Positions 1 to 64,000 of a stretch of 64,000 bases of DNA are shown here, one piece after another. The stretch covers positions 62,001 through 126,000 of the forward strand of contig NZ_QICJ01000002.1 in NCBI RefSeq assembly GCF_003201105.1, given 5' to 3'. Under the pieces are notes generated by a model. That model ran no database searches. It was not told the DNA's origin and was given only the letters and a program-made list of their open reading frames with translations. The position numbers and the translations under genes were made by a program. Each line of letters begins with the position of its first letter. Positions within the stretch are counted from its first letter, which is position 1. This DNA is from Dyella sp. AtDHG13 (GTDB taxonomy: Bacteria > Pseudomonadota > Gammaproteobacteria > Xanthomonadales > Rhodanobacteraceae).

Positions 1-185
1 GCGCAATCGAGTTCGTCGATCACCTGCACGAGCATTTCGAGGACCCGGTGACCATCGTGCGGGGACGCTACCTGGCGCCCAAGGCGCCGGGCTTCTCTTC
101 CCGCATGCACGACGCTTCGGTGCGCGACCATCTGTTCCCCGGCGGCATCGTGTGGAAGGACGCTCCCAAGACAGCCATGGGGTGA
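1..185 (+). CDS. fucD: L-fuconate dehydratase, C-terminal end (partial)
   Basis: Only the last 60 codons lie in the window; the 5' part is off the left edge. The peptide ([15 protein letters not shown], then [12 protein letters not shown]) matches the C-terminus of enolase-superfamily L-fuconate dehydratases, which convert L-fuconate to 2-keto-3-deoxy-L-fuconate. The downstream lactate dehydrogenase starts 3 bases after the stop, so the two are co-transcribed. Fucose mutarotase and FucP genes next door support the assignment. Identity rests on a short tail plus context. Confidence 0.8.
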
Positions 186-188
186 GCC

Positions 189-1340
189 ATGAAAACGCCA
201 GTGACGAACATCGCGGACCTGCGCGCAATCGCGCGCCGCCGGGTGCCCCGTGCGTTCTTCGAATACGCCGACCGCGGCTCCTACGATGAGGCCACCCTGC
301 ACGAGAACCGCCACGCCTTGGATCGCCTGCGGCTGCGCCAGCGCGTCATGCAGGACGTGGACAAAAGATCACTGGCCACCACCATCCTGGGCGCGCCGGC
401 CAGCATGCCGCTGGCCATCGCGCCGACCGGGCTGACCGGCCTGCAGCACGGCAGCGGCGAGATCCACGGCGCGCGCGCCGCCGCCGAAGCAGGCATACCG
501 TTCTGCCTCAGCACCATGTCCATCTGCTCCATCGAGCAGGTGCGCGCGGCCTGCGAAACGCCGTTCTGGTTCCAGGTGTACGTGATGCGCGACCGCGGCT
601 TCACGCGCGAACTCATCCGCCGCGCACGCGCCGCGCAATGCTCCGCCCTGATGCTCACGGCGGACCTCACCGTGCAGGGGCAGCGGCATCGCGAGATCAA
701 GAACGGGCTGTCCGTGCCGCCCAAGGTCACCCTGCGCAACCTGCTGGACGTCGCCAGCAAGCCGCGCTGGGCGTGGAACGTGCTCAAGGCGCCCAGCCGC
801 TCGTTCGGCAACCTGGAAGGCCGTATCGGCGGCGCCGACAGCCTGACCACGCTGGCGCAATGGATCGCCAGCCAGTTCGATCCCACCTTGAACTGGAACG
901 ACCTGGCATGGATTCGCGAGGAGTGGCCGGGCAAGCTGATCGTCAAGGGCATCCTGGATGCCGAGGATGCGCGCCTGGCCGTGCAGCACGGCGTCGATGC
1001 CATCGTGGTGTCCAACCACGGCGGCCGCCAGCTCGACGGCGCGCCGGGCGCCATCGACGTGCTGCCATCGATCGTCGACGCCGTCGATGGTCGCACCGAA
1101 GTGCTGTTCGACAGCGGCATCACCAGCGGCCAGGACCTGTTCAAGGCACTCGCGCTGGGTGCTCGCGCGGGGCTTATCGGCAAGGCCTTTCTCTACGGGC
1201 TGGGCGCAAACGGCCAACGGGGCGTGGCGCAGGCCATCGAACTGATACGGCGCGAACTCAGCGTCACCATGGCGCTGACCGGACAATGCGATGCCACGCG
1301 CATTTCGCGCGATGCGATCTGGCGCGATTCGCGCCCGTAG
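189..1340 (+). CDS. lldD: FMN-dependent L-lactate dehydrogenase
   Basis: A 383-residue member of the FMN-dependent alpha-hydroxy acid dehydrogenase family. It opens with the family N-terminus (ADLRAIARRRVPRAFFEYADRG) and carries the active-site motif SNHGGRQLDG with the catalytic His at residue 277, near the position in E. coli LldD. It oxidises L-lactate to pyruvate at the membrane and passes electrons to quinone. Placement directly behind fuconate dehydratase is meaningful: the Xanthomonas-type non-phosphorylated fucose route ends in pyruvate plus L-lactate, and this enzyme would recover the lactate. A related 2-hydroxy acid oxidase specificity cannot be excluded from sequence. The ATG lies 3 bases after the preceding stop. 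Confidence 0.9.
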   Translation: MKTPVTNIADLRAIARRRVPRAFFEYADRGSYDEATLHENRHALDRLRLRQRVMQDVDKRSLATTILGAPASMPLAIAPTGLTGLQHGSGEIHGARAAAEAGIPFCLSTMSICSIEQVRAACETPFWFQVYVMRDRGFTRELIRRARAAQCSALMLTADLTVQGQRHREIKNGLSVPPKVTLRNLLDVASKPRWAWNVLKAPSRSFGNLEGRIGGADSLTTLAQWIASQFDPTLNWNDLAWIREEWPGKLIVKGILDAEDARLAVQHGVDAIVVSNHGGRQLDGAPGAIDVLPSIVDAVDGRTEVLFDSGITSGQDLFKALALGARAGLIGKAFLYGLGANGQRGVAQAIELIRRELSVTMALTGQCDATRISRDAIWRDSRP

Positions 1341-1350
1341 CCCGTAACCC

Positions 1351-1464
1351 GTAGCCCGGATGAAGCGAAGCGGAATCCGGGAACCACCACACGACACGAC
1401 CCGCCATGGCGAGAGATTCACGCCACGCAACCCCGGATTACGCCTCCGGCTTCATCCGGGCTAC
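1351..1464. repeat. REP-like inverted repeat pair between convergent genes
   Basis: Two arms (1351-1381 and 1432-1464) share the core GTAGCCCGGATGAAGC and its complement in opposite orientation, separated by about 50 bases. Elements beginning GTAGCCCGGAT are a common intergenic REP-type repeat in proteobacteria. The pair sits between the convergent lldD and fucose mutarotase genes, where it could stop transcription from both sides. Confidence 0.7.
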
Positions 1465-1477
1465 GAGTTGGCGATCG

Positions 1478-1828
1478 CTAACCCGCGCACTCGCTCAAAT
1501 CGAAAATCCGCTCCATCGGCACCCACTTCTGCCCCGCCGCGGCCCAGGGCAGCGGCTGCTGATAGGTGGACATCAGCGCCTCCCACGCCTGCACGCGTTC
1601 ACTGGCGGCATCGGCGGCAGCCTTGGCGGCGGCGTCGAAATCCGGCGACACGCGCATCAGCATCACCAATCGCGTGCCGGTGCGGAAGATCTGCATGTCC
1701 AGGATGCCCGCCTCGCGTATCGACGCGACGATCTCGGGCCAGATGTATTCGCGGCGGTGCCAGCGTTCGTATTCGGCGATGAGTGCGGGATCGTCGCGCA
1801 GGTCCAGCGCCAGGCATTGCCAGTTCAT
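1478..1828 (-). CDS. L-fucose mutarotase (RhaU/DUF718 family)
   Basis: A 116-residue protein with the L-rhamnose mutarotase-type fold signature: ALDLRDDPALIAEYERWH near the N-terminus, then a W-P-E motif and the conserved segment MQIFRTGTRLVMLMRV around residues 45-60. It interconverts alpha and beta anomers of 6-deoxy sugars. In this cluster the substrate is most likely L-fucose, feeding the fucose dehydrogenase. The start codon overlaps the fucP stop in an ATGA arrangement, so it is translated from the same mRNA. Whether it prefers fucose or rhamnose is inferred from neighbours. Confidence 0.82.
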   Translation of the reverse strand: MNWQCLALDLRDDPALIAEYERWHRREYIWPEIVASIREAGILDMQIFRTGTRLVMLMRVSPDFDAAAKAAADAASERVQAWEALMSTYQQPLPWAAAGQKWVPMERIFDLSECAG

Positions 1829-3135
1829 GCGTTCGCTCCCGCCGGTACTCGTTGCCGCCGCTGCTGTGCGAACAGGAAGATGGCGACAAAGCTCACCGCC
1901 GGCACCAGCATGGCGTGCGCGATGCCGACGCGGTCGGAGGCGACGCCCATGGCCGCGGTGAGCACCGCGCCGCCGATGATCGCCATCACCAGCAGGGCGG
2001 CGCCGAGCTTGCGTTCGTCGTCATCCCTGCCCTCCACGCCCAGCGCGAAGATGGTCGGATACATCACCGACATGAAGAAACTCGACGCCACCAGCGCATA
2101 GATGCCCCAGCGCCCCGGAACGAATGCCGCCACCACCATCAGCAGCACGTTGATCAGCGCAAACAGCGCCAGCACGCGCGCTGCCCTGACGTGCTTCATG
2201 AGCGCCGCGCCGGCAAAGCGGCCCGCCATGAAGCAGACCAGGCCGATCGTGACGAAACTGGCGGCCACCTTGTCCGGCGTGCCCGGCATGGTGGCTTCCG
2301 CATAGCGGATCATGTGGCTGAACACGGCCACCTGCGCACCCACGTAGAAGAACTGCGCGGCCACGGCGCCGAGCAGGCGGCCATCGCGCAGCAGGCGCGA
2401 GAGCACGCCGCGCATGGCCGGCGCGCCTTCCTCCGCGTGCCCTCTGGCCGGAAAGCGCGTGAGCAGGATCAGCAGGCCCCAGGCGAGCACGCCCAGCCCG
2501 ATGACCAGGTAGGGAATCTGCACCGCGGCCGCCTCGCTGCGCATGAAGGCTACGCGCGCCGCCGCGTCCATGGCCGCGAGCTCCGCCGGCGTGTGTTCCA
2601 CCCCGGTGAAGATGAAGTGCTGCCCGATGAGCACGCCGGCGATCGACCCCAGCGGATTGAAGCCCTGCGCCAGGTTGAGTCGCGCGGCGGCCGACTTTGC
2701 CGGGCCCAGCAGGGTCACATAGGGATTGGCCGAAGTTTCCAGAAAGGCCAGCCCGCAGGCGATCACGAACAAGGCCGCCAGGAACATTGCGTACACCGCG
2801 TGGGCCGCCGCCGGCCAGAACAGCAGCGCGCCCACGCCATACAGGCACAGGCCAAGCACCACCGCCGACTTGTAGCCGTAGCGCCGCATGTAGGCCCCCG
2901 CGGGCAGCGCCACCACGAAATAGCCGAGATAGAACGCGCTTTGCACCAGCGCGGCCTGGAAGTCCGACAGGGTGAACGCCTTCTTGAACTGCGCCACCAG
3001 CACGTCGTTGAGGTTGTTGGCTAGGCCCCAGAGAAAAAAAAGACTTACGATCAATGCGAGAGGCAGCAGCGGCGTGCCGCCTCGGTAAGGATCACCTGCC
3101 GTCGTCGATGCGGCGTGTGGATGCATGGATGTCAT
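1825..3135 (-). CDS. fucP: L-fucose:H+ symporter
   Basis: A 436-residue major facilitator of the FucP family (E. coli FucP has 438). The signature LFFLWGLANNLNDVLVAQFK in the first membrane helix and LAFLETSANPYVTLLG in the fifth are diagnostic, with about twelve hydrophobic segments. It imports L-fucose with a proton. The frame is open to 3252, but the extra N-terminal residues are unrelated to the family. The ATG at 3135, preceded by AAGGGG-type purines, gives the family length. It is co-transcribed with the mutarotase and divergent from the IclR regulator. Confidence 0.9.
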   Translation of the reverse strand: MTSMHPHAASTTAGDPYRGGTPLLPLALIVSLFFLWGLANNLNDVLVAQFKKAFTLSDFQAALVQSAFYLGYFVVALPAGAYMRRYGYKSAVVLGLCLYGVGALLFWPAAAHAVYAMFLAALFVIACGLAFLETSANPYVTLLGPAKSAAARLNLAQGFNPLGSIAGVLIGQHFIFTGVEHTPAELAAMDAAARVAFMRSEAAAVQIPYLVIGLGVLAWGLLILLTRFPARGHAEEGAPAMRGVLSRLLRDGRLLGAVAAQFFYVGAQVAVFSHMIRYAEATMPGTPDKVAASFVTIGLVCFMAGRFAGAALMKHVRAARVLALFALINVLLMVVAAFVPGRWGIYALVASSFFMSVMYPTIFALGVEGRDDDERKLGAALLVMAIIGGAVLTAAMGVASDRVGIAHAMLVPAVSFVAIFLFAQQRRQRVPAGANA

Positions 3136-3190
3136 CTCCGGCCCCTTGCGAATATGCCCAACGACACGGCACACGAACTGTGCAAATATG

Positions 3191-3218
3191 AACTTATAAT
3201 TCACCTGTATAACAAGTT
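3191..3218. promoter_or_regulatory. Candidate operator/promoter in fucP-iclR divergent region
   Basis: An AT-rich island in otherwise GC-rich DNA, between fucP and the IclR gene. It has imperfect dyad symmetry (AACTTATAAT on the left, ATAACAAGTT on the right, outer arms AACTT/AAGTT) and contains TATAAT at 3195-3200, a fair -10 element reading right. Its position suits an operator for the adjacent IclR protein. The role is inferred. Confidence 0.45.
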
Positions 3219-3298
3219 GCGGCGCAACATGGCAGTCCCGGCACGCAAACAAGGGCTATCCAACGGTCAGCCGCAAGACGCGCCACTCGATATCACGG

Positions 3299-4084
3299 AT
3301 GCTTATGGCTGCTGAGTCCCCGAAATACCGCGCTCCCGCCCTCGACAAGGGATTGGACATTCTTGAGTTGCTGGCGCGCGCCGTCACGCCGCTGACCATC
3401 GCGGAGATCTCCGAAGGTGTGGGCCGCTCGCGCGGGGAAATCTTCCGCATGCTGCAGGTGCTGGAAGAACGCGACTACATCAGCCGCCCGGATGGCGAGG
3501 GCCGCTACGCGCTCACGCCACGGCTGTTCCGCCTGGGCATGGAACAGCCGCCGGTGAAGAGTCTGGTGGAAACCGCCCTGCCCGTCATGCATCGCCTGGC
3601 GGACGACATCGACCAGTCCTGCCATCTGGTGGTGCCCTCGCAGGAACAGATCGTGGTGATCGCGCGCGTGGACCCGCCGGGCGAAATCGGCCTGGTGGTT
3701 CGCGTGGGCCATCGCCGCCCCATTTCGCACTCCGCCTCCGGCCACGTGCTGCTGGCATGGCAGGACGAGGAAACGCGCGAGCGCTGGTTCAGCATGATGA
3801 TCGCGCACGAGCCCAAGCTGCGCCGCCCGCCGCTGGAAACGGCGATACGCGAAATCCGCGCCGCCGGCGTCGCCACCATCGCGAGCCAGGTGGTGGATGG
3901 CGTCACCGATATCTCCGCCCCGGTGATGCAGCACGACCGCGCGATCTGTGCGATCACCATCCCCTTCATCGAGCGGCGCGGCTCCACCGTGAACATGGCG
4001 ACCACCACGCGATTGCTGATCGAGGCGGCGCACGAAGTGTCCGAGGCATTGAGCCATCGCTCCACGCCATCGCTGGGCAACTGA
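3299..4084 (+). CDS. IclR-family transcriptional regulator of fucose genes
   Basis: 261 residues: an N-terminal winged helix (about 10-70, with ALDKGLDILELLARA and the recognition region SRGEIFRMLQVLEERDYI) followed by an IclR effector domain (about 80-255, containing GHRRPISHSASGHVLLAW). IclR proteins control sugar and aromatic catabolism in response to a pathway intermediate. Divergence from fucP across a 163-bp space suggests it controls that operon and itself. A second in-frame ATG at 3305 is an equally plausible start. The ligand is unknown. Confidence 0.85.
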   Translation: MLMAAESPKYRAPALDKGLDILELLARAVTPLTIAEISEGVGRSRGEIFRMLQVLEERDYISRPDGEGRYALTPRLFRLGMEQPPVKSLVETALPVMHRLADDIDQSCHLVVPSQEQIVVIARVDPPGEIGLVVRVGHRRPISHSASGHVLLAWQDEETRERWFSMMIAHEPKLRRPPLETAIREIRAAGVATIASQVVDGVTDISAPVMQHDRAICAITIPFIERRGSTVNMATTTRLLIEAAHEVSEALSHRSTPSLGN

Positions 4085-4127
4085 CGTTCGCGCGCCACTG
4101 CTTCCGCACAACATCCCGACGCGCGCG

Positions 4128-4159
4128 CACCCGGTCATGGCTGTGACCATGACCGGGTG
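4128..4159. terminator. Hairpin between convergent iclR and lipoprotein genes
   Basis: A perfect 13-bp stem (CACCCGGTCATGG at 4128-4140, CCATGACCGGGTG at 4147-4159) with a 6-base loop, between two convergent genes. There is no T-run on either side, so intrinsic termination is not certain. Confidence 0.55.
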
Positions 4160-4190
4160 GCAACGCTGAACGCTGCTCAGGCACGAAGCC

Positions 4191-5000
4191 TTACGGTTCC
4201 ACTCTCACTTCGACACGGCGATTGGGCGCGAGACACGCCACCAGCTGCGCATGCGGGCCGTTGGGACAGTCCTTCACCGGATCGCTTTCACCCCTGCCTT
4301 CGGTGCGTATCTTCGAGCGCGGCACGCCATCGGCGACCAGCATGTCAGCCACCGCCTGTGCGCGACGCTCGGACAACGACCGGTTGCCGGCCGTCGTACC
4401 GAGGCGATCCGTGTAGCCGCTGATGCGGATGCTGCCCACCTGCTCCGCATGCTCGTTCAGGCGTGCCGCCAAAGCGGCCAATGCCTGCCTTCCGTCCGGC
4501 GTGATGTCCGCCTTGCCGAACGCGAAGAGCGCGTCGCCCGACAGCGTGAACCGACGCTGCGCCGGCGCGGCTGGCGGAGCGGGCTTGGGCTCGTCCAGCC
4601 ACGCGGCGCAGGACGCGGGCTTCCAGTAGAAGCTGCGCGCCACGCTGTTCTCGTCGAACAGCACCTTGTACTGGCACACCGTCACTTCATCGCTGCCCGG
4701 CTTGCGGAAGTTGAACACGTAGTTCCACTCGCGCACGCCCCATAGCCCTTCGCTGAAGTGCGGATAGCCGATGAGGTCGGAGATCTGCGGCTTGCCCAGC
4801 CCCGCGCGCACCTGGCGCAGATTCGCCAGGCTCGGGAACGTGCCGCCCTTGTGCATGGGCGTGACGCTGTCCGGCGCCGGCCACACCAGTTCGGCGGCGG
4901 AGCCGCCATCCTTCGCCACGTTGCGGCTGACGTTGCCGCATGCCGCGAGCACCAGCGCGGCGCTTGCCGCCACTGCGATCTGTTTCCAGAGATTGTTCAT
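4191..5000 (-). CDS. SmpA/OmlA-like plus OmpA-domain lipoprotein, adhesin partner
   Basis: 269 residues. A lipoprotein signal ends in the lipobox LAAC (Cys21). Residues of about 55-150 resemble the SmpA/OmlA (BamE-like) fold (GKPQISDLIGYPHFSEG, then WNYVFNF). The C-terminal 110 residues are an OmpA-like peptidoglycan-binding domain with SGYTDRLGTT, LSERRAQAVADML and NRRVEVRV. The ATG at 5000 has an AAGGA Shine-Dalgarno 8 bases away; a longer frame to 5063 lacks a proper signal. It starts 60 bp after the adhesin gene on the same strand, so it is probably the accessory lipoprotein that assists adhesin export or anchors it to the wall, by analogy with the lipoprotein SadB paired with Salmonella SadA. 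Confidence 0.85.
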   Translation of the reverse strand: MNNLWKQIAVAASAALVLAACGNVSRNVAKDGGSAAELVWPAPDSVTPMHKGGTFPSLANLRQVRAGLGKPQISDLIGYPHFSEGLWGVREWNYVFNFRKPGSDEVTVCQYKVLFDENSVARSFYWKPASCAAWLDEPKPAPPAAPAQRRFTLSGDALFAFGKADITPDGRQALAALAARLNEHAEQVGSIRISGYTDRLGTTAGNRSLSERRAQAVADMLVADGVPRSKIRTEGRGESDPVKDCPNGPHAQLVACLAPNRRVEVRVEP

Positions 5001-5059
5001 ATCGTTGATTCCTTCATGCATTGGAAGACGAATGCGGCGCAAGGCGCCGGTTTCGTCGC

Positions 5060-8000
5060 TCACCAGACCATGCCCGCGCCGACACCCGCGCCCGCGTCGC
5101 CGCGCGAGTTGGTGGTGGCGTTGAGCTTGAACACGTAGCGGCCGCTTTCGGTGATGGCGGAAACGCCCACGGCAACGCCGGTCTCACCATGGAACGCACC
5201 CAGCGCCACCGCCGCCGAGCTTTGGTTGGGCTGGTACGCCTGCGGCAGGCTGGCCAGCGCCATGGCCGAAGCGATGCCCGCATTGGCGCGGTTGCCGATG
5301 CGGTTGAGCTGCTGGTCCACGGTCTGGAAACGCTGGTCGACATAGTCCTTCGACCAGTTCTTGGCCTCCGTGAGTGCGTCGCTGAGCTGGCCTACGTTCA
5401 CCGCGTCTGTGGCGTTCACGCCATTGGCCACGTTGGTGACGGTGCGTTCGTGGCCGGCCGAACCCACCGACACCGTATTGCTGGCGCTGGCCACCGAGCC
5501 GGCACCCACGGCGACGCTGTTGTCGCCGCTCGCGGTCGAGCCCGCACCCACGGCCGTGCTGTTGTTGCCCGACGCAGTGGAGCCCGCGCCGGCCGCCGTG
5601 GCGTTGTTGCCGGTGGCGGTGGATGCCGTGCTGTTGTCGCCGCTGGTCTGGTAGGTGTTGATGGTGGTGGTGACGGGGCTGCCACCGGGCGGCAGATTGC
5701 GGATGGTGTTGGACAGGTTGATGATCTGCGACCCCAGCTGCTCCAGCGTCTGGTTGGTGGCGTACAGCTGCGAGCCGTTGATGGCATCCGTGCTGGTGCT
5801 GCTGATGCGTCCCGCGGCCAGGTTGGTCAGCGTGCGCTCCGCGCCTGCCGCGCCGATGCTGACGGTGGAGCCCGGCGTGGTGCCGGCGAAGTTGTAGGTG
5901 GTGCCGTTGAGCGTGGTGCTTGCCGTGCCCACCGCGGCCGCCGTAGCCGAGCCCGCGCCCAGGGCCACGCTGCCGGCGTAGTCCGCCTGCGTGCCCGCAC
6001 CCAGCGCCATCGCCTGGATGCCGTTGGATGTGGCCCTGGTGCCGAGCGCGACACCATCGGCCAGATTCACCGTGGCGTCCTGGCCGATGGCGGTGCCGCC
6101 CGGTGCGGTCTGCTGCACGATGGCGCCGTTGCCCATGCCGATGCCGTTGTCGCCGTTCACCGTGGTCTGCGGACCGATGGCGACCGATTCCGCGCCCGCC
6201 GCCAGCGAATCGGAAGCGGTGGAGTTGGCGTGGAAGTACTTGATCGGCGTCACCGAGAACGAGCTCATCGCACCCTTGAGCTGACGCAGCGTCACCGCGT
6301 CCTGGTCCTGCGTGCCGTCCGCCACGTTGGTGATCTGGCGGAAGTCGGTGGCGTTGCCCACCGACACGGCACCGAGCAGGTTGCGATCCGTCGTGTTGTA
6401 CGGAACCACGTTGGTGCCGACCAGGATCGAGCCCGACGCCGGTGCGATGGCGCGATCGGAAACGGCGCCGGAACCCAGCGCCACACCGCCCAGCACGGTG
6501 GACTGCGTGTTCTGGCCCAGCGACGTCGCGCTGTCGGCGCTTGCCGTGGCGCCCACGCCCGCCGCGATGGCGTTGACGCCGCTCGCGCCGTTGTTGGCGT
6601 AGTTGCCGCCGGCCGTGCCGCCATCGTTGACGCTGTAGTAGTGCGTGGCGTTGGCGATCACCGTGTTGTTCAAGGCATCCACGGCCTGGTTGGTGGCGAA
6701 CAGCTGCGAGCCGTTGATGGCATCCGTGCTGTTGCCGTTGACCTGGCCCGCCGCCACGTTGGTGATCGTGCGTTCGTTGCCGGTACTGCCCACGCTCACC
6801 GTGCTGTTCGGCGTGGCGCCCGCGTAGGTGTAGCTGTTGCCGGCGATGGTCGCCCCCGGCGTGCGCACCACCGCGCCAGTCACCGAGCCCGCGCCCAGCG
6901 CCACGTCGCCCACGTTGGTGCCGGCGGTGGCGCCATTGCCGATGGACACCGCATCCACCGTGTTGGCCGTGGAGACCGGACCGATCGCCACGCTGTTCAC
7001 GCCATTGGCCAGCGAGTCGGCCAGGTTGGAGTTCGCGTGGAAATACTTGATGCCGCCGGTGTCGATCTGGTTGAACACCTGCTGCAGCGAGCTGTACGTG
7101 TTGCCGCCGTAGCTGATGCTGGTGTTGATGGCGCCGGTGGCCGGGTCGTAGGTGGTGTTGCCGCCATAGCTGTTGGCGACGGCATTGCCCAGGTTGGTCA
7201 CGGTGTTGCCGAGGTTGGTGACGCTGGCGCCCACGCTGCCCACCGCCAGGTTGGTGGCGTAGAGCTGCGAGCCGTTGATCGCATCCGTGCTGCTGCCGTC
7301 GATGCGTCCCGCGGCGACATGGGTGATGGTGCGCTCCGCGTTCAATGTGCCCACGCTCACGGTCGAGCCCGGCGTGGTGCCGGCGAAGGTGTAGGCCGTG
7401 CCGTTGATCGAGGTGCCGGGTGTGCCCACTGCCGCTTCCGTCGTCGAACCCGCGCCCAGCGCCACGCTGCCGGCGAATGCCGCCTGTGCTCCGGCACCGA
7501 GCGCCATCGCCTGGATGCCGTTGGAGACGGCGTTGGTACCCAGGGCGACGCCATCGGCCAGGTTCACCAGGGCGTTCCCGCCGATCGCCGTGCCGCCCGG
7601 CGCGGTCTGCTGCACGATGGCGCCATTGCCCATGCCGATGCCGTTGTCGCCGTTCACCGTGGTCTGCGGACCGATGGCGACCGATTCTGCACCGACCGCC
7701 GCCGAGTCGGTCGCCGAGGAGTTGGCGTGGAAGTACTTGATCGGCGTGACCGAGAACGAGCTCATCGCGCCCTTGAGCTGGCGCAGCGTCACCGCGTCCT
7801 GGTCCTCCGTGCCGTCCGCGACATTGGTGATCTGGCGGAAGTCCGTGGCATTGCCCACGGAGACCGCGCCAAGCAGGTTGCGATCCGTGGTGTTGTACGG
7901 AATGAGGTGGGTGCCGACGGTGATCGAGCCCGACGTCGGCGCGATGGCGCGGTCCGACACCGCACCCGAACCCAGCGCCACGCCGCCCAGCACGGTGGAC

Positions 8001-9967
8001 TGCGTGTTCTGGCCCAGCGATGTGCCATTGTCGGCGGTGGCCGTGGCGCCCACGCCCGCCGCCAGGGCGTTGAGGCCGCTGGCGCCGTTGTTGGTGTAGT
8101 TGCCGCCCGCCGTGCCGCCATCGTTGACGCTGTAGTAGTGCGTGGTGCTGGCGGTGACCGTGCTGTTGAGCGCTTCCAGCGCCTGGTTGGTGGCGAACAG
8201 CTGCGAGCCGTTGATCGCGTCCGTGCTGTTGCCGCTGATCCGTCCGGCGGCCACGTTGGTGATCGTGCGCTCCGCGCCGGACGCGCCCACGCTCACGGTG
8301 CTGCTCGGGTTGGTGCCGACGAAGGTGTAGGTGGTGCCGTTGATGTTGACGCTGGGCGTACCCACCGCCGTCGCGGTGGTCGAGCCCGAGCCCAGCGCCA
8401 CGTCGCCGGCGTTGTTGGCCGTTGCCGCATTGCCGAATGCCACCGCGCCCGCCGCCAGCGCGCTGCTGGTGTTGCCCAGCGCCACCGAACCCTGGCCCTG
8501 CGCATTGTTGGTATTGCCGATCGCCACCGCGCCATCGCCATTGGCGGTGTTGTTGGCACCCATGGTCACCGCACCGTTGCCGGTCGACGTGTTGGGATCG
8601 CCGATGGCGACTGCGCCATTGCCGTTGGCGATCTGCCCTGAGCCCAGGGCGACGGCGCCGGTGCCACCGGTGACCTGCGAGTTGTGGCCGCCCGCGATGG
8701 AACCCGCGCCCGCCCCCGCGGCCACGGTATTGGTGTCGCCGATGGCGACGCTGTACGCCGCCCGCGCCGCCGACGCCTGGCCAAGCGCCACCGCGCTCTG
8801 GGCCGATGCGGTACTGGCGCCCAGGGCAACGCTATTGACCCCGGACGCCACCGTGAAGTTGCCCAGCGCGGTCGCGCCCACCGCGCTGGCGGTGACATCG
8901 ATGCCGACCGCAATCGCATTGTTCGCGGTAGCGCCGCTGCCGGCCGCGGCGGTGGGCCGCGCGCCCAGGTACATGGAGTTGATGCCGGAAGCCAGCGCCT
9001 GCCTGCCGATGGCGATGGCGTCGGTCTGGCTCGCATTCGCCTGCAGACCCATGCCGATGGCATAAGCGCCCGACGAACTCACGTCGGTGCCGATGGCCAC
9101 GGCGGATTCCGCCGATGCCCCCGTGCCCACCGTGCGCGCGCCCAGGTAGACCGCGTTGAGCGCCGTTGCATAGGCTTGCCAGCCCACGGCGGTGGAATGG
9201 GTGCCAAGGCTCTGGGTAGACAAGCCCACGGCCGTGGCGCCTTCACTGGTGGCATTGGTGAAAGCGCCCAGCGCGGTCGCCTGCCCGTTGTTCGCCTGGG
9301 CGGAGTTGCCCAGCACGACGGCGTTCTGCGCGCCCACCGCCTTGGCCGAACTGCCGATGACCACGGTACTGGTCGAGTTCGCATCGGCGGAGCTGCTGTA
9401 GCCAAGCGCGAGCGTATTCACGGCAAGCGCGGAGGACGTGGCTCCCATCGCGATCGCATTGCCGGCGGAGGCCGTGACGTCGGTGCCGATGGCGATGGCG
9501 CCACCCGACAGCGCGCCGCTCGACGGCACGGTGCGCGCGCCGATGTAGATGGCGTTGATGGCGGTGGTGTATGCCTGAAAGCCAACGGCGATGCCGTTCT
9601 GTCCCGAACTGTGGGCTGCGTAGCCCGCGGCGAACGCGCCCAGTACGTCGGCGTGGGAGACCGAGCCCAGGGCCGTGGCGCCAACACCGCTGGCGGTGGC
9701 GCCATAGCCCATGCATGAAGCGGTGCTGTTGTAGACGTTATAGGGCGACGCCGTGCAGTCCACCGACTGCGCCTGCGCCGACATGCTCCAGCCGGCGCCG
9801 CCGCCAATCGCCAGCACCGCGAGGATCGCACTGCGCAGGCGACGCGACGGCCCGTTCACCGCCGCCTGCTGGCCCTGGCCTGCGCGACGATGGCTCGTGG
9901 CCAGCTCGGAAACGACCACGAGCTGATTCAGCGCGCGGCTCCACACCTTCCTGTGAATCTTGTTCAT
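5060..9967 (-). CDS. Trimeric autotransporter adhesin (YadA/Hep_Hag type)
   Basis: 1635 residues. Residues 1-24 are an extended signal peptide region (MNKIHRKVWSRALNQLVVVS) and the signal ends near Ala66 (AQA/QS). A long head follows with many 14-16-residue YadA-like repeats (AVALG, AIAIG, DAIAIG cores). Then four neck motifs of the form STDAINGSQL and three KYFHANS segments alternate with head modules. The last ~75 residues form the membrane anchor (QQLNRIGNRANAGIASAMAL to a terminal Trp). Such proteins trimerise, pass through their own C-terminal barrel and bind host or abiotic surfaces. The ATG at 9967 has AAGGGAG 7 bases upstream. Its ligand is unknown. Two large internal copies are described separately. 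Confidence 0.95.
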   Translation of the reverse strand: MNKIHRKVWSRALNQLVVVSELATSHRRAGQGQQAAVNGPSRRLRSAILAVLAIGGGAGWSMSAQAQSVDCTASPYNVYNSTASCMGYGATASGVGATALGSVSHADVLGAFAAGYAAHSSGQNGIAVGFQAYTTAINAIYIGARTVPSSGALSGGAIAIGTDVTASAGNAIAMGATSSALAVNTLALGYSSSADANSTSTVVIGSSAKAVGAQNAVVLGNSAQANNGQATALGAFTNATSEGATAVGLSTQSLGTHSTAVGWQAYATALNAVYLGARTVGTGASAESAVAIGTDVSSSGAYAIGMGLQANASQTDAIAIGRQALASGINSMYLGARPTAAAGSGATANNAIAVGIDVTASAVGATALGNFTVASGVNSVALGASTASAQSAVALGQASAARAAYSVAIGDTNTVAAGAGAGSIAGGHNSQVTGGTGAVALGSGQIANGNGAVAIGDPNTSTGNGAVTMGANNTANGDGAVAIGNTNNAQGQGSVALGNTSSALAAGAVAFGNAATANNAGDVALGSGSTTATAVGTPSVNINGTTYTFVGTNPSSTVSVGASGAERTITNVAAGRISGNSTDAINGSQLFATNQALEALNSTVTASTTHYYSVNDGGTAGGNYTNNGASGLNALAAGVGATATADNGTSLGQNTQSTVLGGVALGSGAVSDRAIAPTSGSITVGTHLIPYNTTDRNLLGAVSVGNATDFRQITNVADGTEDQDAVTLRQLKGAMSSFSVTPIKYFHANSSATDSAAVGAESVAIGPQTTVNGDNGIGMGNGAIVQQTAPGGTAIGGNALVNLADGVALGTNAVSNGIQAMALGAGAQAAFAGSVALGAGSTTEAAVGTPGTSINGTAYTFAGTTPGSTVSVGTLNAERTITHVAAGRIDGSSTDAINGSQLYATNLAVGSVGASVTNLGNTVTNLGNAVANSYGGNTTYDPATGAINTSISYGGNTYSSLQQVFNQIDTGGIKYFHANSNLADSLANGVNSVAIGPVSTANTVDAVSIGNGATAGTNVGDVALGAGSVTGAVVRTPGATIAGNSYTYAGATPNSTVSVGSTGNERTITNVAAGQVNGNSTDAINGSQLFATNQAVDALNNTVIANATHYYSVNDGGTAGGNYANNGASGVNAIAAGVGATASADSATSLGQNTQSTVLGGVALGSGAVSDRAIAPASGSILVGTNVVPYNTTDRNLLGAVSVGNATDFRQITNVADGTQDQDAVTLRQLKGAMSSFSVTPIKYFHANSTASDSLAAGAESVAIGPQTTVNGDNGIGMGNGAIVQQTAPGGTAIGQDATVNLADGVALGTRATSNGIQAMALGAGTQADYAGSVALGAGSATAAAVGTASTTLNGTTYNFAGTTPGSTVSIGAAGAERTLTNLAAGRISSTSTDAINGSQLYATNQTLEQLGSQIINLSNTIRNLPPGGSPVTTTINTYQTSGDNSTASTATGNNATAAGAGSTASGNNSTAVGAGSTASGDNSVAVGAGSVASASNTVSVGSAGHERTVTNVANGVNATDAVNVGQLSDALTEAKNWSKDYVDQRFQTVDQQLNRIGNRANAGIASAMALASLPQAYQPNQSSAAVALGAFHGETGVAVGVSAITESGRYVFKLNATTNSRGDAGAGVGAGMVW
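5761..8327 (-). repeat. In-frame duplication inside the adhesin gene
   Basis: The segment from about 5761 to 6830 repeats at about 7258 to 8327 with a constant offset of exactly 1497 bp (499 codons). I aligned the pairs 5761/7258, 5881/7378 and 6601/8098. Each copy encodes neck, HYYSVNDGGTAGGNY, RNLLGAVSVGNATDFRQITN, KYFHANS and a short head stretch. The copies differ at scattered third positions and a few residues, so the duplication is not recent. Confidence 0.85.
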
Positions 9968-10643
9968 GCCTAACTCCCTTGTGACTGATTCGACATGGGG
10001 GAGGTCGTCAGGGCAAAGCACAGGGCGCACGAAACCGATCGCGCATGCCTCAAGGCAAGGCGCAGGCGCAAAAACGTCCTGCGCTCACGCCGCCGGCATG
10101 AACGTTGATTGGAAAAAATCAGGAAAAAAGTCGGTACGCCCCGCTACTGGGAATCCCTGTATGCACAACCCCTGTTTTGTGCCGAGGACAAACGAAACGG
10201 CATGACTGGGGAATCAGCCTGATTCGTCTCGTTCTGCTGTTGCGACTCCCTGTCCAGCCCGACGCCGCGATGGCAACACGCGGAATGACTTCAAGCTGAA
10301 GTTCGGCTGTCGCGCCTGCGAGCATGGCAGCATGCGAAAGAACTTGTGAGTGGCTGTTGGCGCGAATAATTTGAAGCGGATCACAATTTGTCACGATCCA
10401 GTTCGCGCGCCGTCGCCACGCCTGTCCGTGAGGCATCGCCCTTCACGCGACGCATACGGAATGAACGACGCATCGCGCATGTGCAATGCGTGCGCGCTGA
10501 TCGCTGAAGCGCACGATGGCGGAAATGACGCGCTTGACCAGGACGCACGCTCCATAGAAGAGCGCCGGTCAAGGCGCCCCGCTTGCCGCGACATCGCAAA
10601 ACCTGCGGCAAGCCCGGGAGGCCGCCCCACCAAGGCCCTCGCA
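9968..10643. other. Adhesin/porin intergenic region without genes
   Basis: No convincing coding sequence. It must contain the adhesin promoter reading left. A short perfect dyad GAATCAG-C-CTGATTC lies at 10211-10225 and could bind a regulator. No clear -35/-10 pair could be assigned. The stretch continues past the ModE box to the porin start at 10755. Confidence 0.5.
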
Positions 10644-10667
10644 CGCTATATAGTGAGCCTTATAGCG
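10644..10667. promoter_or_regulatory. ModE-type operator upstream of the porin gene
   Basis: CGCTATATA at 10644-10652, a 6-base spacer, then CTTATAGCG at 10659-10667. The 7-bp outer arms CGCTATA/TATAGCG are perfect. Layout and total length (24 bp) match the E. coli modA operator as I remember it (CG-T-TATAT, central CCT, ATAACG). It ends 87 bp before the porin ATG, and a modE gene lies just downstream of that porin. Confidence 0.72.
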
Positions 10668-10754
10668 ACCGGATCCTGCGCTCGCACAGGCCTGCCCTGC
10701 GGTTTCGGCAGGCGCTTCCATCGCCGCGGCTCGAGAAAAGGGAAAGGAGTGTTT

Positions 10755-12080
10755 ATGCGCCATTGCCGTCTGTGGATGCTCTGCGCCTGCGTGGCTGCGG
10801 CATGCTCGTCCGCCCATGCCGACGACAGCTTCAACGACCTCTTCACCAACGGCCACGTCGACGGCCAGTTGCGCCTGTACCAGTTCAACCGCCTGTACGA
10901 CGCGCCCACCACGCCGGACGCGCACGCGCTTTCGCTGGCCGCGCTGATCAACGCGCAGACGGGCACGGTGCTCGGCGGCCTGAGTTTCGGCGGATCGTTC
11001 GTCACGGCCAACATGCTGGGCACCAAGGACGACACCCCGGCCAAGGTGGACACCTCGCTGATGGGGCCCAACAGCTCGCTCGGCGCCTGGAGCCAGGCCT
11101 ACGTGCAATACAAGCGCGAGTGGTTTCTCTTCCGCGGCGGCTACCAGTACCTGGATACGCCATGGATGGGCAACAACGACTCGCGCGTCATTCCTTCGTC
11201 CTACAACGCGCTGCTGATGGGCTTCACGCCCGTGAAGGACTGGAACATCTACGCCATCCGCGAGTACGGCTGGAAGAGCCGCACCTCCAACGGCATGTAT
11301 CCGGACAACCTGTATTACCCGTCGAAATTCGACGGCGACTCCATGTACGGCAACAACGGCTCGCTACCCATCACCTCGCCGAGAACGCCCGGCACCTGGG
11401 CGGCGGGCACGAATTACGTCAACGGCGGGCTGAAGGCGGAAGCCTGGTACTACGATTTCCTTCGCTTCGCCCACATGGGCTACATCAGCGGCAGCTACAC
11501 ATTCACCACCGGTACGCCGTTCAATCCCTTCGTCGCCGTGCAGGCACTGAGCCAGAACGGCAGCGGCAGCGACAACATCCTGGTGGAAACCAAGACCAAG
11601 CTGGTGGGCGTGGCCTGCGACCGCGTGAAGTCGCGCGGCTGGGGCGCGGACGTCGGCACGTCGATCTACGACGGACGCATCGACTTCGCCTACAACAAGC
11701 TGGATGGCGAAACGGGCGCCGTCGGCGACGGCGCGCTGATCTCGCCCTACACGGTGAACTACGGCACCGACCCGCTGTTCACCACCTCGATGATCCGCGG
11801 CCTGGTGGAAATCGGCCCCGGCCATGCTTGGAAGGGCCGCGCACTGTACAACTTCTTCGACAAGAAGCTGCAGCTGGTGGCGGCCTATGCGAAGTACACC
11901 GCGCTCGAACGCGGCAACAGCCACGACCTGTACTTCGACATCATCTACAACTTCGACGGCGCGCTCAAAGGGCTGCAGCTACGCGACCGCTGGGAGCGCT
12001 CGGTGGGTGGCATCGCCAACCTCAACCCGGGCAACGAATCGTTCACTTACAACCGCCTGATGATCTCCTACAAGTTCTGA
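10755..12080 (+). CDS. OprD-type outer-membrane porin, probably ModE-controlled
   Basis: 441 residues. A signal peptide ends at SSAHA/DD; the mature part has alternating hydrophobic beta strands (GGLSFGGSFVTANML, SWAQAYVQYKREWFLFRGGYQY-like stretch, FDIIYNFDGALKGLQLRDRW) and ends in a C-terminal Phe (MISYKF), as expected of an outer-membrane barrel. The pattern resembles OprD-family channels for small solutes. The ATG has AAGGAGT 5 bases upstream; the open frame extends further back but the extra sequence has no signal. A ModE-like operator lies upstream and modE is convergent 14 bp downstream. The solute is unknown; molybdate or another oxyanion is a guess from regulation only. Confidence 0.78.
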   Translation: MRHCRLWMLCACVAAACSSAHADDSFNDLFTNGHVDGQLRLYQFNRLYDAPTTPDAHALSLAALINAQTGTVLGGLSFGGSFVTANMLGTKDDTPAKVDTSLMGPNSSLGAWSQAYVQYKREWFLFRGGYQYLDTPWMGNNDSRVIPSSYNALLMGFTPVKDWNIYAIREYGWKSRTSNGMYPDNLYYPSKFDGDSMYGNNGSLPITSPRTPGTWAAGTNYVNGGLKAEAWYYDFLRFAHMGYISGSYTFTTGTPFNPFVAVQALSQNGSGSDNILVETKTKLVGVACDRVKSRGWGADVGTSIYDGRIDFAYNKLDGETGAVGDGALISPYTVNYGTDPLFTTSMIRGLVEIGPGHAWKGRALYNFFDKKLQLVAAYAKYTALERGNSHDLYFDIIYNFDGALKGLQLRDRWERSVGGIANLNPGNESFTYNRLMISYKF

Positions 12081-12094
12081 GCACGCCGCACCAG

Positions 12095-12889
12095 TTATTC
12101 GAGCGTGCCCAGGATGATGCTGGATGCCTTGACGATGGCGACGACGTCGAAGCCTTCGCGCAGGTCGAGTGCATCCACGCTGCCCAGCGTGATCACCGCC
12201 ACCAGCACGTTGCCGCCCTTCAGCTCGATGCCCACTTCCCCATTCACCTCGCCGCGCCGCACATAGGAAACGACGCCCGCCAGCTGGTTGCGCGCCGAAA
12301 GGCGCAGGCCGCCGTCGGGCACGGCGACGATGACCGAGGACGCCTTGATCAGGGCAAAGGCCTTCTTTCCCGGCGCCAGACCCAGGCTTTTCGTGCTCTC
12401 GCGGGTGACGGTCGCCACCAGCCGCTGTCCGCCCTGGATGTCGAGCTGGATCACGTCGTTCACGGCGCCGGCCTCGACGGAAGCCACCACGCCGGCCAGT
12501 TGGTTTCGTGCACTCGTCTTCATCAGGAATCGCCTCACCAGATCGATGTCGGAAAGCGGATCATCCGCGAACGCAGTCAATTGCTCCATGAAGCGCCGGT
12601 GCAATGCCTCCATGTGGCCGAATACGTCGACCAGGCGGCGCCCGCGCTCCGTCAGTTCCGCACCGCCGCCGCTGCGTCCACCCACGGCTCGCAGCACGAG
12701 CGGCTCGCCCGCCAGATTGTTCATGGCGTCCACCGCGTCCCAGGCGCCCTTGTAACTGAGCCCGACCTCGCGCGCCGCCGCCGCGATCGATCCCAGCTCG
12801 CCTATCTTCGCGAGCAGGGCGATGCGGTCATGCCCGCCGAAATGACGCCCGTCCGATTCCAGGCCCAGGCTTCCCTTGATGATCAGCAT
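12095..12889 (-). CDS. modE: Molybdate-responsive regulator ModE
   Basis: 264 residues with the full ModE layout: an N-terminal winged helix (residues 15-110, with GSIAAAAREVGLSYKGAWDA and GGRSGGGAELTERGRRLV), then two TOBE/MOP molybdate-binding domains each opening with the SARNQL motif (about residues 125 and 198). Molybdate-bound ModE dimers repress or activate molybdenum uptake and molybdoenzyme genes. No modABC transporter is in the window; the neighbouring porin carries the only ModE-like site I found. Confidence 0.93.
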   Translation of the reverse strand: MLIIKGSLGLESDGRHFGGHDRIALLAKIGELGSIAAAAREVGLSYKGAWDAVDAMNNLAGEPLVLRAVGGRSGGGAELTERGRRLVDVFGHMEALHRRFMEQLTAFADDPLSDIDLVRRFLMKTSARNQLAGVVASVEAGAVNDVIQLDIQGGQRLVATVTRESTKSLGLAPGKKAFALIKASSVIVAVPDGGLRLSARNQLAGVVSYVRRGEVNGEVGIELKGGNVLVAVITLGSVDALDLREGFDVVAIVKASSIILGTLE

Positions 12890-12994
12890 GGCGTCACTCC
12901 AGGCGATAGGTACGACGGAACGCTTGCGCCGCCAAGCTTATAACCGGCGCAGCGTCCGAAGGCATCAGCGCCTCTCGAAGCTCGCGACGCAACA

Positions 12995-13897
12995 TCATTG
13001 GCGCTGCGGATAGACCACCGACAGCGCGGCCGTGGCCCGCATCTGCTGGATAAAGGCATCGACTGCCGCCGAACGCTCGTGGCGGCGAAAAAAGCCCGCC
13101 ACGACGGACGTCACCGGCTTCCCCGCCAGTGGCTTGAAGCGCACGCCCGGCATGTCGACCACCTCCTTGATGACGCTGGGAATGATGGCGATGCCCGCGC
13201 CCACGGACACCTGGGTGAGCACGGCGACCAGGCTGCCGGGCTGCGAGCCGATGCGTGGCGTGAAGCGGCCGCGGCGTCCCGTTTCGTAGGTCCCCAGGGC
13301 CTGCTCCGGAACGATGAAGGTCTCCTCCGCCAGCGCCCTGGCGTGAAGCGGACCGGTCGTCTTCACCAAGGCATGCCTGGAAGGCAGCGCTACGCAAAAC
13401 ACATCGCGCACCAGCGCATGCGCCATCAGCGAATCAGGCAGCTGCATCGGTAGACGAATGAAGCCCACGTCGACGCGCCCCTCTTCCAGCATCACGGGCA
13501 GGTCGTCCATCGGCCGCTCGGTCGCGACGATCTCTACCTCCGGTCGGGCTGCACGGAAGCGCTGGATCTGCGCCTGCAAGGCGCCGGAGTATGCAGCTGA
13601 ACCGACGTAGCCGATCTCGATGCGCCCGATCTCGCCGCGTCCCGCGCGCTGAGCCACGCTGTGCGCGCGCTCGACCTGGGCGAGCGCCAGCCTCGCCTCG
13701 CCGAGAAAAGCCTCGCCTGCTGGCGTCAATGCCACCGAGCGCTTGGACCGCGCGAACAGGCGCGCCCGTAGTATGCGTTCCAGGTCCTGGATCTGCACGG
13801 TGAGCGTGGGCGCCGAAATGCCCAGCCGTTCCGCCGCCCGCGCGAAATGCAGTTCTTCCGCGGCGGCCACGAAGTACCGCAGGTGCCGAAGCTCCAT
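12995..13897 (-). CDS. LysR-family transcriptional regulator
   Basis: 300 residues: helix-turn-helix at 1-60 (MELRHLRYFVAAAEELHFA, then LTVQIQDLERIL) and a LysR substrate-binding domain at about 90-290. It is divergent from a secreted GlcG/HbpS-type protein gene, with a perfect dyad in the 110-bp space between them, so autoregulation plus control of that gene is likely. The effector cannot be deduced. Confidence 0.9.
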   Translation of the reverse strand: MELRHLRYFVAAAEELHFARAAERLGISAPTLTVQIQDLERILRARLFARSKRSVALTPAGEAFLGEARLALAQVERAHSVAQRAGRGEIGRIEIGYVGSAAYSGALQAQIQRFRAARPEVEIVATERPMDDLPVMLEEGRVDVGFIRLPMQLPDSLMAHALVRDVFCVALPSRHALVKTTGPLHARALAEETFIVPEQALGTYETGRRGRFTPRIGSQPGSLVAVLTQVSVGAGIAIIPSVIKEVVDMPGVRFKPLAGKPVTSVVAGFFRRHERSAAVDAFIQQMRATAALSVVYPQRQ

Positions 13898-13912
13898 GCC
13901 CGCTGCCTCGTC

Positions 13913-13929
13913 ATTAGGTCACACCTAAT
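13913..13929. promoter_or_regulatory. Candidate LysR operator
   Basis: Perfect dyad ATTAGGT-CAC-ACCTAAT, 16 bp upstream of the lysR-family start codon. It contains the T-N11-A core typical of LysR-type binding sites. It also lies about 80 bp upstream of the divergent secreted-protein gene. Confidence 0.65.
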
Positions 13930-14007
13930 TCTATGCCCATGATGACGCAATGATGCGAAACACAGGCGGTGCTTGAATGGCACCATTCCGTCGCTCGGGA
14001 CCGACCC

Positions 14008-14502
14008 ATGACCGCCCGCCTCCGTTCCGTTACTACTGCCACCCTGATGTTCGCCGCCATCGCGCTGCCGGCCATGAGCGCCGCGGCCAGCCTGCCCACG
14101 CAGCCCGTGCTCACGCTGGATGCCGCCAGGCGCATCGCCGCGAGCGCGGAAGCGAAGGCCAAGGCGCAAGGCTGGCCTTGCGTGATTTCCGTGGTCGACG
14201 CCAGCGGATCGCCGATCATGCTGCTGCGGATGGACGCCGCCGCCGTGCTCGCGGGTGTCGATCTCGCCCCGGGCAAGGCACGCACCGCCGCCCTGTTCCG
14301 GCGACCGAGCGGCGCGCTGGAAGACGCCGCCAACGGCCAGCGGCCGGCGGTGCTCTCCGCGCGAGGTTACGTACTGATGCGCGGCGGCCTGCCCATCGAG
14401 GTGGATGGCCATGTCGTCGGCGCCATTGGCGTCTCGGCGGATACGCCGCAACACGATGAAGAGATTGCCAAGGCCGGCATCGCCGCGCTGGCGAATGGAT
14501 GA
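14008..14502 (+). CDS. Secreted GlcG/HbpS-type (DUF336) protein
   Basis: 164 residues: a signal peptide (cleavage near AMSAAA/S) followed by a GlcG/HbpS domain with LDAARRIAASAEAKAKAQG, CVISVVDASGSPIMLLRMDA and a C-terminal GGLPIEVDGHVVGAIGVSG-like stretch. Members bind heme or corrinoids or assist cofactor handling; the exact job of the exported single-domain form is unclear. The ATG at 14008 is chosen because the signal begins there. The stop overlaps the next gene (ATGA), so both are translated from one message. Confidence 0.8.
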   Translation: MTARLRSVTTATLMFAAIALPAMSAAASLPTQPVLTLDAARRIAASAEAKAKAQGWPCVISVVDASGSPIMLLRMDAAAVLAGVDLAPGKARTAALFRRPSGALEDAANGQRPAVLSARGYVLMRGGLPIEVDGHVVGAIGVSADTPQHDEEIAKAGIAALANG

Positions 14503-15200
14503 GCTCGCACATGGAAACCATGCCTCCTCGCACCGATACCCGACGCGTTGCCATCTTCGACCTCGACGGAACGCTGGTGGATTCCGTCGACGGCATCGCG
14601 CACGCGCTCAATCGGCAACTTCAGGCCAATGGGCTCGCCCCCTTGAGCCGCAACGAGGCCATCCCGCTGCTGGGCGACGGTCTTGCGGCGTTCGCGCGAC
14701 GCGCCTACTGCCTGCGCGGAACAACGCTGCCGGCGCACGGCATTGAGGACTTCCTGCACGATTACCTGAGCCACCCGCCCGGAAACGCGCGGCTGTATCC
14801 GCACGTCGCCGCCACCCTGGACCTTCTGGTGCAGGACGGCTGGCGCATGGTGGTGTGCACCAACAAGATCGAGGCTGCGGCGATCCCCATGCTCGATGCA
14901 CTGGGTGTGCTCCACTATTTCGACGCGGTCTGTGGCGGCGATACGGTGTCGCGGCAAAAGCCCGATGCCGAACATATCCGCCGCACGCTGCAGCGCGCCG
15001 GGCTCACGGGGCTGCCGGCCGTAATGATCGGCGACAACAAGGCCGATCTCGCGGCCGCCGCGGCTTATGGCATCCCCGCGATTTTTGCCGGCTGGGGATA
15101 CGGGCAATTGCCTGCCGATGTCGAAGCGCCCGTCGTGGTCACGCGATTTTCCCAATTGCCCGCCCTGCTCGACGCCGCTACGGCCCGCGAACCTGCATGA
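14499..15200 (+). CDS. HAD hydrolase, phosphoglycolate phosphatase-like
   Basis: 233 residues of the haloacid dehalogenase superfamily. Motif I is FDLDGTLVDS (nucleophile Asp), motif II is around VVCTNK, motif III includes the Lys in SRQKPDAEH, and motif IV is MIGDNKADLAAA. The cap position and length fit Gph-type phosphatases that remove phosphate from 2-phosphoglycolate formed during DNA repair. Substrate assignment within this family is weak from sequence alone. It overlaps the preceding gene by 4 bp. Confidence 0.78.
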   Translation: MSSHMETMPPRTDTRRVAIFDLDGTLVDSVDGIAHALNRQLQANGLAPLSRNEAIPLLGDGLAAFARRAYCLRGTTLPAHGIEDFLHDYLSHPPGNARLYPHVAATLDLLVQDGWRMVVCTNKIEAAAIPMLDALGVLHYFDAVCGGDTVSRQKPDAEHIRRTLQRAGLTGLPAVMIGDNKADLAAAAAYGIPAIFAGWGYGQLPADVEAPVVVTRFSQLPALLDAATAREPA

Positions 15201-15277
15201 CCGCCCGATGCTCGACGCCAGGCACTCGGCATCGACGTCTCTCGATTTGATACGGCGCGACCCCATATTGACTGCCA

Positions 15278-15913
15278 TTGCCCTCGCGTTTCGCCGTTCA
15301 TCCCGTGACCCAGTTCCCGCTCTTCGCCCAAGGTCCGCTCGTGCTGCTGGACGACGCCAGCGGCCGGATCGTGTACGAGGAAAACGTGATCGAGCCGCAG
15401 GAAGCCGCGCGCTGGCACGAGGCCTTGCTCACCAGCCCCATCTGGCGGCAGCAGCGCCGCGTGATGTACGAGCGGGAGCTGGACGTGCCGCGCCTGACTT
15501 CGCACTTTTCCGCCGACGACCCCGGGCTGCCGTGGCCGCTGGGCTTGGCGCTGGAGCGCGTGCGCGCCGCCACTGGTGTGACGTTCAACAGCATTGGCCT
15601 GAATCTCTATCGCAATGAGCATGACAGCGTGGCGATGCACAACGATCGCCTGGGCGACCTGCAGGAAGGGCACCCGATCGCCCTGCTTTCGCTGGGCGCC
15701 ACGCGGCGGATGCACATCCGCAACAAGAAGCATGCCGCGCCACGGCGCCTTGATCTCGACCTGACCGCCGGCAGCCTGCTGGTGATGAGCCGGGACACGC
15801 AGCTGCACTACGATCATGGCATCCCCAAGCAGGCGCACCCGGTCGAGCCGCGCATCAGCGTGGCGTTCCGCATGCGCAAGCCGGCTGAGACGACGCAGCA
15901 CCGGCCGCGCTGA
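15278..15913 (+). CDS. alkB: AlkB-like Fe(II)/2-oxoglutarate dioxygenase
   Basis: 211 residues. The iron ligands are visible as His121-x-Asp123 (MHNDRLGDL) and a distal His near 180 (HYDHGIPK). The 2-oxoglutarate-binding arginines are in PRISVAFR (192, 198). The pattern is that of AlkB/ALKBH2-3-like enzymes that demethylate 1-methyladenine and 3-methylcytosine in DNA or RNA. The first possible start is TTG at 15278; GTG at 15305 (TQFPLFAQGP) fits the family start equally well. It is not obviously in an operon with the phosphatase 77 bp upstream. Confidence 0.85.
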   Translation: MPSRFAVHPVTQFPLFAQGPLVLLDDASGRIVYEENVIEPQEAARWHEALLTSPIWRQQRRVMYERELDVPRLTSHFSADDPGLPWPLGLALERVRAATGVTFNSIGLNLYRNEHDSVAMHNDRLGDLQEGHPIALLSLGATRRMHIRNKKHAAPRRLDLDLTAGSLLVMSRDTQLHYDHGIPKQAHPVEPRISVAFRMRKPAETTQHRPR

Positions 15914-16005
15914 ACTCCGCTCATACGATTCCTTGATCCGGCCGTCACCTTCGCCCTCGCTACCATGCCTGCCAGCGACGCATCGGCGTCGGCAGGGGAA
16001 AACGA

Positions 16006-16287
16006 ATGCGCACGTGGGCCACCCGCGAACGGAGCATCCCGTCGCTCGCCGAGCGAGCCGCCTTCGATGAGGCCGTCGCCATCTACACGCGCAAGGTGGC
16101 CGACTGCAGGCGCCGCCGGCTTCGCGCGGATCTGTTGCTGGTGCTGGCCTGCGTGATGCTTGCTGCGAGCGAGTCCTGCCCTCCGCTGCTGCGGTTCGCC
16201 ATGCTGCCGATAGCCTTTGGCGTGGCGTGGGCCGGCATCCATCTCGGCGAACGTGCGACGCGCGCACGCTCGCGCCTGCACTGGTAG
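16006..16287 (+). CDS. Small two-helix membrane protein, unknown function
   Basis: 93 residues. A basic, charged N-terminal half is followed by two hydrophobic segments (about 42-57, LLLVLACVMLAAS; about 62-80, RFAMLPIAFGVAWAGIHL) separated by a short loop containing Cys and Pro. AGGGGA lies 7 bases before the ATG, which supports translation. No family was recognised. It converges on the GIY-YIG-like gene 6 bp away. Confidence 0.6.
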   Translation: MRTWATRERSIPSLAERAAFDEAVAIYTRKVADCRRRRLRADLLLVLACVMLAASESCPPLLRFAMLPIAFGVAWAGIHLGERATRARSRLHW

Positions 16288-16293
16288 CGACGA

Positions 16294-16893
16294 TCAGGAC
16301 GATGCGCGCCAGGCCATGGCACCATCGGGGAAAAAACGCGCGAGCGGAAGACCGATGGCCTCGCAGGCATCCATCACGTAACGCAATGCGCGGGCCGCTT
16401 CGCCTCTCTGAAACTCCGCTGGCACGTTGAAGGCTTCGTATTCGATGGCATCCAGCATGCGAAGCGACCATTCGTACAAGCCATCGCCCTGGCTTTCGAA
16501 CCATTGCCGCAACCAGTCGCGCAGCGAATGCAGGGCCAGGCCTTCGCGCTCCGCCACGTCGCGCAGCGCGGCAGTGACGGCCGGATACACGCCACGAAAC
16601 CATTCGCTATAGCCGGCGGCGGCATCCGGAACCACCAGCGGCGCGGGCGAGCGTTGTTCGGCGTGGCGCAGGATGATGTCGCGCTCGATCTGCCGCGCCT
16701 GCGCCAGCCGCGTTTCCAGCAGATAGCCGCGATCCAGGTCGAACACCTCGAAGAAGCGCCGGTGCAGCGTGCGCAGCCGCACCAGCGGCTGCCGCGAGAA
16801 TCCGACCTTCAGCAGATCCTGCTCCCGCCAGGGGAACAGGTAGACATAGGTACGCCCCTTGCCGAGCGTCCTGGGCATGACGAACTCGTCCAT
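16294..16893 (-). CDS. GIY-YIG/T5orf172-like domain protein
   Basis: 199 residues. The N-terminus (TYVYLFPWREQDLLKVGFSR, then P-LVRLRTLH) matches the start of GIY-YIG-type nuclease domains of the T5orf172/Mug113 group: a Y-x-Y strand, then K-V-G-F-S and a conserved Arg. Residues from about 80 onward are helical and unfamiliar. The remaining catalytic residues of the fold were not located with certainty, so nuclease activity is uncertain. It appears to be a single-gene unit. Confidence 0.6.
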   Translation of the reverse strand: MDEFVMPRTLGKGRTYVYLFPWREQDLLKVGFSRQPLVRLRTLHRRFFEVFDLDRGYLLETRLAQARQIERDIILRHAEQRSPAPLVVPDAAAGYSEWFRGVYPAVTAALRDVAEREGLALHSLRDWLRQWFESQGDGLYEWSLRMLDAIEYEAFNVPAEFQRGEAARALRYVMDACEAIGLPLARFFPDGAMAWRASS

Positions 16894-16941
16894 GGCGCGA
16901 TCATCGCATCAACCCGTGAAAGCCGGCGTCGATGGGCGGCT

Positions 16942-17685
16942 TCAATGCTCCCTGTCCAGCCTCAGGTCGTTGAACTTGCGCCGCTCGATCAGCGTCTCGA
17001 TCTTGCCGTGGCTGTCACGCTGGAACACGAAAAGATTCCGCTCGTCATCCGTGCCCATGAACACATCCTTCGCCACCGGCTGCAAGGTCTTCACCGGGCC
17101 GCCCGCGCGCGTCGTGTAGCTCAGCACGCCGTGATCGACGGATACGGTCCACGCGCGGTCGGGCGCGTAGCGATACGTCCCGGCATAGTCACCAGGCACG
17201 AGGCCCGGCACGTCGAGCGGTGGCGGCTCGGTGGGAATGGTGACGTCCTGCGCGCCCACCAGCCTCCATTGGCCCGACTGCTTCACGAACGTGAGCAGCG
17301 ACCGGTAGCGCACCACGAAGGACTGGCCGAAATAGCTCTCGCGCTCGTACTCCTCGACACTGAGCAAGGCCGTATCGCCGTATAGCCAGGCATGCGGATC
17401 ACGCATCTCGATGCTCCCCGAGATGCCGGCGGGAAAAGGACGCAGCGACGCGATGGTTTCCGCCTTGCCAGCCACCCATCCGAACTCGTCGATGGTGACG
17501 GCATCGTCCGCCGCCCATTTTTCCCAGGCCGCCTTGTCGCCCGAGGGAAGCGCGTCCATCAGTACCTGCGTGATCCTGACCAGCTCGTCACGCACGGGCA
17601 CCGGCGCCTCTTTCGCGTATGCGCACGACAGCGCCACGCTTGCGCCGAAAGCGAACAGCCCGTTCGTCAGCCATCGTGCCCGCAT
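16942..17685 (-). CDS. Secreted DUF4440/NTF2-like protein
   Basis: 247 residues with a signal peptide ending near SCAYA/KE. Residues 30-150 look like a SnoaL/DUF4440 NTF2-like fold (VRITQVLMDALPSGDKAAWE, then DDAVTIDEFGWVAGKAETIA). The C-terminal part (AGTYRYAPDRAWTVSVDHGV) resembles a lipocalin/DUF3471-like beta segment. The ATG at 17685 has GGGGAG 6 bases upstream; an open frame to 17829 has no signal. Function unknown; it is likely periplasmic. Confidence 0.68.
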   Translation of the reverse strand: MRARWLTNGLFAFGASVALSCAYAKEAPVPVRDELVRITQVLMDALPSGDKAAWEKWAADDAVTIDEFGWVAGKAETIASLRPFPAGISGSIEMRDPHAWLYGDTALLSVEEYERESYFGQSFVVRYRSLLTFVKQSGQWRLVGAQDVTIPTEPPPLDVPGLVPGDYAGTYRYAPDRAWTVSVDHGVLSYTTRAGGPVKTLQPVAKDVFMGTDDERNLFVFQRDSHGKIETLIERRKFNDLRLDREH

Positions 17686-17981
17686 TGCAGTCTCCCCGTG
17701 CGCGAGGCCAAGCATGCGCGGCGGCCGCGGCGGGCGCCCGTGCTTGAAGTCATTGCGGCGGAACAGCACCCCGTTCCAAAACTGACCTGGGTCAGAGCGG
17801 CCAGGCTTGGCTGCACAGGACACTGCCATTCGGCCATGAGACGCCGGCGAGCCTGCCCCGCGTCATCCGGCCGCAGAAGGTGCGGGCTTGATTCCCACGG
17901 CAACCGTATACAGTTCACCAACGTGCGCCGGCGCCTCGCAATAACGCACCGGCTCGCACGCTCACATCGAAAGACAGGATC

Positions 17982-18401
17982 ATGGCGCTATTCCCCACTG
18001 CAAACGAGATCGGCGTCGCCACGCTGGTCGACCGCTTTTACGACAAGGTCCGCGCGGACGCGGAGCTTGGCCCCGTGTTCAACGCCGCCATTGGCGACTG
18101 GACCACGCACAAGCAGACGCTGCGCGACTTCTGGTCTTCCGTGATCCTGCGAACGGGCCGCTACCAGGGCAACCCGATGGGTGCGCATCGCGCCCTGCCC
18201 GCCTTTCCGCAGGCTCTGTTTCATCGCTGGCTGGAACTGTGGCGGGAAACCGCCCGCGAGGTCTTCGAGCCACCGGCGTCGGAGCTTTTCATCAGCACCG
18301 CCGAGCGCATCGCACAAAGCCTGAGCATGGGCATCGGCCTGGGGCGCTTGACGCTGGAACATCCGTCCCGCGTCCTGGGGCCGCTGCACATCGCGCCTTG
18401 A
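17982..18401 (+). CDS. Group III truncated hemoglobin
   Basis: 139 residues aligning with Campylobacter Ctb. The B10 Tyr is in RFYDKVRAD (Tyr20), the distal-side His is in THK (His43), and the proximal F8 His is in GNPMGAHRALP (His69). These small globins bind heme and oxygen and have been tied to respiration under low oxygen or nitrosative stress. The gene stands alone, convergent on dnaE2 with 4 bp between stops. No regulator site was seen upstream. Confidence 0.88.
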   Translation: MALFPTANEIGVATLVDRFYDKVRADAELGPVFNAAIGDWTTHKQTLRDFWSSVILRTGRYQGNPMGAHRALPAFPQALFHRWLELWRETAREVFEPPASELFISTAERIAQSLSMGIGLGRLTLEHPSRVLGPLHIAP

Positions 18402-18405
18402 TCCC

Positions 18406-21400
18406 TCAGTGAAAATCGCGCGAGCGGGTGTCGAGCGAGCCCAGCAGCTCGCTCAGGTCGTGCAGGCGATGCGCGATGAGATGGCTTACGCCATCCACCT
18501 GCTCCCAGCGGCCATCCACGGCCAGCAGCCGTGATTCAAGGAAGATCCGGCGCTGACGCTCGGCCACGTGGCTCCACACCACCACGTTGATGGGGCCGAA
18601 CTCGTCTTCCAGGGTGACGAAGGTGACGCCGCTCGCCGTCTGCGGGCGTTGACGCTGCGTCACCAGTCCGGCCGCGCGCACATGACTGGCATGCGGCCGA
18701 TGCTGCAGGCTGCGCGAATCCACGCAGCGCGCCGCACGCAGGCGCGTGCGTATCTGCTGCACGGGATGCGGCCCAAGGCTGAGACCCAGGCGTGCGTAAT
18801 CGGCCAGCGTGCTTTCGCTTTGCGATGGCGGCGGCAGGGCCACGTCGTCTTCCTTTGGGCTTGCGTAGCCAAACAGCGGCAGTTGCGCCTCGATGCCGGC
18901 CATGGCCCAGCGCGCGCGGTGGCGATGCCCTGCCAGCCCGCGCAAGGCATCCGCCTCGGCCAGCGCTTCCTGCTGGTGGCGGTTGAGTCCGGCGCGGGCG
19001 CACAGATCGGCGACATCCTCGAAAGGCCGGCGCGCGCGCGCGATCATCAGGTGCTCCATCACGTCCTGGCGGCATCCACGCACCTGCCGAAAGCCCAGCC
19101 GCAATGCGAAGCCGCCCCACGACGAGGGATCGTCCTCCAGCGTGTTGTCCCAGTCGCTATGGCGCACGTCCACCGGCCGCACCTTGATGCCATGGCGCTG
19201 CGTGTCCTGCACGATCTGGCTGGGTGCGTAGAAGCCCATCGGCTGCGCATTGAGCAAGGCGCACATGAAGGCGGCGCGGTAGTGGCACTTGAGCCAGCAA
19301 CTGGCGTAGACCAGCAAGGCGAAGCTCGCCGCGTGGCTTTCGGGAAAACCATAGGAGCCAAAGCCCTTGATCTGCTCGAACAGGCGCGCGGCGAATTCCT
19401 CCGTGAAACCGTTCTTCAGCATGCCGGCCATCAGCCTTTGCCGGTGGATTTCCATGTCGCCATTGCGCCGCCATGCTGCCATCGAGCGGCGCAACTCATC
19501 CGCCTGACCGGGCGTATATTCGGCCGCCTCGATGGCCAGCTTCATCACCTGCTCCTGGAACAGCGGCACGCCCAGGGTGCGCTCGAACACGCTGCGCAGT
19601 TTTTCCGAGGGATAGGTGACCTCCTCCTCGCCGCGCTTGCGGCGCAGGTACGGATGCACCATGTCGCCCTGGATGGGGCCCGGACGCACGATGGCCACCT
19701 GGATCACCAGGTCGTAGAAATTCTTCGGCTGATGCCGCGGCAGCATCGCCATCTGCGCGCGCGATTCGATCTGGAACACGCCGATGGTGTCGGCGCGCTG
19801 GATCAGCGCATAGGTCGCCGGATCGTCCGGCGGAATCGACGCCAGCGTTTCCACGCGGCCATGATGGCGCTGCAGCAGGTCCAGGCATTTGCGGATGCAG
19901 GTGAGCATGCCCAGCGCCAGGCAATCGACCTTCAGCAGGCGCATGGTGTCCAGGTCGTCCTTGTCCCACTGGATGATGGTGCGGTCGGGCATGGAGGCAT
20001 TCTCGACCGGCACCAGATGCGACAGCGGCTGGTCGGAGATGACGAAGCCGCCCACATGCTGGGACAGGTGGCGCGGAAAACCGATCAGTTCCGCCGTGAG
20101 CACGAGCACGCGGCGCAGCAAGGGACTCTCGGGATCGAAGCCGCGCTCGCGCAGGCGGCCGTCCAATGGATCGCTGCCATCCTCCCAGGCGAAAGTGCGC
20201 GACAGCAGGTCGATCTGGTCCGACGGCAGGCCGAGGGCGCGCGCCACGTCGCGCACGGCGCTGCGGCCACGGTAGCTGATCACCGTGGCGGCCAGCGCGG
20301 CACGCTCGCGTCCATATTTGCTGTAGATGTGCTGGATGACTTCTTCGCGCCGCTCGTGCTCGAAGTCGATGTCGATGTCCGGCGGCTCGTCGCGCTCGGC
20401 CGAGATGAAGCGCTCCACCAGCAGCGTGGTGGTGTCCGGGTTCACCGCCGTTACGCCCAGCGCGTAGCACACGGCCGAGTTCGCCGCCGAACCGCGTCCC
20501 TGGCAGAGGATGTCCTGGCTTCGCGCGAACGCCACGATCTCCTGCACGGTTAGGAAGTACGACTCGTACTTCAGCTGTTCGACCAGTTTCAACTCATGCT
20601 CGACCTGATTCTTCACCTTGCCGGGCACGCCTTGCGGGTAGCGCCAGCGCAGGCCGTCTTCCGTCAGCTTGCGCAGCCAGGTGGTCGGCGTCTCGCCCTC
20701 CGGCACCAGCTCGGCGGGATAGCGATAGCGGATGTCCGTCATCACGAAATGGCAGCGCTCGGCGATGCGCACGCTTTCGGCCATCAGCTCCGCCGGATAG
20801 ACCGCCGATAAAGCCTCGCGCGTGCGCAGGTGGCGCTCGCCATTGGGAAACAGCAGATCACCCGCCTCGGCCACGGTGCGGTGGTGGCGAATCGCCGTCA
20901 TCACGTCCTGCAGCGCGCGGCGGCGGCGCACGTGCATGTGCACGTCGCCGGTCGCCACCATGGGCAAGGCGAGCGATTGCCCCAATGCGGACAAGTCGGC
21001 GAGACGGCGAGCGTCATCGGGGCCGCGATGCAGTTCGACGGCCAGCCACAGGCGCCCCTCGAACAATGCCCGCAACCACTCGCCATGCGACGGCTGCAAC
21101 TCGGCACCGGGCAACCACAAGGCCAGCGTGCCGGGCAGGCCATCCGCAAAATCCTCGCGCGTCACGCGGTACGAGCCTTTTTCCGCCACGCGCCGGCCAC
21201 GCGTGATGAGCGCACACAGGGCGGTATAGCCTTGCAGGTTCTCGCACAGCAGCACCAGCCTGGGGCCGTGCTCGACCTGGAATTCCGCGCCGACGATCAG
21301 CGGCAGGCCGGTATCGCGCGAGGCCTCGTAAGCGCGCACGATGCCGGCCAGCGAGCATTCGTCGGTGATCGCCAGGGCGCGATAGCCGCATTCCTTCGCC

Positions 21401-21483
21401 CGCTCGAACAGCTCACGTGCGCTCGATGCGCCACGCTGGAACGAGAAGTTCGACAGGCAATGCAGTTCGGCGTAGGCGTTCAT
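18406..21483 (-). CDS. dnaE2: Error-prone DNA polymerase DnaE2 (ImuC)
   Basis: 1025 residues. N-terminal PHP domain ([18 protein letters not shown]), the C-family polymerase core with the catalytic acidic motif [15 protein letters not shown], a helix-hairpin-helix region, and a C-terminal OB-fold domain ([20 protein letters not shown]). Family length is about 1030-1080, so it is complete. It is the active polymerase of the ImuA-ImuB-DnaE2 mutasome that copies damaged DNA. The ATG at 21483 gives the canonical start MNAYAELHC; the frame to 21687 is not conserved in character. Last gene of the operon, 85 bp after imuB, with a REP-like hairpin in the gap. Confidence 0.95.
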
Positions 21484-21524
21484 GGGCGGGGTTTCTCGGC
21501 TGCCCCGCACGCTTCTTCCATCAC

Positions 21525-21538
21525 CCCGCGAAAGCGGG
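21525..21538. repeat. Single REP-like hairpin between imuB and dnaE2
   Basis: CCCGC-GAAA-GCGGG with flanking AAT. This is one unit of the same repeat family as the perfect pair at 25478-25576. It lies in the 85-bp imuB-dnaE2 gap, where it may tune relative expression or RNA stability. Confidence 0.55.
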
Positions 21539-21568
21539 AATGGCGGCGCCTTTGAAGACACGTGCAGG

Positions 21569-22981
21569 TCATGCAAACCACCCATGCAGCATCCAGTTCC
21601 CGGGCTCGCCCGGCGCGCAGAACACCCAGGCGCATTGCCCTTGCGCGGTGCGCACCACGTAGTAATCACGGCGTATGTCGCCGCCATCCCACCAGCCGGT
21701 TTCCAGGCGTTCGGGACCGGCCAGCACTTCCGGTGGCGGGCCGCGCAGAGGGCAAGGCGTGTCCAGCAGCCAGGTCGGGCGCGGCAGGGTTTCCGGTGAC
21801 GTGGCCCATGACGCTGTCACGGATGCGCTCTGCGCTTTCTCGGGCCGCGGATCCACCGTGCGGCGCAAATGCTGGATGGCCTGCTCGCCCAGCCGCGCGC
21901 GCAGGCGCTCGCGCAATTGCTCCAGCGGCACGGCATTGACCGGCCGTGTATCGAACAGGTCGCGTCCTGCCGGCACGAACGGCGGCAGTTCGCGCGCCAC
22001 CAGCCGCATGGCCGTGACCGGTTGCGACAGCTCGAGCCGGTCGAGGCGGCCGCGCGCGCAATCGAACAGCAAGGCGGCATCGCGTGCCGCCGTGAGCATG
22101 CCCACCGTGACGCGCGTCGGCGCGCCGCTGCGGTGTTCCAGTTCCAGCTCAAAACGCTGCACGCCGCCGTCGCGGCCGGCCAGATACGCCGCCAGATCGC
22201 CGGTGAGGCGTCGCAGCGGAAACACCAGCGCCTCGACGTGTTCGATCTCGTGCGTCCACTCCATGCGCTGCTCGAACGCGTCGGGCGGGCGATAGCTGTC
22301 CATGGGCGTTGGCTCGTCGCCGGTGAGGCGATCGAGCTGGGCCACCAGTTCACCGCCAAAGCGGCGCTGCAAGCCGGCGCGTGGCAGCTTGAACACCTGC
22401 CCCAGCGTGCGGATGCCCATCGACGGCAGGCCTTGCGTGGCCTCCGCCGGCAGGCGCGCGCGTGCGATGGGCACGGGCGACAGCGCCTCGCGCAGGATCT
22501 GCGGCGAGGTGACGGCCATGCCATCGTGCACGCCCGCCAGCACATAGGCGGCATGCGGCGTCGGCGCGAGCGCGATGCGATGGCGAAAGCCCAGTGATGT
22601 CAGGCCATCGCGCAACAAGGATTCAAAGCGTGGCCACGGCCCGAACAGGTTGAGGCTGCGGCTGATTTCCAGCACGACGGCATGTGCATACAGGCCAACC
22701 TCGGCGCTGTAGCCGTAGGCCCAGGCGGCGACCAGGCGATGCCAGCGGGCCTCGTCTTCGGCATCGTGCTCGACCATGGCGAACTGCTGCAGCAAGGCCT
22801 GCGCCGCCATGAGCCGCTGCCCGCGATAGATGCCCGCCGCACGCGCGGGTGCGTTGGCGGCGTGCACGATGCGCGCCTGCGCGGGGCCGCTAACCAGTAC
22901 CAGCGGTTCGTCCTCCGCAGGACGACGGCGAAGGACGCCATCCAGCGCCAGTTGCGGCAGCAGTATGCAAGCCCATAGCAC
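21569..22981 (-). CDS. imuB: Y-family polymerase-like protein ImuB
   Basis: 470 residues starting with [15 protein letters not shown] read from a GTG codon. AGGAGA lies 7 bases upstream, and the start is 11 bp after the imuA stop. Longer open sequence to 23272 simply runs through imuA in another frame. The palm of a DinB/UmuC-like polymerase is recognisable ([20 protein letters not shown]), but the catalytic acidic residues of active Y-family enzymes are replaced ([11 protein letters not shown] where DE motifs occur), as known for ImuB. It acts as a scaffold linking ImuA and DnaE2 to the sliding clamp. Confidence 0.92.
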
Positions 22982-22992
22982 GGCGCTTTCTC

Positions 22993-23616
22993 CTAGGCCC
23001 AGCCGGAGGCCAGCGGCACCGCCTGCACCGGCGGGTTGCCGCCACGGCATTTGCGCACGCGCACCTGCCATGTCGGTGCGCTTTCCAGCTCCAGGCGCAA
23101 GGCCGCCGGCGAGGCCTGCGCCGCATGGCGGCGATCGCGGAACACGAAGGCCAGCGCCTTGCCGGTATCGGCCGCCACCTGCAGGCGGCGCAGCGAGCGG
23201 TCGTCCGCCTTCATGGGCCACGCCAGCACGGCGGCGCAACTGGCGGAACGCAGGCATTGCTCGGCCGCCCACAGTGCGTCGCGCTCGTCCGCCTGCACGA
23301 TGTCCACGCGCGACATCACCACGCCGCGCGCTTCCCAGCCCGCCACGTAAGGCACGTAGGGCGGCGAAATCACCATCACGGGGCGACCCTCGCGCGTCAG
23401 CCGCGCCAGCGTGGGCAGCACCAGCTGCAGCTCGCCCACGCCATCGGCGGGCAGCAGAATCTCGGTCAACGCATGCTCGGGCCAGCCGCCGCTCGGCAGC
23501 ACCGCATCGAGCATCGGCCAGCCGGTGGGCTGGGTGCCCGAGGGCGCGGGAACGGCGCGCCCGTGCCAGACCTGGCGGCTATGCAAGAGCGAATCGAGCG
23601 CAAGCACTTGGCCCAT
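22993..23616 (-). CDS. imuA: Translesion synthesis-associated protein ImuA
   Basis: 207 residues, RecA/SulA-like. Recognised by GWPMLDAVLPSGGWPEHALT, LPTLARLTREGRPVMVISPP and RRLQVAADTGKALAFVFR. The Walker A is degenerate (GVGELQL), as usual in this family. It works with ImuB and DnaE2 in damage-induced mutagenesis. It is 7 bp after the UmuD-like protease gene and 11 bp before the GTG start of imuB, so the four genes form one operon. Confidence 0.92.
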   Translation of the reverse strand: MGQVLALDSLLHSRQVWHGRAVPAPSGTQPTGWPMLDAVLPSGGWPEHALTEILLPADGVGELQLVLPTLARLTREGRPVMVISPPYVPYVAGWEARGVVMSRVDIVQADERDALWAAEQCLRSASCAAVLAWPMKADDRSLRRLQVAADTGKALAFVFRDRRHAAQASPAALRLELESAPTWQVRVRKCRGGNPPVQAVPLASGWA

Positions 23617-23623
23617 GACGCGA

Positions 23624-24193
23624 TCACCGCAAGCTGCGCAGGCAACGCGTGACGACGCCCCAGATGCTGAGCGTCTCGCCTTCGCGGAACACGATGGGCT
23701 TGAAGTGCGCGTTCTCCGGCAGCAGCGCCACGTGCCCGTCCACCTTGCCCAGGCGCTTGATGGTCAGCTCGTTGTTGACCACCGCCACCACGATGTCGCC
23801 CTGGCGCGGCGCGAGCGCGCGATCCACCAATACTTCGTCGCCGTCGAAGATGCCGGCGCCGATCATCGACCAACCCGACACGCGGATGATGAAGGTGCTC
23901 GGCTCATGGCCGGGCAGCACCAGATGCTGGTTGAGATCGACCACCTCGTCGACATCGTCTTCCGCCAGCGTGGGCACGCCGGCTGGCACGCGGCTGAGGA
24001 AGGCCGTCAACGCGACGGTCGACGGATCCAGCGAAACGGGGCGCGGCGCCTCCAGCGAAGCCGGGCTTCGATAGGCCTCCAGGTACGCCAGCACCGCCGG
24101 CACCTGGCTTTCAGGCACGCGGACACGCTGGCTCGGTTCACCGGCGGGACGGCCGGCACCAGGGCGGCGTCCACCGTGGTCGGAAGGAGGCAT
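23624..24193 (-). CDS. UmuD/LexA-like S24 autoprotease heading the imu operon
   Basis: 189 residues. The C-terminal S24 domain has Ser109 (SGWSM) and Lys146 (LTIKRL), 37 apart exactly as in UmuD and LexA, and a probable self-cleavage bond Ala71-Gly72 (VPAGVP). There is no LexA winged helix; instead residues 7-42 read GGRRPGAGRPAGEP followed by RVRVPESQVPAVLAYL, a beta strand plus helix reminiscent of ribbon-helix-helix proteins. It could act as UmuD in translesion synthesis, as a repressor cleaved under RecA, or both. First gene of the imu operon; a dyad lies 7 bp upstream and no good Shine-Dalgarno is visible. Confidence 0.85.
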   Translation of the reverse strand: MPPSDHGGRRPGAGRPAGEPSQRVRVPESQVPAVLAYLEAYRSPASLEAPRPVSLDPSTVALTAFLSRVPAGVPTLAEDDVDEVVDLNQHLVLPGHEPSTFIIRVSGWSMIGAGIFDGDEVLVDRALAPRQGDIVVAVVNNELTIKRLGKVDGHVALLPENAHFKPIVFREGETLSIWGVVTRCLRSLR

Positions 24194-24200
24194 AAGGCGA

Positions 24201-24225
24201 CTTGATTATCGGGACGACAATCAAG
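24201..24225. promoter_or_regulatory. Dyad operator before the imu operon
   Basis: CTTGATT at 24201-24207 and AATCAAG at 24219-24225, with 11 bases between. It lies immediately 5' of the UmuD-like gene start, so a bound protein would cover the promoter or ribosome site. It does not look like the usual gammaproteobacterial CTGT-N8-ACAG LexA box. Confidence 0.55.
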
Positions 24226-24304
24226 ATACCACGGCGGCGTTCTCACGGAGCGAGATTCAGCTTCCCACCCCGGCAAAACTCAAATGGCTGACCCCAAAGG
24301 AAAA

Positions 24305-25411
24305 TCAGGCATCCACGCCATACACCCGCCCCTTCCACTGGGAGCGCACGCCGCGCCAGTAGCGGATGGCCGAGCTCCAGGTCATGCCCAGGTACAGGGC
24401 CGCCCCCAGCGGCAGCAGCAGCGCCCACCACAGGGGCATCCGGTAGTACCTGAGCATGGGCAGGTAGCCCAGCATCATGGCGAGCAGCGCCGCCCAGGCC
24501 AGCGGCCAGACCTGCGGCGCCCCGAGCAAGGCCAGCGGCGCGCCGTAGGCGAGCAGGAACAGCACCGTCACCACCAGCAGCAACGTGGTCGAGTACCCCA
24601 GCTGGGTGAACGCCGAACGCGCCACCATGCGGTGGATCGACTCGAAGCTGCCATACGGCCGCAGGCTCACCACGTCGCGGCTCAACCCGATCCAGGTACG
24701 CCCACCCGCCAGCTTTACCTGGCGCGCGAGCGTGCAATCGTCGATCAGCGCATCGCGCAGGCTGGCGAAGGCGCCGATGCGCTCCAGCATGGCCGTATCC
24801 ACCAGGATGCATCCGCCCGCCCCTGCCGCCACCAGCGTGGAGCGCGAATTGGAAATGGCGAACGGATAAAGCAGCTTGAAGTAGTAGACGAACGCGGGCA
24901 ACAGCAGGCGATCCCAGAAACCGGTGCGGCGCAGGTCCGCCATGATCGAGACGAACTGGCGCTGCTCGCGCTGCTTGTGCGCCTGCAGGGTCGCCAGCAT
25001 GCCGGGGCGCAGTTCGATGTCCGCATCCAGCAGCAAGGTCAGCGGCGTGCGCACGTGCTGCCTGCCCTGCTCCAGCGCCCACAGCTTGCCGGCCCAGCCA
25101 TCCGGCAACGGCGCACCGGAAATCACGCGCACATTCGGGAAGGCATTCGCCACGGCGGCCGTGCCGTCGGTCGACTGGTCGTCGATCACGATGACCTGCA
25201 AGCCCTTGCCCTGCGCCTGCAGGCCACGCAAGGTCGTGCCGATCACATCGGCTTCGTTGCGCGCGGGAATCAGCACGGTGATGTCGCCGAGCGGTGCGCG
25301 CGACGACGGATCGGCCTCAAGATGCTCGCGCGTGCTCCATGGTCGCCACGGCACGAGCAGGAGCCCCAGCCACATCAGGAGAGGGATGATGGCGCAGATG
25401 TATAGCCACAT
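24305..25411 (-). CDS. hpnB: Hopanoid-associated glycosyltransferase HpnB
   Basis: 368 residues. A GT2 domain (about 40-240: VLIPARNEADVIGTTLRGLQ, DDQSTDGT, LLLDADIELRPG, RDALIDDCTLARQVK) is flanked by an N-terminal anchor helix and three or four C-terminal membrane helices. This layout is that of HpnB, found in hopanoid clusters but with no settled reaction. It lies about 195 bp after hpnH on the same strand, behind a strong inverted repeat, so its transcription may be partly uncoupled from idi-hpnH. Confidence 0.88.
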   Translation of the reverse strand: MWLYICAIIPLLMWLGLLLVPWRPWSTREHLEADPSSRAPLGDITVLIPARNEADVIGTTLRGLQAQGKGLQVIVIDDQSTDGTAAVANAFPNVRVISGAPLPDGWAGKLWALEQGRQHVRTPLTLLLDADIELRPGMLATLQAHKQREQRQFVSIMADLRRTGFWDRLLLPAFVYYFKLLYPFAISNSRSTLVAAGAGGCILVDTAMLERIGAFASLRDALIDDCTLARQVKLAGGRTWIGLSRDVVSLRPYGSFESIHRMVARSAFTQLGYSTTLLLVVTVLFLLAYGAPLALLGAPQVWPLAWAALLAMMLGYLPMLRYYRMPLWWALLLPLGAALYLGMTWSSAIRYWRGVRSQWKGRVYGVDA

Positions 25412-25477
25412 GGATTAGAGCCTGCTCAAGACCCGCAAAACGTCCTGGCCACCCACAACGCCTCGCCATCTATAATT

Positions 25478-25576
25478 CCTCACCGTCATTCCCGCGAAGG
25501 CGGGAATCCAGCGTCTTTACCTGATACAAAAGACCAAAGGCACTGGATTCCCGCCTTCGCGGGAATGACGGTGAGG
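25478..25576. repeat. Perfect 33-bp inverted repeat (REP/BIME-like) between hpnH and hpnB
   Basis: Arms at 25478-25510 and 25544-25576 are exact reverse complements over 33 bp, with a 33-base spacer. Each arm itself contains the hairpin ATTCCCGC-GAAG-GCGGGAAT. The unit belongs to a repeat family widespread in Xanthomonadales and other proteobacteria. In the message it would form a very stable stem, able to stop transcription or shield the hpnH 3' end. Confidence 0.88.
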
Positions 25577-25606
25577 GACATCCAGAATCACTAGAGGATC
25601 AAGCCC

Positions 25607-26749
<1,143 letters not shown>

Positions 26750-26849
26750 CGGAATCTCCTCATCGCTGATCGATGGATCGTTATGTGCCGCGCTAAACGC
26801 GCGAAGCACGGAATGCCATACGTCTACATCGTTGCACCGAGTATAGCGC

Positions 26850-27458
26850 TCAGGACGCCAGGCTCGCCGGCGGAGCGAACACATGCGCATGCTCCCGCCG
26901 CAATCGGTCCCATTCGATCTTGAACCAGGGCGTGAAGCGCTCCGGGTGCGCATCGATCTCGCGATCCAGCGCGTCCGGCGCCACGTAGCGCAAGGCGGCG
27001 ATCTCATGGATGTTGGCGACGGGCGCCGTATCCGTTCGACCCGCGTAGACCCAGCACAGTTCATGCTCGGCGCCTTCCGCATCGAACTGCGCCTGATACT
27101 GGAACTTGAACTGGAACTCGAACTGGCACTGCATGCCAAGTTCTTCGCCTAGCCGCCGATGGATGGCCGTTTCCATGGTCTCGCCGCGGCGCGGATGGCT
27201 GCAGCAGGTGTTGGACCAGTAGCCCGGCCACAGGCGCTTGCCTTGCGCGCGCTGCTGAAGCAGCAATTCACCGTGCGTGTTGAACACGAACAGCGAGAAG
27301 GCGCGATGCAGGATGCCCTGCCCGTGATGCGCGGAAGCCTTGTCGAGAAAGCCTGTTTCGCGATCGTGCTCGTCCACCAGCACCAGAGGTTCGTCCTGGA
27401 AGGAAACCACATTCCTCGACCAGGTTTCTTCGTTGTAGTCCAACTCGCGGCTAGCCAA
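26850..27458 (-). CDS. idi: Isopentenyl-diphosphate delta-isomerase, type I
   Basis: 202 residues of the Nudix-type Idi family: VLVDEHDRETGFLDKASAHH, then LHRAFSLFVFN, the catalytic segment YWSNTCCSHPRRGE with the active-site Cys, and the downstream Glu in HELCWVYAG. It interconverts IPP and DMAPP. The start codon is TTG at 27458, with GAGAGG about 8 bases upstream; no in-frame ATG precedes the conserved core. Idi is dispensable beside the MEP pathway and here probably balances prenyl supply for squalene. Confidence 0.92.
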   Translation of the reverse strand: MASRELDYNEETWSRNVVSFQDEPLVLVDEHDRETGFLDKASAHHGQGILHRAFSLFVFNTHGELLLQQRAQGKRLWPGYWSNTCCSHPRRGETMETAIHRRLGEELGMQCQFEFQFKFQYQAQFDAEGAEHELCWVYAGRTDTAPVANIHEIAALRYVAPDALDREIDAHPERFTPWFKIEWDRLRREHAHVFAPPASLAS

Positions 27459-27626
27459 GGCTCGAACCTCTCTCTTCCGGCGGACAGCGATACGCCCCGG
27501 TCATCACATCTTCGTCACAAATGGCGTAACGCACGTCCGACCGTCGAACGAATACGTGCTCAGGCTAGCAAGGTTGAGCGGAGGCGAGTAGTCCCTCGCA
27601 AGCATTTGCGCTACATCGGGCCACAG

Positions 27627-28169
27627 TCAATTTGTCGAATGGACGCTGCTTGCCGGTACAGGAAAGGGCTCGTGCGTGCGTGTCCAGGTGGTACTTCCGC
27701 CCAGCAGCGGAATGCCGATGTAGCCACGCAGCACGAGCCGGTCGGGCGATCGCAGATGCACTTCGCAGTGGTATTCCTTGCCGTTGTCGGCGTTGTAGAC
27801 GCGGCCGTCCACCCAGGCCTTGGCATCGCTGTCATAACGCAAGCCCCACAACAGGCGCAGCCCGGTCAGCGGCCGGGAGCGCAGCGCGGGATCGGGATTG
27901 TGCCGATCCGTCACGGTCTTGCCGTTGAGCTCCGGCCCGTCCTCCGGTCCGTAGGTGTCATGCAGTTGCCAGACGATGGTGCCGACGAAGGTATCGCCCT
28001 GCGGCTCGATGCGGATGATGGCGTCGCGGCTCTCGACCAGCCAGTCGCCGGTGATCGCCGCCGCATCGCTCGCGGGCGACTGCGCGAACGCCGCGCCGCA
28101 TGACAGCGCCAGCAGCATGAGCAGCCCAGCACGTCGCCATCGAAAGAGATAGGTTTTCACAAAGTGCAT
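27627..28169 (-). CDS. Secreted DUF2147 protein
   Basis: 180 residues. A signal peptide ends near GAAFA/QS. The mature domain has the DUF2147 pattern: ITGDWLVESRDAIIRIEPQG, FVGTIVWQLHD, then GKTVTDRHNPDPALRSRPL and GKEYHCEVHL with a C-terminal RGYIGIPLLGGSTTWTR. The function of the family is not established. It is divergent from hpnI with the two 5' ends almost touching, so the promoters must overlap. Confidence 0.82.
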   Translation of the reverse strand: MHFVKTYLFRWRRAGLLMLLALSCGAAFAQSPASDAAAITGDWLVESRDAIIRIEPQGDTFVGTIVWQLHDTYGPEDGPELNGKTVTDRHNPDPALRSRPLTGLRLLWGLRYDSDAKAWVDGRVYNADNGKEYHCEVHLRSPDRLVLRGYIGIPLLGGSTTWTRTHEPFPVPASSVHSTN

Positions 28170-28214
28170 GCGTTAACTTTGGAAGGAATGGTGGATCGCG
28201 TCCGAGCCGAATTC

Positions 28215-29381
28215 ATGCCGTTCTCTCCTGCCGCTACAACACCGCTGTCATGGATGGGCATGATCCTGGCCCTGTGCGCGGCAATGTATGCGTATCTGAG
28301 CTTCTGGGCATGGTTTCGCAGCGAGCGGCGGCAGCAGCATCGGCGAGCGGATGTGAACGATCAGGCAAGCCGGCCCGTGAGCGTACTCAAGCCGCTGCAC
28401 GGCGCCGAACCCAGGCTTTACGAGAACCTGCGGAGTTTCTGCGAGCAGCATTACGCGCATTATGAATTGCTCTTTGGCGTGCGCGATCCGGAGGATCCGG
28501 CTATCGCCGTAGTGCAACGGCTGCAGCGCGAATTCCCGCAGTTGCCGATGGCGCTGGTCATCGACCCCGCGGTGCACGGCGCCAACCTCAAGGTCAGCAA
28601 CCTGATCAACCTGGTCGCGCAGGCGCGGCATGACTGGCTGGTGCTGGCCGACAGTGACATCAGCGTGACACCGGACTATCTGCTGCGTGTCACCGCCCCG
28701 CTCAACGACCCGCGCACCGGCATCGTGACCTGTCTTTATCATGGCGTGGCCAACAACACCCTCAGCTCGCGGCTGGGGCGGCTGTTCATCGACGACTGGT
28801 TTGCGCCGTCCGTAAGGCTGGCGCATGCCTTCGGCTCGACCCGCTTCGCGTTCGGCTCGACTATCGGCCTGCGCCGCGACGCACTGGAAGCCATCGGCGG
28901 CTTCGACCCCTTGAAGGACACGTTGGCGGATGATTTCTGGCTGGGCGAACGCACGCGGCAGTTGGGCCTGCGCACCGTACTCAGTGACGTGGTCGTGGGC
29001 ACCGACGTCAGCGAGACGACGCTCGCCAGCCTCTGGTCGCATGAGCTGCGCTGGCTGCGCACCATCCGCGCCATCTCCCCGGCCGGTTTCTTCTTCAGCT
29101 TCATTTGCCTGACCTGGCCGCTGCTGGCCGTAGCCCTGGCGCTGTCGCCTTCCGCGCCTTGCCTCGTCATCTGCGTGCTCGCCGCGATCGCCCGCACGGC
29201 GCGCTATGCCGCGTCGTGGCGAAGCACCGCAAGATCGTCCCGCTGGCGGGATCTCTGGCTCACCCCTTTCCGCGACGCGCTATTGCTGGTGGAATGGGCG
29301 GGTGCGCTGGTCCACTGGCGAGTGGATTGGCGCGGTCAGGTATTGCATGCGCGCGACCATGCGCCATCGCGGTATCCTTAG
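28215..29381 (+). CDS. hpnI: Hopanoid biosynthesis glycosyltransferase HpnI
   Basis: About 388 residues, GT21 (ceramide glucosyltransferase-like). An N-terminal membrane helix precedes PVSVLKPLHGAEPRLYENL, LADSDISVTPDYLL, DTLADDFWLGERTRQLG and the HELRW motif of the (Q/R)xxRW signature; C-terminal helices follow. HpnI adds N-acetylglucosamine to bacteriohopanetetrol. The frame is open from a GTG at 28164; ATGs at 28188 and 28215 are alternatives, none with a clear Shine-Dalgarno. First gene of hpnI-J-K-L-ferritin-like. Confidence 0.9.
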   Translation: MPFSPAATTPLSWMGMILALCAAMYAYLSFWAWFRSERRQQHRRADVNDQASRPVSVLKPLHGAEPRLYENLRSFCEQHYAHYELLFGVRDPEDPAIAVVQRLQREFPQLPMALVIDPAVHGANLKVSNLINLVAQARHDWLVLADSDISVTPDYLLRVTAPLNDPRTGIVTCLYHGVANNTLSSRLGRLFIDDWFAPSVRLAHAFGSTRFAFGSTIGLRRDALEAIGGFDPLKDTLADDFWLGERTRQLGLRTVLSDVVVGTDVSETTLASLWSHELRWLRTIRAISPAGFFFSFICLTWPLLAVALALSPSAPCLVICVLAAIARTARYAASWRSTARSSRWRDLWLTPFRDALLLVEWAGALVHWRVDWRGQVLHARDHAPSRYP

Positions 29382-29431
29382 TCGAAAGTGCGATGAACAA
29401 CTCGTTGCGGAAGCAGGAGCTTGGCAATCCC

Positions 29432-30859
29432 ATGAAGACGCTTTTTCTGCAGGCCCCTTCGTTTGACGGTTTCGATGGCGGGGCCGGCTCCCGTTACCAG
29501 GCCAAACGCGAGATCAAGAGTTTCTGGTATCCCACCTGGCTGGCGCAGCCGGCCGCGCTCGTTCCCGGATCGCGCGTGCTCGACGCCCCGGTGGAAGAGC
29601 TCTCGGTGGAAGACACCCTCGGTATCGCCAGCGCTTACGACCTCGTGATCATCCATACCAGCACGCCCTCCTTCCCCACCGACGCGAAATTCGCGGAGCT
29701 GCTCAAGGAGCGCCAGCCCAATATCCTCATCGGCATGGTGGGCGCCAAGGTCGCGGTGGAACCGGAACCCTCCTTGCTGGCGTCACCCGCCATCGATTTC
29801 GTGGCGCGCGAAGAGTTCGACTACACCTGCAAGGAAGTGGCCGAGGGCCGCGCCCTGAAGGACATCGCCGGCATCAGCTACAAGCTCGCCGACGGCCGCG
29901 TGCAGCACAACCCGCCGCGCGCCACCATCGAGCACATGGACGACCTGCCCTTCGTGGCGCCGATCTACAAGCGCGACCTGAAGATCGAGCGCTACTTCAT
30001 CGGCTACCTGATGCATCCGTACGTGTCGATCTACACCGGCCGCGGCTGCCGCTCCAAGTGCACTTTCTGCCTGTGGCCGCAGACGGTGGGCGGCCATCGC
30101 TACCGCGTGCGCTCGGCCGCCAACGTGCTCGCCGAGGCCAAGTGGATCAAGGAGAACATGCCCGAGGTCCGCGAACTCATGTTCGACGACGACACCTTCA
30201 CCGACAGCTCCAACATGGAGCGCGTGCACGAGATCGCGCGCGGCCTGCATGCGATGGGCTGGACCTGGAGCTGCAACGCCAAGGCCAACGTGCCCTACGA
30301 GTCGCTCAAGATCATGAAGGAGAACGGCCTGCGCCTGCTGCTGGTGGGCTACGAGTCCGGCGACGACCAGATCCTGCACAACATCAAGAAGGGCCTGCGC
30401 ACCGACATCGCGCGCACCTTCACCGAGAACTGCCGCAAGCTCGGCATCACCGTGCACGGCACCTTCATCCTCGGCCTGCCGGGCGAAACCAAGGAAACCA
30501 TCGCGCGCACCATCCAGTACGCCAAGGAGATCAACCCGCACACCATCCAGGTGTCGCTGGCCGCGCCCTATCCGGGCACCACGCTGTACAAGCAGGCCAT
30601 CGACAACGGCTGGCTGGAGGAGAACACCTCGGCGCACCTGGTCAACGACAAGGGCGTGCAGCTGGCGATGATCAGCTATCCGCACCTGTCCAAGGAAGAG
30701 ATCTTCCACGGCGTGGAAACCTTCTACCGCAGCTTCTATTTCCGCCCTTCCAAGATCTGGGAGATCGTGAAGGAAATGGCGGGCAGCTGGGAGATGACCA
30801 AGCGGCGCCTGCGCGAAGGCGTGGAGTTCTTCCGTTTCCTGCGCGCGCACGAGGCGTGA
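29432..30859 (+). CDS. hpnJ: Radical SAM/B12-binding protein HpnJ
   Basis: 475 residues: N-terminal B12-binding-like domain (about 1-150; MKTLFLQAPSFDGFDGGAGS), then a radical SAM domain with C-x3-C-x2-C in GRGCRSKCTFCLWP and a C-terminal helical tail. HpnJ converts the glucosaminyl head group of bacteriohopanetetrol to the cyclitol ether. The ATG at 29432 gives the family N-terminus; an upstream in-frame ATG at 29393 would add 13 unconserved residues. It is 50 bp after hpnI. Confidence 0.93.
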   Translation: MKTLFLQAPSFDGFDGGAGSRYQAKREIKSFWYPTWLAQPAALVPGSRVLDAPVEELSVEDTLGIASAYDLVIIHTSTPSFPTDAKFAELLKERQPNILIGMVGAKVAVEPEPSLLASPAIDFVAREEFDYTCKEVAEGRALKDIAGISYKLADGRVQHNPPRATIEHMDDLPFVAPIYKRDLKIERYFIGYLMHPYVSIYTGRGCRSKCTFCLWPQTVGGHRYRVRSAANVLAEAKWIKENMPEVRELMFDDDTFTDSSNMERVHEIARGLHAMGWTWSCNAKANVPYESLKIMKENGLRLLLVGYESGDDQILHNIKKGLRTDIARTFTENCRKLGITVHGTFILGLPGETKETIARTIQYAKEINPHTIQVSLAAPYPGTTLYKQAIDNGWLEENTSAHLVNDKGVQLAMISYPHLSKEEIFHGVETFYRSFYFRPSKIWEIVKEMAGSWEMTKRRLREGVEFFRFLRAHEA

Positions 30860-30881
30860 CCGCAAGGCGCGCGCTGGACCG

Positions 30882-31712
30882 ATGACCGATTCACCCGTAT
30901 CCACGCGCCCACGACTGATCGTGACGGCCGATGATTTCGGCCTGCACACCGCCGTCAACCAGGCGGTGGAGCGCGGCTATCGCGAAGGCGTGCTGCGCGC
31001 GGCCAGCCTGATGGTGACGGCGCCCGCGGTGGCCGACGCCGTGGCGCGCGCGCGGCAGCTGCCGGGACTGGCGGTTGGCCTGCACCTGGTGCTGGCGGAT
31101 GGACAATCCGCCCTGCCGCCCTCGCGCATACCCGACCTGGTCGATGCACGCGGAAACTTTGGCGACAACATGGTGCGCGACGGATTCCGCTTCTTCTTCC
31201 TGCCGCACGTGCGCCGGCAGCTGGCCACGGAAATCCGCGCGCAGTTCGAGGCCTTCGCCGCCACCGGCCTGCCGCTCGACCACGTCAACGCACACAAACA
31301 CTTTCATCTTCATCCCACCGTGCTATCCCTGATGCTTTCCATTGGCCGCGATTACGGCCTGCGCGCCGTGCGCTGGCCGGCCGAACCCGGTTCCGGCCCC
31401 TGGCTCAAACCCTGGCTCGCGCTGATGCGCCATCGCCTGCGCCGCGCCGGCGTGCGCACCAACGACCACGTCTTCGGCATCCGCCACACCGGCGGCATGG
31501 ACGAGCAGGCCTTGCTCGACGTCGTGCAAGGCCTGCCCGCCGGGCTGAGCGAGCTGTACCTGCACCCGGCCATCCATGGCGAACTCACGCCCGCGATGAG
31601 CGATTACCGCCATGCCGACGAACTGGCCGCCCTGCTGTCGCCGCGCGTGCGGCAGGCCGTGGCCGAACACTGCCTGCTCTGCCGGGGCTTCAGCGATCCG
31701 GCCGCCGCATGA
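30882..31712 (+). CDS. hpnK: Hopanoid GlcNAc deacetylase HpnK
   Basis: 276 residues of the YdjC/ChbG carbohydrate deacetylase family. Metal and catalytic motifs are VTADDFGLH (Asp-Asp near the N-terminus), VGLHLVL and VNAHKHFHLHP. HpnK removes the acetyl group from GlcNAc-bacteriohopanetetrol made by HpnI, giving the substrate for HpnJ. It is 22 bp after hpnJ and overlaps hpnL by 4 bp (ATGA). Confidence 0.93.
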   Translation: MTDSPVSTRPRLIVTADDFGLHTAVNQAVERGYREGVLRAASLMVTAPAVADAVARARQLPGLAVGLHLVLADGQSALPPSRIPDLVDARGNFGDNMVRDGFRFFFLPHVRRQLATEIRAQFEAFAATGLPLDHVNAHKHFHLHPTVLSLMLSIGRDYGLRAVRWPAEPGSGPWLKPWLALMRHRLRRAGVRTNDHVFGIRHTGGMDEQALLDVVQGLPAGLSELYLHPAIHGELTPAMSDYRHADELAALLSPRVRQAVAEHCLLCRGFSDPAAA

Positions 31713-32728
31713 AATATCTCGTTTATCTTGCCGGCCTGCTCGGGCTGATCGCCGCGATCATCCTGGTGACGCAGCAGAACTGGTCCGCCATCGAAAACGC
31801 CTTCGACCACGCGGGCTGGGCCTTGCTCTGGCTGCTGCCCTTCCATGCCCTGCCCCTGCTGCTGGACGTGCTCGGCTGGCGCACGCTGCTGGCGCCGAGC
31901 GATCCGCAACGGCGCGCCGGCACGCCTTTCCTGTTCTGGGCCGCCACCGTGCGCGAAGCCTGCAACCGGCTGCTGCCGGTCGCCAATGTCGGCGGCGAGA
32001 TCGTCGGCATCCGCCTGGTCAAATGGCGCGGGCTGGAAGGCGCGCCGGTAGCAGCCAGCGTGGTCATGGAAGTGCTGCTGACCCTGGTCAGCCAGTACAT
32101 CTTCGTCGCGCTGGGTTTGCTCCTGCTGATCGGCATGGCCGGCCACATCGGTACGCTCAATTCGGTGATCGGCGCGGTGGCGGCCTCGCTGCCGCTGCCT
32201 ATCGGCCTGATCTGGATCCTTCGCCACGGCCAGCTGTTCTCGCGGCTGGAAACCTTCGCGGAAAAGCTGCTCGGCGGCCCGTCGCGCTTCACCGAACTGC
32301 TCGACGGCGCGCGCCTGGACGAGGAAGTCCGCAAGCTCTACGACCGCCCCGCGCGCCTGGCCGTGGCCTGTGCCTGGCAGGTGGCCGGTTTCGTGGTGGG
32401 CAGTTTCGAAAGCTGGCTTGCGCTGCAGCTGCTGGGCTTTCCCATCTCCGTGTGGGACGCCATCGCCATCGAGGCCACCACGCAGGCCGTGCGCCACATC
32501 ATCTTCTTCGTCCCGGCCGGCCTGGGCGTGCAGGAAGGCGGACTGGTGCTGTTCGGCAACATCATCGGCCTGCCCGCCGATGCCGCCATCGCGCTGTCGC
32601 TGGTCAAGCGCGCGCGCGAGGTAGGCTTCGGCGTGCCTGCACTGCTGTCGTGGCAGTGGGCCGAGGCACACCGGCTGCATCGCCGCTGGCTCTCGCGCCG
32701 CAAGCCCGGGCTTTCCGACACACCCTGA
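31709..32728 (+). CDS. hpnL: Hopanoid-associated membrane protein HpnL
   Basis: 339 residues with about seven or eight membrane helices. It belongs to the UPF0104/lysylphosphatidylglycerol synthase transmembrane family (EVLLTLVSQYIFVALGLLLL, FESWLALQLLGFP, TTQAVRHIIFFVPAGLGVQEGG). Members in hopanoid clusters are called HpnL; a flippase-like or lipid-transfer role is suspected but unproven. It overlaps hpnK and is followed 11 bp later by the ferritin-like gene. Confidence 0.9.
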   Translation: MKYLVYLAGLLGLIAAIILVTQQNWSAIENAFDHAGWALLWLLPFHALPLLLDVLGWRTLLAPSDPQRRAGTPFLFWAATVREACNRLLPVANVGGEIVGIRLVKWRGLEGAPVAASVVMEVLLTLVSQYIFVALGLLLLIGMAGHIGTLNSVIGAVAASLPLPIGLIWILRHGQLFSRLETFAEKLLGGPSRFTELLDGARLDEEVRKLYDRPARLAVACAWQVAGFVVGSFESWLALQLLGFPISVWDAIAIEATTQAVRHIIFFVPAGLGVQEGGLVLFGNIIGLPADAAIALSLVKRAREVGFGVPALLSWQWAEAHRLHRRWLSRRKPGLSDTP

Positions 32729-32739
32729 GCGAGGTGAGC

Positions 32740-33630
32740 ATGTCCCATGACGCCGTAGCCGCCGCCGATCACACCATGCGCCACTGGGCCGGCAACGAGC
32801 CGGGGCGCATCAAGATCGGCTCCGACGCGCACAAGCGCCTGTTCTGCCGGATGCTGCTGGACACGCACAACCCGTACAAGCCGGCCGTGATCGAATGGCC
32901 GGCGTTGAGTCCCGACGCGCTGCACCGCATCACCTCGCTGCCGATCTGGGACATCGCCGTGCAGACCGAAGGCAAGGCCAAGCTGCGCGTGGCCACCTAC
33001 ACCAACACCGTGGGCGATCCGCTGCTGCACGAAGCCCTCACCATGGATGGCGACGAGGAAGCGCGCCACAAGGTGGTGCTCAGCAAGATGGTCGCGGCCT
33101 ACGGCATCGCACTGGCGCCGGAGCCCGAGTACGAAGTGCCGAAGGACCCCGAATGGGGCTGGCTGGTCACCGGCTACAGCGAATGCATCGACAGCTTCTT
33201 CGCCTTCGGCCTGTTCGAGTCGGCCAAGCGCACCGGCTACTTTCCCGCCGAACTGGTGGAAACCTTCGAGCCGGTGATGCAGGAAGAGGCGCGCCACATC
33301 CTGTTCTTCGCCAACTGGGTGGCATGGCATCGCAAGCAGTTGCCGTGGTGGCGGCGCCCGGCCTTCGAGTTCAAGGTGCTGCGCGTGTGGCTGTTCCTGA
33401 TCTGGGAACGCATCGGCATCGCCAAGGGCCTGGATGACAACGGCGAAATGCAGGACGCGAATTTCACCATCACCGGCCACGAACAGATCGGCCTGGACCT
33501 GAAGATCGGCGAATTGATCGACCTGTGCCTGGCGCAGGACAGCTTGCGCATGGGCGGCTACGACGAACGCCTGCTGCGCCCGACCTTCGTGCCGCGCATG
33601 GCGCGGCTGGCGCGGCGGTTCATGCGTTGA
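32740..33630 (+). CDS. Uncharacterised ferritin-like diiron protein of the hopanoid operon
   Basis: 296 residues. I read a complete four-helix diiron set: Glu77, then Glu107-x-x-His110 (GDEEARHK), Glu149, then Glu183-x-x-His186 (QEEARHIL). The spacing of about 30 and 34 residues between helix pairs is typical of ferritin-like oxidases. Residues 212-225 are hydrophobic and could touch the membrane. The ATG at 32740 has GAGGTGA just upstream and lies 11 bp after hpnL, so it is the last gene of the hpnI-J-K-L message. Function is not known to me; an O2-dependent step on a hopanoid or its head group, or radical/iron protection, are both possible. Confidence 0.8.
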   Translation: MSHDAVAAADHTMRHWAGNEPGRIKIGSDAHKRLFCRMLLDTHNPYKPAVIEWPALSPDALHRITSLPIWDIAVQTEGKAKLRVATYTNTVGDPLLHEALTMDGDEEARHKVVLSKMVAAYGIALAPEPEYEVPKDPEWGWLVTGYSECIDSFFAFGLFESAKRTGYFPAELVETFEPVMQEEARHILFFANWVAWHRKQLPWWRRPAFEFKVLRVWLFLIWERIGIAKGLDDNGEMQDANFTITGHEQIGLDLKIGELIDLCLAQDSLRMGGYDERLLRPTFVPRMARLARRFMR

Positions 33631-33643
33631 ACCGTGACGGTTG

Positions 33644-34621
33644 TCAGCGATGCAGACTGAACCACGCCACTGCGTCCTCCAGCGCCAGTCGCACCGGCCC
33701 GGCGGCGTAGCCCAGCTCGCGCTCCGCCTTGGCGCTGGTGAAGAACATGCGCTTGCGCGACATGCGCACTTCTTCCACGGTGGCGATCGGCGGCTTGCCG
33801 GTCAGCCTTGACCACGCCTCCGCCGCATAGGCCACCGGCATCACCGCGCCATGCGGCAGGCGCCAGCGCGGCGGCGGGCGGCCGACGATGTCCGCGATCT
33901 CGAACAGCAGGTCGCGCAGGCTGATGTTGCTGCCGCCAAGCACGTAGCGTTCGCCCGCCACGCCGTGGCGGAAGGCCAGCCAATGCCCATCGGCCACGTC
34001 GTCCACGTGCACCACGTTGAGCCCGGTATCGACATAGGCGGGCATGCGTCCCGTCATGGCATCGCGCACGATGCGTCCGGTGGGCGTGGGCTTGATGTCG
34101 CGCGGGCCGATCGGCGTCGATGGGTTGACGATCACCACCGGCAAACCCTGCGCGGCGTACTCGCTCACCAGCTGTTCCGCCAGGAACTTGGAGCGCTTGT
34201 AGTGGCCCACCATGTCGGCCAGCGACACGGGCGTCGCCTCGTCGCCGGGCGTGCCGTCCCTGGGAATGCCCAGCGTCGCCACGCTGCTGGTGTAGACCAC
34301 GCGCGGCACGCCGGCACGCCGCGCCACGTCCAGCAGCGCGCGCGTACCCTCGACATTGGTCTGATACAACTCCTGCGGCCGTGGCGCCCACAGGCGGTAA
34401 TCCGCCGCCACATGGAACAGGGCATCGCAGCCGTCGCAGATGCCTGCCAGCGACGAGGCATCGGCAAGATCGGCTTCCACCACCTCCACATCGAGTCCCT
34501 GCAGGTTGCGCCGGTCGGAGCCGGGCCGCGCCAGGACGCGCACGTGGTGATCCTCGCGCAGCAGCCTCCGCACCACGGCGGAGCCGACGAACCCGGTGGC
34601 GCCGGTCACCAGCGACCTCAC
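33644..34621 (-). CDS. hpnA: Hopanoid-associated sugar epimerase HpnA
   Basis: 325 residues, short-chain NAD(P)-dependent epimerase/reductase. The dinucleotide motif is TGATGFVGSAV at the N-terminus; the catalytic triad region shows YTSSVATLG and HYKRSKFLAE (Tyr-x3-Lys). HpnA is a marker of hopanoid clusters; its substrate is uncertain. The start is probably GTG at 34621 (VRSLVTGATGF); another GTG at 34672 would add residues before the Rossmann strand. It is transcribed alone, convergent with the ferritin-like gene (13 bp between stops). Confidence 0.88.
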   Translation of the reverse strand: MRSLVTGATGFVGSAVVRRLLREDHHVRVLARPGSDRRNLQGLDVEVVEADLADASSLAGICDGCDALFHVAADYRLWAPRPQELYQTNVEGTRALLDVARRAGVPRVVYTSSVATLGIPRDGTPGDEATPVSLADMVGHYKRSKFLAEQLVSEYAAQGLPVVIVNPSTPIGPRDIKPTPTGRIVRDAMTGRMPAYVDTGLNVVHVDDVADGHWLAFRHGVAGERYVLGGSNISLRDLLFEIADIVGRPPPRWRLPHGAVMPVAYAAEAWSRLTGKPPIATVEEVRMSRKRMFFTSAKAERELGYAAGPVRLALEDAVAWFSLHR

Positions 34622-34950
34622 AGGCTCGATTCCGAGATGCGCCCGACCATCGCCAGCACCCGCTCTGGACACATACGTCTGCTTTCCCTGAACTCGGGGA
34701 GGAGTTGCGGTTCATTATGTACGAACGACGCACGCGGTGGCACCGCATTCGCGACCGTAGCCGTTTCGTGGCGACGCGCACCAGTGCCACTCGTCTGGCC
34801 TGCTGCTTTCCGCAGCCTTTCAGCGCAAATGAACATCTAGACGAACCGACGACATTTGCTCTGGTCATATGGCTGCGTCTCACACGGACAGGGTGCTACC
34901 ATGCCGACGTTGCTGGTTTCTCTGTATGTGAATACTAAGAAGGCCCAGGC
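34622..34950. other. Divergent promoter region between hpnA and sqs
   Basis: 329 bp with no convincing gene. It is less GC-rich than its surroundings near the right end. A possible weak promoter for sqs is TTGCTG at 34910 with AATACT at 34931 (15-bp spacing, suboptimal). AAGAAGG at 34936-34943 is the sqs Shine-Dalgarno. Confidence 0.4.
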
Positions 34951-36090
34951 ATGCCAATGTTCGACGCGAAACAAGCCGCCGAGGTTGCCCCGAGCAACGC
35001 CAGCGCTTACCAGGAAGCCATACTTCCCAAGGTGTCACGAACGTTTGCGCTGACGATTCCGCAGCTGCCGCCGGCACTGCGCGACGTTGTCGCCAATGCG
35101 TATCTGCTGTGTCGCATCGCCGACACCATCGAAGACGAACCCGCCTTCACCCCGGAAGAAAAAGGACGCTACGAAAGCGCCTTCGTCGATGCCGTCACCG
35201 GACACATCGACGCACGCGAGTTCGCCGCCGACATTGCGCCACGCCTGTCCAGCGCCACGTCCGAAAGCGAACGCGACCTGATGTTCCGCCTTCCGCTGGT
35301 GCTGGAAGTGACGGATACGTTCAACCCCACCCAGCACGAAGCCATCGTGGAATGCCTGCGCGTGATGTCGCAGGGCATGCACGATTTCCAGCGCGTCGTC
35401 GGCCTGCAGGGGCTGGAGACGCTGCGCGACATGGATCGCTACTGCTACCACGTCGCCGGCGTGGTGGGCGAAATGCTCACCAAGCTGCTCATCGACTTCG
35501 AGCCCGAGCTGGTGCCGCAGACGCGCACGCTGATGCGCCTGGCCATCTCCTTCGGCCAGGGCCTGCAGATGACCAACATCCTCAAGGACCAGTGGGAGGA
35601 TCGCAGTCACGGCGTGTGCTGGCTGCCGCACGACGTCTTCGCGCGTTACGGCGTGGAACTGCGCGACCTCACCGCCGGCCAGCAGGATGCGCACTATGCC
35701 GACGCCATGATCGAGCTGATCGGCGTGGCGCACTCGCATCTGTGCCGCGCGGTGGAATACACCTTGCTCGTGCCGGCACGCCATGCCGGCTTCCGCCGCT
35801 TCTGCCTGTGGAGCATCGGCCTGGCCGTGCTGACGCTGCGCAATCTGCAGGATCGCCTGGATTTCTCCTCCGGCACGCAGGTCAAGGTATCGCGCGCCGC
35901 CGTGGCCCAGACCATTGGCCTGACGCGCCTCACCGACAAATACGACCCGGCCGTCCGTTTCCTGTTCGGCGCCGCGGCGCGCAAGCTGCCGCTCACGCCG
36001 CTGGGCCCGGAGTGGGACGTTCCGCAAGCGCGCAACGTGGCCTGGCCGTGGCGGCGCGCATCGGACTTCAAGAACGCACGATCGCTATGA
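34951..36090 (+). CDS. Squalene synthase, single long (eukaryotic-type) form
   Basis: 379 residues, trans-isoprenyl diphosphate synthase head-to-head family. The two Asp-rich motifs are DTIED (58-62) in CRIADTIEDEP and DQWED (213-217) in NILKDQWEDR; the segment RYCYHVAGVVGEMLTKLL is typical of squalene synthases. At about 380 residues it is far longer than HpnC or HpnD (about 280) and resembles the one-enzyme squalene synthases that make squalene from two farnesyl diphosphates with NADPH. No hpnC, hpnD or hpnE is present here. It overlaps shc by 4 bp (ATGA). Confidence 0.88.
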   Translation: MPMFDAKQAAEVAPSNASAYQEAILPKVSRTFALTIPQLPPALRDVVANAYLLCRIADTIEDEPAFTPEEKGRYESAFVDAVTGHIDAREFAADIAPRLSSATSESERDLMFRLPLVLEVTDTFNPTQHEAIVECLRVMSQGMHDFQRVVGLQGLETLRDMDRYCYHVAGVVGEMLTKLLIDFEPELVPQTRTLMRLAISFGQGLQMTNILKDQWEDRSHGVCWLPHDVFARYGVELRDLTAGQQDAHYADAMIELIGVAHSHLCRAVEYTLLVPARHAGFRRFCLWSIGLAVLTLRNLQDRLDFSSGTQVKVSRAAVAQTIGLTRLTDKYDPAVRFLFGAAARKLPLTPLGPEWDVPQARNVAWPWRRASDFKNARSL

Positions 36091-38087
36091 CGGATACGCC
36101 TGCCACTGTCGCCCCGCCTGCCCCAGCCCACTCGCGTCAGCCGCAGCCCGAAAACGACCGCATCGACCAGGCCATCGACCGCGCCCGCCGCGCGCTGATG
36201 GCCCGGCAGCACGCCAACGGACACTGGTGCTTCGAGTTCGAAACCGACTGTACCATCTCGTCCGAATACATCCTGATGATGCACTTCCTCGACGAGATCG
36301 ACGACGTGCTGCAGGAAAAGCTGGCACGCTACATCCGCCTCAAGCAACGGCTCGACACCCACGGCGGCTGGCCGCTGTACCACGACGGTGCGCTCGACGT
36401 GTCGTGCACGGTCAAGTCGTATTACGCGCTGAAGGCCGCCGGCGACTCGCCGGATGCACCGCACATGCGGCGCGCGCGCGAAGCCATCCTCGCCGCGGGC
36501 GGTGCCGCCAGAAGCAACGTCTTCACGCGCATCCTGCTCGCCATGTTCGGCCAGGTGCCCTGGCGCGCCGCGCCGTACGTGCCGGTGGAGATCATGCTGT
36601 TCCCGCGCTGGGCGCCGTTTCATCTCGACAAGGTGTCGTACTGGGCGCGCAGCACGATGGTGCCGCTGTTCATCCTGTGCTCGATGAAGGCGAAGGCGAA
36701 GAATCCGCGCAACGTCGGCATCCCCGAACTGTTCGTGACGCCGCCGGAGCAGGAGCGCCACTACTTCGCCACCACCACCTTCGTCAGCCGCTTGTTCCTG
36801 GTGCTGGACAAGATCGGGCGCGCCTGCGATCCGCTGATTCCCGCTTCGCTGCGCCGCAAGGCCATCAAGCGCGCGGAAGCATGGTTCCTGCCGCGACTGA
36901 ATGGCGAAGACGGGCTTGGTGCGATCTTCCCGCCCATGGTGAATGCCCTGGAGGCGATGGACCTGCTCGGCTACGCCAAGGATCATCCCGCGCGCACCAC
37001 CTGCCTGAAGTCGCTGCAGAAGCTGATCGTGCATCGCGACGATGGCACGGCGTTCTGCCAGCCCTGCGTGTCGCCCGTGTGGGACACCGGCTGGGCGGCA
37101 ATGGCCCTGCTGCGCGCATCGCCCGACGATGCCACGCAGGATGCCGTCACGCGCGCCATGGAATGGCTCGCGCCATTGCAGGAGCTGGAACTCAAGGGCG
37201 ACTGGGCCGTGCAGGCGCCCGATCTTGCACCGGGCGGCTGGGCGTTCCAGTACGCCAATGCGTATTACCCGGATCTGGACGACACCGCCGTCGTCGCCGG
37301 CCTGCTGCACGTGGCCGTGCGCGGCACGCCGCGCGACGGCATGTATCGCGAGCGCATCGAACGCGCCGCGGACTGGCTGGTCGGCATGCAGTCGGACAAT
37401 GGCGGTTTCGCCGCGTTCGACCGCAACAACACGCACTACCACATCAACGAAATTCCCTTCGCCGACCATGGCGCCATGCTCGATCCGCCCACGGAAGACG
37501 TATCCGGACGCGTGCTGGCGTTTCTGGGTGTGCTCGGCCGCCCGCAGGACCAAAGCGCCATCGCACGCTGCATCGACTATCTGCGCGACGCGCAGCAGCC
37601 GGACGGTTCGTACTGGGGGCGCTGGGGCACCAACTACATCTACGGCACGTGGTCCGTGCTGGCCGGTCTCGCACTGGTTGGCCAGGACATGCGGCAGCCC
37701 TGGATCCGCAAATCGGTGGACTGGCTCATCGCCAGGCAGCACGCCGACGGCGGCTGGGGCGAAACCAACGACAGCTACTTCGATGCCGCGTTGCGCGGCA
37801 CGAACGCCGGCATAAGCACGGCCCACAGTACAGCATGGGCCGTACTCGGCCTGCTCGCCGCCGGCGAGCAGGCGGCGGAAGCGACGCGACGCGGCATCCA
37901 CTGGCTGCTCGACCATCAGCAGGCACAGGGCGAGCCGGAGGCGGATCTCTGGTATCACCCGAGTTTCAACGCACCGGGATTCCCCCGCGTGTTCTTCCTG
38001 AAATACCACGGCTACACGGCTTATTTCCCGCTATGGGCACTCACTCGCTATCGCCAGCTGCTTGCGCGCTCGCAGCCGACGCCGTGA
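36087..38087 (+). CDS. shc: Squalene-hopene cyclase
   Basis: 666 residues (also called HpnF). The protonating motif DLDDTA is at residues 396-401. Several QW-type repeats are visible (QHANGHWCFEFE, QQPDGSYWGRWG, QHADGGWGETND), as is the GTWSVLAGL region. It cyclises squalene to hopene and diplopterol at the membrane. The ATG overlaps the squalene synthase stop and the shc stop overlaps hpnG (TGATG), so the three are translationally coupled. Complete compared with the usual 630-680 residues. Confidence 0.96.
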   Translation: MTDTPATVAPPAPAHSRQPQPENDRIDQAIDRARRALMARQHANGHWCFEFETDCTISSEYILMMHFLDEIDDVLQEKLARYIRLKQRLDTHGGWPLYHDGALDVSCTVKSYYALKAAGDSPDAPHMRRAREAILAAGGAARSNVFTRILLAMFGQVPWRAAPYVPVEIMLFPRWAPFHLDKVSYWARSTMVPLFILCSMKAKAKNPRNVGIPELFVTPPEQERHYFATTTFVSRLFLVLDKIGRACDPLIPASLRRKAIKRAEAWFLPRLNGEDGLGAIFPPMVNALEAMDLLGYAKDHPARTTCLKSLQKLIVHRDDGTAFCQPCVSPVWDTGWAAMALLRASPDDATQDAVTRAMEWLAPLQELELKGDWAVQAPDLAPGGWAFQYANAYYPDLDDTAVVAGLLHVAVRGTPRDGMYRERIERAADWLVGMQSDNGGFAAFDRNNTHYHINEIPFADHGAMLDPPTEDVSGRVLAFLGVLGRPQDQSAIARCIDYLRDAQQPDGSYWGRWGTNYIYGTWSVLAGLALVGQDMRQPWIRKSVDWLIARQHADGGWGETNDSYFDAALRGTNAGISTAHSTAWAVLGLLAAGEQAAEATRRGIHWLLDHQQAQGEPEADLWYHPSFNAPGFPRVFFLKYHGYTAYFPLWALTRYRQLLARSQPTP

Positions 38088-38821
38088 TGCCCGGCACGGT
38101 GGGCATCGTGACGGCGCTGGCCGCGGAAGCGCGCGTGCTGACGCGCCGGTCGCTGCGGGTGCGCACAGCGGCGGCGATCGGTGCGGGCGAATCCGTTGTC
38201 CTCGCCGGCATGGGGCAGCAGGCGGCGCGCGAGGGCGCGCTCGCCCTGATCGCCGCGGGCGCGGATGCCCTGGTCTCCTTTGGCGTGGCCGGCGGCCTGG
38301 CGCCCGGCTTGCGCAGCGGCACGCTGTTCTGTCCCTCCTGCGTGCTCGACGAGCGCAGCCGCGACTACCAGCCCGACCCGCTGTGGCGCGCATCGCTCAT
38401 CCGCCGCCTGAAAGCCGCCGGCCTTCCGCTGGTGGAGCAAGGCAGCCTGCTCAGCCTGCCCGCGCCGCTGCATTCGGTGGAGGAGAAAGGCCGCATGCGC
38501 GAGCGCCATCAGTCGCTGGCCGTGGACATGGAAAGCGCGGCCATCGCCATGGTGGCCGGCGAACACCGGCTGCCCTTCCTCGTGCTGCGCGCCATCGTGG
38601 ACGAGCGCGAAGACAACGTGCCCGCCGAACTGCAGGACGGCATCGACGCCTGGGGACGCCCGCGCGCGCTGTCCATGCTCGGCACGCTGTTGCGCCATCC
38701 GCGCTTGCTGACAGCCTTGCCGCCGCTGGCCGCGCGCATGGGTAAGGCCACGCGCGCCCTGCACCTGGCGGTGCAGGCGGCGGGCTGCGGCCTGGGCCGC
38801 GAGGCTAAGCAGCCCTGCTAA
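38087..38821 (+). CDS. hpnG: Adenosylhopane nucleosidase/phosphorylase HpnG
   Basis: 244 residues of the nucleoside phosphorylase/MTA-SAH nucleosidase fold: GIVTALAAEARVL at the start, SFGVAGGLAPGLRSGTL in the middle and the base-recognition motif VDMESAAIAMVA near residue 148. HpnG removes adenine from adenosylhopane made by HpnH, leading to ribosylhopane. The start codon overlaps the shc stop by one base; the GTG three bases earlier is an alternative. Confidence 0.93.
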   Translation: MPGTVGIVTALAAEARVLTRRSLRVRTAAAIGAGESVVLAGMGQQAAREGALALIAAGADALVSFGVAGGLAPGLRSGTLFCPSCVLDERSRDYQPDPLWRASLIRRLKAAGLPLVEQGSLLSLPAPLHSVEEKGRMRERHQSLAVDMESAAIAMVAGEHRLPFLVLRAIVDEREDNVPAELQDGIDAWGRPRALSMLGTLLRHPRLLTALPPLAARMGKATRALHLAVQAAGCGLGREAKQPC

Positions 38822-38896
38822 TCTGACCCTTGATCCCGATGTCAGGCCCGGCCTCGACGCACGGCCCGCGGCATCGAAACCCGGAGACCTGACGGC

Positions 38897-41509
38897 GTGT
38901 TCAAAGCGATTCACAAAGGCCTGGTATCGGCGGTCGATCGCAGTGGCCGCCACCACTATGCGGTGCTCCTGATCGCCGCTGTGTTCGTCGTGCTGAGCCT
39001 GTGGGGTGCATCGAAGCACCTGAGCATCGATACCGACTCCGATCACCTGTTCTCCGACAAGCTGCCGTGGCGGCAGCAGAGCCTCGCCTTCGCGCGGCAG
39101 TTCCCGCAGTTCAGCGACACCCTGACCGCCGTGGTGCGCGCGCCCACGGCGGAGGAAGCACGCATCGCGGCGCAGGCGCTCAACGCGAAACTGGCGGCCG
39201 ACAAGGAACACTTCCGTTCGTCGTCCACGCCCGGCATCAGCCCGTTCTTCAATCGCGAAGGCTTGTTGCTGCTGCCGCAGGATGAACTGGAAAGCACGCT
39301 CGACAGCATGCTGCAGGCGCAACCCCTGCTCGGTCCGCTGGCCAAGGATCCGTCCGCGCGCGGCCTGTTCAACGGCATCGACCTGATGGTGGAAGGCGTG
39401 CGGCGCGGCATGGCGAACGACCTGTCCTCCTACGACGCGGCGCTGGGCAATGTCGCGCACACCATGGAGGACGCCGTTGCCGGCAAGAACGCGCCGCTGT
39501 CGTGGCAGGCGCTGCTCACGCCCGACCTGGTCAACAGCAATGGCGGGCAGGAATTCATCCTGATCCATCCGGTGCTCGATCACACGGCGCTGGAACCCGG
39601 GCAAGCCGCCACGCAGGCCATGCTGCGGCTGGCCAACGAGCTGCCGGAGGTGAAGTCGGGCCGCGTGCGCGTGAACTACACCGGCTCGGTGCCGCTGGCG
39701 GACGAGGAATTCGCTTCGCTGACGGATCGCGCGGGCCCCATCGCCATCGGCAGCAGCCTGCTGCTGGTGTTCTGGCTGGTGTTGGCGCTGGGCACGTGGC
39801 GGCTGATCGTGCCGGTGATCATCACCCTGGTGGTGGGCCTGATCTACACCCTGGGTTTCGCCGCGCTCGCGGTGGGCCGCCTGAACCTGGTGTCCGTGGC
39901 ATTCGCCGTGCTGTTCGTGGGCCTGGCGGTGGATTTCGGGATCCAGTTCGGCGTGCGGCTGCACGCGCGCCAGTACAGCGACCGCACCTTCGACGATTCG
40001 CTGCACGAAACCGCCCATCGCGTGGTCAGCCAGGTCGGCCTTGCCGCGCTGGCTACGGCCTGCGGCTTTCTCGCCTTCGCGCCGACCGATTTCACCGGCG
40101 TCGCCGAGCTCGGCATCATCGCCGGCGTCGGCATGCTGCTGGCGCTCATCTGCACGCTGACGGTACTGCCCGCGCTGCTGCGCCTGCTTTCCAAGGGGTC
40201 GCCGCACGCCGAGGTGGCGCTGCCCGGCGGCGCCAAGGCCGACGGCTGGTTGAACCGCCACCGCAAGGCGGTGCTGGTCGCCTTCGGCGTGCTCGGCATC
40301 GCGGGCATCTGGTGCGCGGCGACCATTCCCTTCGATGCCAACCCGCTGCACACCAAGCGCGCGGACAGCGAGGCGATGCGCACCCTCACCTCGCTGATGG
40401 ACGACCCGAATACCAATCCCTTCACCATGGACCTGCTGGCGAAGGACCTGCCCGCCGCCAAGGTGATGAGCGAGAAGCTGGGCAAATTGCCGGAAGTGGC
40501 GCAGGTGGTGTCGGGCGTGGACTTCGTGCCCGCCGGGCAGGACGACAAGCTTGAGCAGCTGCAGCAGGCGTCCGACCTGATGTATGCCGTGCTGAACCCC
40601 GGCGAGAAAGTCGCCGCGCCCACCGCGGATGACATACGCAGCGCCGCCAGGGACACCAGCGAAGGCATCGCCAGCGTGGCCGACAAGCTGCCGGCGCAAT
40701 CCCCGCTGCGCCGCATCGGCAAGGCGCTGGCCGCGCTGTCGCACGGCACCGACGCGCAGGTGGCCACGGCCAATGACGCGCTGACGAAGTTCCTGCCCTA
40801 CACGCTTAACCAGCTCGCCGATTCGCTGTCCGCCACGCCCATCACCATGCAGAACCTGCCCGACGACCTGCGGCGCGACTGGTTCGCGCCCGATGGACGC
40901 GTCCGCATCCAGGTGACGCCCACGACCAAGGCGCAGAGCACCGCCGGCCTGCGCGACTTCGTAGGGGCGGTGCAGAAGATGGCGCCGGATGCGGCCGGTT
41001 CCGCCGTCGACACCATCAAGGCGGCCGACACCATCCTCATCGCCTTCCGCGAGGCGGCGATCTATGCCACCGCGGCCATCGCCATCGTGCTGATCCTGGT
41101 GCTGCGCCGCGCGCGCGATGCCGGCCTGGTGCTGGCCACGCTGCTGATGTCCGCCCTGCTCACCGCGCTGCTGGCGCGCCTGTTCGGCATCGCCATCAAC
41201 TTCGCCAACATCATCGCGCTGCCGTTGCTGCTGGGCGTGGGCGTGTCGTTCAACGTGTACTTCGTGATGAACTGGCGCCACGGCATGCAGCTGTTCCTTG
41301 GCTCGCCGACGGCGCGCGCGATCCTGTTCTCCGCGCTCACCACGGGTACGGCCTTCGGCAGCCTGGCCATCGCCCGCCATCCGGGCACGGCCAGCATGGG
41401 CAGCGTGCTGCTGCTCAGCCTGGTGGCCGTGCTTCTGTCCACCTTCGCTTTCCTGCCCGCGATGCTTTATTCGATCGGGCGGTGCAAGCAACCCATCAGC
41501 CACGCCTGA
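38897..41509 (+). CDS. hpnN: RND-family hopanoid transporter HpnN
   Basis: 870 residues of the MmpL-like RND superfamily: one N-terminal helix (HHYAVLLIAAVFVVLSLWGA), a large periplasmic domain, a six-helix block (IAIGSSLLLVFWLVLALGTW, VAFAVLFVGLAVDFGIQFGV), a second periplasmic domain and a final block of helices. HpnN moves hopanoids from the inner to the outer membrane. The start is GTG at 38897. A 75-bp gap separates it from hpnG in the same direction. Confidence 0.93.
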   Translation: MFKAIHKGLVSAVDRSGRHHYAVLLIAAVFVVLSLWGASKHLSIDTDSDHLFSDKLPWRQQSLAFARQFPQFSDTLTAVVRAPTAEEARIAAQALNAKLAADKEHFRSSSTPGISPFFNREGLLLLPQDELESTLDSMLQAQPLLGPLAKDPSARGLFNGIDLMVEGVRRGMANDLSSYDAALGNVAHTMEDAVAGKNAPLSWQALLTPDLVNSNGGQEFILIHPVLDHTALEPGQAATQAMLRLANELPEVKSGRVRVNYTGSVPLADEEFASLTDRAGPIAIGSSLLLVFWLVLALGTWRLIVPVIITLVVGLIYTLGFAALAVGRLNLVSVAFAVLFVGLAVDFGIQFGVRLHARQYSDRTFDDSLHETAHRVVSQVGLAALATACGFLAFAPTDFTGVAELGIIAGVGMLLALICTLTVLPALLRLLSKGSPHAEVALPGGAKADGWLNRHRKAVLVAFGVLGIAGIWCAATIPFDANPLHTKRADSEAMRTLTSLMDDPNTNPFTMDLLAKDLPAAKVMSEKLGKLPEVAQVVSGVDFVPAGQDDKLEQLQQASDLMYAVLNPGEKVAAPTADDIRSAARDTSEGIASVADKLPAQSPLRRIGKALAALSHGTDAQVATANDALTKFLPYTLNQLADSLSATPITMQNLPDDLRRDWFAPDGRVRIQVTPTTKAQSTAGLRDFVGAVQKMAPDAAGSAVDTIKAADTILIAFREAAIYATAAIAIVLILVLRRARDAGLVLATLLMSALLTALLARLFGIAINFANIIALPLLLGVGVSFNVYFVMNWRHGMQLFLGSPTARAILFSALTTGTAFGSLAIARHPGTASMGSVLLLSLVAVLLSTFAFLPAMLYSIGRCKQPISHA

Positions 41510-41533
41510 TCCCCATCGCCCCGGAGTCATCGC

Positions 41534-41896
41534 ATGCCACTTCATCGCCGCGCCGCGTTCGCCGCCCTCGCCCTGCTCGCCAGCCTCGACGCCAGTGCGC
41601 ACGCCATCCTCACCGACAGCACGCCCAAGGCCAATGGCAGCGTGCCCGCGGGCCACGTCGCGCTCGTGCTGAAGTACAACAGCAAGATCGACCAGGCGCG
41701 CTCGCGCCTGCTGCTTATCGCCTCCGACAAGAGCGAAACGCCGCTCGCCATCACCGCCGATGCGAAGAAGCCCAACGAACTGGACAGCTCGGCCGACCTG
41801 AAGCCCGGCAGCTACGTCATCCGCTGGCAGGCGCTGGCGCTGGACGGCCACATCACGCGCGGCGACCTGCCTTTCACCGTGACGACCGCGCCCTGA
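41534..41896 (+). CDS. copC: CopC-type periplasmic copper-binding protein
   Basis: 120 residues: signal peptide with likely cleavage after Ala22 (ASA/HA), leaving His23 as the mature N-terminus as in Cu(II)-binding CopC. The other expected ligands sit in ALDGHITRGDLPFTV near the C-terminus. Core strands include STPKANGSVPAGHVALVL. It binds copper and works with CopD. It lies 24 bp after hpnN and 55 bp before copD, so it appears to be part of the hopanoid message. Confidence 0.88.
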   Translation: MPLHRRAAFAALALLASLDASAHAILTDSTPKANGSVPAGHVALVLKYNSKIDQARSRLLLIASDKSETPLAITADAKKPNELDSSADLKPGSYVIRWQALALDGHITRGDLPFTVTTAP

Positions 41897-41951
41897 GCGC
41901 ATCGCACGCTTTCCCCGCAACCGACCGCCACCGCTGACCAACGGGGGTTCC

Positions 41952-43607
41952 GTGGCACTGCTCGTCGATATCTTTGGTTACCTGAGCGTCATCCTGCATG
42001 GCCTGGTGATCGTCGCCCAATCCATGACGCTGGGCGGCCTGCTTTTCCTGGTGTTCCTGCTGCATCCGCTGTCCTCGCGGCTGACGCAGGGCGACGAGCT
42101 GGAGCGGCGCGTCGTGCGCCTGACGCGCTGGAGCGCCTGGGGGCTGCTGTTGGCCGAACTGGCGACGACGGCGCTGCAGGTGTCGGTGCTGATGTCGACC
42201 GTCGACCTGCCGTTCGGTAACGTGATGCAAGCGTCCTTCGCCGTGGCGGGCAGCGTGAAGATCGCATGTGCCTTGGTCATTGCCCTGAGCCTCGGCCAGC
42301 GCACCATGGCGCGGCCGTTGCCACGAGTGCTCCTGTTGCTGGTGGGGCTGGCCGAACTCGCTGCCGCCACCGCCACCACGCACGCGTATGCGCGACTGGA
42401 CGACAACACCGTGCTGATGCTGGTCGAAGGCCTGCACCAGTTCGGTGCCGCGATCTGGATTGGCGCCATCCCCTGCTTCGTGCTCGTGCTGCGCCACCTG
42501 CAGGATGCCGACAGCCTGAGGCTGGTCGGTTCGCGCTTCTCCCGCATGTCGATCATCGGCGTGGCCTGCATCCTGGTGTCCGGCATCACCATGTGGATCT
42601 TCTACGTGGGTGATGCGCAGGGTTTCTATGGCACGGCCTACGGCGTCATGGTCGGCGCCAAGGTGGCCATGTTCATCGGCTTGCTGGGCCTGGGGCTGGG
42701 CAACTTCCTCGTCACCGAACGGCTACGCAAGGGGCGCGATGCGTCGGTGACGCGCATGCGCCGGTTTGCCGAGGTGGAGATCGGCATCGGCTTCACCATC
42801 TTCTTCGCCGCGGCGTCGCTGACCTCGGTGCCGCCTGCGGTGGACCTGACCACCGACCGCGTGACGCTGCATGAAATCGCCGTGCGCAATGCGCCCGCAT
42901 GGCCGCGCCTGAGTTCGCCCGACCACGACACGCTGGCCATTTCGCAGTTGCAGACGCAGCTGGACCAGGATGCCGCGCGCGAGCATCAGGTGGCGCAGTC
43001 GGCGACCATTCCGGGCTCCGGCATCCTGCCGCCGCGCAACGCGGAAGACATCGCCTGGTCCGAGTACAACCACCATTGGGCGGGCATCTTCGTCCTGCTG
43101 ATCGGCTTCCTTGCGCTGTTGAACCGCGCGGGCATGCGTTGGGCGCGGCATTGGCCACTGTTGTTCCTGCTGATGGCGGGCTTTCTGCTGGTCCGTTCCG
43201 ATCCGGAGGTCTGGCCCCTGGGCCAGGAAGGATGGTGGATCGCGTGGCGCGACGTGGAAGTGGCGCAGCACCGGTTCTTCGTGGCGTTGATCATCCTGTT
43301 CGGCGCATTCGAATGGTCGGTGCGCACGGGGCGCCTGAAGAGCGAGCGCGCGGCGCTGGTGTTTCCGCTGCTGGTCGCCGTGGGTGGCGCCATGCTGCTC
43401 ACGCACAGCCATCAGATTTCCAACGTGAAGGACCAGATGCTGATCGAGCTGACCCACACGCCGCTGGCACTGGCCGGCGTGGCCGCGGGTTGGGCGCGAT
43501 GGCTGGAATTGCGGCTGCCCGGACGCGGCGGCCGCATCGCCGGCTATGTGTGGCCGGCGTGCTTCATGTTGATCGGCGTGATCCTGCTGTGGTATCGCGA
43601 GGCGTGA
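41952..43607 (+). CDS. copD: CopD-domain copper transport membrane protein
   Basis: 551 residues with roughly twelve membrane helices and the CopD domain (VEGLHQFGAAIWIGAIPCFV, then GVACILVSGITMWI and YGVMVGAKVAMFIGLLGLG). A C-terminal block (about 355-551) adds further helices rich in His (NHHWAGIF, HSHQISNVKDQ). It imports copper with CopC. The start is GTG at 41952, 55 bp after copC. Convergent with ispA, 7 bp between stops. Confidence 0.86.
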   Translation: MALLVDIFGYLSVILHGLVIVAQSMTLGGLLFLVFLLHPLSSRLTQGDELERRVVRLTRWSAWGLLLAELATTALQVSVLMSTVDLPFGNVMQASFAVAGSVKIACALVIALSLGQRTMARPLPRVLLLLVGLAELAAATATTHAYARLDDNTVLMLVEGLHQFGAAIWIGAIPCFVLVLRHLQDADSLRLVGSRFSRMSIIGVACILVSGITMWIFYVGDAQGFYGTAYGVMVGAKVAMFIGLLGLGLGNFLVTERLRKGRDASVTRMRRFAEVEIGIGFTIFFAAASLTSVPPAVDLTTDRVTLHEIAVRNAPAWPRLSSPDHDTLAISQLQTQLDQDAAREHQVAQSATIPGSGILPPRNAEDIAWSEYNHHWAGIFVLLIGFLALLNRAGMRWARHWPLLFLLMAGFLLVRSDPEVWPLGQEGWWIAWRDVEVAQHRFFVALIILFGAFEWSVRTGRLKSERAALVFPLLVAVGGAMLLTHSHQISNVKDQMLIELTHTPLALAGVAAGWARWLELRLPGRGGRIAGYVWPACFMLIGVILLWYREA

Positions 43608-43614
43608 TGCCCGC

Positions 43615-44553
43615 TCAGCGGATGCGGTGCACCACCATGTCGGCAAGGCCGTGCAGATGCGCGGCCCGCTCGCCCAGCGGCGCCAACGCAAGGCGCGCCC
43701 GTTCGCCCAGTTCCTCGGCCAGTTCGCGCGACGCGTCGAGGCCAAGCAGGGACACATAGGTCGGCTTGTTGTCCTGCGCATCCTTGCCTGGCGTCTTGCC
43801 CAGGGTGGCGGCATCGGTAGTGACATCCAGGATGTCGTCCACCACCTGGAAGGCCAGCCCCACGGCGCGCTGATAGCCGTCGAGCGCGGCATGCAGTTCC
43901 GGCGACATGGTTTCCGCACCGCAATGCGCGCCCATGAATACCGCCGCGCGCAGCAAGGCGCCGGTCTTCAGGCGATGCATCTGCTCGAGCTCATCGCGCG
44001 CCAGCACATGGCCCACGCTTTCCAGGTCGATCGCCTGGCCGCCCACCATGCCTTGCGAACTGCTGGCCGAGGCCAGTTCCTTCAGCAAGGCGACGCGCTG
44101 GCCGGCGCTCGCCGGCAGATCGCCGATCACGGCAAACGCCTGCGCCTGCAGTCCATCGCCCACCAGGATCGCCATCGCCTCGCCGTAACGCACGTGCACC
44201 GTCGGCTGCCCGCGCCGGAGCAGATCGTTGTCCATGGGGGGAAGGTCGTCATGCACCAGGGAGTAGGCATGGATCATTTCGATCGCGCTGGCGGCGCCAT
44301 CGAGGATCACCGGATCGGCGTCCACCAGTTCGCCCGCGGCATGACACAGCAAGGCGCGCAGGCGCTTGCCGCCGCCCAGCGTGGCGTAGCGCATGCCGTC
44401 GTGCAGCGTCGCCGGCACCGTGTCGACCGACGGCAGGTAGTGCTCCAGCGCACGCTCGGTGCGCTGCAGGATCCGTGGCATCCAGGTTTCCATAGCCTCG
44501 GCGTATGCCGGCGCGCCGGACGACGCGGGCCACAGTTGAATCGCTTCACTCAC
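43615..44553 (-). CDS. ispA: Farnesyl diphosphate synthase
   Basis: 312 residues, trans-polyprenyl synthase. First Asp-rich motif VHDDLPPMDND, second motif FQVVDDILD, and GGGKRLRALL near the N-terminus; length fits bacterial IspA. It condenses IPP with DMAPP and GPP to give farnesyl diphosphate, the squalene synthase substrate. The start is GTG at 44553 with GGAGA 8 bases upstream, 20 bp after the dxr stop. Last gene of dxs-ispH-dxr-ispA. Geranylgeranyl product length cannot be excluded but is less likely. Confidence 0.92.
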   Translation of the reverse strand: MSEAIQLWPASSGAPAYAEAMETWMPRILQRTERALEHYLPSVDTVPATLHDGMRYATLGGGKRLRALLCHAAGELVDADPVILDGAASAIEMIHAYSLVHDDLPPMDNDLLRRGQPTVHVRYGEAMAILVGDGLQAQAFAVIGDLPASAGQRVALLKELASASSSQGMVGGQAIDLESVGHVLARDELEQMHRLKTGALLRAAVFMGAHCGAETMSPELHAALDGYQRAVGLAFQVVDDILDVTTDAATLGKTPGKDAQDNKPTYVSLLGLDASRELAEELGERARLALAPLGERAAHLHGLADMVVHRIR

Positions 44554-44573
44554 GAACGGGTCTCCGCATCACA

Positions 44574-45776
44574 TCAATGTATGGCTGCCGCATGCAGCGC
44601 CGGTAGCTGGGCAATGGACTGGCGAGCCGTCGCGCGCGCCCTTTCGTCGGCGCCAAGGATATCGTCCAGTGTCGCGGAAGCGGGCAGCGCCGGCAGCTGG
44701 TCCAGCGCGCGCTCCACCACCCGCGCGATATCGGTGAAGCGGATCTGCTCGCGCAGGAAGGCATCGACTGCGATCTCGTTGGCCGCATTCAAGGTCACGC
44801 TGGCACTGCAGCCGTCGCGCAGTACGCGCAGGCCCAGACGCAGGCATGGGAACCTGGCCAAGTCCGGCGCATGGAAACTCAGGTTGGACATGCGGGTGAG
44901 GTCCAGCGGCGTCACGCCCGAATCCACACGCTCGGGATGCGCCATGGCGTGCGCGATCGGCGTGCGCATGTCGGGATTGCCCAGCTGCGCCAACACCGAC
45001 TGATCGGCGTAGGCCACCATCGAGTGGATCACGCTCTGCGGATGGATCAGCACTTCGATGCGTTCGGGCGGCATGTCGAACAGCCATCGGGCTTCGATCA
45101 CCTCAAGCCCCTTGTTCATCATGGTGGCGGAGTCGACGGAAATCTTGCGCCCCATCACCCAGTTCGGATGCTTGCAGGCCTGGTCGGGCGTCACCTCGTC
45201 GAGCGTGTCCAGCTCGCGATGCAGGAACGGGCCGCCCGAAGCGGTGAGGATCAGGCGCTCCACGCCCGCACCCGAACACGACCCCGTGCCAAGGCACTGG
45301 AAGATGGCGTTGTGCTCGCTGTCCAGCGGCAACAGGGTGGCACCGTGCTCGGCCACCGTGCGCATGAACAGCGCGCCGGACATGACCAGCGCCTCCTTGT
45401 TGGCGAGCAGGATCTTCTTGCCCGCGCGCGCCGCCGCCAGCGACGAGGCCAGGCCCGCCGCCCCGACGATGGCGGCCACCACGGTATCGCAACCCGCCGC
45501 ACTCGCCACCGCGCTCAGCGCCTGCGGCCCGTATGCCACCTCGGTAGGCAGCCGGGCCGCGCGCAGCTTCTGTTCCAGTTCCGCCGCGCCTTCCGCATCG
45601 CCCACCACCGCCACTTCAGGCAGGAACGCACGGCACTGGTCGAACAGGCGGTCGATCTGGCGATGCGCCGTCAACGCGAACACGCGAAAGCGATCCGGAT
45701 GACGCGCCACCACATCCAGCGTGCTGGTGCCAATGGAACCGGTGGAGCCAAGAATGCTCAGGCGCTGCACGTTCAT
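44574..45776 (-). CDS. dxr: 1-deoxy-D-xylulose 5-phosphate reductoisomerase
   Basis: 400 residues. NADPH motif [15 protein letters not shown], then [12 protein letters not shown], the metal/substrate motifs [12 protein letters not shown] and [27 protein letters not shown] and [10 protein letters not shown]. It makes 2-C-methyl-D-erythritol 4-phosphate from DXP. The ATG at 45776 overlaps the ispH stop by 4 bp; the longer frame to 45950 is a shadow of ispH. Confidence 0.97.
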
Positions 45777-46702
45777 GACACGGCCTCCAACACCACGGGG
45801 AGAGGAAACACCGCGCGCTCGCGGCGTCCTTCCATGGTGACCAGCTCCACCGGAGCCAGCAGCCGCAAGGCGCGCAACACATCGTCGACCGAGGCCTCCG
45901 GCGCCGACGCCCCCGCCGTCAGGCCCACGGTGCGCGCATCGACTACCCATTCCGGCCTCAGCTCGCCGCCATCGGCCAGCAGATAGCTGGGAACGCCAAG
46001 CTCTTCGGCGATCTCCTGCAACCGGCGCGAATTGGAGCTGTTCGGCGAACCGACCACCAGCATCACGTCCACCTGCCCCGCCAGTTCGCGCACGGCGCTC
46101 TGGCGGTTCTGCGTGGCGTAGCAGATGTCGCCCACGCTGGGCCCGGAAAGATTGGCGAAGCGTCGGCGCATTACGTCGATGATGCGCCGCGTGTCGTCGA
46201 CACTCAGCGTGGTCTGCGAGACATAGGCGAGCGGCGCATCCGCGGGAAAGTCGAGCGCCTCGGCTTCCGCCACGTCCTGCACCAGCACCACCGGCCCGGG
46301 AATCTGGTCCAGCGTGCCGACGACTTCAGGGTGGCCGGCATGGCCGATCAGCACCACCGTGCGTCCTTCCTGCGCATAGCGCTGGCCCTGGTGATGCACC
46401 TTGGATACCAGCGGACACGTCGCATCCAGCACTTGAAGACCGCGACGCTCGGCCAATGTCTCGACGGAGCGGCCCACGCCATGCGCGCTGAAAATGGCGT
46501 GCGCGCCTTCGGGCACTTCGTTCAGATCGTCGACGAAGATCGCGCCCTTGGAACGCAGGTCGTCGACCACGTGCCGGTTGTGCACGATCTCGTGATGCAC
46601 GTAAACCGGTGCGCCGAAACGCTGCAGCGCGCGCTCCACGATTTCGATGGCGCGGACCACGCCGGCACAGAACCCACGCGGCTGGGCAAGTATCACCTTC
46701 AT
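45773..46702 (-). CDS. ispH: 4-hydroxy-3-methylbut-2-enyl diphosphate reductase
   Basis: 309 residues, LytB family. The iron-sulfur ligands are Cys12 (PRGFCAGV), Cys96 (DATCPLVSK) and Cys194 ([11 protein letters not shown]), matching E. coli spacing; HHEIVHN and [10 protein letters not shown] are the substrate motifs. It releases IPP and DMAPP, using reduced flavodoxin or ferredoxin. Both ends overlap neighbours by 4 bp (dxs, dxr), so the three are translationally coupled. An fpr gene upstream on the same strand could supply electrons. Confidence 0.97.
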
Positions 46703-48615
46703 GGAGAGCGGGCCTCGCGCGCCACGGCGCAACTGGGTTTGGCGGCCAGCGCCTTGTCGGTGAAGCGCTGGATGGACGCGCGGATGCCGTCGGCATCCAG
46801 GCCATAGTGATTGAGCAGGATCGCCGGATCGCCGTGCTCCACGAATTCGTCCGGCAGGCCCAGGCGAAGCACCGGCACCGCGATGCCGGCGTTGGACAGG
46901 CATTCGAGGCAGGCCGATCCGGCGCCGCCCTGCAGGCAGCCCTCCTCCACCGTGACCAGCACGTCATGCGTCTGCGCCAGCTGCTTCACCAGCGCCTCGT
47001 CCAGCGGCTTCACGAAACGCATGTTGGCGACGGTGGCGTCCAGCGTCTCGGCGGCGGTCAGGCTGGGCGCCACCATCGAGCCGAACGCGAGAATGGCCAC
47101 GCGCTGCCCCGGCGGCTGGCCGCCATGCCGCCGCAACTCGCCCTTGCCGATGGGCAGCACGCTCATCGCCGCTTCCGTGGGCACGCCCGGTCCGCTGCCG
47201 CGCGGGTAACGCACCGCGCAAGGACCATCGTGATTCACCGCCGTATGCAGCATCTGGCGGCACTCGTTCTCGTCCGAGGCGGCCATCACCACCATGTTCG
47301 GAATGCAGCGCAGATAGGCCAGGTCGAACGCGCCCATGTGCGTCGCGCCATCGGCGCCGACGATGCCGGCGCGGTCGATAGCGAAGGCCACCGGCAGGTT
47401 CTGCAGCGCCACGTCATGGATGAGCTGGTCGTAGCCGCGCTGCAGGAAGGTGGAATAGATCGCCACCACCGGGCGCAAGCCTTCCGTCGCCAGGCCCGCC
47501 GCGAACGTCACCGCGTGCTGCTCGGCGATGGCGACGTCGAAATAGCGATCCGGGAAGCGCTTCTCGAATTCCACCAGCCCCGAGCCCTCGCGCATGGCGG
47601 GCGTGATGCCGACGATGCGCGGATCCTGCGCCGCCTCGTCGCACAGCCATTCGGAGAACACCTGCGTGTAGCTCTTGCGCGCCGCCTTGGCGGACGAGAC
47701 CAGGCCGATCGTGGGATCGAACTTGCCCGGTCCGTGGTACTGGATCGGGTCGGCCTCGGCCAGCTTGTAGCCGTGTCCCTTCTGCGTGATCACGTGCAGG
47801 AACTGCGGCCCGCGCAGGCCCTTGATGTTCTGCAGGGCCGGAATCAAAACGTCCAGGTCGTGCCCGTCGATGGGGCCGGTGTAGTTGAAGCCGAATTCCT
47901 CGAACAGCGGCGACGGCACCACCATGCCCTTCATCTGCGACTCCAGCCGCGAAGCCAGATGGCTGATCGGCGGGATCGGGCGCAGCGCGTAATGCACGCC
48001 CTGGCGCGCGTGCTGGTAGAAACGGCCGGAGATCAGCCGGCCGAAGCAGTAGCGCAAGGCGCCCACCGGCGGCGAGATGGACATGTCGTTGTCGTTGAGC
48101 ACCACCAGCAAGGGCAAGTCTTCCGCCACGCCGGCATTGTTCATCGCCTCGAAGGCCATGCCCGCGCTGAGCGCGCCGTCGCCGATCACCGCGATGCTGT
48201 GGCGCGTGTCGCCCAGGATGCGCGCGGCCTGCGCCATGCCCAGCGCGGCGGAAATGGAGGTGCTGGAATGCGCCGTGCCGAAGGTGTCGTACTCCGACTC
48301 GCTGCGCCGGGGAAAGCCGGAAATGCCATCGAGCTGGCGGATGCCGGCCATCGCCTCGCGGCGACCAGTGAGGATCTTGTGCGGATACGACTGATGGCCG
48401 ACGTCCCACACCAACCGGTCGCCCGGAGTATCGAACATGTAGTGCAGCGCAATCGTCAGCTCGACGCTGCCGAGGTTGGAGGAGAGATGCCCGCCGGTGC
48501 GCGAAACGCTTTCCAGGATGAAGGCACGCAGCTCGCCGGCCAGCTGGTGCAGCGCCGGCATGTCCAGCTGGCGCAATTGCGCCGGTGTATCGACGGTTCG
48601 TAGCAGTTCGTACAC
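46699..48615 (-). CDS. dxs: 1-deoxy-D-xylulose 5-phosphate synthase
   Basis: 638 residues, transketolase-like. The thiamine motif is [19 protein letters not shown]-terminal [17 protein letters not shown] and C-terminal [17 protein letters not shown] are diagnostic. It makes DXP from pyruvate and glyceraldehyde 3-phosphate, the entry step of the MEP pathway. The start is GTG at 48615 with AAGGAGA 8 bases upstream; that Shine-Dalgarno lies in a small hairpin. First gene of dxs-ispH-dxr-ispA. Confidence 0.97.
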
Positions 48616-48619
48616 GACG

Positions 48620-48642
48620 GACTCTCCTTGGGGCTAGGAGTC
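48620..48642 (-). promoter_or_regulatory. Possible hairpin over the dxs ribosome site
   Basis: In the dxs leader, CTCCT and AGGAG are complementary across the 7-base loop AGCCCCA, and GAC/GTC extend the stem with a small bulge. AGGAG is the Shine-Dalgarno of dxs, so pairing would mask it. The stem is short and may be chance. Confidence 0.35.
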
Positions 48643-48766
48643 TCTTCACGTTTTCGGCCAAGCCATCGTGCCTGCCACCACCGGGCAACAACACCGCTTG
48701 AACACCACTACGGCGCGAGGCCGACAACGACATCGCACCGCCATACTGCATCCTGCTCGCCTGCAT

Positions 48767-49543
48767 TCACCTTTCGACGAAGGCACGCTCGATCACGTAA
48801 TCGCCCGGCTCGCGCGTGCGCGGCGACACCTTGAAGCCGCGGCCGTCCAGCAAGGCGCTGGTGTCGTCCAGCATGGCCTGGCTGCCGCACAGCATCACCC
48901 GGTCCGTGACCGGATTGAGCGGCGGCAGGCCGGCGGCATCGCTCATGCGTCCGTCGACGATCGCATCCGTGAGGCGACCGCGATGGTGAAAGGGTTCGCG
49001 CGTGACGCTGGGGTAATAGACCAGCTTCTCGCGCACCAGTTCGCCAAGGTACGAATGGCTCGGCAGTTCACGCTCCAGGTACTCCGCGAACACCAGGTCG
49101 CTGACGCGGCGCACGCCATGCGCCAGCACCACCTTGTCGAAGCGCTCGTACGTTTCCGGATCGCGCACGATGCTCAGGAACGGCGCCAGGCCCGTTCCCG
49201 TGCCGAGCAGGTACAGATGCTTGCCGGGCTTGAGGTCGTTGAGCACCAGCGTGCCGGTGGGCTTGCGGCTGACGATGATCGGGTCGCCCGGCTTGAGGTG
49301 CTGCAATCGCGAGGTGAGCGGCCCGTCCGGCACCTTGATGCTGACGAATTCCAGGTGTTCCTCGTAGTTGGCGCTGGCGATGGAATACGCGCGCAGCAGC
49401 GGCTTGCCCTCCACTTCCAGGCCGAGCATCACGAAGTGGCCGCTATCGAACCGGAAGCCCGGATCACGCGTGGTCCGGAAGCTGAAAAGGCTGTCGTTCC
49501 AGTGATGAACGTCGATCACGTACTCCGTCGCCAATGCCACCAT
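48767..49543 (-). CDS. fpr: Ferredoxin-NADP reductase
   Basis: 258 residues of the bacterial Fpr (Azotobacter) type: HHWNDSLFSFRTTRDPGFRF at the N-terminus, the FAD motif RAYSIASANY, the NADP motif GTGTGLAPFLSIVRD and a C-terminal GDYVIERAFVER. It exchanges electrons between NADPH and ferredoxin or flavodoxin. The ATG at 49543 gives the family length; the open frame to 49606 adds an unconserved hydrophobic stretch. It sits 151 bp upstream of dxs on the same strand. Confidence 0.93.
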   Translation of the reverse strand: MVALATEYVIDVHHWNDSLFSFRTTRDPGFRFDSGHFVMLGLEVEGKPLLRAYSIASANYEEHLEFVSIKVPDGPLTSRLQHLKPGDPIIVSRKPTGTLVLNDLKPGKHLYLLGTGTGLAPFLSIVRDPETYERFDKVVLAHGVRRVSDLVFAEYLERELPSHSYLGELVREKLVYYPSVTREPFHHRGRLTDAIVDGRMSDAAGLPPLNPVTDRVMLCGSQAMLDDTSALLDGRGFKVSPRTREPGDYVIERAFVER

Positions 49544-49949
49544 CACAACCACCGTCGCCAAGTGAAGAGATGCTTGCAAGCAACCAGACCATTCGGCGCG
49601 CGTCACAGGTCGGCTGGCGTCGCATGGCTTGACCGTAGTTCTCTAGGTACAAGTACGGACCGGTGGAAGTCAATCCTGCGTCGTGATCTCTTTCGTCGAG
49701 GGCGCATTCCGCGCAATGTGCTTGCACGCATGCGCAAATCGTCACGCATCGCTCACATGGCGCCTGCTACTCGCCGCATCTCTTGCGTGGCTGTCGCACA
49801 AGTGCAACGCACGAGCAGTCACATGCGTGCCAGTGTCCCTGGCGCTCCAACGTAATGGCTGGTCGAATCGCCTCAGCGGGTTGGACCAGCGCGACCCAGC
49901 CACCATGTAGAAAGATGACGGGCACCCTTGGGGCGAGGGATGGCGAGTC
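49544..49949. other. fpr/ahpC divergent spacer
   Basis: About 400 bp with no recognisable gene. It should hold the fpr promoter reading left. The inverted repeat GCTGGTC/GACCAGC near 49860-49890 has 7-bp arms and no obvious role. Confidence 0.4.
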
Positions 49950-49986
49950 ATAGCCACCATCTATGATCATCATCCCGACAATCAAT
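49950..49986. promoter_or_regulatory. Possible OxyR-binding site of ahpC
   Basis: ATAG-N7-CTAT at 49950-49964 matches one half of the ATAG-N7-CTAT-N7-ATAG-N7-CTAT OxyR consensus. The second half continues in register but is degenerate (ATCC at 49972, CAAT at 49983). It abuts the -35 box proposed for ahpC, the usual position for OxyR activation. Confidence 0.5.
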
Positions 49987-50015
49987 TAGACCTATGGCCG
50001 CCAAGCCCGTATTCT
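49986..50015 (+). promoter_or_regulatory. Candidate ahpC promoter
   Basis: TTAGAC (49986-49991) and TATTCT (50010-50015) with an 18-bp spacer form a plausible sigma-70 promoter. Transcription would start around 50022, giving a 30-base leader to the ahpC ATG. Confidence 0.45.
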
Positions 50016-50052
50016 TAGGCTTCCACCAACCACAACCAACGGAAAAACAACG

Positions 50053-50616
50053 ATGTCGTTGATCAATACCGAAATCAAACCGTTCAAGGCCAATGCTTTC
50101 AAGGATGGCCAGTTCATCGAAGTGACCGATGCCTCGCTGAAGGGCAAGTGGTCCGTGGTGGTGTTCTACCCCGCTGACTTCACCTTCGTGTGCCCGACCG
50201 AGCTGGAAGACCTTGCCGACCATTACGAGCAGTTCCAGAAGCTGGGCGTCGAAATCTACGGCGTGTCGACCGACACGCACTTCGCCCACAAGGCATGGCA
50301 CGACACCTCCGACGCGATCAAGAAGGTCAAGTACACCCTGATCGGCGATCCGACCGGCACCATCACCCGCAACTTCGACGTGATGATCGAAGAAGAAGGC
50401 CTGGCGCTGCGCGGCACCTTCCTGATCAATCCGGAAGGCCAGATCAAGCTGTGCGAAATCCACGACAACGGCATCGGCCGCTCGGCTGCCGAGCTGCTGC
50501 GCAAGGTCAAGGCCGCCCAGTACGTCGCTTCCCACCCGGGCGAAGTGTGCCCGGCCAAGTGGCAGGAAGGCGACAAGACCCTGAAGCCGTCGCTCAGCCT
50601 TGTCGGCAAGATCTAA
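50053..50616 (+). CDS. ahpC: Alkyl hydroperoxide reductase subunit C
   Basis: 187 residues, typical 2-Cys peroxiredoxin: peroxidatic Cys47 in FTFVCPTE and resolving Cys166 in GEVCPAKW, identical numbering to E. coli AhpC. It reduces hydrogen peroxide and organic peroxides and is recycled by AhpF, encoded 157 bp downstream. A hairpin pair between the genes probably lets ahpC be made in excess. Likely OxyR-controlled. Confidence 0.97.
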
Positions 50617-50639
50617 GTTCTACCCCGTAGCACTGTCTT

Positions 50640-50692
50640 GCGGCCCGCTGCATCGGGCCGCACCGGACCCGGCGTCCTGCCGGGTCCTTCTT
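50640..50692 (+). terminator. Double hairpin between ahpC and ahpF
   Basis: Stem 1 is GCGGCCCG/CGGGCCGC (50640-50661, 6-base loop). Stem 2 is GGACCCGGC/GCCGGGTCC (50665-50687, 5-base loop) followed by TTCTT. The short T-rich tail suggests partial termination, attenuating ahpF relative to ahpC. Confidence 0.7.
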
Positions 50693-50773
50693 CCGAACAT
50701 CAAGGCGCGCACCACGCCCGGCCACGGCCAGGGCGATGGCCACGCTCACCCCGAATAAACGACGGAGTCACCC

Positions 50774-52363
50774 ATGCTGGATGCCGATCTGAAGTCCCAA
50801 CTGCAGGCCTACCTCGAGAAGGTCGTACACCCGATCGAGCTTCTGGCCTCCCTCGACGGCAGCGAGAAGTCGCAGGAGCTCAAGGCCCTGCTGGAAGACA
50901 TCGCCCCGCTGTCGGACAAGATTTCGCTGCGCCTGGACGGCACGGCGGCGCGCAAGCCGTCGTTCGCCATCAATCGCGTCGGCACCGATGTCGGCGTGAG
51001 CTTCGCCGGCATCCCGATGGGCCACGAGTTCACCTCGCTGGTGCTGGCCCTGCTGCAGGTGGGCGGGCATCCGTCCAAGGCCACGCAGGACGTGATCGAG
51101 CAGGTGCGCAACCTCGACGGCGAATACCGCTTCGAGACGTTCATGTCGCTGTCCTGCCACAGCTGCCCGGACACCGTGCAGGCGCTGAACCTGATGAGCG
51201 TGCTCAACCCGAACATCTCGCACGTCGCCATCGACGGCGCGCTGTTCCAGGACGAGGTGAACGAGCGCCAGGTGATGGCCGTGCCCACCGTGTTCCTCAA
51301 CGGCGAGTTCTTCGACACCGGCCGCATGGAGATCGAGCAGATCGCCGCGCGCCTGGACACCAACGCCCATGCGCGCGCCGCCGAGCGGCTGAGCGCCAAG
51401 GCGCCGTTCGACGTGCTGGTGGTGGGCGGCGGCCCGGCCGGTGCGGCAGCGGCGATCTACGCCGCGCGCAAGGGCATCCGCACCGGCGTGGCGGCGGAGC
51501 GTTTCGGCGGCCAGGTGCTGGACACCATGGCCATCGAGAACTTCATCTCCGTGCCCTACACCGAAGGCCCGAAGCTCGCGGCCTCGCTGGAACAGCACGT
51601 GCACGAATACGACGTGGACGTGATGAACCTGCAGCGCGCCGAGCAGCTGATTCCCGCCACCACTGAAGGCGGCCTGCATGAAGTGCGCCTCGCCAACGGC
51701 GCCGTGCTGAAGTCCAGGACGGTGATCCTTTCCACCGGCGCGCGCTGGCGCAACATGAACGTGCCGGGCGAGCAGGAGTACCGCAACAAGGGCGTGACCT
51801 ACTGCCCGCACTGCGACGGCCCGCTGTTCAAGGGCAAGCGCGTGGCGGTGATCGGCGGCGGCAACTCCGGCGTGGAGGCGGCCATCGATCTGGCCGGCAT
51901 CGTGGGCCACGTGACCCTGCTGGAGTTCGACGGCAAGCTGCGTGCGGACGAGGTCCTGCAGCGCAAGCTGCGCAGCCTGCCGAACGTGGGCGTCATCGTC
52001 AGCGCGCAGACCACCGAGGTCGTCGGCGATGGCCAGAAGGTGACGGGCCTCAACTACACCGACCGCACCAGCGGACAGAATCACCACGTGGCGCTGGAAG
52101 GCGTGTTCGTGCAGATCGGCCTGCTGCCCAACACCGACTGGCTGAAGGGCACGATCAAGCTGTCGCCGCGCCACGAGATCGAAGTGGACGCGCGTGGCGA
52201 GACGTCGGTGCCGGGCGTGTTTGCGGCCGGCGACGTCACCACCGCGCCATACAAGCAGATCGTCATCGCGATGGGCGAAGGCGCCAAGGCCTCGCTGAGC
52301 GCCTTCGACTACCTGATCCGCCTGCCGGTGGAGCAGACCGAGAAGGAAAGCGTCGCCGCCTGA
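50774..52363 (+). CDS. ahpF: Alkyl hydroperoxide reductase subunit F
   Basis: 529 residues. An N-terminal tandem thioredoxin-fold domain carries the redox pair Cys128/Cys131 (SCHSC). FAD ([19 protein letters not shown]) and NAD ([17 protein letters not shown]) domains flank the catalytic Cys344-x-x-Cys347 ([10 protein letters not shown]). It takes electrons from NADH to reduce AhpC. It follows ahpC with an attenuating hairpin between and is closed by a strong terminator. Confidence 0.96.
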
Positions 52364-52378
52364 CCACCTCGTTGCACC

Positions 52379-52432
52379 GCCCGGTCCCGCGCAGCCGCTC
52401 CCCTCACGGCTCGCGGGGCCGGGCTTTTTTTT
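52379..52432 (+). terminator. Rho-independent terminator after ahpF
   Basis: A 13-bp stem (52379-52391 with 52412-52424; GCCCGGTCCCGCG against CGCGGGGCCGGGC, one G-U pair) is followed by eight T residues at 52425-52432. Confidence 0.92.
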
Positions 52433-52743
52433 GCGCGCAAAACGGCCCGCAGACCAGGCGTGGCGCGGCTTATAACCCTGGGTTCTCTCGACATGAGAAA
52501 CCCTCATCTGCCTAAGTCTTTCAATCGTTCCAAAGTCAGGCTTTCATAGCCTCACCCATCGCCACCGGCGCAACACCGCGTCGTGGCATCGAGGCACCGG
52601 GATTCCCCGTCCCGGCCAAGGGGCCACTCTCCGAACGCCGTCGCCCATGCGGAAGCCTGGGGTTGCGAAAGCCTGTGGCTATCGCATTGCGCATGGATGC
52701 GCTCGGCGACGGCACCCGCTTCCCGAAACTTCGAGAACCGACT
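52433..52743. other. Region upstream of the TonB receptor
   Basis: About 310 bp without a recognisable gene. It should carry the promoter of the TonB-receptor gene. No convincing operator was seen. Confidence 0.35.
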
Positions 52744-55700
52744 TTGAACAAGCACTTCGTTTCGCCGCGTCCATTGGCGGCCGCACTGACCACCCTGCTG
52801 GCGCTGGGCGCCGCGCCCGTCTTCGCCCAGTCCACCACCGGCAGCATCTTCGGCCAGGTGCCGGCAGGCCGCGGCGAGACCGTACAGATCAAGAGCAGCA
52901 CCGGCATCGCGCGCACCGTGGCGGTCGACAGCCACGGCCGCTACAGCGCGAGCGAACTTCCGCTGGGCACGTACACGGTGACGCTGCTGCACGAGGGCAA
53001 CGCGGTCGACACGCGCAACGACATTTCCCTGCGCGTGGGCTCCGGCACCGAGGTGTCGTTCGACACCGCGGCCGCGACCACCCTGGGCGCGGTGAGCGTG
53101 TCGGCCAACGCGACGCCGCCGATCGACGTCACCACGGTGGACTCGCGCACCGTGATCACCGCCGACGAACTCGCCCGCCTGCCGCTGGGCCGTTCGGCCG
53201 AAGCCATCGCCCTGCTCGCGCCCGGCGTCGCCGGCAACAGCGGCGGCTACACCGGCCCCACCGGCCAGCCGCTGGTGAGCTTTGGCGGTTCGGCGGCCAG
53301 CGAGAACGCGTACTACATCAACGGATTCAACACCACCGATCCGCAGCGCGGCCTGGGCGGCCTGGCCCTGCCCTATGGCGCCATCGAGCAGCAGGAGATC
53401 TACACCGGCGGCTACAGCGCGCAGTACGGCCGCTCCGACGGCGGCGTGATCAACCAGGTCGGCAAGCGCGGCACCAACGAATGGCACTTCGGCGGCCAGG
53501 TGCTGTGGGAGCCGGCCTTCGCGCAGTCCGATGCGGCCAACACCTACTACACCAACGGCCGGCCCGCCTCGCCGGTGGCCGGCGGCCTGTACGACCCCAA
53601 CAGCCGCAACCGCCAGTGGACCACCACGTATGACGCCTACCTCGGCGGCCCGCTGATCAAGGACAAGCTGTTCCTGTTCATCGCCGCCGAAGCCACCAAG
53701 CAGGAAGGCGACACGGTCAACAACGTATCCAGCGCCAAGCCCTACGTGGACTACACGTACAAAAGCCCCAAGTGGTACGCCAAGCTGGACTGGAACATCA
53801 CCGACAGCAACATCCTGGAGATCACCGGCGCCTCCAGCAAGCGCGAGACGTCGGGCTCCATTTACGGCTACGACTACGCCACGCTGTCGCGCGGCAACTT
53901 CATCAACCTCGACGACAACATCAAGACCGGTGGCGATCTCTACACTGCCAAGTTCACCAGCTACCTCACCGACAGCCTCACCTTCTCCGCCATGTACGGC
54001 AAGATGAAGCTGATGAACTACGACGTGCCGGGCAACTACGACGGCAGCCAGACTTACCTCACGGACATCGAATTCCAGAACCCGGCGTACATCAACGGCA
54101 GCCCCATCGGCAACGGCCAGGTGACGCAGTCGCTGTACAACCCCAACCGCCACACCACCACCGACAACCTGCGCATCGACCTGAGCTACCAGATCGGCTC
54201 GCACACGATTTCAGCGGGCATCGACAACCAGAACTCGCGCGCCATCGACCAGGGCAGCCAGAACTCCGGCCCGGGCTATTACTGGGGCTATGCGTACACC
54301 ACCACGCCGAACGTCGCGCTGATCCCCAGCCTGGGCGTGGGCGCACCGGCCAATTACCCCAACGGCGCGTCGGGCTATTACGCGATCCAGTACGTCAACA
54401 GCTCCATCGCCAGCGTGCGATCGGCGCAGCGCGCGCAGTACATCGAGGACAAGTGGCAGCTGACCGACCGCTGGCTGCTCTCGCTGGGCCTGCGCAACGA
54501 CCAGTTCACCGACTACAACGCCAACGGCGATGCGTACATCCGCCAGCACAGCGCGCAGTGGGCGCCGCGCCTGGGCTTCAGCTGGGACGTGAACGGCGAC
54601 TCCAGCTTCAAGGTGTACGGCAATGCCGGCCGCTATTACCTGGGCCTGCCGCTGAACCCCGCGCTCAACGCGGCCGGCGCGTATGTGTCCACGCAGCAGT
54701 ACTTCACCTATGCCGGCATCGCCCCCGATGGCACGCCGACCGGGCTGGTGCCGTTCTCCAACCCGGTGTCGTCCAACAACACCTACGGCGTGCTGCCCGA
54801 CCCGAAGACGGTGACCGCGCAGAACATCAAGCCGGAATACCAGGACGAATTCATCCTGGGCTTCACCAAGACGCTCGGCGCGAACTGGGTCTACGGCGCG
54901 AAGCTGACGCAGCGCATCCTGCGCAACGCCATCGACGACTACTGCGACGTGCCCGCCATCGAGAACAAGGCCGCCGCGCTGGGCTACAGCGTCAGCGCCA
55001 CCAACAGCTGCTACCTGATCAACCCGGGACGCGCGAACACCTTCACCGTGATCGACGACACGGGCGCCTACCGCAGCGTGTCGCTGAGCAATGCCGAGAT
55101 GGGCTTCCCGCCGCTCAAGCGCAAGTACTACGCGCTGGAGACCTTCCTGGAGCATCCGTTCGACGGCCACTGGTACGGCAAGATCGACTACGTGTTCTCG
55201 CGCAGCTACGGCGATACCGAAGGCCAGTTGCGTTCGGACATCCGCCAGACCGCAGCGTCCACCAGCATCGACTGGGATTTCCCCTCGCTGATGTCCAGCA
55301 GCAACGGCGCGCAGAGCAACGACCACACGCACCAGATCAAGTTGTTCGGCTACTACCAGTTCAATCCGCAATGGCAGGTGTCGGGCAACCTGTCGCTGGT
55401 GTCGGGCAACCCGCGCAACTGCCTGGGCTTCTACGGCCCCGACCAGACCGACCCGAACGGCTACGGCAGCTCGTACCACTGGTGCGGCGGCCAGCCCTCG
55501 CCGCCGGGCACGCACCGCCTGCCGTGGAACCGCCAGCTGGACCTCGGCGCCAGCTACCGCCCCGCGTTCGCCGACCACAAGCTGGGCTTCTCGCTCAACG
55601 TGTTCAACGTGTTCAACTCGCAGGCCATCCTCAATGCCTATCCGTACTACCAGATCTCGCCAGGCACGCCGGATCCGCTGTACGGCTCGTCCATCGTTCG

Positions 55701-55746
55701 CCAGCAGCCGCGCTATGTGCGCCTGAGCGCCACCTACGACTACTGA
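52744..55746 (+). CDS. TonB-dependent receptor with carboxypeptidase-like N-domain (Oar type)
   Basis: About 1000 residues: signal peptide (NKHFVSPRPLAAALTTLLAL to VFA/QS), an N-terminal carboxypeptidase regulatory-like beta domain (about 30-110; GRYSASELPLGTYTVTLL), a plug (SRTVITADELARLPLGRSAE, then NAYYINGFNTTDPQRG) and a 22-strand barrel ending RLSATYDY. This is the Oar-like group, common in Xanthomonadales, whose ligands are mostly unknown. The preferred start is TTG at 52744 (signal begins there); ATG at 52693 is the alternative. A thioredoxin-like gene follows 104 bp later. Confidence 0.88.
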   Translation: MNKHFVSPRPLAAALTTLLALGAAPVFAQSTTGSIFGQVPAGRGETVQIKSSTGIARTVAVDSHGRYSASELPLGTYTVTLLHEGNAVDTRNDISLRVGSGTEVSFDTAAATTLGAVSVSANATPPIDVTTVDSRTVITADELARLPLGRSAEAIALLAPGVAGNSGGYTGPTGQPLVSFGGSAASENAYYINGFNTTDPQRGLGGLALPYGAIEQQEIYTGGYSAQYGRSDGGVINQVGKRGTNEWHFGGQVLWEPAFAQSDAANTYYTNGRPASPVAGGLYDPNSRNRQWTTTYDAYLGGPLIKDKLFLFIAAEATKQEGDTVNNVSSAKPYVDYTYKSPKWYAKLDWNITDSNILEITGASSKRETSGSIYGYDYATLSRGNFINLDDNIKTGGDLYTAKFTSYLTDSLTFSAMYGKMKLMNYDVPGNYDGSQTYLTDIEFQNPAYINGSPIGNGQVTQSLYNPNRHTTTDNLRIDLSYQIGSHTISAGIDNQNSRAIDQGSQNSGPGYYWGYAYTTTPNVALIPSLGVGAPANYPNGASGYYAIQYVNSSIASVRSAQRAQYIEDKWQLTDRWLLSLGLRNDQFTDYNANGDAYIRQHSAQWAPRLGFSWDVNGDSSFKVYGNAGRYYLGLPLNPALNAAGAYVSTQQYFTYAGIAPDGTPTGLVPFSNPVSSNNTYGVLPDPKTVTAQNIKPEYQDEFILGFTKTLGANWVYGAKLTQRILRNAIDDYCDVPAIENKAAALGYSVSATNSCYLINPGRANTFTVIDDTGAYRSVSLSNAEMGFPPLKRKYYALETFLEHPFDGHWYGKIDYVFSRSYGDTEGQLRSDIRQTAASTSIDWDFPSLMSSSNGAQSNDHTHQIKLFGYYQFNPQWQVSGNLSLVSGNPRNCLGFYGPDQTDPNGYGSSYHWCGGQPSPPGTHRLPWNRQLDLGASYRPAFADHKLGFSLNVFNVFNSQAILNAYPYYQISPGTPDPLYGSSIVRQQPRYVRLSATYDY

Positions 55747-55850
55747 CGCCCGTGTCGATGCCGTCATCCCCTCGTGACCGCATCGGGAAGGATGGCCCGC
55801 AAGGCCATCCTTCCCACCTTGTCGCCCCCGTCCACCTGGAAGCCGCCGCC

Positions 55851-57179
55851 ATGTCCCGCACTCTTCGTCGCGTGAAGAAACACCTGCTCGCCGCCCTGCT
55901 GGTTGCCGCGCTGCCCGCCGGCGCGCACGCGGCGGAAGCCAGCACGCCAACGACCATCGACGAGGCCCTGAAGGCATCGGCCGAGCAGCACCGTCCGGTA
56001 CTCGTCGATTTCCAGGCGGTGTGGTGCTACTCCTGCTACTACATGGCCAGTCACGTATTGAATGGCCCGGAATGGGACGACGTGCAGCGCAAGGCCATCG
56101 TGGTGGAGGCGGACGCGGATTCGCCCGACGGCCAGACGTGGATGAAGAAGCTCAACGCCTCCTTCCTGCCCAGCTACGTGGTGCTGGACGAGCACGGCAA
56201 TGAACTGGGCCGCGTCACCGCGGAACAGCCGCGCGAGAAGTTCTATCCGAAGATCACCGCCATCCTCGCCACCGGCAACACGCTCGACGGCCTGAAGCAG
56301 AAGGCGGGCAAAGGCAGCATCGACGACGTCGCCAACGTACTGGAGGCCTACCAGGCGCGCTCCGAAGGCGTGGAAGGGCTGGCATGGTTTTCCTCGTTGC
56401 CCGCGCCGCGGCAACAGCAGGCGCGCGGCAATGCCCGCGTCGCGGTGGCGCTCGACCAGCTCGCGCTGATCAAGGCGCTTGCCGCCAAGGACAACGCCGC
56501 CGTGATCGCGAACGCGCAGAAAGTGCTGGCGCAGGATATCGGCTGCCAGCGTCCCTACGTGCTGGACGATCTGCTCGAAGCCACCGAAAAACTGCCGGCT
56601 GCCGATCGCAAGGCCTTGCTCGCCCCGCAACGCAAGCCGATGGATAGCTACGTCAACACGCAGGTGCTGGTGGCCCAGCCCGCCTGCGCCGACCAGCGCA
56701 GCGCGGTGCTGGCGAGCGCGGAACTCGACCAGGTTCTGGGCGACCCGACTGCGGCTTCCGCCCTGCTCGACCGCGCCATCACGCAGACGCGCCAGCGCCT
56801 GGGCAGCAACCTCGCCAGCGACCGCAACCTGGCCGACAACCTGCGCATCTACCTGGCCAAGGCCAAGCGCAGCGCCGAACTCGACGACTACCAGCGCAAG
56901 CTGATCGCAGCCTATCCGGACGACTACGTCTACGCCTACCGCTACGGCCGCAGCCTCGTGGAAGCGGGCAAGCCCGCCGATGCGCTGCCTTATCTTGCGC
57001 AGGCCGCCGACAAGGCCTACGGCGCGAACCGGCTTGCCGTGGCCCTGCAACGCGTGAAGGCGTTGAAGGCACTGCACCGCGACGACGAGGCGCGGAAGCT
57101 CGCCAGCGAAGTGCTGGAAACCAATGGCCCGTGGTTCCCCAAGCAGGCCGACGCGCTGAAGGCCGAACTCAAGGCTTGA
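55851..57179 (+). CDS. Secreted thioredoxin-fold protein with helical (TPR-like) tail
   Basis: 442 residues. A signal peptide ends near AHA/AE. The thioredoxin domain (residues 33-140) has the redox motif Cys59-Tyr-Ser-Cys62 (VWCYSCYYM), as in the DsbD C-terminal and related periplasmic reductases, and the cis-Pro segment FLPSYVV. Residues 200-440 are helical with TPR-like pairs (YAYRYGRSLVEAGKPADALP). GGAAG lies 7 bases before the ATG. It follows the TonB receptor on the same strand, suggesting periplasmic disulfide chemistry linked to that uptake system. Its stop overlaps the convergent gene by 11 bp. Confidence 0.8.
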   Translation: MSRTLRRVKKHLLAALLVAALPAGAHAAEASTPTTIDEALKASAEQHRPVLVDFQAVWCYSCYYMASHVLNGPEWDDVQRKAIVVEADADSPDGQTWMKKLNASFLPSYVVLDEHGNELGRVTAEQPREKFYPKITAILATGNTLDGLKQKAGKGSIDDVANVLEAYQARSEGVEGLAWFSSLPAPRQQQARGNARVAVALDQLALIKALAAKDNAAVIANAQKVLAQDIGCQRPYVLDDLLEATEKLPAADRKALLAPQRKPMDSYVNTQVLVAQPACADQRSAVLASAELDQVLGDPTAASALLDRAITQTRQRLGSNLASDRNLADNLRIYLAKAKRSAELDDYQRKLIAAYPDDYVYAYRYGRSLVEAGKPADALPYLAQAADKAYGANRLAVALQRVKALKALHRDDEARKLASEVLETNGPWFPKQADALKAELKA

Positions 57180-58050
57180 CGGACGTGCCGCCGCACGACG
57201 GCGGCCACGATTCGTTGCCCTCGATGTGCCACACGAAGAATTCGCCGGACTTCGGCTCGCCGGTGTCGCGTGCGAACAACAGCGTCTTGCCGGACGGCGA
57301 AAACAGCGCGCCGATCTCCGAGCCGTTGACGTTGATCGCCGGGCCCAGCTTCGTTCGAGGCAGCCAGCCCTTGGGTCCGCGCAGTGATTGGTAGAGGCCG
57401 CCGTCCGCCTCCACGATGAGCCGCTTGCCGTCTGGCGATGGCAGCGGCTCGTACTCGTCGCCCGCCGTATTGATCGCGGGCCCCGCATTCTCCACCACCC
57501 ATTGCCCGGGCGTGGTCTCGCGCGCACGCCAGATGTCGTTCTTGCCGAAGCCGCCCGGGCGATTCGAGCCGAAGTACAGCCAGCCGTCCGTGCCCAGTCG
57601 CGGAAACCATTCCGCCTGATCCGAATTCACCGGCGCGGGCAGGCGCACCGGCGCATTCCAGTGGCCATCCGCCGCGCGGTCCGCGCGCCAGATATCCAGA
57701 TCCTTGCTTTTCAGGCTGCCGGTCGCCCGCGTGGAAATGAAGTAGACGCTGCGGCCGTCCGGCGTGAACCACGGATCGGCCTCCGTGCCCGGCCCGGCGA
57801 ACGGCGCATCCGTCGGTTCGCTCCAGCGCGCGCCTTCGCAATGCGAATGCAGGATGCGCCAGCCGGAAAACGACTTGGAGCTGCGCACGAAATACAGCTC
57901 GCCCGTCTTGGGATCAAAGGCGGGGTGCGACTCGAACAGCTCGCTCGATACGCCCATGGGCGTCCAGGGCTGCACGGAAGCCACGGGAGCGTCGGCCGCC
58001 GCCCCTAACGGCACGCATGCGGCAAACCAGGCGAACCAGCGAAGCGTCAT
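57169..58050 (-). CDS. Exported TolB-like/PD40 beta-propeller protein
   Basis: 293 residues with a signal peptide (PLGAAA/DA). Repeated blades of the PD40 type are visible: FDPKTGELYFVRSS, FTPDGRSVYFISTR, GTDGWLYFGSNRPGG, PSPDGKRLIVEADG and FSPSGKTLLFARD. Such WD40-like propellers bind proteins or glycans in the periplasm. The ATG at 58050 starts the signal peptide; the frame to 58101 adds a charged tail. No partner is evident apart from the convergent thioredoxin gene. Confidence 0.8.
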   Translation of the reverse strand: MTLRWFAWFAACVPLGAAADAPVASVQPWTPMGVSSELFESHPAFDPKTGELYFVRSSKSFSGWRILHSHCEGARWSEPTDAPFAGPGTEADPWFTPDGRSVYFISTRATGSLKSKDLDIWRADRAADGHWNAPVRLPAPVNSDQAEWFPRLGTDGWLYFGSNRPGGFGKNDIWRARETTPGQWVVENAGPAINTAGDEYEPLPSPDGKRLIVEADGGLYQSLRGPKGWLPRTKLGPAINVNGSEIGALFSPSGKTLLFARDTGEPKSGEFFVWHIEGNESWPPSCGGTSVKP

Positions 58051-58263
58051 GCGCACGGCGGGAGTCCTTGTGCGGGCGTGGGTCCCGGCATTGCAGCGCA
58101 AGCGATGGCGGGATGCCCGTGCCGGATGTCCATGCGGCCGTGAATGGAACCTCGCCGCCGCGTCACGCGATCACCGGCCAGAGAAAACAAACGCGCGCGA
58201 CCGCCACCCGGGGCGGTCACGTCCATCCTGCACGGCGCGCGGCCTTGCCGCGCCTGCCGCGAA

Positions 58264-58521
58264 TCAGGAATGCAGTTGCTGCAGCAGGCGCTCCAGCTCG
58301 CCGCGCAGCTGCCTTACTTGCGATAGCGCGCTGTCACGCTCGCGCACCACCTCGTTGTGAATGGCCAGCGATACCACGTGCGCCGACAGCGTCTTTTTCC
58401 GCGCCCGGTATCGACGCGCCCGCTCCGCGGGCGTCAACGCATTGGGCTTGCGCGGCCGACCTCGCGCTCGCTTGAACGTCAGGGGCAAGGCAAGCGTGCC
58501 CGGATCTTGTGGGTCAACCAT
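58264..58521 (-). CDS. Small basic/coiled-coil protein, probable DNA-binding regulator
   Basis: 85 residues. Residues 20-26 (RGRPRKP) form an AT-hook core inside a basic stretch (20-43, with TPAERARRYRARKK). From about 48 to 84 a coiled coil is likely, with hydrophobics at V59, L66, V69, L76, L80 and L83 in heptad order. The basic-region-then-zipper layout recalls a bZIP protein in outline only. A strong GAGGAGG lies 8 bases before the ATG. A 22-bp perfect palindrome with ACGT cores is centred about 38 bp upstream of the start codon and is the obvious operator candidate. Function not known. Confidence 0.75.
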   Translation of the reverse strand: MVDPQDPGTLALPLTFKRARGRPRKPNALTPAERARRYRARKKTLSAHVVSLAIHNEVVRERDSALSQVRQLRGELERLLQQLHS

Positions 58522-58547
58522 GGTGCATCCTCCTCATTTGCGCCTAT

Positions 58548-58569
58548 TTTTACGTGACGTCACGTAAAA
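58548..58569. promoter_or_regulatory. 22-bp perfect palindrome upstream of the small basic protein
   Basis: TTTTACGTGAC followed by its exact reverse complement, with three overlapping ACGT cores. It is 26 bp upstream of the small basic protein gene (reading left) and about 200 bp upstream of the hydroxylase gene (reading right). Perfect 11-bp half-sites are most unlikely by chance in this GC-rich background and indicate a dimeric protein-binding site. Confidence 0.75.
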
Positions 58570-58775
58570 TACAAGCAAAATCTCGCGGAAAAACAGCCGT
58601 AAAGGCCACTTTTCTCAACTGAATACGCACGCCTTGCGTGTCGACCGAAGTGCCTACCGTGCGTTCACGGGACAAGGAGATTCCTGTCGCTACCGTGCAA
58701 CACGTCGGCTACCGGAGAAGGCAGTCAGTGGCGCCGGGGCGAACGCCCACCCAGCAAAAAAAGGGAAAACCGAAG

Positions 58776-59459
58776 ATGGAGTCGCTCTATGAGCTGTCAT
58801 CACGGGCCATCCGCCGTCTCTACGACGCCCGCATCAACACGCCGCCCGTGCTGGACATCGACACCTGCTTCCCTGACGCCCGCCACTTCCACGATGCCTG
58901 GGAAGTTTTGCGCGGCGAGGCCATGGCCGTGCTCGAAAGCAACCAGCCCATTCCCCGATTCCACGAGATCATGCCGGCCCAGGCCGATATCTCCGCCACC
59001 GACGGACGCGACTGGCGCATGTTCCTGCTCAGGATCTACGGGCAGGACATCCGCGCCAACCAGGCGCACTGCCCGTTCCTCGCCGAGCTGCTGGCGGCCT
59101 GCCCCGGCGTGCTGTCGGCCACGCTCTCGTTCCTGGCGCCGTACAAGCACATACCGCGTCATTGCGGCCCGTTCCGGGGCATCCTGCGCTACCAGCTGAA
59201 CCTGGAAGCGCCCCTGGCGGAGGATGGCCGCCCGGCCGCCGTGCTATGGCTGGCCGGCGAGGAACATCGGCTCGGCAACGGCGAACAGCTGCTGTGGGAC
59301 GACACCTATCCGCACGAGGTGTGGAACCGTGGCGGGCAGACGCGCATCGCCCTGCTGCTGGACGTCCAGCGCCCGGACATGCCGCTGGACCTGCGCCTGC
59401 TATCGAGCGCCGTCGCCAAGGGAGTCGGCATGGTCGCGCGCTGGCGCGGCCTGGCCTGA
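58776..59459 (+). CDS. Aspartyl/asparaginyl beta-hydroxylase-like dioxygenase
   Basis: 227 residues of the Asp/Asn beta-hydroxylase (LpxO-like) family. The double-stranded helix motifs are PRHCGPFRGILRYQLNLEAP (iron His and 2-oxoglutarate contacts) and WDDTYPHEVWNRG (second His). LpxO relatives hydroxylate lipid A acyl chains; others act on peptides, so the substrate is open. AAGGGA lies 8 bases before the ATG. The 3' end overlaps the convergent mscS gene by 60 bp. Confidence 0.85.
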   Translation: MESLYELSSRAIRRLYDARINTPPVLDIDTCFPDARHFHDAWEVLRGEAMAVLESNQPIPRFHEIMPAQADISATDGRDWRMFLLRIYGQDIRANQAHCPFLAELLAACPGVLSATLSFLAPYKHIPRHCGPFRGILRYQLNLEAPLAEDGRPAAVLWLAGEEHRLGNGEQLLWDDTYPHEVWNRGGQTRIALLLDVQRPDMPLDLRLLSSAVAKGVGMVARWRGLA

Positions 59460-60512
59460 GCCCTCCAGCTCGGCGCGCAGGCGCGGCAAGGCTTCCGGGT
59501 AATGCGCCTTGATGAAGGTGATCAGCCCCTCGCGCACCTTGCAGCGCAGGTCGAAGTTGCGCCCGGAATCGGTCGAACTCACCAGGGCGCGCAACTGCAC
59601 CGCGCGCTCGTTCGCATCGGTCACCTGCAGCACGCACACGCGCCCGTCCCACTCGGCGGCCTCGCGGCACAGGCGGCCGAGTTCCTCGCGCAGCGGTTGC
59701 GTAGGCACGCCGTAGTCCATCCACAGGAACACCGTGCCGAGCAGCTGCGCGCTGGTGCGCGTCCAGTTCTGGAACGGGTTTTCCATGAACCAGCTCAGCG
59801 GCACCACCATGCGGCGCTCGTCCCAGATGCGCACTACGACATAGCTGCCGGTGATTTCCTCGATGCGGCCCCACTCGCCCTGGATGATCACCACGTCGTC
59901 CAGCCGAATGGGCTGGGTCACGGCGATCTGCAGGCCCGCGATAAGGTTGCTCAGCACCGGCTTGGCCGCGATGCCCAGCGCCAGCCCCGCCACACCCGCG
60001 GACGCCAGCAGGCTGGTGCCGAGTTGGCGCACGCCGGGAATCGTCAGCAGGATCGCTGAGGCGCCCAGCAACAGCACCAGCACGTCCGCCGTGCGCCGCA
60101 GGACGCGCACCTGCGTGATCATGCGGCGGGCCGCCAGGTTGTCCGCCACATCCAGCGGATACTTGCGGATGGCCGCCAGCTCCAGCGTGCCCAGGCAACG
60201 CAGCGCCAACCAGGTCAGCGCCACCATCAAGGCGATCAGCAGCACGTGCTGCACCAGCACGAAGGGCGGCAGCACGTCGGCGTCCGGCAGCACGCGCAGC
60301 GACGCCACCAGGATCAGCAAGGGGATCAGCCACTCCATGGGCGCACTGGCGCGCCCCAGCAGATCGGCCGCCAACGGACGCCGCTTGGCCAGATGCCGCA
60401 GCACCGCGTAAGCCAGCGCACGCAGCACCACGGACACCACCAGCGCCACGGCAACCGCCATGCCCAGTCGCGTCCACGGGTCGTGCTGCCACCAGCGCAG
60501 CAGGCTATCCAC
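59400..60512 (-). CDS. MscS-family mechanosensitive channel
   Basis: 370 residues: four or five N-terminal membrane helices, then the MscS pore and beta domain (SLLASAGVAGLALGIAAKPV, then LIAGLQIAVTQPIRLDDVV and GEWGRIEEITGSYVVVRIWD). The start is GTG at 60512. It releases solutes on osmotic down-shock. The last 20 residues lie within the overlap with the hydroxylase gene. Confidence 0.9.
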   Translation of the reverse strand: MDSLLRWWQHDPWTRLGMAVAVALVVSVVLRALAYAVLRHLAKRRPLAADLLGRASAPMEWLIPLLILVASLRVLPDADVLPPFVLVQHVLLIALMVALTWLALRCLGTLELAAIRKYPLDVADNLAARRMITQVRVLRRTADVLVLLLGASAILLTIPGVRQLGTSLLASAGVAGLALGIAAKPVLSNLIAGLQIAVTQPIRLDDVVIIQGEWGRIEEITGSYVVVRIWDERRMVVPLSWFMENPFQNWTRTSAQLLGTVFLWMDYGVPTQPLREELGRLCREAAEWDGRVCVLQVTDANERAVQLRALVSSTDSGRNFDLRCKVREGLITFIKAHYPEALPRLRAELEGSGQAAPARDHADSLGDGAR

Positions 60513-60553
60513 GGCGATCCATCCGCCACGCCATCAGCAAAAAGGCCCCGCGC

Positions 60554-60751
60554 TCAGTGGCGCCTGCCCGGCGGCAACGCCGGCACGAACGGCGACGGCG
60601 GATCGCTCGCCGGGAAGGTTTCTTCCAGCGCCTCGTCCTGCAGCTCCTGGCGGTGCTGCTCGATCGCCTTGCGCGAAATGCGCGTCGCGTGGGTGTCCGG
60701 GCGAGACGGCTCGCTGGCATGGTCGGAATGGCTTGGTTCTCGACGGGACAT
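60554..60751 (-). CDS. Short protein with DEALEETFPASDPP motif
   Basis: 65 residues, hydrophilic. The central helix (ISRKAIEQHRQELQDEALEE) leads into ETFPASDPPSPF, a motif shared by many small bacterial proteins of unknown function. GAGGAAG lies 6 bases before the ATG at 60751. The gene is about 200 bp after dps on the same strand and may belong to the same stress response. Confidence 0.7.
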   Translation of the reverse strand: MSRREPSHSDHASEPSRPDTHATRISRKAIEQHRQELQDEALEETFPASDPPSPFVPALPPGRRH

Positions 60752-60951
60752 GAAGGCTTCCTCGGCAACGGCACGCGCCGGACGCCGGCCGCGCGCTGCC
60801 ACGCGCCATCCTGAAGCCCCTGCCGTTAGCCGCATGCGTTGCGCATGTGACCGCGCGTGGACGTATGTGAACGTCTCCCCGCATGCCGAAACGACCCGCC
60901 GGAAGCCGCACGGCGATGCCGTGCGGCGCGGACGCGATAGCGTGAACGCGA

Positions 60952-61491
60952 TCAGGAGTGACGGCTGGTCTCGAACAGGAACCACACGCGGCGCTCGGCC
61001 TCGTCGATCCAGTTTTCCAGCAGGCTGGCCGTGGCGACGTCGCCGTACTCGTCGCACAGCTCGTGCGTGGCGCGCATATAGCCGGCGAGGCGCTGGTTGT
61101 CCTCGCGCAGCTCGGCCAGCATGTCGTCCGGCGTCACGAAGTCCGCGTCGTTGTCGGACAGCCGCGCCAGGCGCTTGGCGTGCCCGAGCGAACGCAGCGT
61201 GGTGCCACCCAGCTTGCGCACGCGCTCGGCGATGGGGTCCACCGTGGCGTAGATCTGGTCCGACTGTTCGTCGAGCAGCAGGTGGTAGTCGCGGAAATAC
61301 GGCCCGGACATGTGCCAATGGAAATTCTTGGTCTTCAGGTACAGGGCCAGCACGTCGGCCAGCAAGGCATTCAGCTCGCCGGAGATGTCGCGCGTCGCCT
61401 TTTCGCCCAGCGCAGACGGCGTATTCAGCGCCGCCTTCTGGCGGACCTTGGCACTGCTGGTATCGCTCTTGGCCTTGGTGGTTTTGCTCAT
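60952..61491 (-). CDS. dps: Dps-family DNA-protection ferritin
   Basis: 179 residues: basic N-terminal tail (SKTTKAKSDTSSAKVRQKAA), then the Dps four-helix bundle with the ferroxidase ligands in KNFHWHMSGPYFRDYHLLLDE and DQIYATVDPIAERV. It oxidises ferrous iron with peroxide and coats DNA. The ATG at 61491 has GGAGA 6-7 bases upstream; the frame to 61620 is unconserved. It sits 44 bp after the YoaK-family gene on the same strand. Confidence 0.93.
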   Translation of the reverse strand: MSKTTKAKSDTSSAKVRQKAALNTPSALGEKATRDISGELNALLADVLALYLKTKNFHWHMSGPYFRDYHLLLDEQSDQIYATVDPIAERVRKLGGTTLRSLGHAKRLARLSDNDADFVTPDDMLAELREDNQRLAGYMRATHELCDEYGDVATASLLENWIDEAERRVWFLFETSRHS

Positions 61492-61535
61492 GGGGAGTCT
61501 CCGCGGTTGATCCATCGAGTATGGAATGGCAAATG

Positions 61536-62228
61536 TCATTTCGGCGTCGGCATGGGATCGGCATCGCCATAGCGCAGCACCGCCGCCACGCTCAGCAAGG
61601 GCGGCACCACGAAGCACCACATGCCGCCGATGGCATAGAACAGGGCGCCCGCCGCGCAGCCGATGGCGAAGGCCAGCACGGCAAAACTCATGCGCCGCAG
61701 CCGCCCGTCGAGCGCCGCGCGCTGCTCCGGCGGCACGCCCCGCAGGCGATCGGCCACGTCCAGCATGATCTGCGTGGTGGTGCCCGTCATCAGCGTGGAC
61801 GGCGGCCAGCTGACCAGATGCACGCGGTGCACGGCGTTCTGTATCGCCATCGCACCGACCAGGGTCATGCCGGTGAGCGTGGCGGCCCAGCTGTCCCCTT
61901 GCGGGAACGGCCCGTAATGAAGCGCCAGCACCATCGCCACCACGAACAGCGCCAGCTTGAGCGACAGCAGCGAACGCACCACGGGCTGGCCGGCGTCGAT
62001 CAGGCGATAGCGAAGCAGCCGTGCGCCGATCACGAACACGCAGAACACCGGCAGCGCCAGCAGCTTGGCCACGATGCCCGACGTTCCCGACACCAGGGCC
62101 GCGCCGATGGTGACGAAGTTACCGGTGACATGCGCGGTGAACAGGCCGTGCAGCGCCAGGAAGCCGGCGGTATCCACATAGCCGGCCATCACGCTGAGGA
62201 TGGTCGGCAGCCAGGGTTTCTCATTCAT
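61536..62228 (-). CDS. YoaK/DUF1275-family membrane protein
   Basis: 230 residues with six or seven membrane helices and the family motifs VMAGYVDTAGFLALHGLFTAHVTGN (start of helix 1) and AIQNAVHRVHL, then TLMTGTTTQIMLDVADRL. The function of DUF1275 proteins is not known. Same strand as dps downstream and the outer-membrane protein upstream. Confidence 0.85.
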   Translation of the reverse strand: MNEKPWLPTILSVMAGYVDTAGFLALHGLFTAHVTGNFVTIGAALVSGTSGIVAKLLALPVFCVFVIGARLLRYRLIDAGQPVVRSLLSLKLALFVVAMVLALHYGPFPQGDSWAATLTGMTLVGAMAIQNAVHRVHLVSWPPSTLMTGTTTQIMLDVADRLRGVPPEQRAALDGRLRRMSFAVLAFAIGCAAGALFYAIGGMWCFVVPPLLSVAAVLRYGDADPMPTPK

Positions 62229-62270
62229 GCAGTTTTCCTCTCCCGCAGCCGGGCTTGCTTTTTCGTAACG

Positions 62271-63746
62271 TCACCACATGAACCTCCCTTCGACGCCGAG
62301 GTAATCGCCGTCGCGTCCGCCGGCCATGCGTATCGCCCGCCCCGCGTCGAAATGCACAGCTTCCAGTGCCCCGGTGAAGTTCGCGTTGAAGGCGTAATCC
62401 GCGCGCAGCTGTCCATACACGCCCGTCCATTTGCCGCCATGCCCGGCCGTGCCGGGCAGCGGGATATTCGGTTGCACATAGATGGCATCGGCGGTGGATT
62501 CGCGCCACTGGAATCCCGCCGCGGCCATCAGCGTGAGACGGCTCACCGGCTTGATGGTCACGCTGGGTTTGACGTGGCGCAGGTTGGTGTAGCCCGTATA
62601 GCCAGCCAGCGTGAAGTAGTAGCCATTGGGAAACAGCGGATTGAAGGTGCCCACCGTGCCGTCGCCGGGATGGCGATCGCCGGAGGCCGCATCGATCTGC
62701 AGCCCGATGCGCGGCGACCAGGCCACGGGCCAGGTGTAACCGACCCGCGCACCCGTGCCCCAGGCATCGATATCCTTCGCGCCCACGTGGCCGCGCTGCG
62801 CCATGGCTTCCAGGTCCCAGTCGATGCCCGATTGGTTGCCCGCGAAACGCACGTCGTAGACATCGCGATGCTCGTTGCCCGTGGCATCGAGATAACGCGC
62901 GTTGTCGCGGGCGTACAGCGAGTAGTACGCCGAGAGTTCGTCCCTGCCCCACAGCAGCCGCTCGACGCGCAGCGTGTGGAAGCGGAAGTGCCGGTTGGAC
63001 GTATCGTCGAAGGGGTGTTCGTCGTTGTATTGCACGGGCTGGCTGAGAAAGCCGATGAAGCGCCACTTGCCGGTTTCCCAGTCGGCCCAGACCGCATCGA
63101 ACGACTGGCGCACATTCGGGCCGTCGCGCAAGGAAACGAAGCGCTGCAGGTCGAAGGCGAAATCCTGTCGCCCCACGCGCGCCTTGAACGTGCCGCTGGC
63201 GAAGGTGCGGACGTAGGCGAGAAAGGCCAGCCGCAGGTCCCAGGGGTTGCGATCCGCCCCGCCGATCACCTGCTTGCCCACGGTGCGCGCATCCTCGAAC
63301 TGCACGAACGCCTGCCAGTAGTGCGCGAAATGCAGGTCGGCATGCAGCTGGAACCGCTGCAGCAGATAGCTATCGTTCGGGTTGTGGCCGATGCCGAAAC
63401 TGGCCGCATCCTGCATTTCCGTTCGCTCACGTAAATTCACGCCGAACGACAGATACGTCTTCGGATCGGCGTCGCTCAACGACAGGTACTTGAGCGCATC
63501 GCCCCACTGGGTACGCAAGGCAGGATCGGCCAGCACCGACCAATCCTCCTGCCAGCGATTGCTGCGCAGCGCCGGCCGCTCCGCCGCGTTCTGCGCGGGC
63601 GTGGCTTCCGTGGAATCGGCGCTGGCGTCCTGCGCGCGAGCCACCACCGAGACTAGCGCCGCGCCCGCCAGCATCAGCCCCACCGCCATGGAACGCACGG
63701 GAGCGGCGACACATGAAGGGCCCGGCACCCGCCCCGCTACGCTCAT
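62271..63746 (-). CDS. Alginate-export-family outer-membrane protein
   Basis: 491 residues: signal peptide (VVARA/QD), then an AlgE-like barrel (Alginate_exp): YLSFGVNLRERTEMQDAASF, YLLQRFQLHADLHFAHYWQA, RVGRQDFAFDLQRF, ending with Trp (VEGRFMW). AlgE exports alginate in Pseudomonas, but most relatives without alginate genes are porins of unknown substrate, and no alginate genes are visible here. It starts 5 bp after the VOC-family gene stop. Confidence 0.82.
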   Translation of the reverse strand: MSVAGRVPGPSCVAAPVRSMAVGLMLAGAALVSVVARAQDASADSTEATPAQNAAERPALRSNRWQEDWSVLADPALRTQWGDALKYLSLSDADPKTYLSFGVNLRERTEMQDAASFGIGHNPNDSYLLQRFQLHADLHFAHYWQAFVQFEDARTVGKQVIGGADRNPWDLRLAFLAYVRTFASGTFKARVGRQDFAFDLQRFVSLRDGPNVRQSFDAVWADWETGKWRFIGFLSQPVQYNDEHPFDDTSNRHFRFHTLRVERLLWGRDELSAYYSLYARDNARYLDATGNEHRDVYDVRFAGNQSGIDWDLEAMAQRGHVGAKDIDAWGTGARVGYTWPVAWSPRIGLQIDAASGDRHPGDGTVGTFNPLFPNGYYFTLAGYTGYTNLRHVKPSVTIKPVSRLTLMAAAGFQWRESTADAIYVQPNIPLPGTAGHGGKWTGVYGQLRADYAFNANFTGALEAVHFDAGRAIRMAGGRDGDYLGVEGRFMW

Positions 63747-63751
63747 GATCG

Positions 63752-64000
63752 TCAGTGGCTGGCGCCGGCGTGGATCTCGGCCACGTAGCCGCCGGGGAAT
63801 TCCACCAAGGCCGATTCGCGGCCTTCGCTGGTGTAGGGCTCCACCAGCACCTTCGCGCCATGCGCCTTCGCCTTGACCAGCGTGTCCGCAAGACTGGCCA
63901 CTTCGTAGCCGGTCATTTCGTGGCCATACGGATACGGCAGATGCCCGTCGGTGACGAACACCGTCATCTTGCCGAAGGTGGATTCGATACGGATGCGCCG
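63752..64000 (-). CDS. VOC-family (glyoxalase-like) protein, C-terminal part (partial)
   Basis: The frame is open to the right edge, so at least 82 C-terminal codons are seen. The segment VASLADTLVKAKAHGAKVLV, then ALVEFPGGYVAEIHAGASH ends with the Glu metal-ligand region typical of vicinal oxygen chelate proteins. The 5' end and substrate are outside the window. It is probably co-transcribed with the outer-membrane protein gene. Confidence 0.72.
   Translation of the reverse strand, partial: RRIRIESTFGKMTVFVTDGHLPYPYGHEMTGYEVASLADTLVKAKAHGAKVLVEPYTSEGRESALVEFPGGYVAEIHAGASH

Follow-up and report, generated by a model that had tools for sequence, protein, structure and literature searches.

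The closest known counterparts of the protein considered here, DII, are R2lox and the R2 subunit of class I ribonucleotide reductase, which are like it in predicted fold and in the E/ExxH/E/ExxH ligand layout on four helices, with R2lox chains about 13-18% identical to it in sequence. Other diiron enzymes give weak profile matches with it. The p-aminobenzoate N-oxygenase AurF (PF11583) is a diiron oxygenase too, and the tRNA hydroxylase MiaE and the ubiquinone hydroxylase COQ7 are ferritin-like diiron proteins. The substrate that COQ7 hydroxylates is a membrane isoprenoid lipid.

Among hopanoid genes, the ring methylases HpnP and HpnR, together with HpnO, are described in a 2025 alphaproteobacterial survey as accessory tailoring genes that often lie away from the hpn cluster (PMC12583986). 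DII appears to share this accessory tailoring character and is often found outside the hpn cluster as well. It differs from HpnP and HpnR, which are radical SAM enzymes, and from HpnO, which is of aminotransferase type; none of the three is a diiron protein, and all act elsewhere on the lipid (PMC12583986). Section 4.1.2.6 of this survey reports the genes for pentol and hexol hopanoids as unknown, the hpn neighbourhoods having given no candidate (PMC12583986).

The DII locus and its protein

The window analysed here is a stretch of 64,000 nucleotides from Dyella sp. AtDHG13 (contig NZ_QICJ01000002.1, positions 62,001 to 126,000), and DII is our name for the diiron protein gene in it (Table 1). 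The gene row reads hpnI-hpnJ-hpnK-hpnL-DII, with DII last. The stop codon of hpnL occupies 32726-32728 and the ATG of DII begins at 32740, leaving a gap of 11 bp. The open reading frame, its coordinates and this spacing are as given in a preliminary description of the locus, which had also named HpnI, HpnJ, HpnK and HpnL correctly as upstream neighbours, all four scoring over the NCBIfam cut-offs. Past hpnA lie a squalene-synthase-like gene, the squalene-hopene cyclase gene, an hpnG-like gene (153.5 bits, under the cut-off) and hpnN, and on the opposite side of the row are hpnH and an hpnB-like gene whose 375.4 bits fall slightly short of the cut-off. Within the window, no reductase or ferredoxin gene was recognised next to DII.

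The squalene/phytoene-synthase-like gene that adjoins hpnA (34951-36090) has as its best model TIGR01559, squalene synthase (119 bits, below the cut-off), rather than HpnC or HpnD, and the locus may therefore use a one-enzyme squalene synthase. The mechanically called reading frames of HpnH (25607-27139) and HpnJ (29105-30859) begin too early, the model matches starting near 26746 (minus strand) and 29432. Genes for an error-prone DNA polymerase and ImuA, an SOS cassette (18406-25411, minus strand), adjoin the hpnB-like gene.

Table 1. Features of the DII locus, in window coordinates.
Feature	Position	Strand	Evidence
HpnH, adenosyl-hopene transferase (part of ORF 25607-27139 matched)	25787..26746	-	TIGR03470, 538 bits, over cut-off
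HpnI, BHT N-acetylglucosaminyltransferase	28164..29381	+	TIGR03472, 457 bits, over cut-off
HpnJ, radical SAM, cyclitol-forming	29432..30859	+	TIGR03471, 824.5 bits, over cut-off
HpnK, deacetylase	30882..31712	+	TIGR03473, 395 bits, over cut-off
HpnL, membrane protein immediately upstream of DII	31709..32728	+	TIGR03476, 337.5 bits, over cut-off
GAGGTGAG, likely ribosome-binding site, inside the 11-bp hpnL-DII gap	32731..32738	+	read from sequence, inference
DII, candidate diiron (R2-like) oxygenase, 296 aa, proposed hopanoid side-chain hydroxylase	32740..33630	+	sequence, profile searches, predicted structure
Glu77 ligand codon, helix 69-88	32968..32970	+	sequence, alignment, AlphaFold2 model
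Glu107-x-x-His110 ligand codons, helix 94-121	33058..33069	+	sequence, alignment, AlphaFold2 model
Glu148 ligand codon, helix 137-165	33181..33183	+	sequence, alignment, AlphaFold2 model
Glu183-x-x-His186 ligand codons, helix 170-200	33286..33297	+	sequence, alignment, AlphaFold2 model
HpnA, sugar epimerase, convergent with DII	33644..34672	-	TIGR03466, 496 bits, over cut-off
Squalene-hopene cyclase (start = first model-matched residue)	36126..38087	+	TIGR01507, 773 bits, over cut-off
HpnN, hopanoid transporter	38897..41509	+	TIGR03480, 902 bits, over cut-off

DII carries a full diiron ligand set, E77, E107xxH110, E148 and E183xxH186, on four predicted helices. Glu77 and both ExxH motifs had been recognised earlier, but the fourth ligand had been placed at residue 149, which is a cysteine; it is Glu148. 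Both ExxH motifs do lie inside EEARH blocks, as had been noted (E106-E107-A-R-H110 and E182-E183-A-R-H186). A loose form of the six-ligand layout turned up in 75 of 20,000 shuffles of the DII protein; the layout exceeds chance. Of 78 aligned rows, made up of the window, L082-L086 and 72 of the 80 named loci, 77 retain all six ligands, as do the remaining eight named loci; the ligand loss in homologues against which the preliminary description had warned was thus not seen in 85 of 86 cases. The lone exception, L086, is a broken plasmid copy of DII. In a wider, partly overlapping set, whose members reach as low as 32% identity to the window DII, all 34 rows have the six ligands.

In the AlphaFold2 model (mean pLDDT 84.4, pTM 0.86) the ligands are located on four consecutive long helices, in agreement with the four-helix diiron core that had been suggested as a check by structure prediction. 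The best PDB matches by Foldseek and VIA-align assign the modelled fold to the R2/R2lox type, on a list of folds from which other diiron families may be missing and are hence not excluded. By sequence, the window DII gave no phmmer match in the PDB at E<=5, and R2 was absent from the three weak profile matches. The Pfam family of ribonucleotide-reductase small subunits matched neither the window DII nor 18 members at E<=1, which leaves DII outside the R2 sequence family.

Searches of the window DII against known families gave no Pfam match over cut-off, no NCBIfam match at E<=1 and a single PHROGs match (E 0.22). Ferritin_2 (PF13668) matched it at 15.7 bits, under the 24.7-bit cut-off for membership, and matched five of the 18 members at E<=1 (best E 1.5e-4), while Rubrerythrin (PF02915) matched seven (best E 4.2e-4). 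AurF gave a weak match near E183-H186 (13.9 bits), below the 29.6-bit gathering cut-off, and matched 10 of the 18 members at E<=1. The MiaE profile match (5ux1, E 0.014) and the COQ7 match, in one of the 18 members (E 0.05), were non-significant. With its six ligands E, ExxH, E and ExxH on four bundled helices, by conservation and helix prediction, DII probably falls within the superfamily of O2-activating carboxylate-bridged diiron proteins (ferritin-like/R2-like), and alignment and model together support its placement as a carboxylate-diiron protein outside any named family.

Genomic distribution of DII

The homologues examined were the best 80 of at least 571 relatives, one genome per species, with a flank of up to 10 kb per locus, less at contig ends. 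The closest named relatives of the window DII in these best 80 of at least 571 belong to Dyella, at 94% identity. Among the same best 80 of at least 571, DII directly follows hpnL on the same strand in 21 (Dyella, Azotobacter, Azomonas, Nevskia and others), lies near other hpn genes in 10 (seven Cupriavidus, Duganella and two metagenome bins), and has no hpn gene in its flank in 49 (Burkholderia, Paraburkholderia, Pandoraea, Trinickia, Rhodoblastus and others). Strict adjacency to hpnI-J-K-L, for which the preliminary description had suggested a survey, was rejected on these counts.

Clusters of DII with hpn genes were found in Rhodanobacteraceae, Nevskia, Azotobacter, Cupriavidus, the genomes G481, G411 and G327, and a Caballeronia plasmid. 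The order in G411 is hpnI-J-K-DII-L, on a plasmid-like contig for which the best-covering record comes from Sphingomonas (86% over 14% of 20 kb, uvrA), and in G481 DII adjoins hpnA-H-I-J-K-L. G327 has two copies, DII-A upstream of hpnA-hpnB-hpnC-hpnD-hpnE-shc and DII-B on the other side near ispH-hpnH; no hpnI, hpnJ or hpnK match was obtained in the 20 kb around them. The 20 kb around DII in G558, G201 and four genomes of family code f184 other than G532 contained no homologue of the window hpn genes. For placing the genomes, an Rfam 16S search matched 5 of 24 and a 16S DNA search 3 of 9; G327, G201, G558 and G532 are placed to family code. Plasmid p3 of Caballeronia zhejiangensis (L086, 9821-11069) carries, in this order, hpnI, an hpnL-like gene, a broken copy of DII that is not annotated, and hpnJ; by its sequence this is a hopanoid head-group cluster carried on a plasmid, in which DII has decayed. 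The plasmid records of Burkholderia cenocepacia, Cupriavidus metallidurans and Caballeronia sp. SBC1 have no annotated features in the stretch concerned.

Genome content was compared through HpnH, counted solely over its curated cut-off because sub-threshold profile matches turn up in 360 of 398 genomes and in every one of the 14 controls. Of 398 Pseudomonadota genomes drawn evenly, 14 contained DII, the window genome being one, and 49 contained HpnH, and all 14 carriers fell within the 49 (Fisher 3e-14, kinship ignored). Among 143 Gammaproteobacteria drawn, HpnH was present in 20 and DII in two, the window's own genome and G136, both with HpnH. All 22 carriers tested from the named 80 also have HpnH over the cut-off, including nine with no HpnJ over its own cut-off and ten Pandoraea in all. 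In both draws and among these 22, DII was thus found solely in genomes with the extended-hopanoid gene hpnH. In the 398 genomes, 35 of the 49 with HpnH lack DII, which is therefore accessory. Re-searching 39 HpnH-positive, DII-free genomes (21 of the 35 in the first draw, 18 of 18 in the second) with a wider profile gave no match at E<=0.1; a fortieth genome included with them, G136, is a known carrier. In the DII-free genome G585, 60 contigs read for an antenna gene over at most their first 20 kb gave one light-harvesting peptide, which resembles a PDB chain without being identical to it.

DII is confined to extended-hopanoid pathway genomes in both draws and accessory there. Homologues lying mostly outside hopanoid loci had been held in advance to count against a hopanoid role; this is the case by position (49 of the best 80 of at least 571) but not by genome content (14 of 14 carriers with HpnH among 398).

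Candidate reactions of DII

Since DII is a carboxylate-diiron protein of no named family that is tied to hopanoid synthesis, its role is best read as the O2-dependent modification of hopanoids, and DII probably acts as an oxygenase that tailors the extended ones. The preliminary description had offered hopanoids or their cyclitol head group as the target; the first agrees with the diiron ligands and the link to HpnH, while the head group does not agree with the HpnJ-free carriers. The evidence points instead toward the hopane side chain, a step that had not been named. Diiron sites of this type carry out C-H hydroxylation. Because of this chemistry, and because the carriers fit the reported pentol makers, hydroxylation of C-31 (and C-30) is proposed. 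We hold it slightly more probable than even, from a distribution known mostly at family level, that DII is an O2-dependent hydroxylase of the hopanoid side chain, acting at C-31 and perhaps C-30 and giving pentol and hexol hopanoids.

DII would then be a soluble R2-like carboxylate-diiron monooxygenase that acts on the aliphatic part of the extended side chain, at the CH2 adjoining the tetrol, C-31, and in some lineages at C-30 too, converting bacteriohopanetetrol-type lipids to pentol (and hexol) types. By the chemistry of the class, the diiron site would be reduced by a reductase or ferredoxin encoded elsewhere, O2 would bind, and a high-valent diiron-oxo unit would abstract hydrogen from C-31, followed by hydroxyl rebound. 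The final product in the window organism would be bacteriohopanepentol cyclitol ether. We infer substrate, position, product and electron donor.

The match with pentol makers was drawn from published profiles. By our own counts from Table 3 of the survey, pentol or hexol hopanoids occur in 9 of 10 Acetobacteraceae and, among BHP-making members of the Sphingomonadales, in 6 of 8; of 19 BHP-making Hyphomicrobiales 18 stand at 0% and one at 1% (PMC12583986). DII was present in 5 of 5 HpnH-positive genomes of f184, which includes Commensalibacter melissae and Formicincola oecophyllae (100% plasmid matches), in one of two of the Sphingomonas-like f179, and in none of the 17 of f182 and f172, which we read as Hyphomicrobiales from a 92% 16S match to Bosea and Methylosinus and a weak match to a Methylocystis plasmid. 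PMC8560942 reports bacteriohopanepentol cyclitol ether from Burkholderia cenocepacia K56-2 and lists Acetobacter, Azotobacter vinelandii and Nostoc as fully characterised pentol sources; DII was found in B. cenocepacia NCTC13227 and Azotobacter beijerinckii. The carriers fit the reported pentol makers in Burkholderia, Azotobacter, Acetobacteraceae and Sphingomonadales. Among the matches listed from the open-access literature, there was no published account of the DII gene and no hopanoid profile for Dyella, Pandoraea or Nevskia.

Several observations weigh against side-chain hydroxylation by DII. Type II methanotrophs are reported with aminotetrol, which bears a 31-OH (PMC5100885), and in the Methylocystis-like genome G375, whose pmoA/amoA score falls barely short of the cut-off, a search as permissive as E 0.1 gave no match to DII. 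Three genomes exceed the pmoA/amoA cut-off, and two of them, G028 and G291, have HpnH and are DII-free; G291 may be an ammonia oxidiser, a guess from gene copies. Some Desulfovibrio, which are anaerobes, make aminotetrol without O2. Bacteriohopanepentol cyclitol ether is present in Rhodopila strain LVNP, for which the accessible part of the source indicates that anaerobic growth is possible and the growth condition of the LC-MS sample is unstated. Aminopentol is reported from Geobacillus and Meiothermus (PMC8537080), thermophiles outside Pseudomonadota and outside the groups searched for DII. Because these organisms make such lipids, other routes, some without O2, must exist. Within one genus, Rhodoblastus, DII occurs in 7 of 11 genomes, and the carbamoyl BHPs known from R. 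acidophilus are of the BHT type alone (PMC12583986).

If DII oxidised extended hopanoids in some other way, yielding for instance a 32-oxo product or acting at a step from ribosylhopane, the dependence on HpnH would be identical, and an oxidation-hydration route to pentols through a 32-oxo intermediate has been proposed (PMC12583986). We consider this unlikely, since the match with pentol makers favours side-chain hydroxylation and a core step is contradicted by the 35 of 49 HpnH-positive genomes that lack DII.

Desaturation is within the capability of the diiron class, and DII might introduce the delta-6 or delta-11 double bond of the hopanoid rings, with its diiron site used as in acyl-ACP desaturases. 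Burkholderia and Acetobacteraceae are described as making unsaturated as well as pentol hopanoids, and the desaturation genes are likewise reported as unknown (PMC12583986). However, the same survey gives Sphingomonadales with pentols and 0-1% unsaturated forms, and the Sphingomonas-like G411 has DII inside hpnI-J-K-L. It also gives Afipia broomeae, of the Hyphomicrobiales, 43% unsaturated and 0% pentol, whereas 17 of 17 HpnH-positive genomes of f182 and f172 lack DII. Methylomarinum and Methylomarinovum, whose genomes lie outside the comparison, make aminopentol and no unsaturated forms, and another candidate, a sterol-desaturase-family gene, roughly tracks unsaturation (PMC12583986). A ring desaturase is accordingly judged improbable.

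Oxidation of the glucosamine or cyclitol head group built by HpnI-J-K would suit the position of DII right after hpnL in 21 of 80 loci (best 80 of at least 571) and between hpnK and hpnL in G411. HpnJ over the cut-off was present, however, in 38 of 47 DII carriers searched from among the 80 loci; the nine without it are four of four Pandoraea, three Cupriavidus, one Burkholderia (L037) and one metagenome bin (L017). The G327 copies, moreover, sit in a core hpnA-B-C-D-E-shc-H locus. The strict co-occurrence with hpnI-J-K anticipated earlier does not hold, DII is independent of cyclitol formation, and the head-group role, to which we give very little probability, was rejected on the HpnJ-free carriers. 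The four Pandoraea (L031, L035, L036 and L065) have HpnH and DII with no HpnJ over the cut-off, and extended hopanoids without the cyclitol ether are therefore expected in them. That DII is no hopanoid enzyme but an iron, oxidative-stress or other diiron protein merely living with hopanoid makers is hardly credible: 49 homologues (best 80 of at least 571) have no hpn gene in their flank, yet every carrier in the two even draws, 14 in one and 2 in the other with the window's own genome in both, has HpnH, and DII clusters with hpn genes across several lineages.

Two paralogues, DII-A and DII-B

The tree of DII proteins splits DII-A from DII-B on a starred branch, a point at which long branches meet. 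Two genomes have both, one of them as a single reading frame: in G532 (f184; L162 9344-11140, Acetobacteraceae) DII-A and DII-B occupy one 650-aa open frame, in which a sequencing error in the stop codon is possible. G136 is the sole genome seen with DII-B alone. This Methylococcus-like genome belongs to a methanotroph: between its PmoA and PDB chain 1yew_B/3rgb, a chain from M. capsulatus Bath, 2 of 247 positions differ. Aminopentol bearing 30- and 31-OH groups has been described from M. capsulatus. It is conceivable, though we would not count on it, that DII-A and DII-B form a dedicated diiron hydroxylase pair for side-chain C-31 and C-30, which jointly would account, in many Proteobacteria, for the penta- and hexafunctionalised hopanoids, among them the 35-aminobacteriohopanepentol that Methylococcus makes.

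DII offers a concrete candidate for the published gap in the genes for pentol and hexol hopanoids. Penta- and hexafunctionalised hopanoids serve as biomarkers in sediments, and 35-aminobacteriohopanepentol of Methylococcus is used among geochemists as a methanotroph biomarker. A gene for such hopanoids would allow their sources and O2 needs to be traced. If the reading of DII-A and DII-B as a pair is true, these biomarkers would, in such lineages, be signatures of O2-dependent chemistry with a traceable gene.
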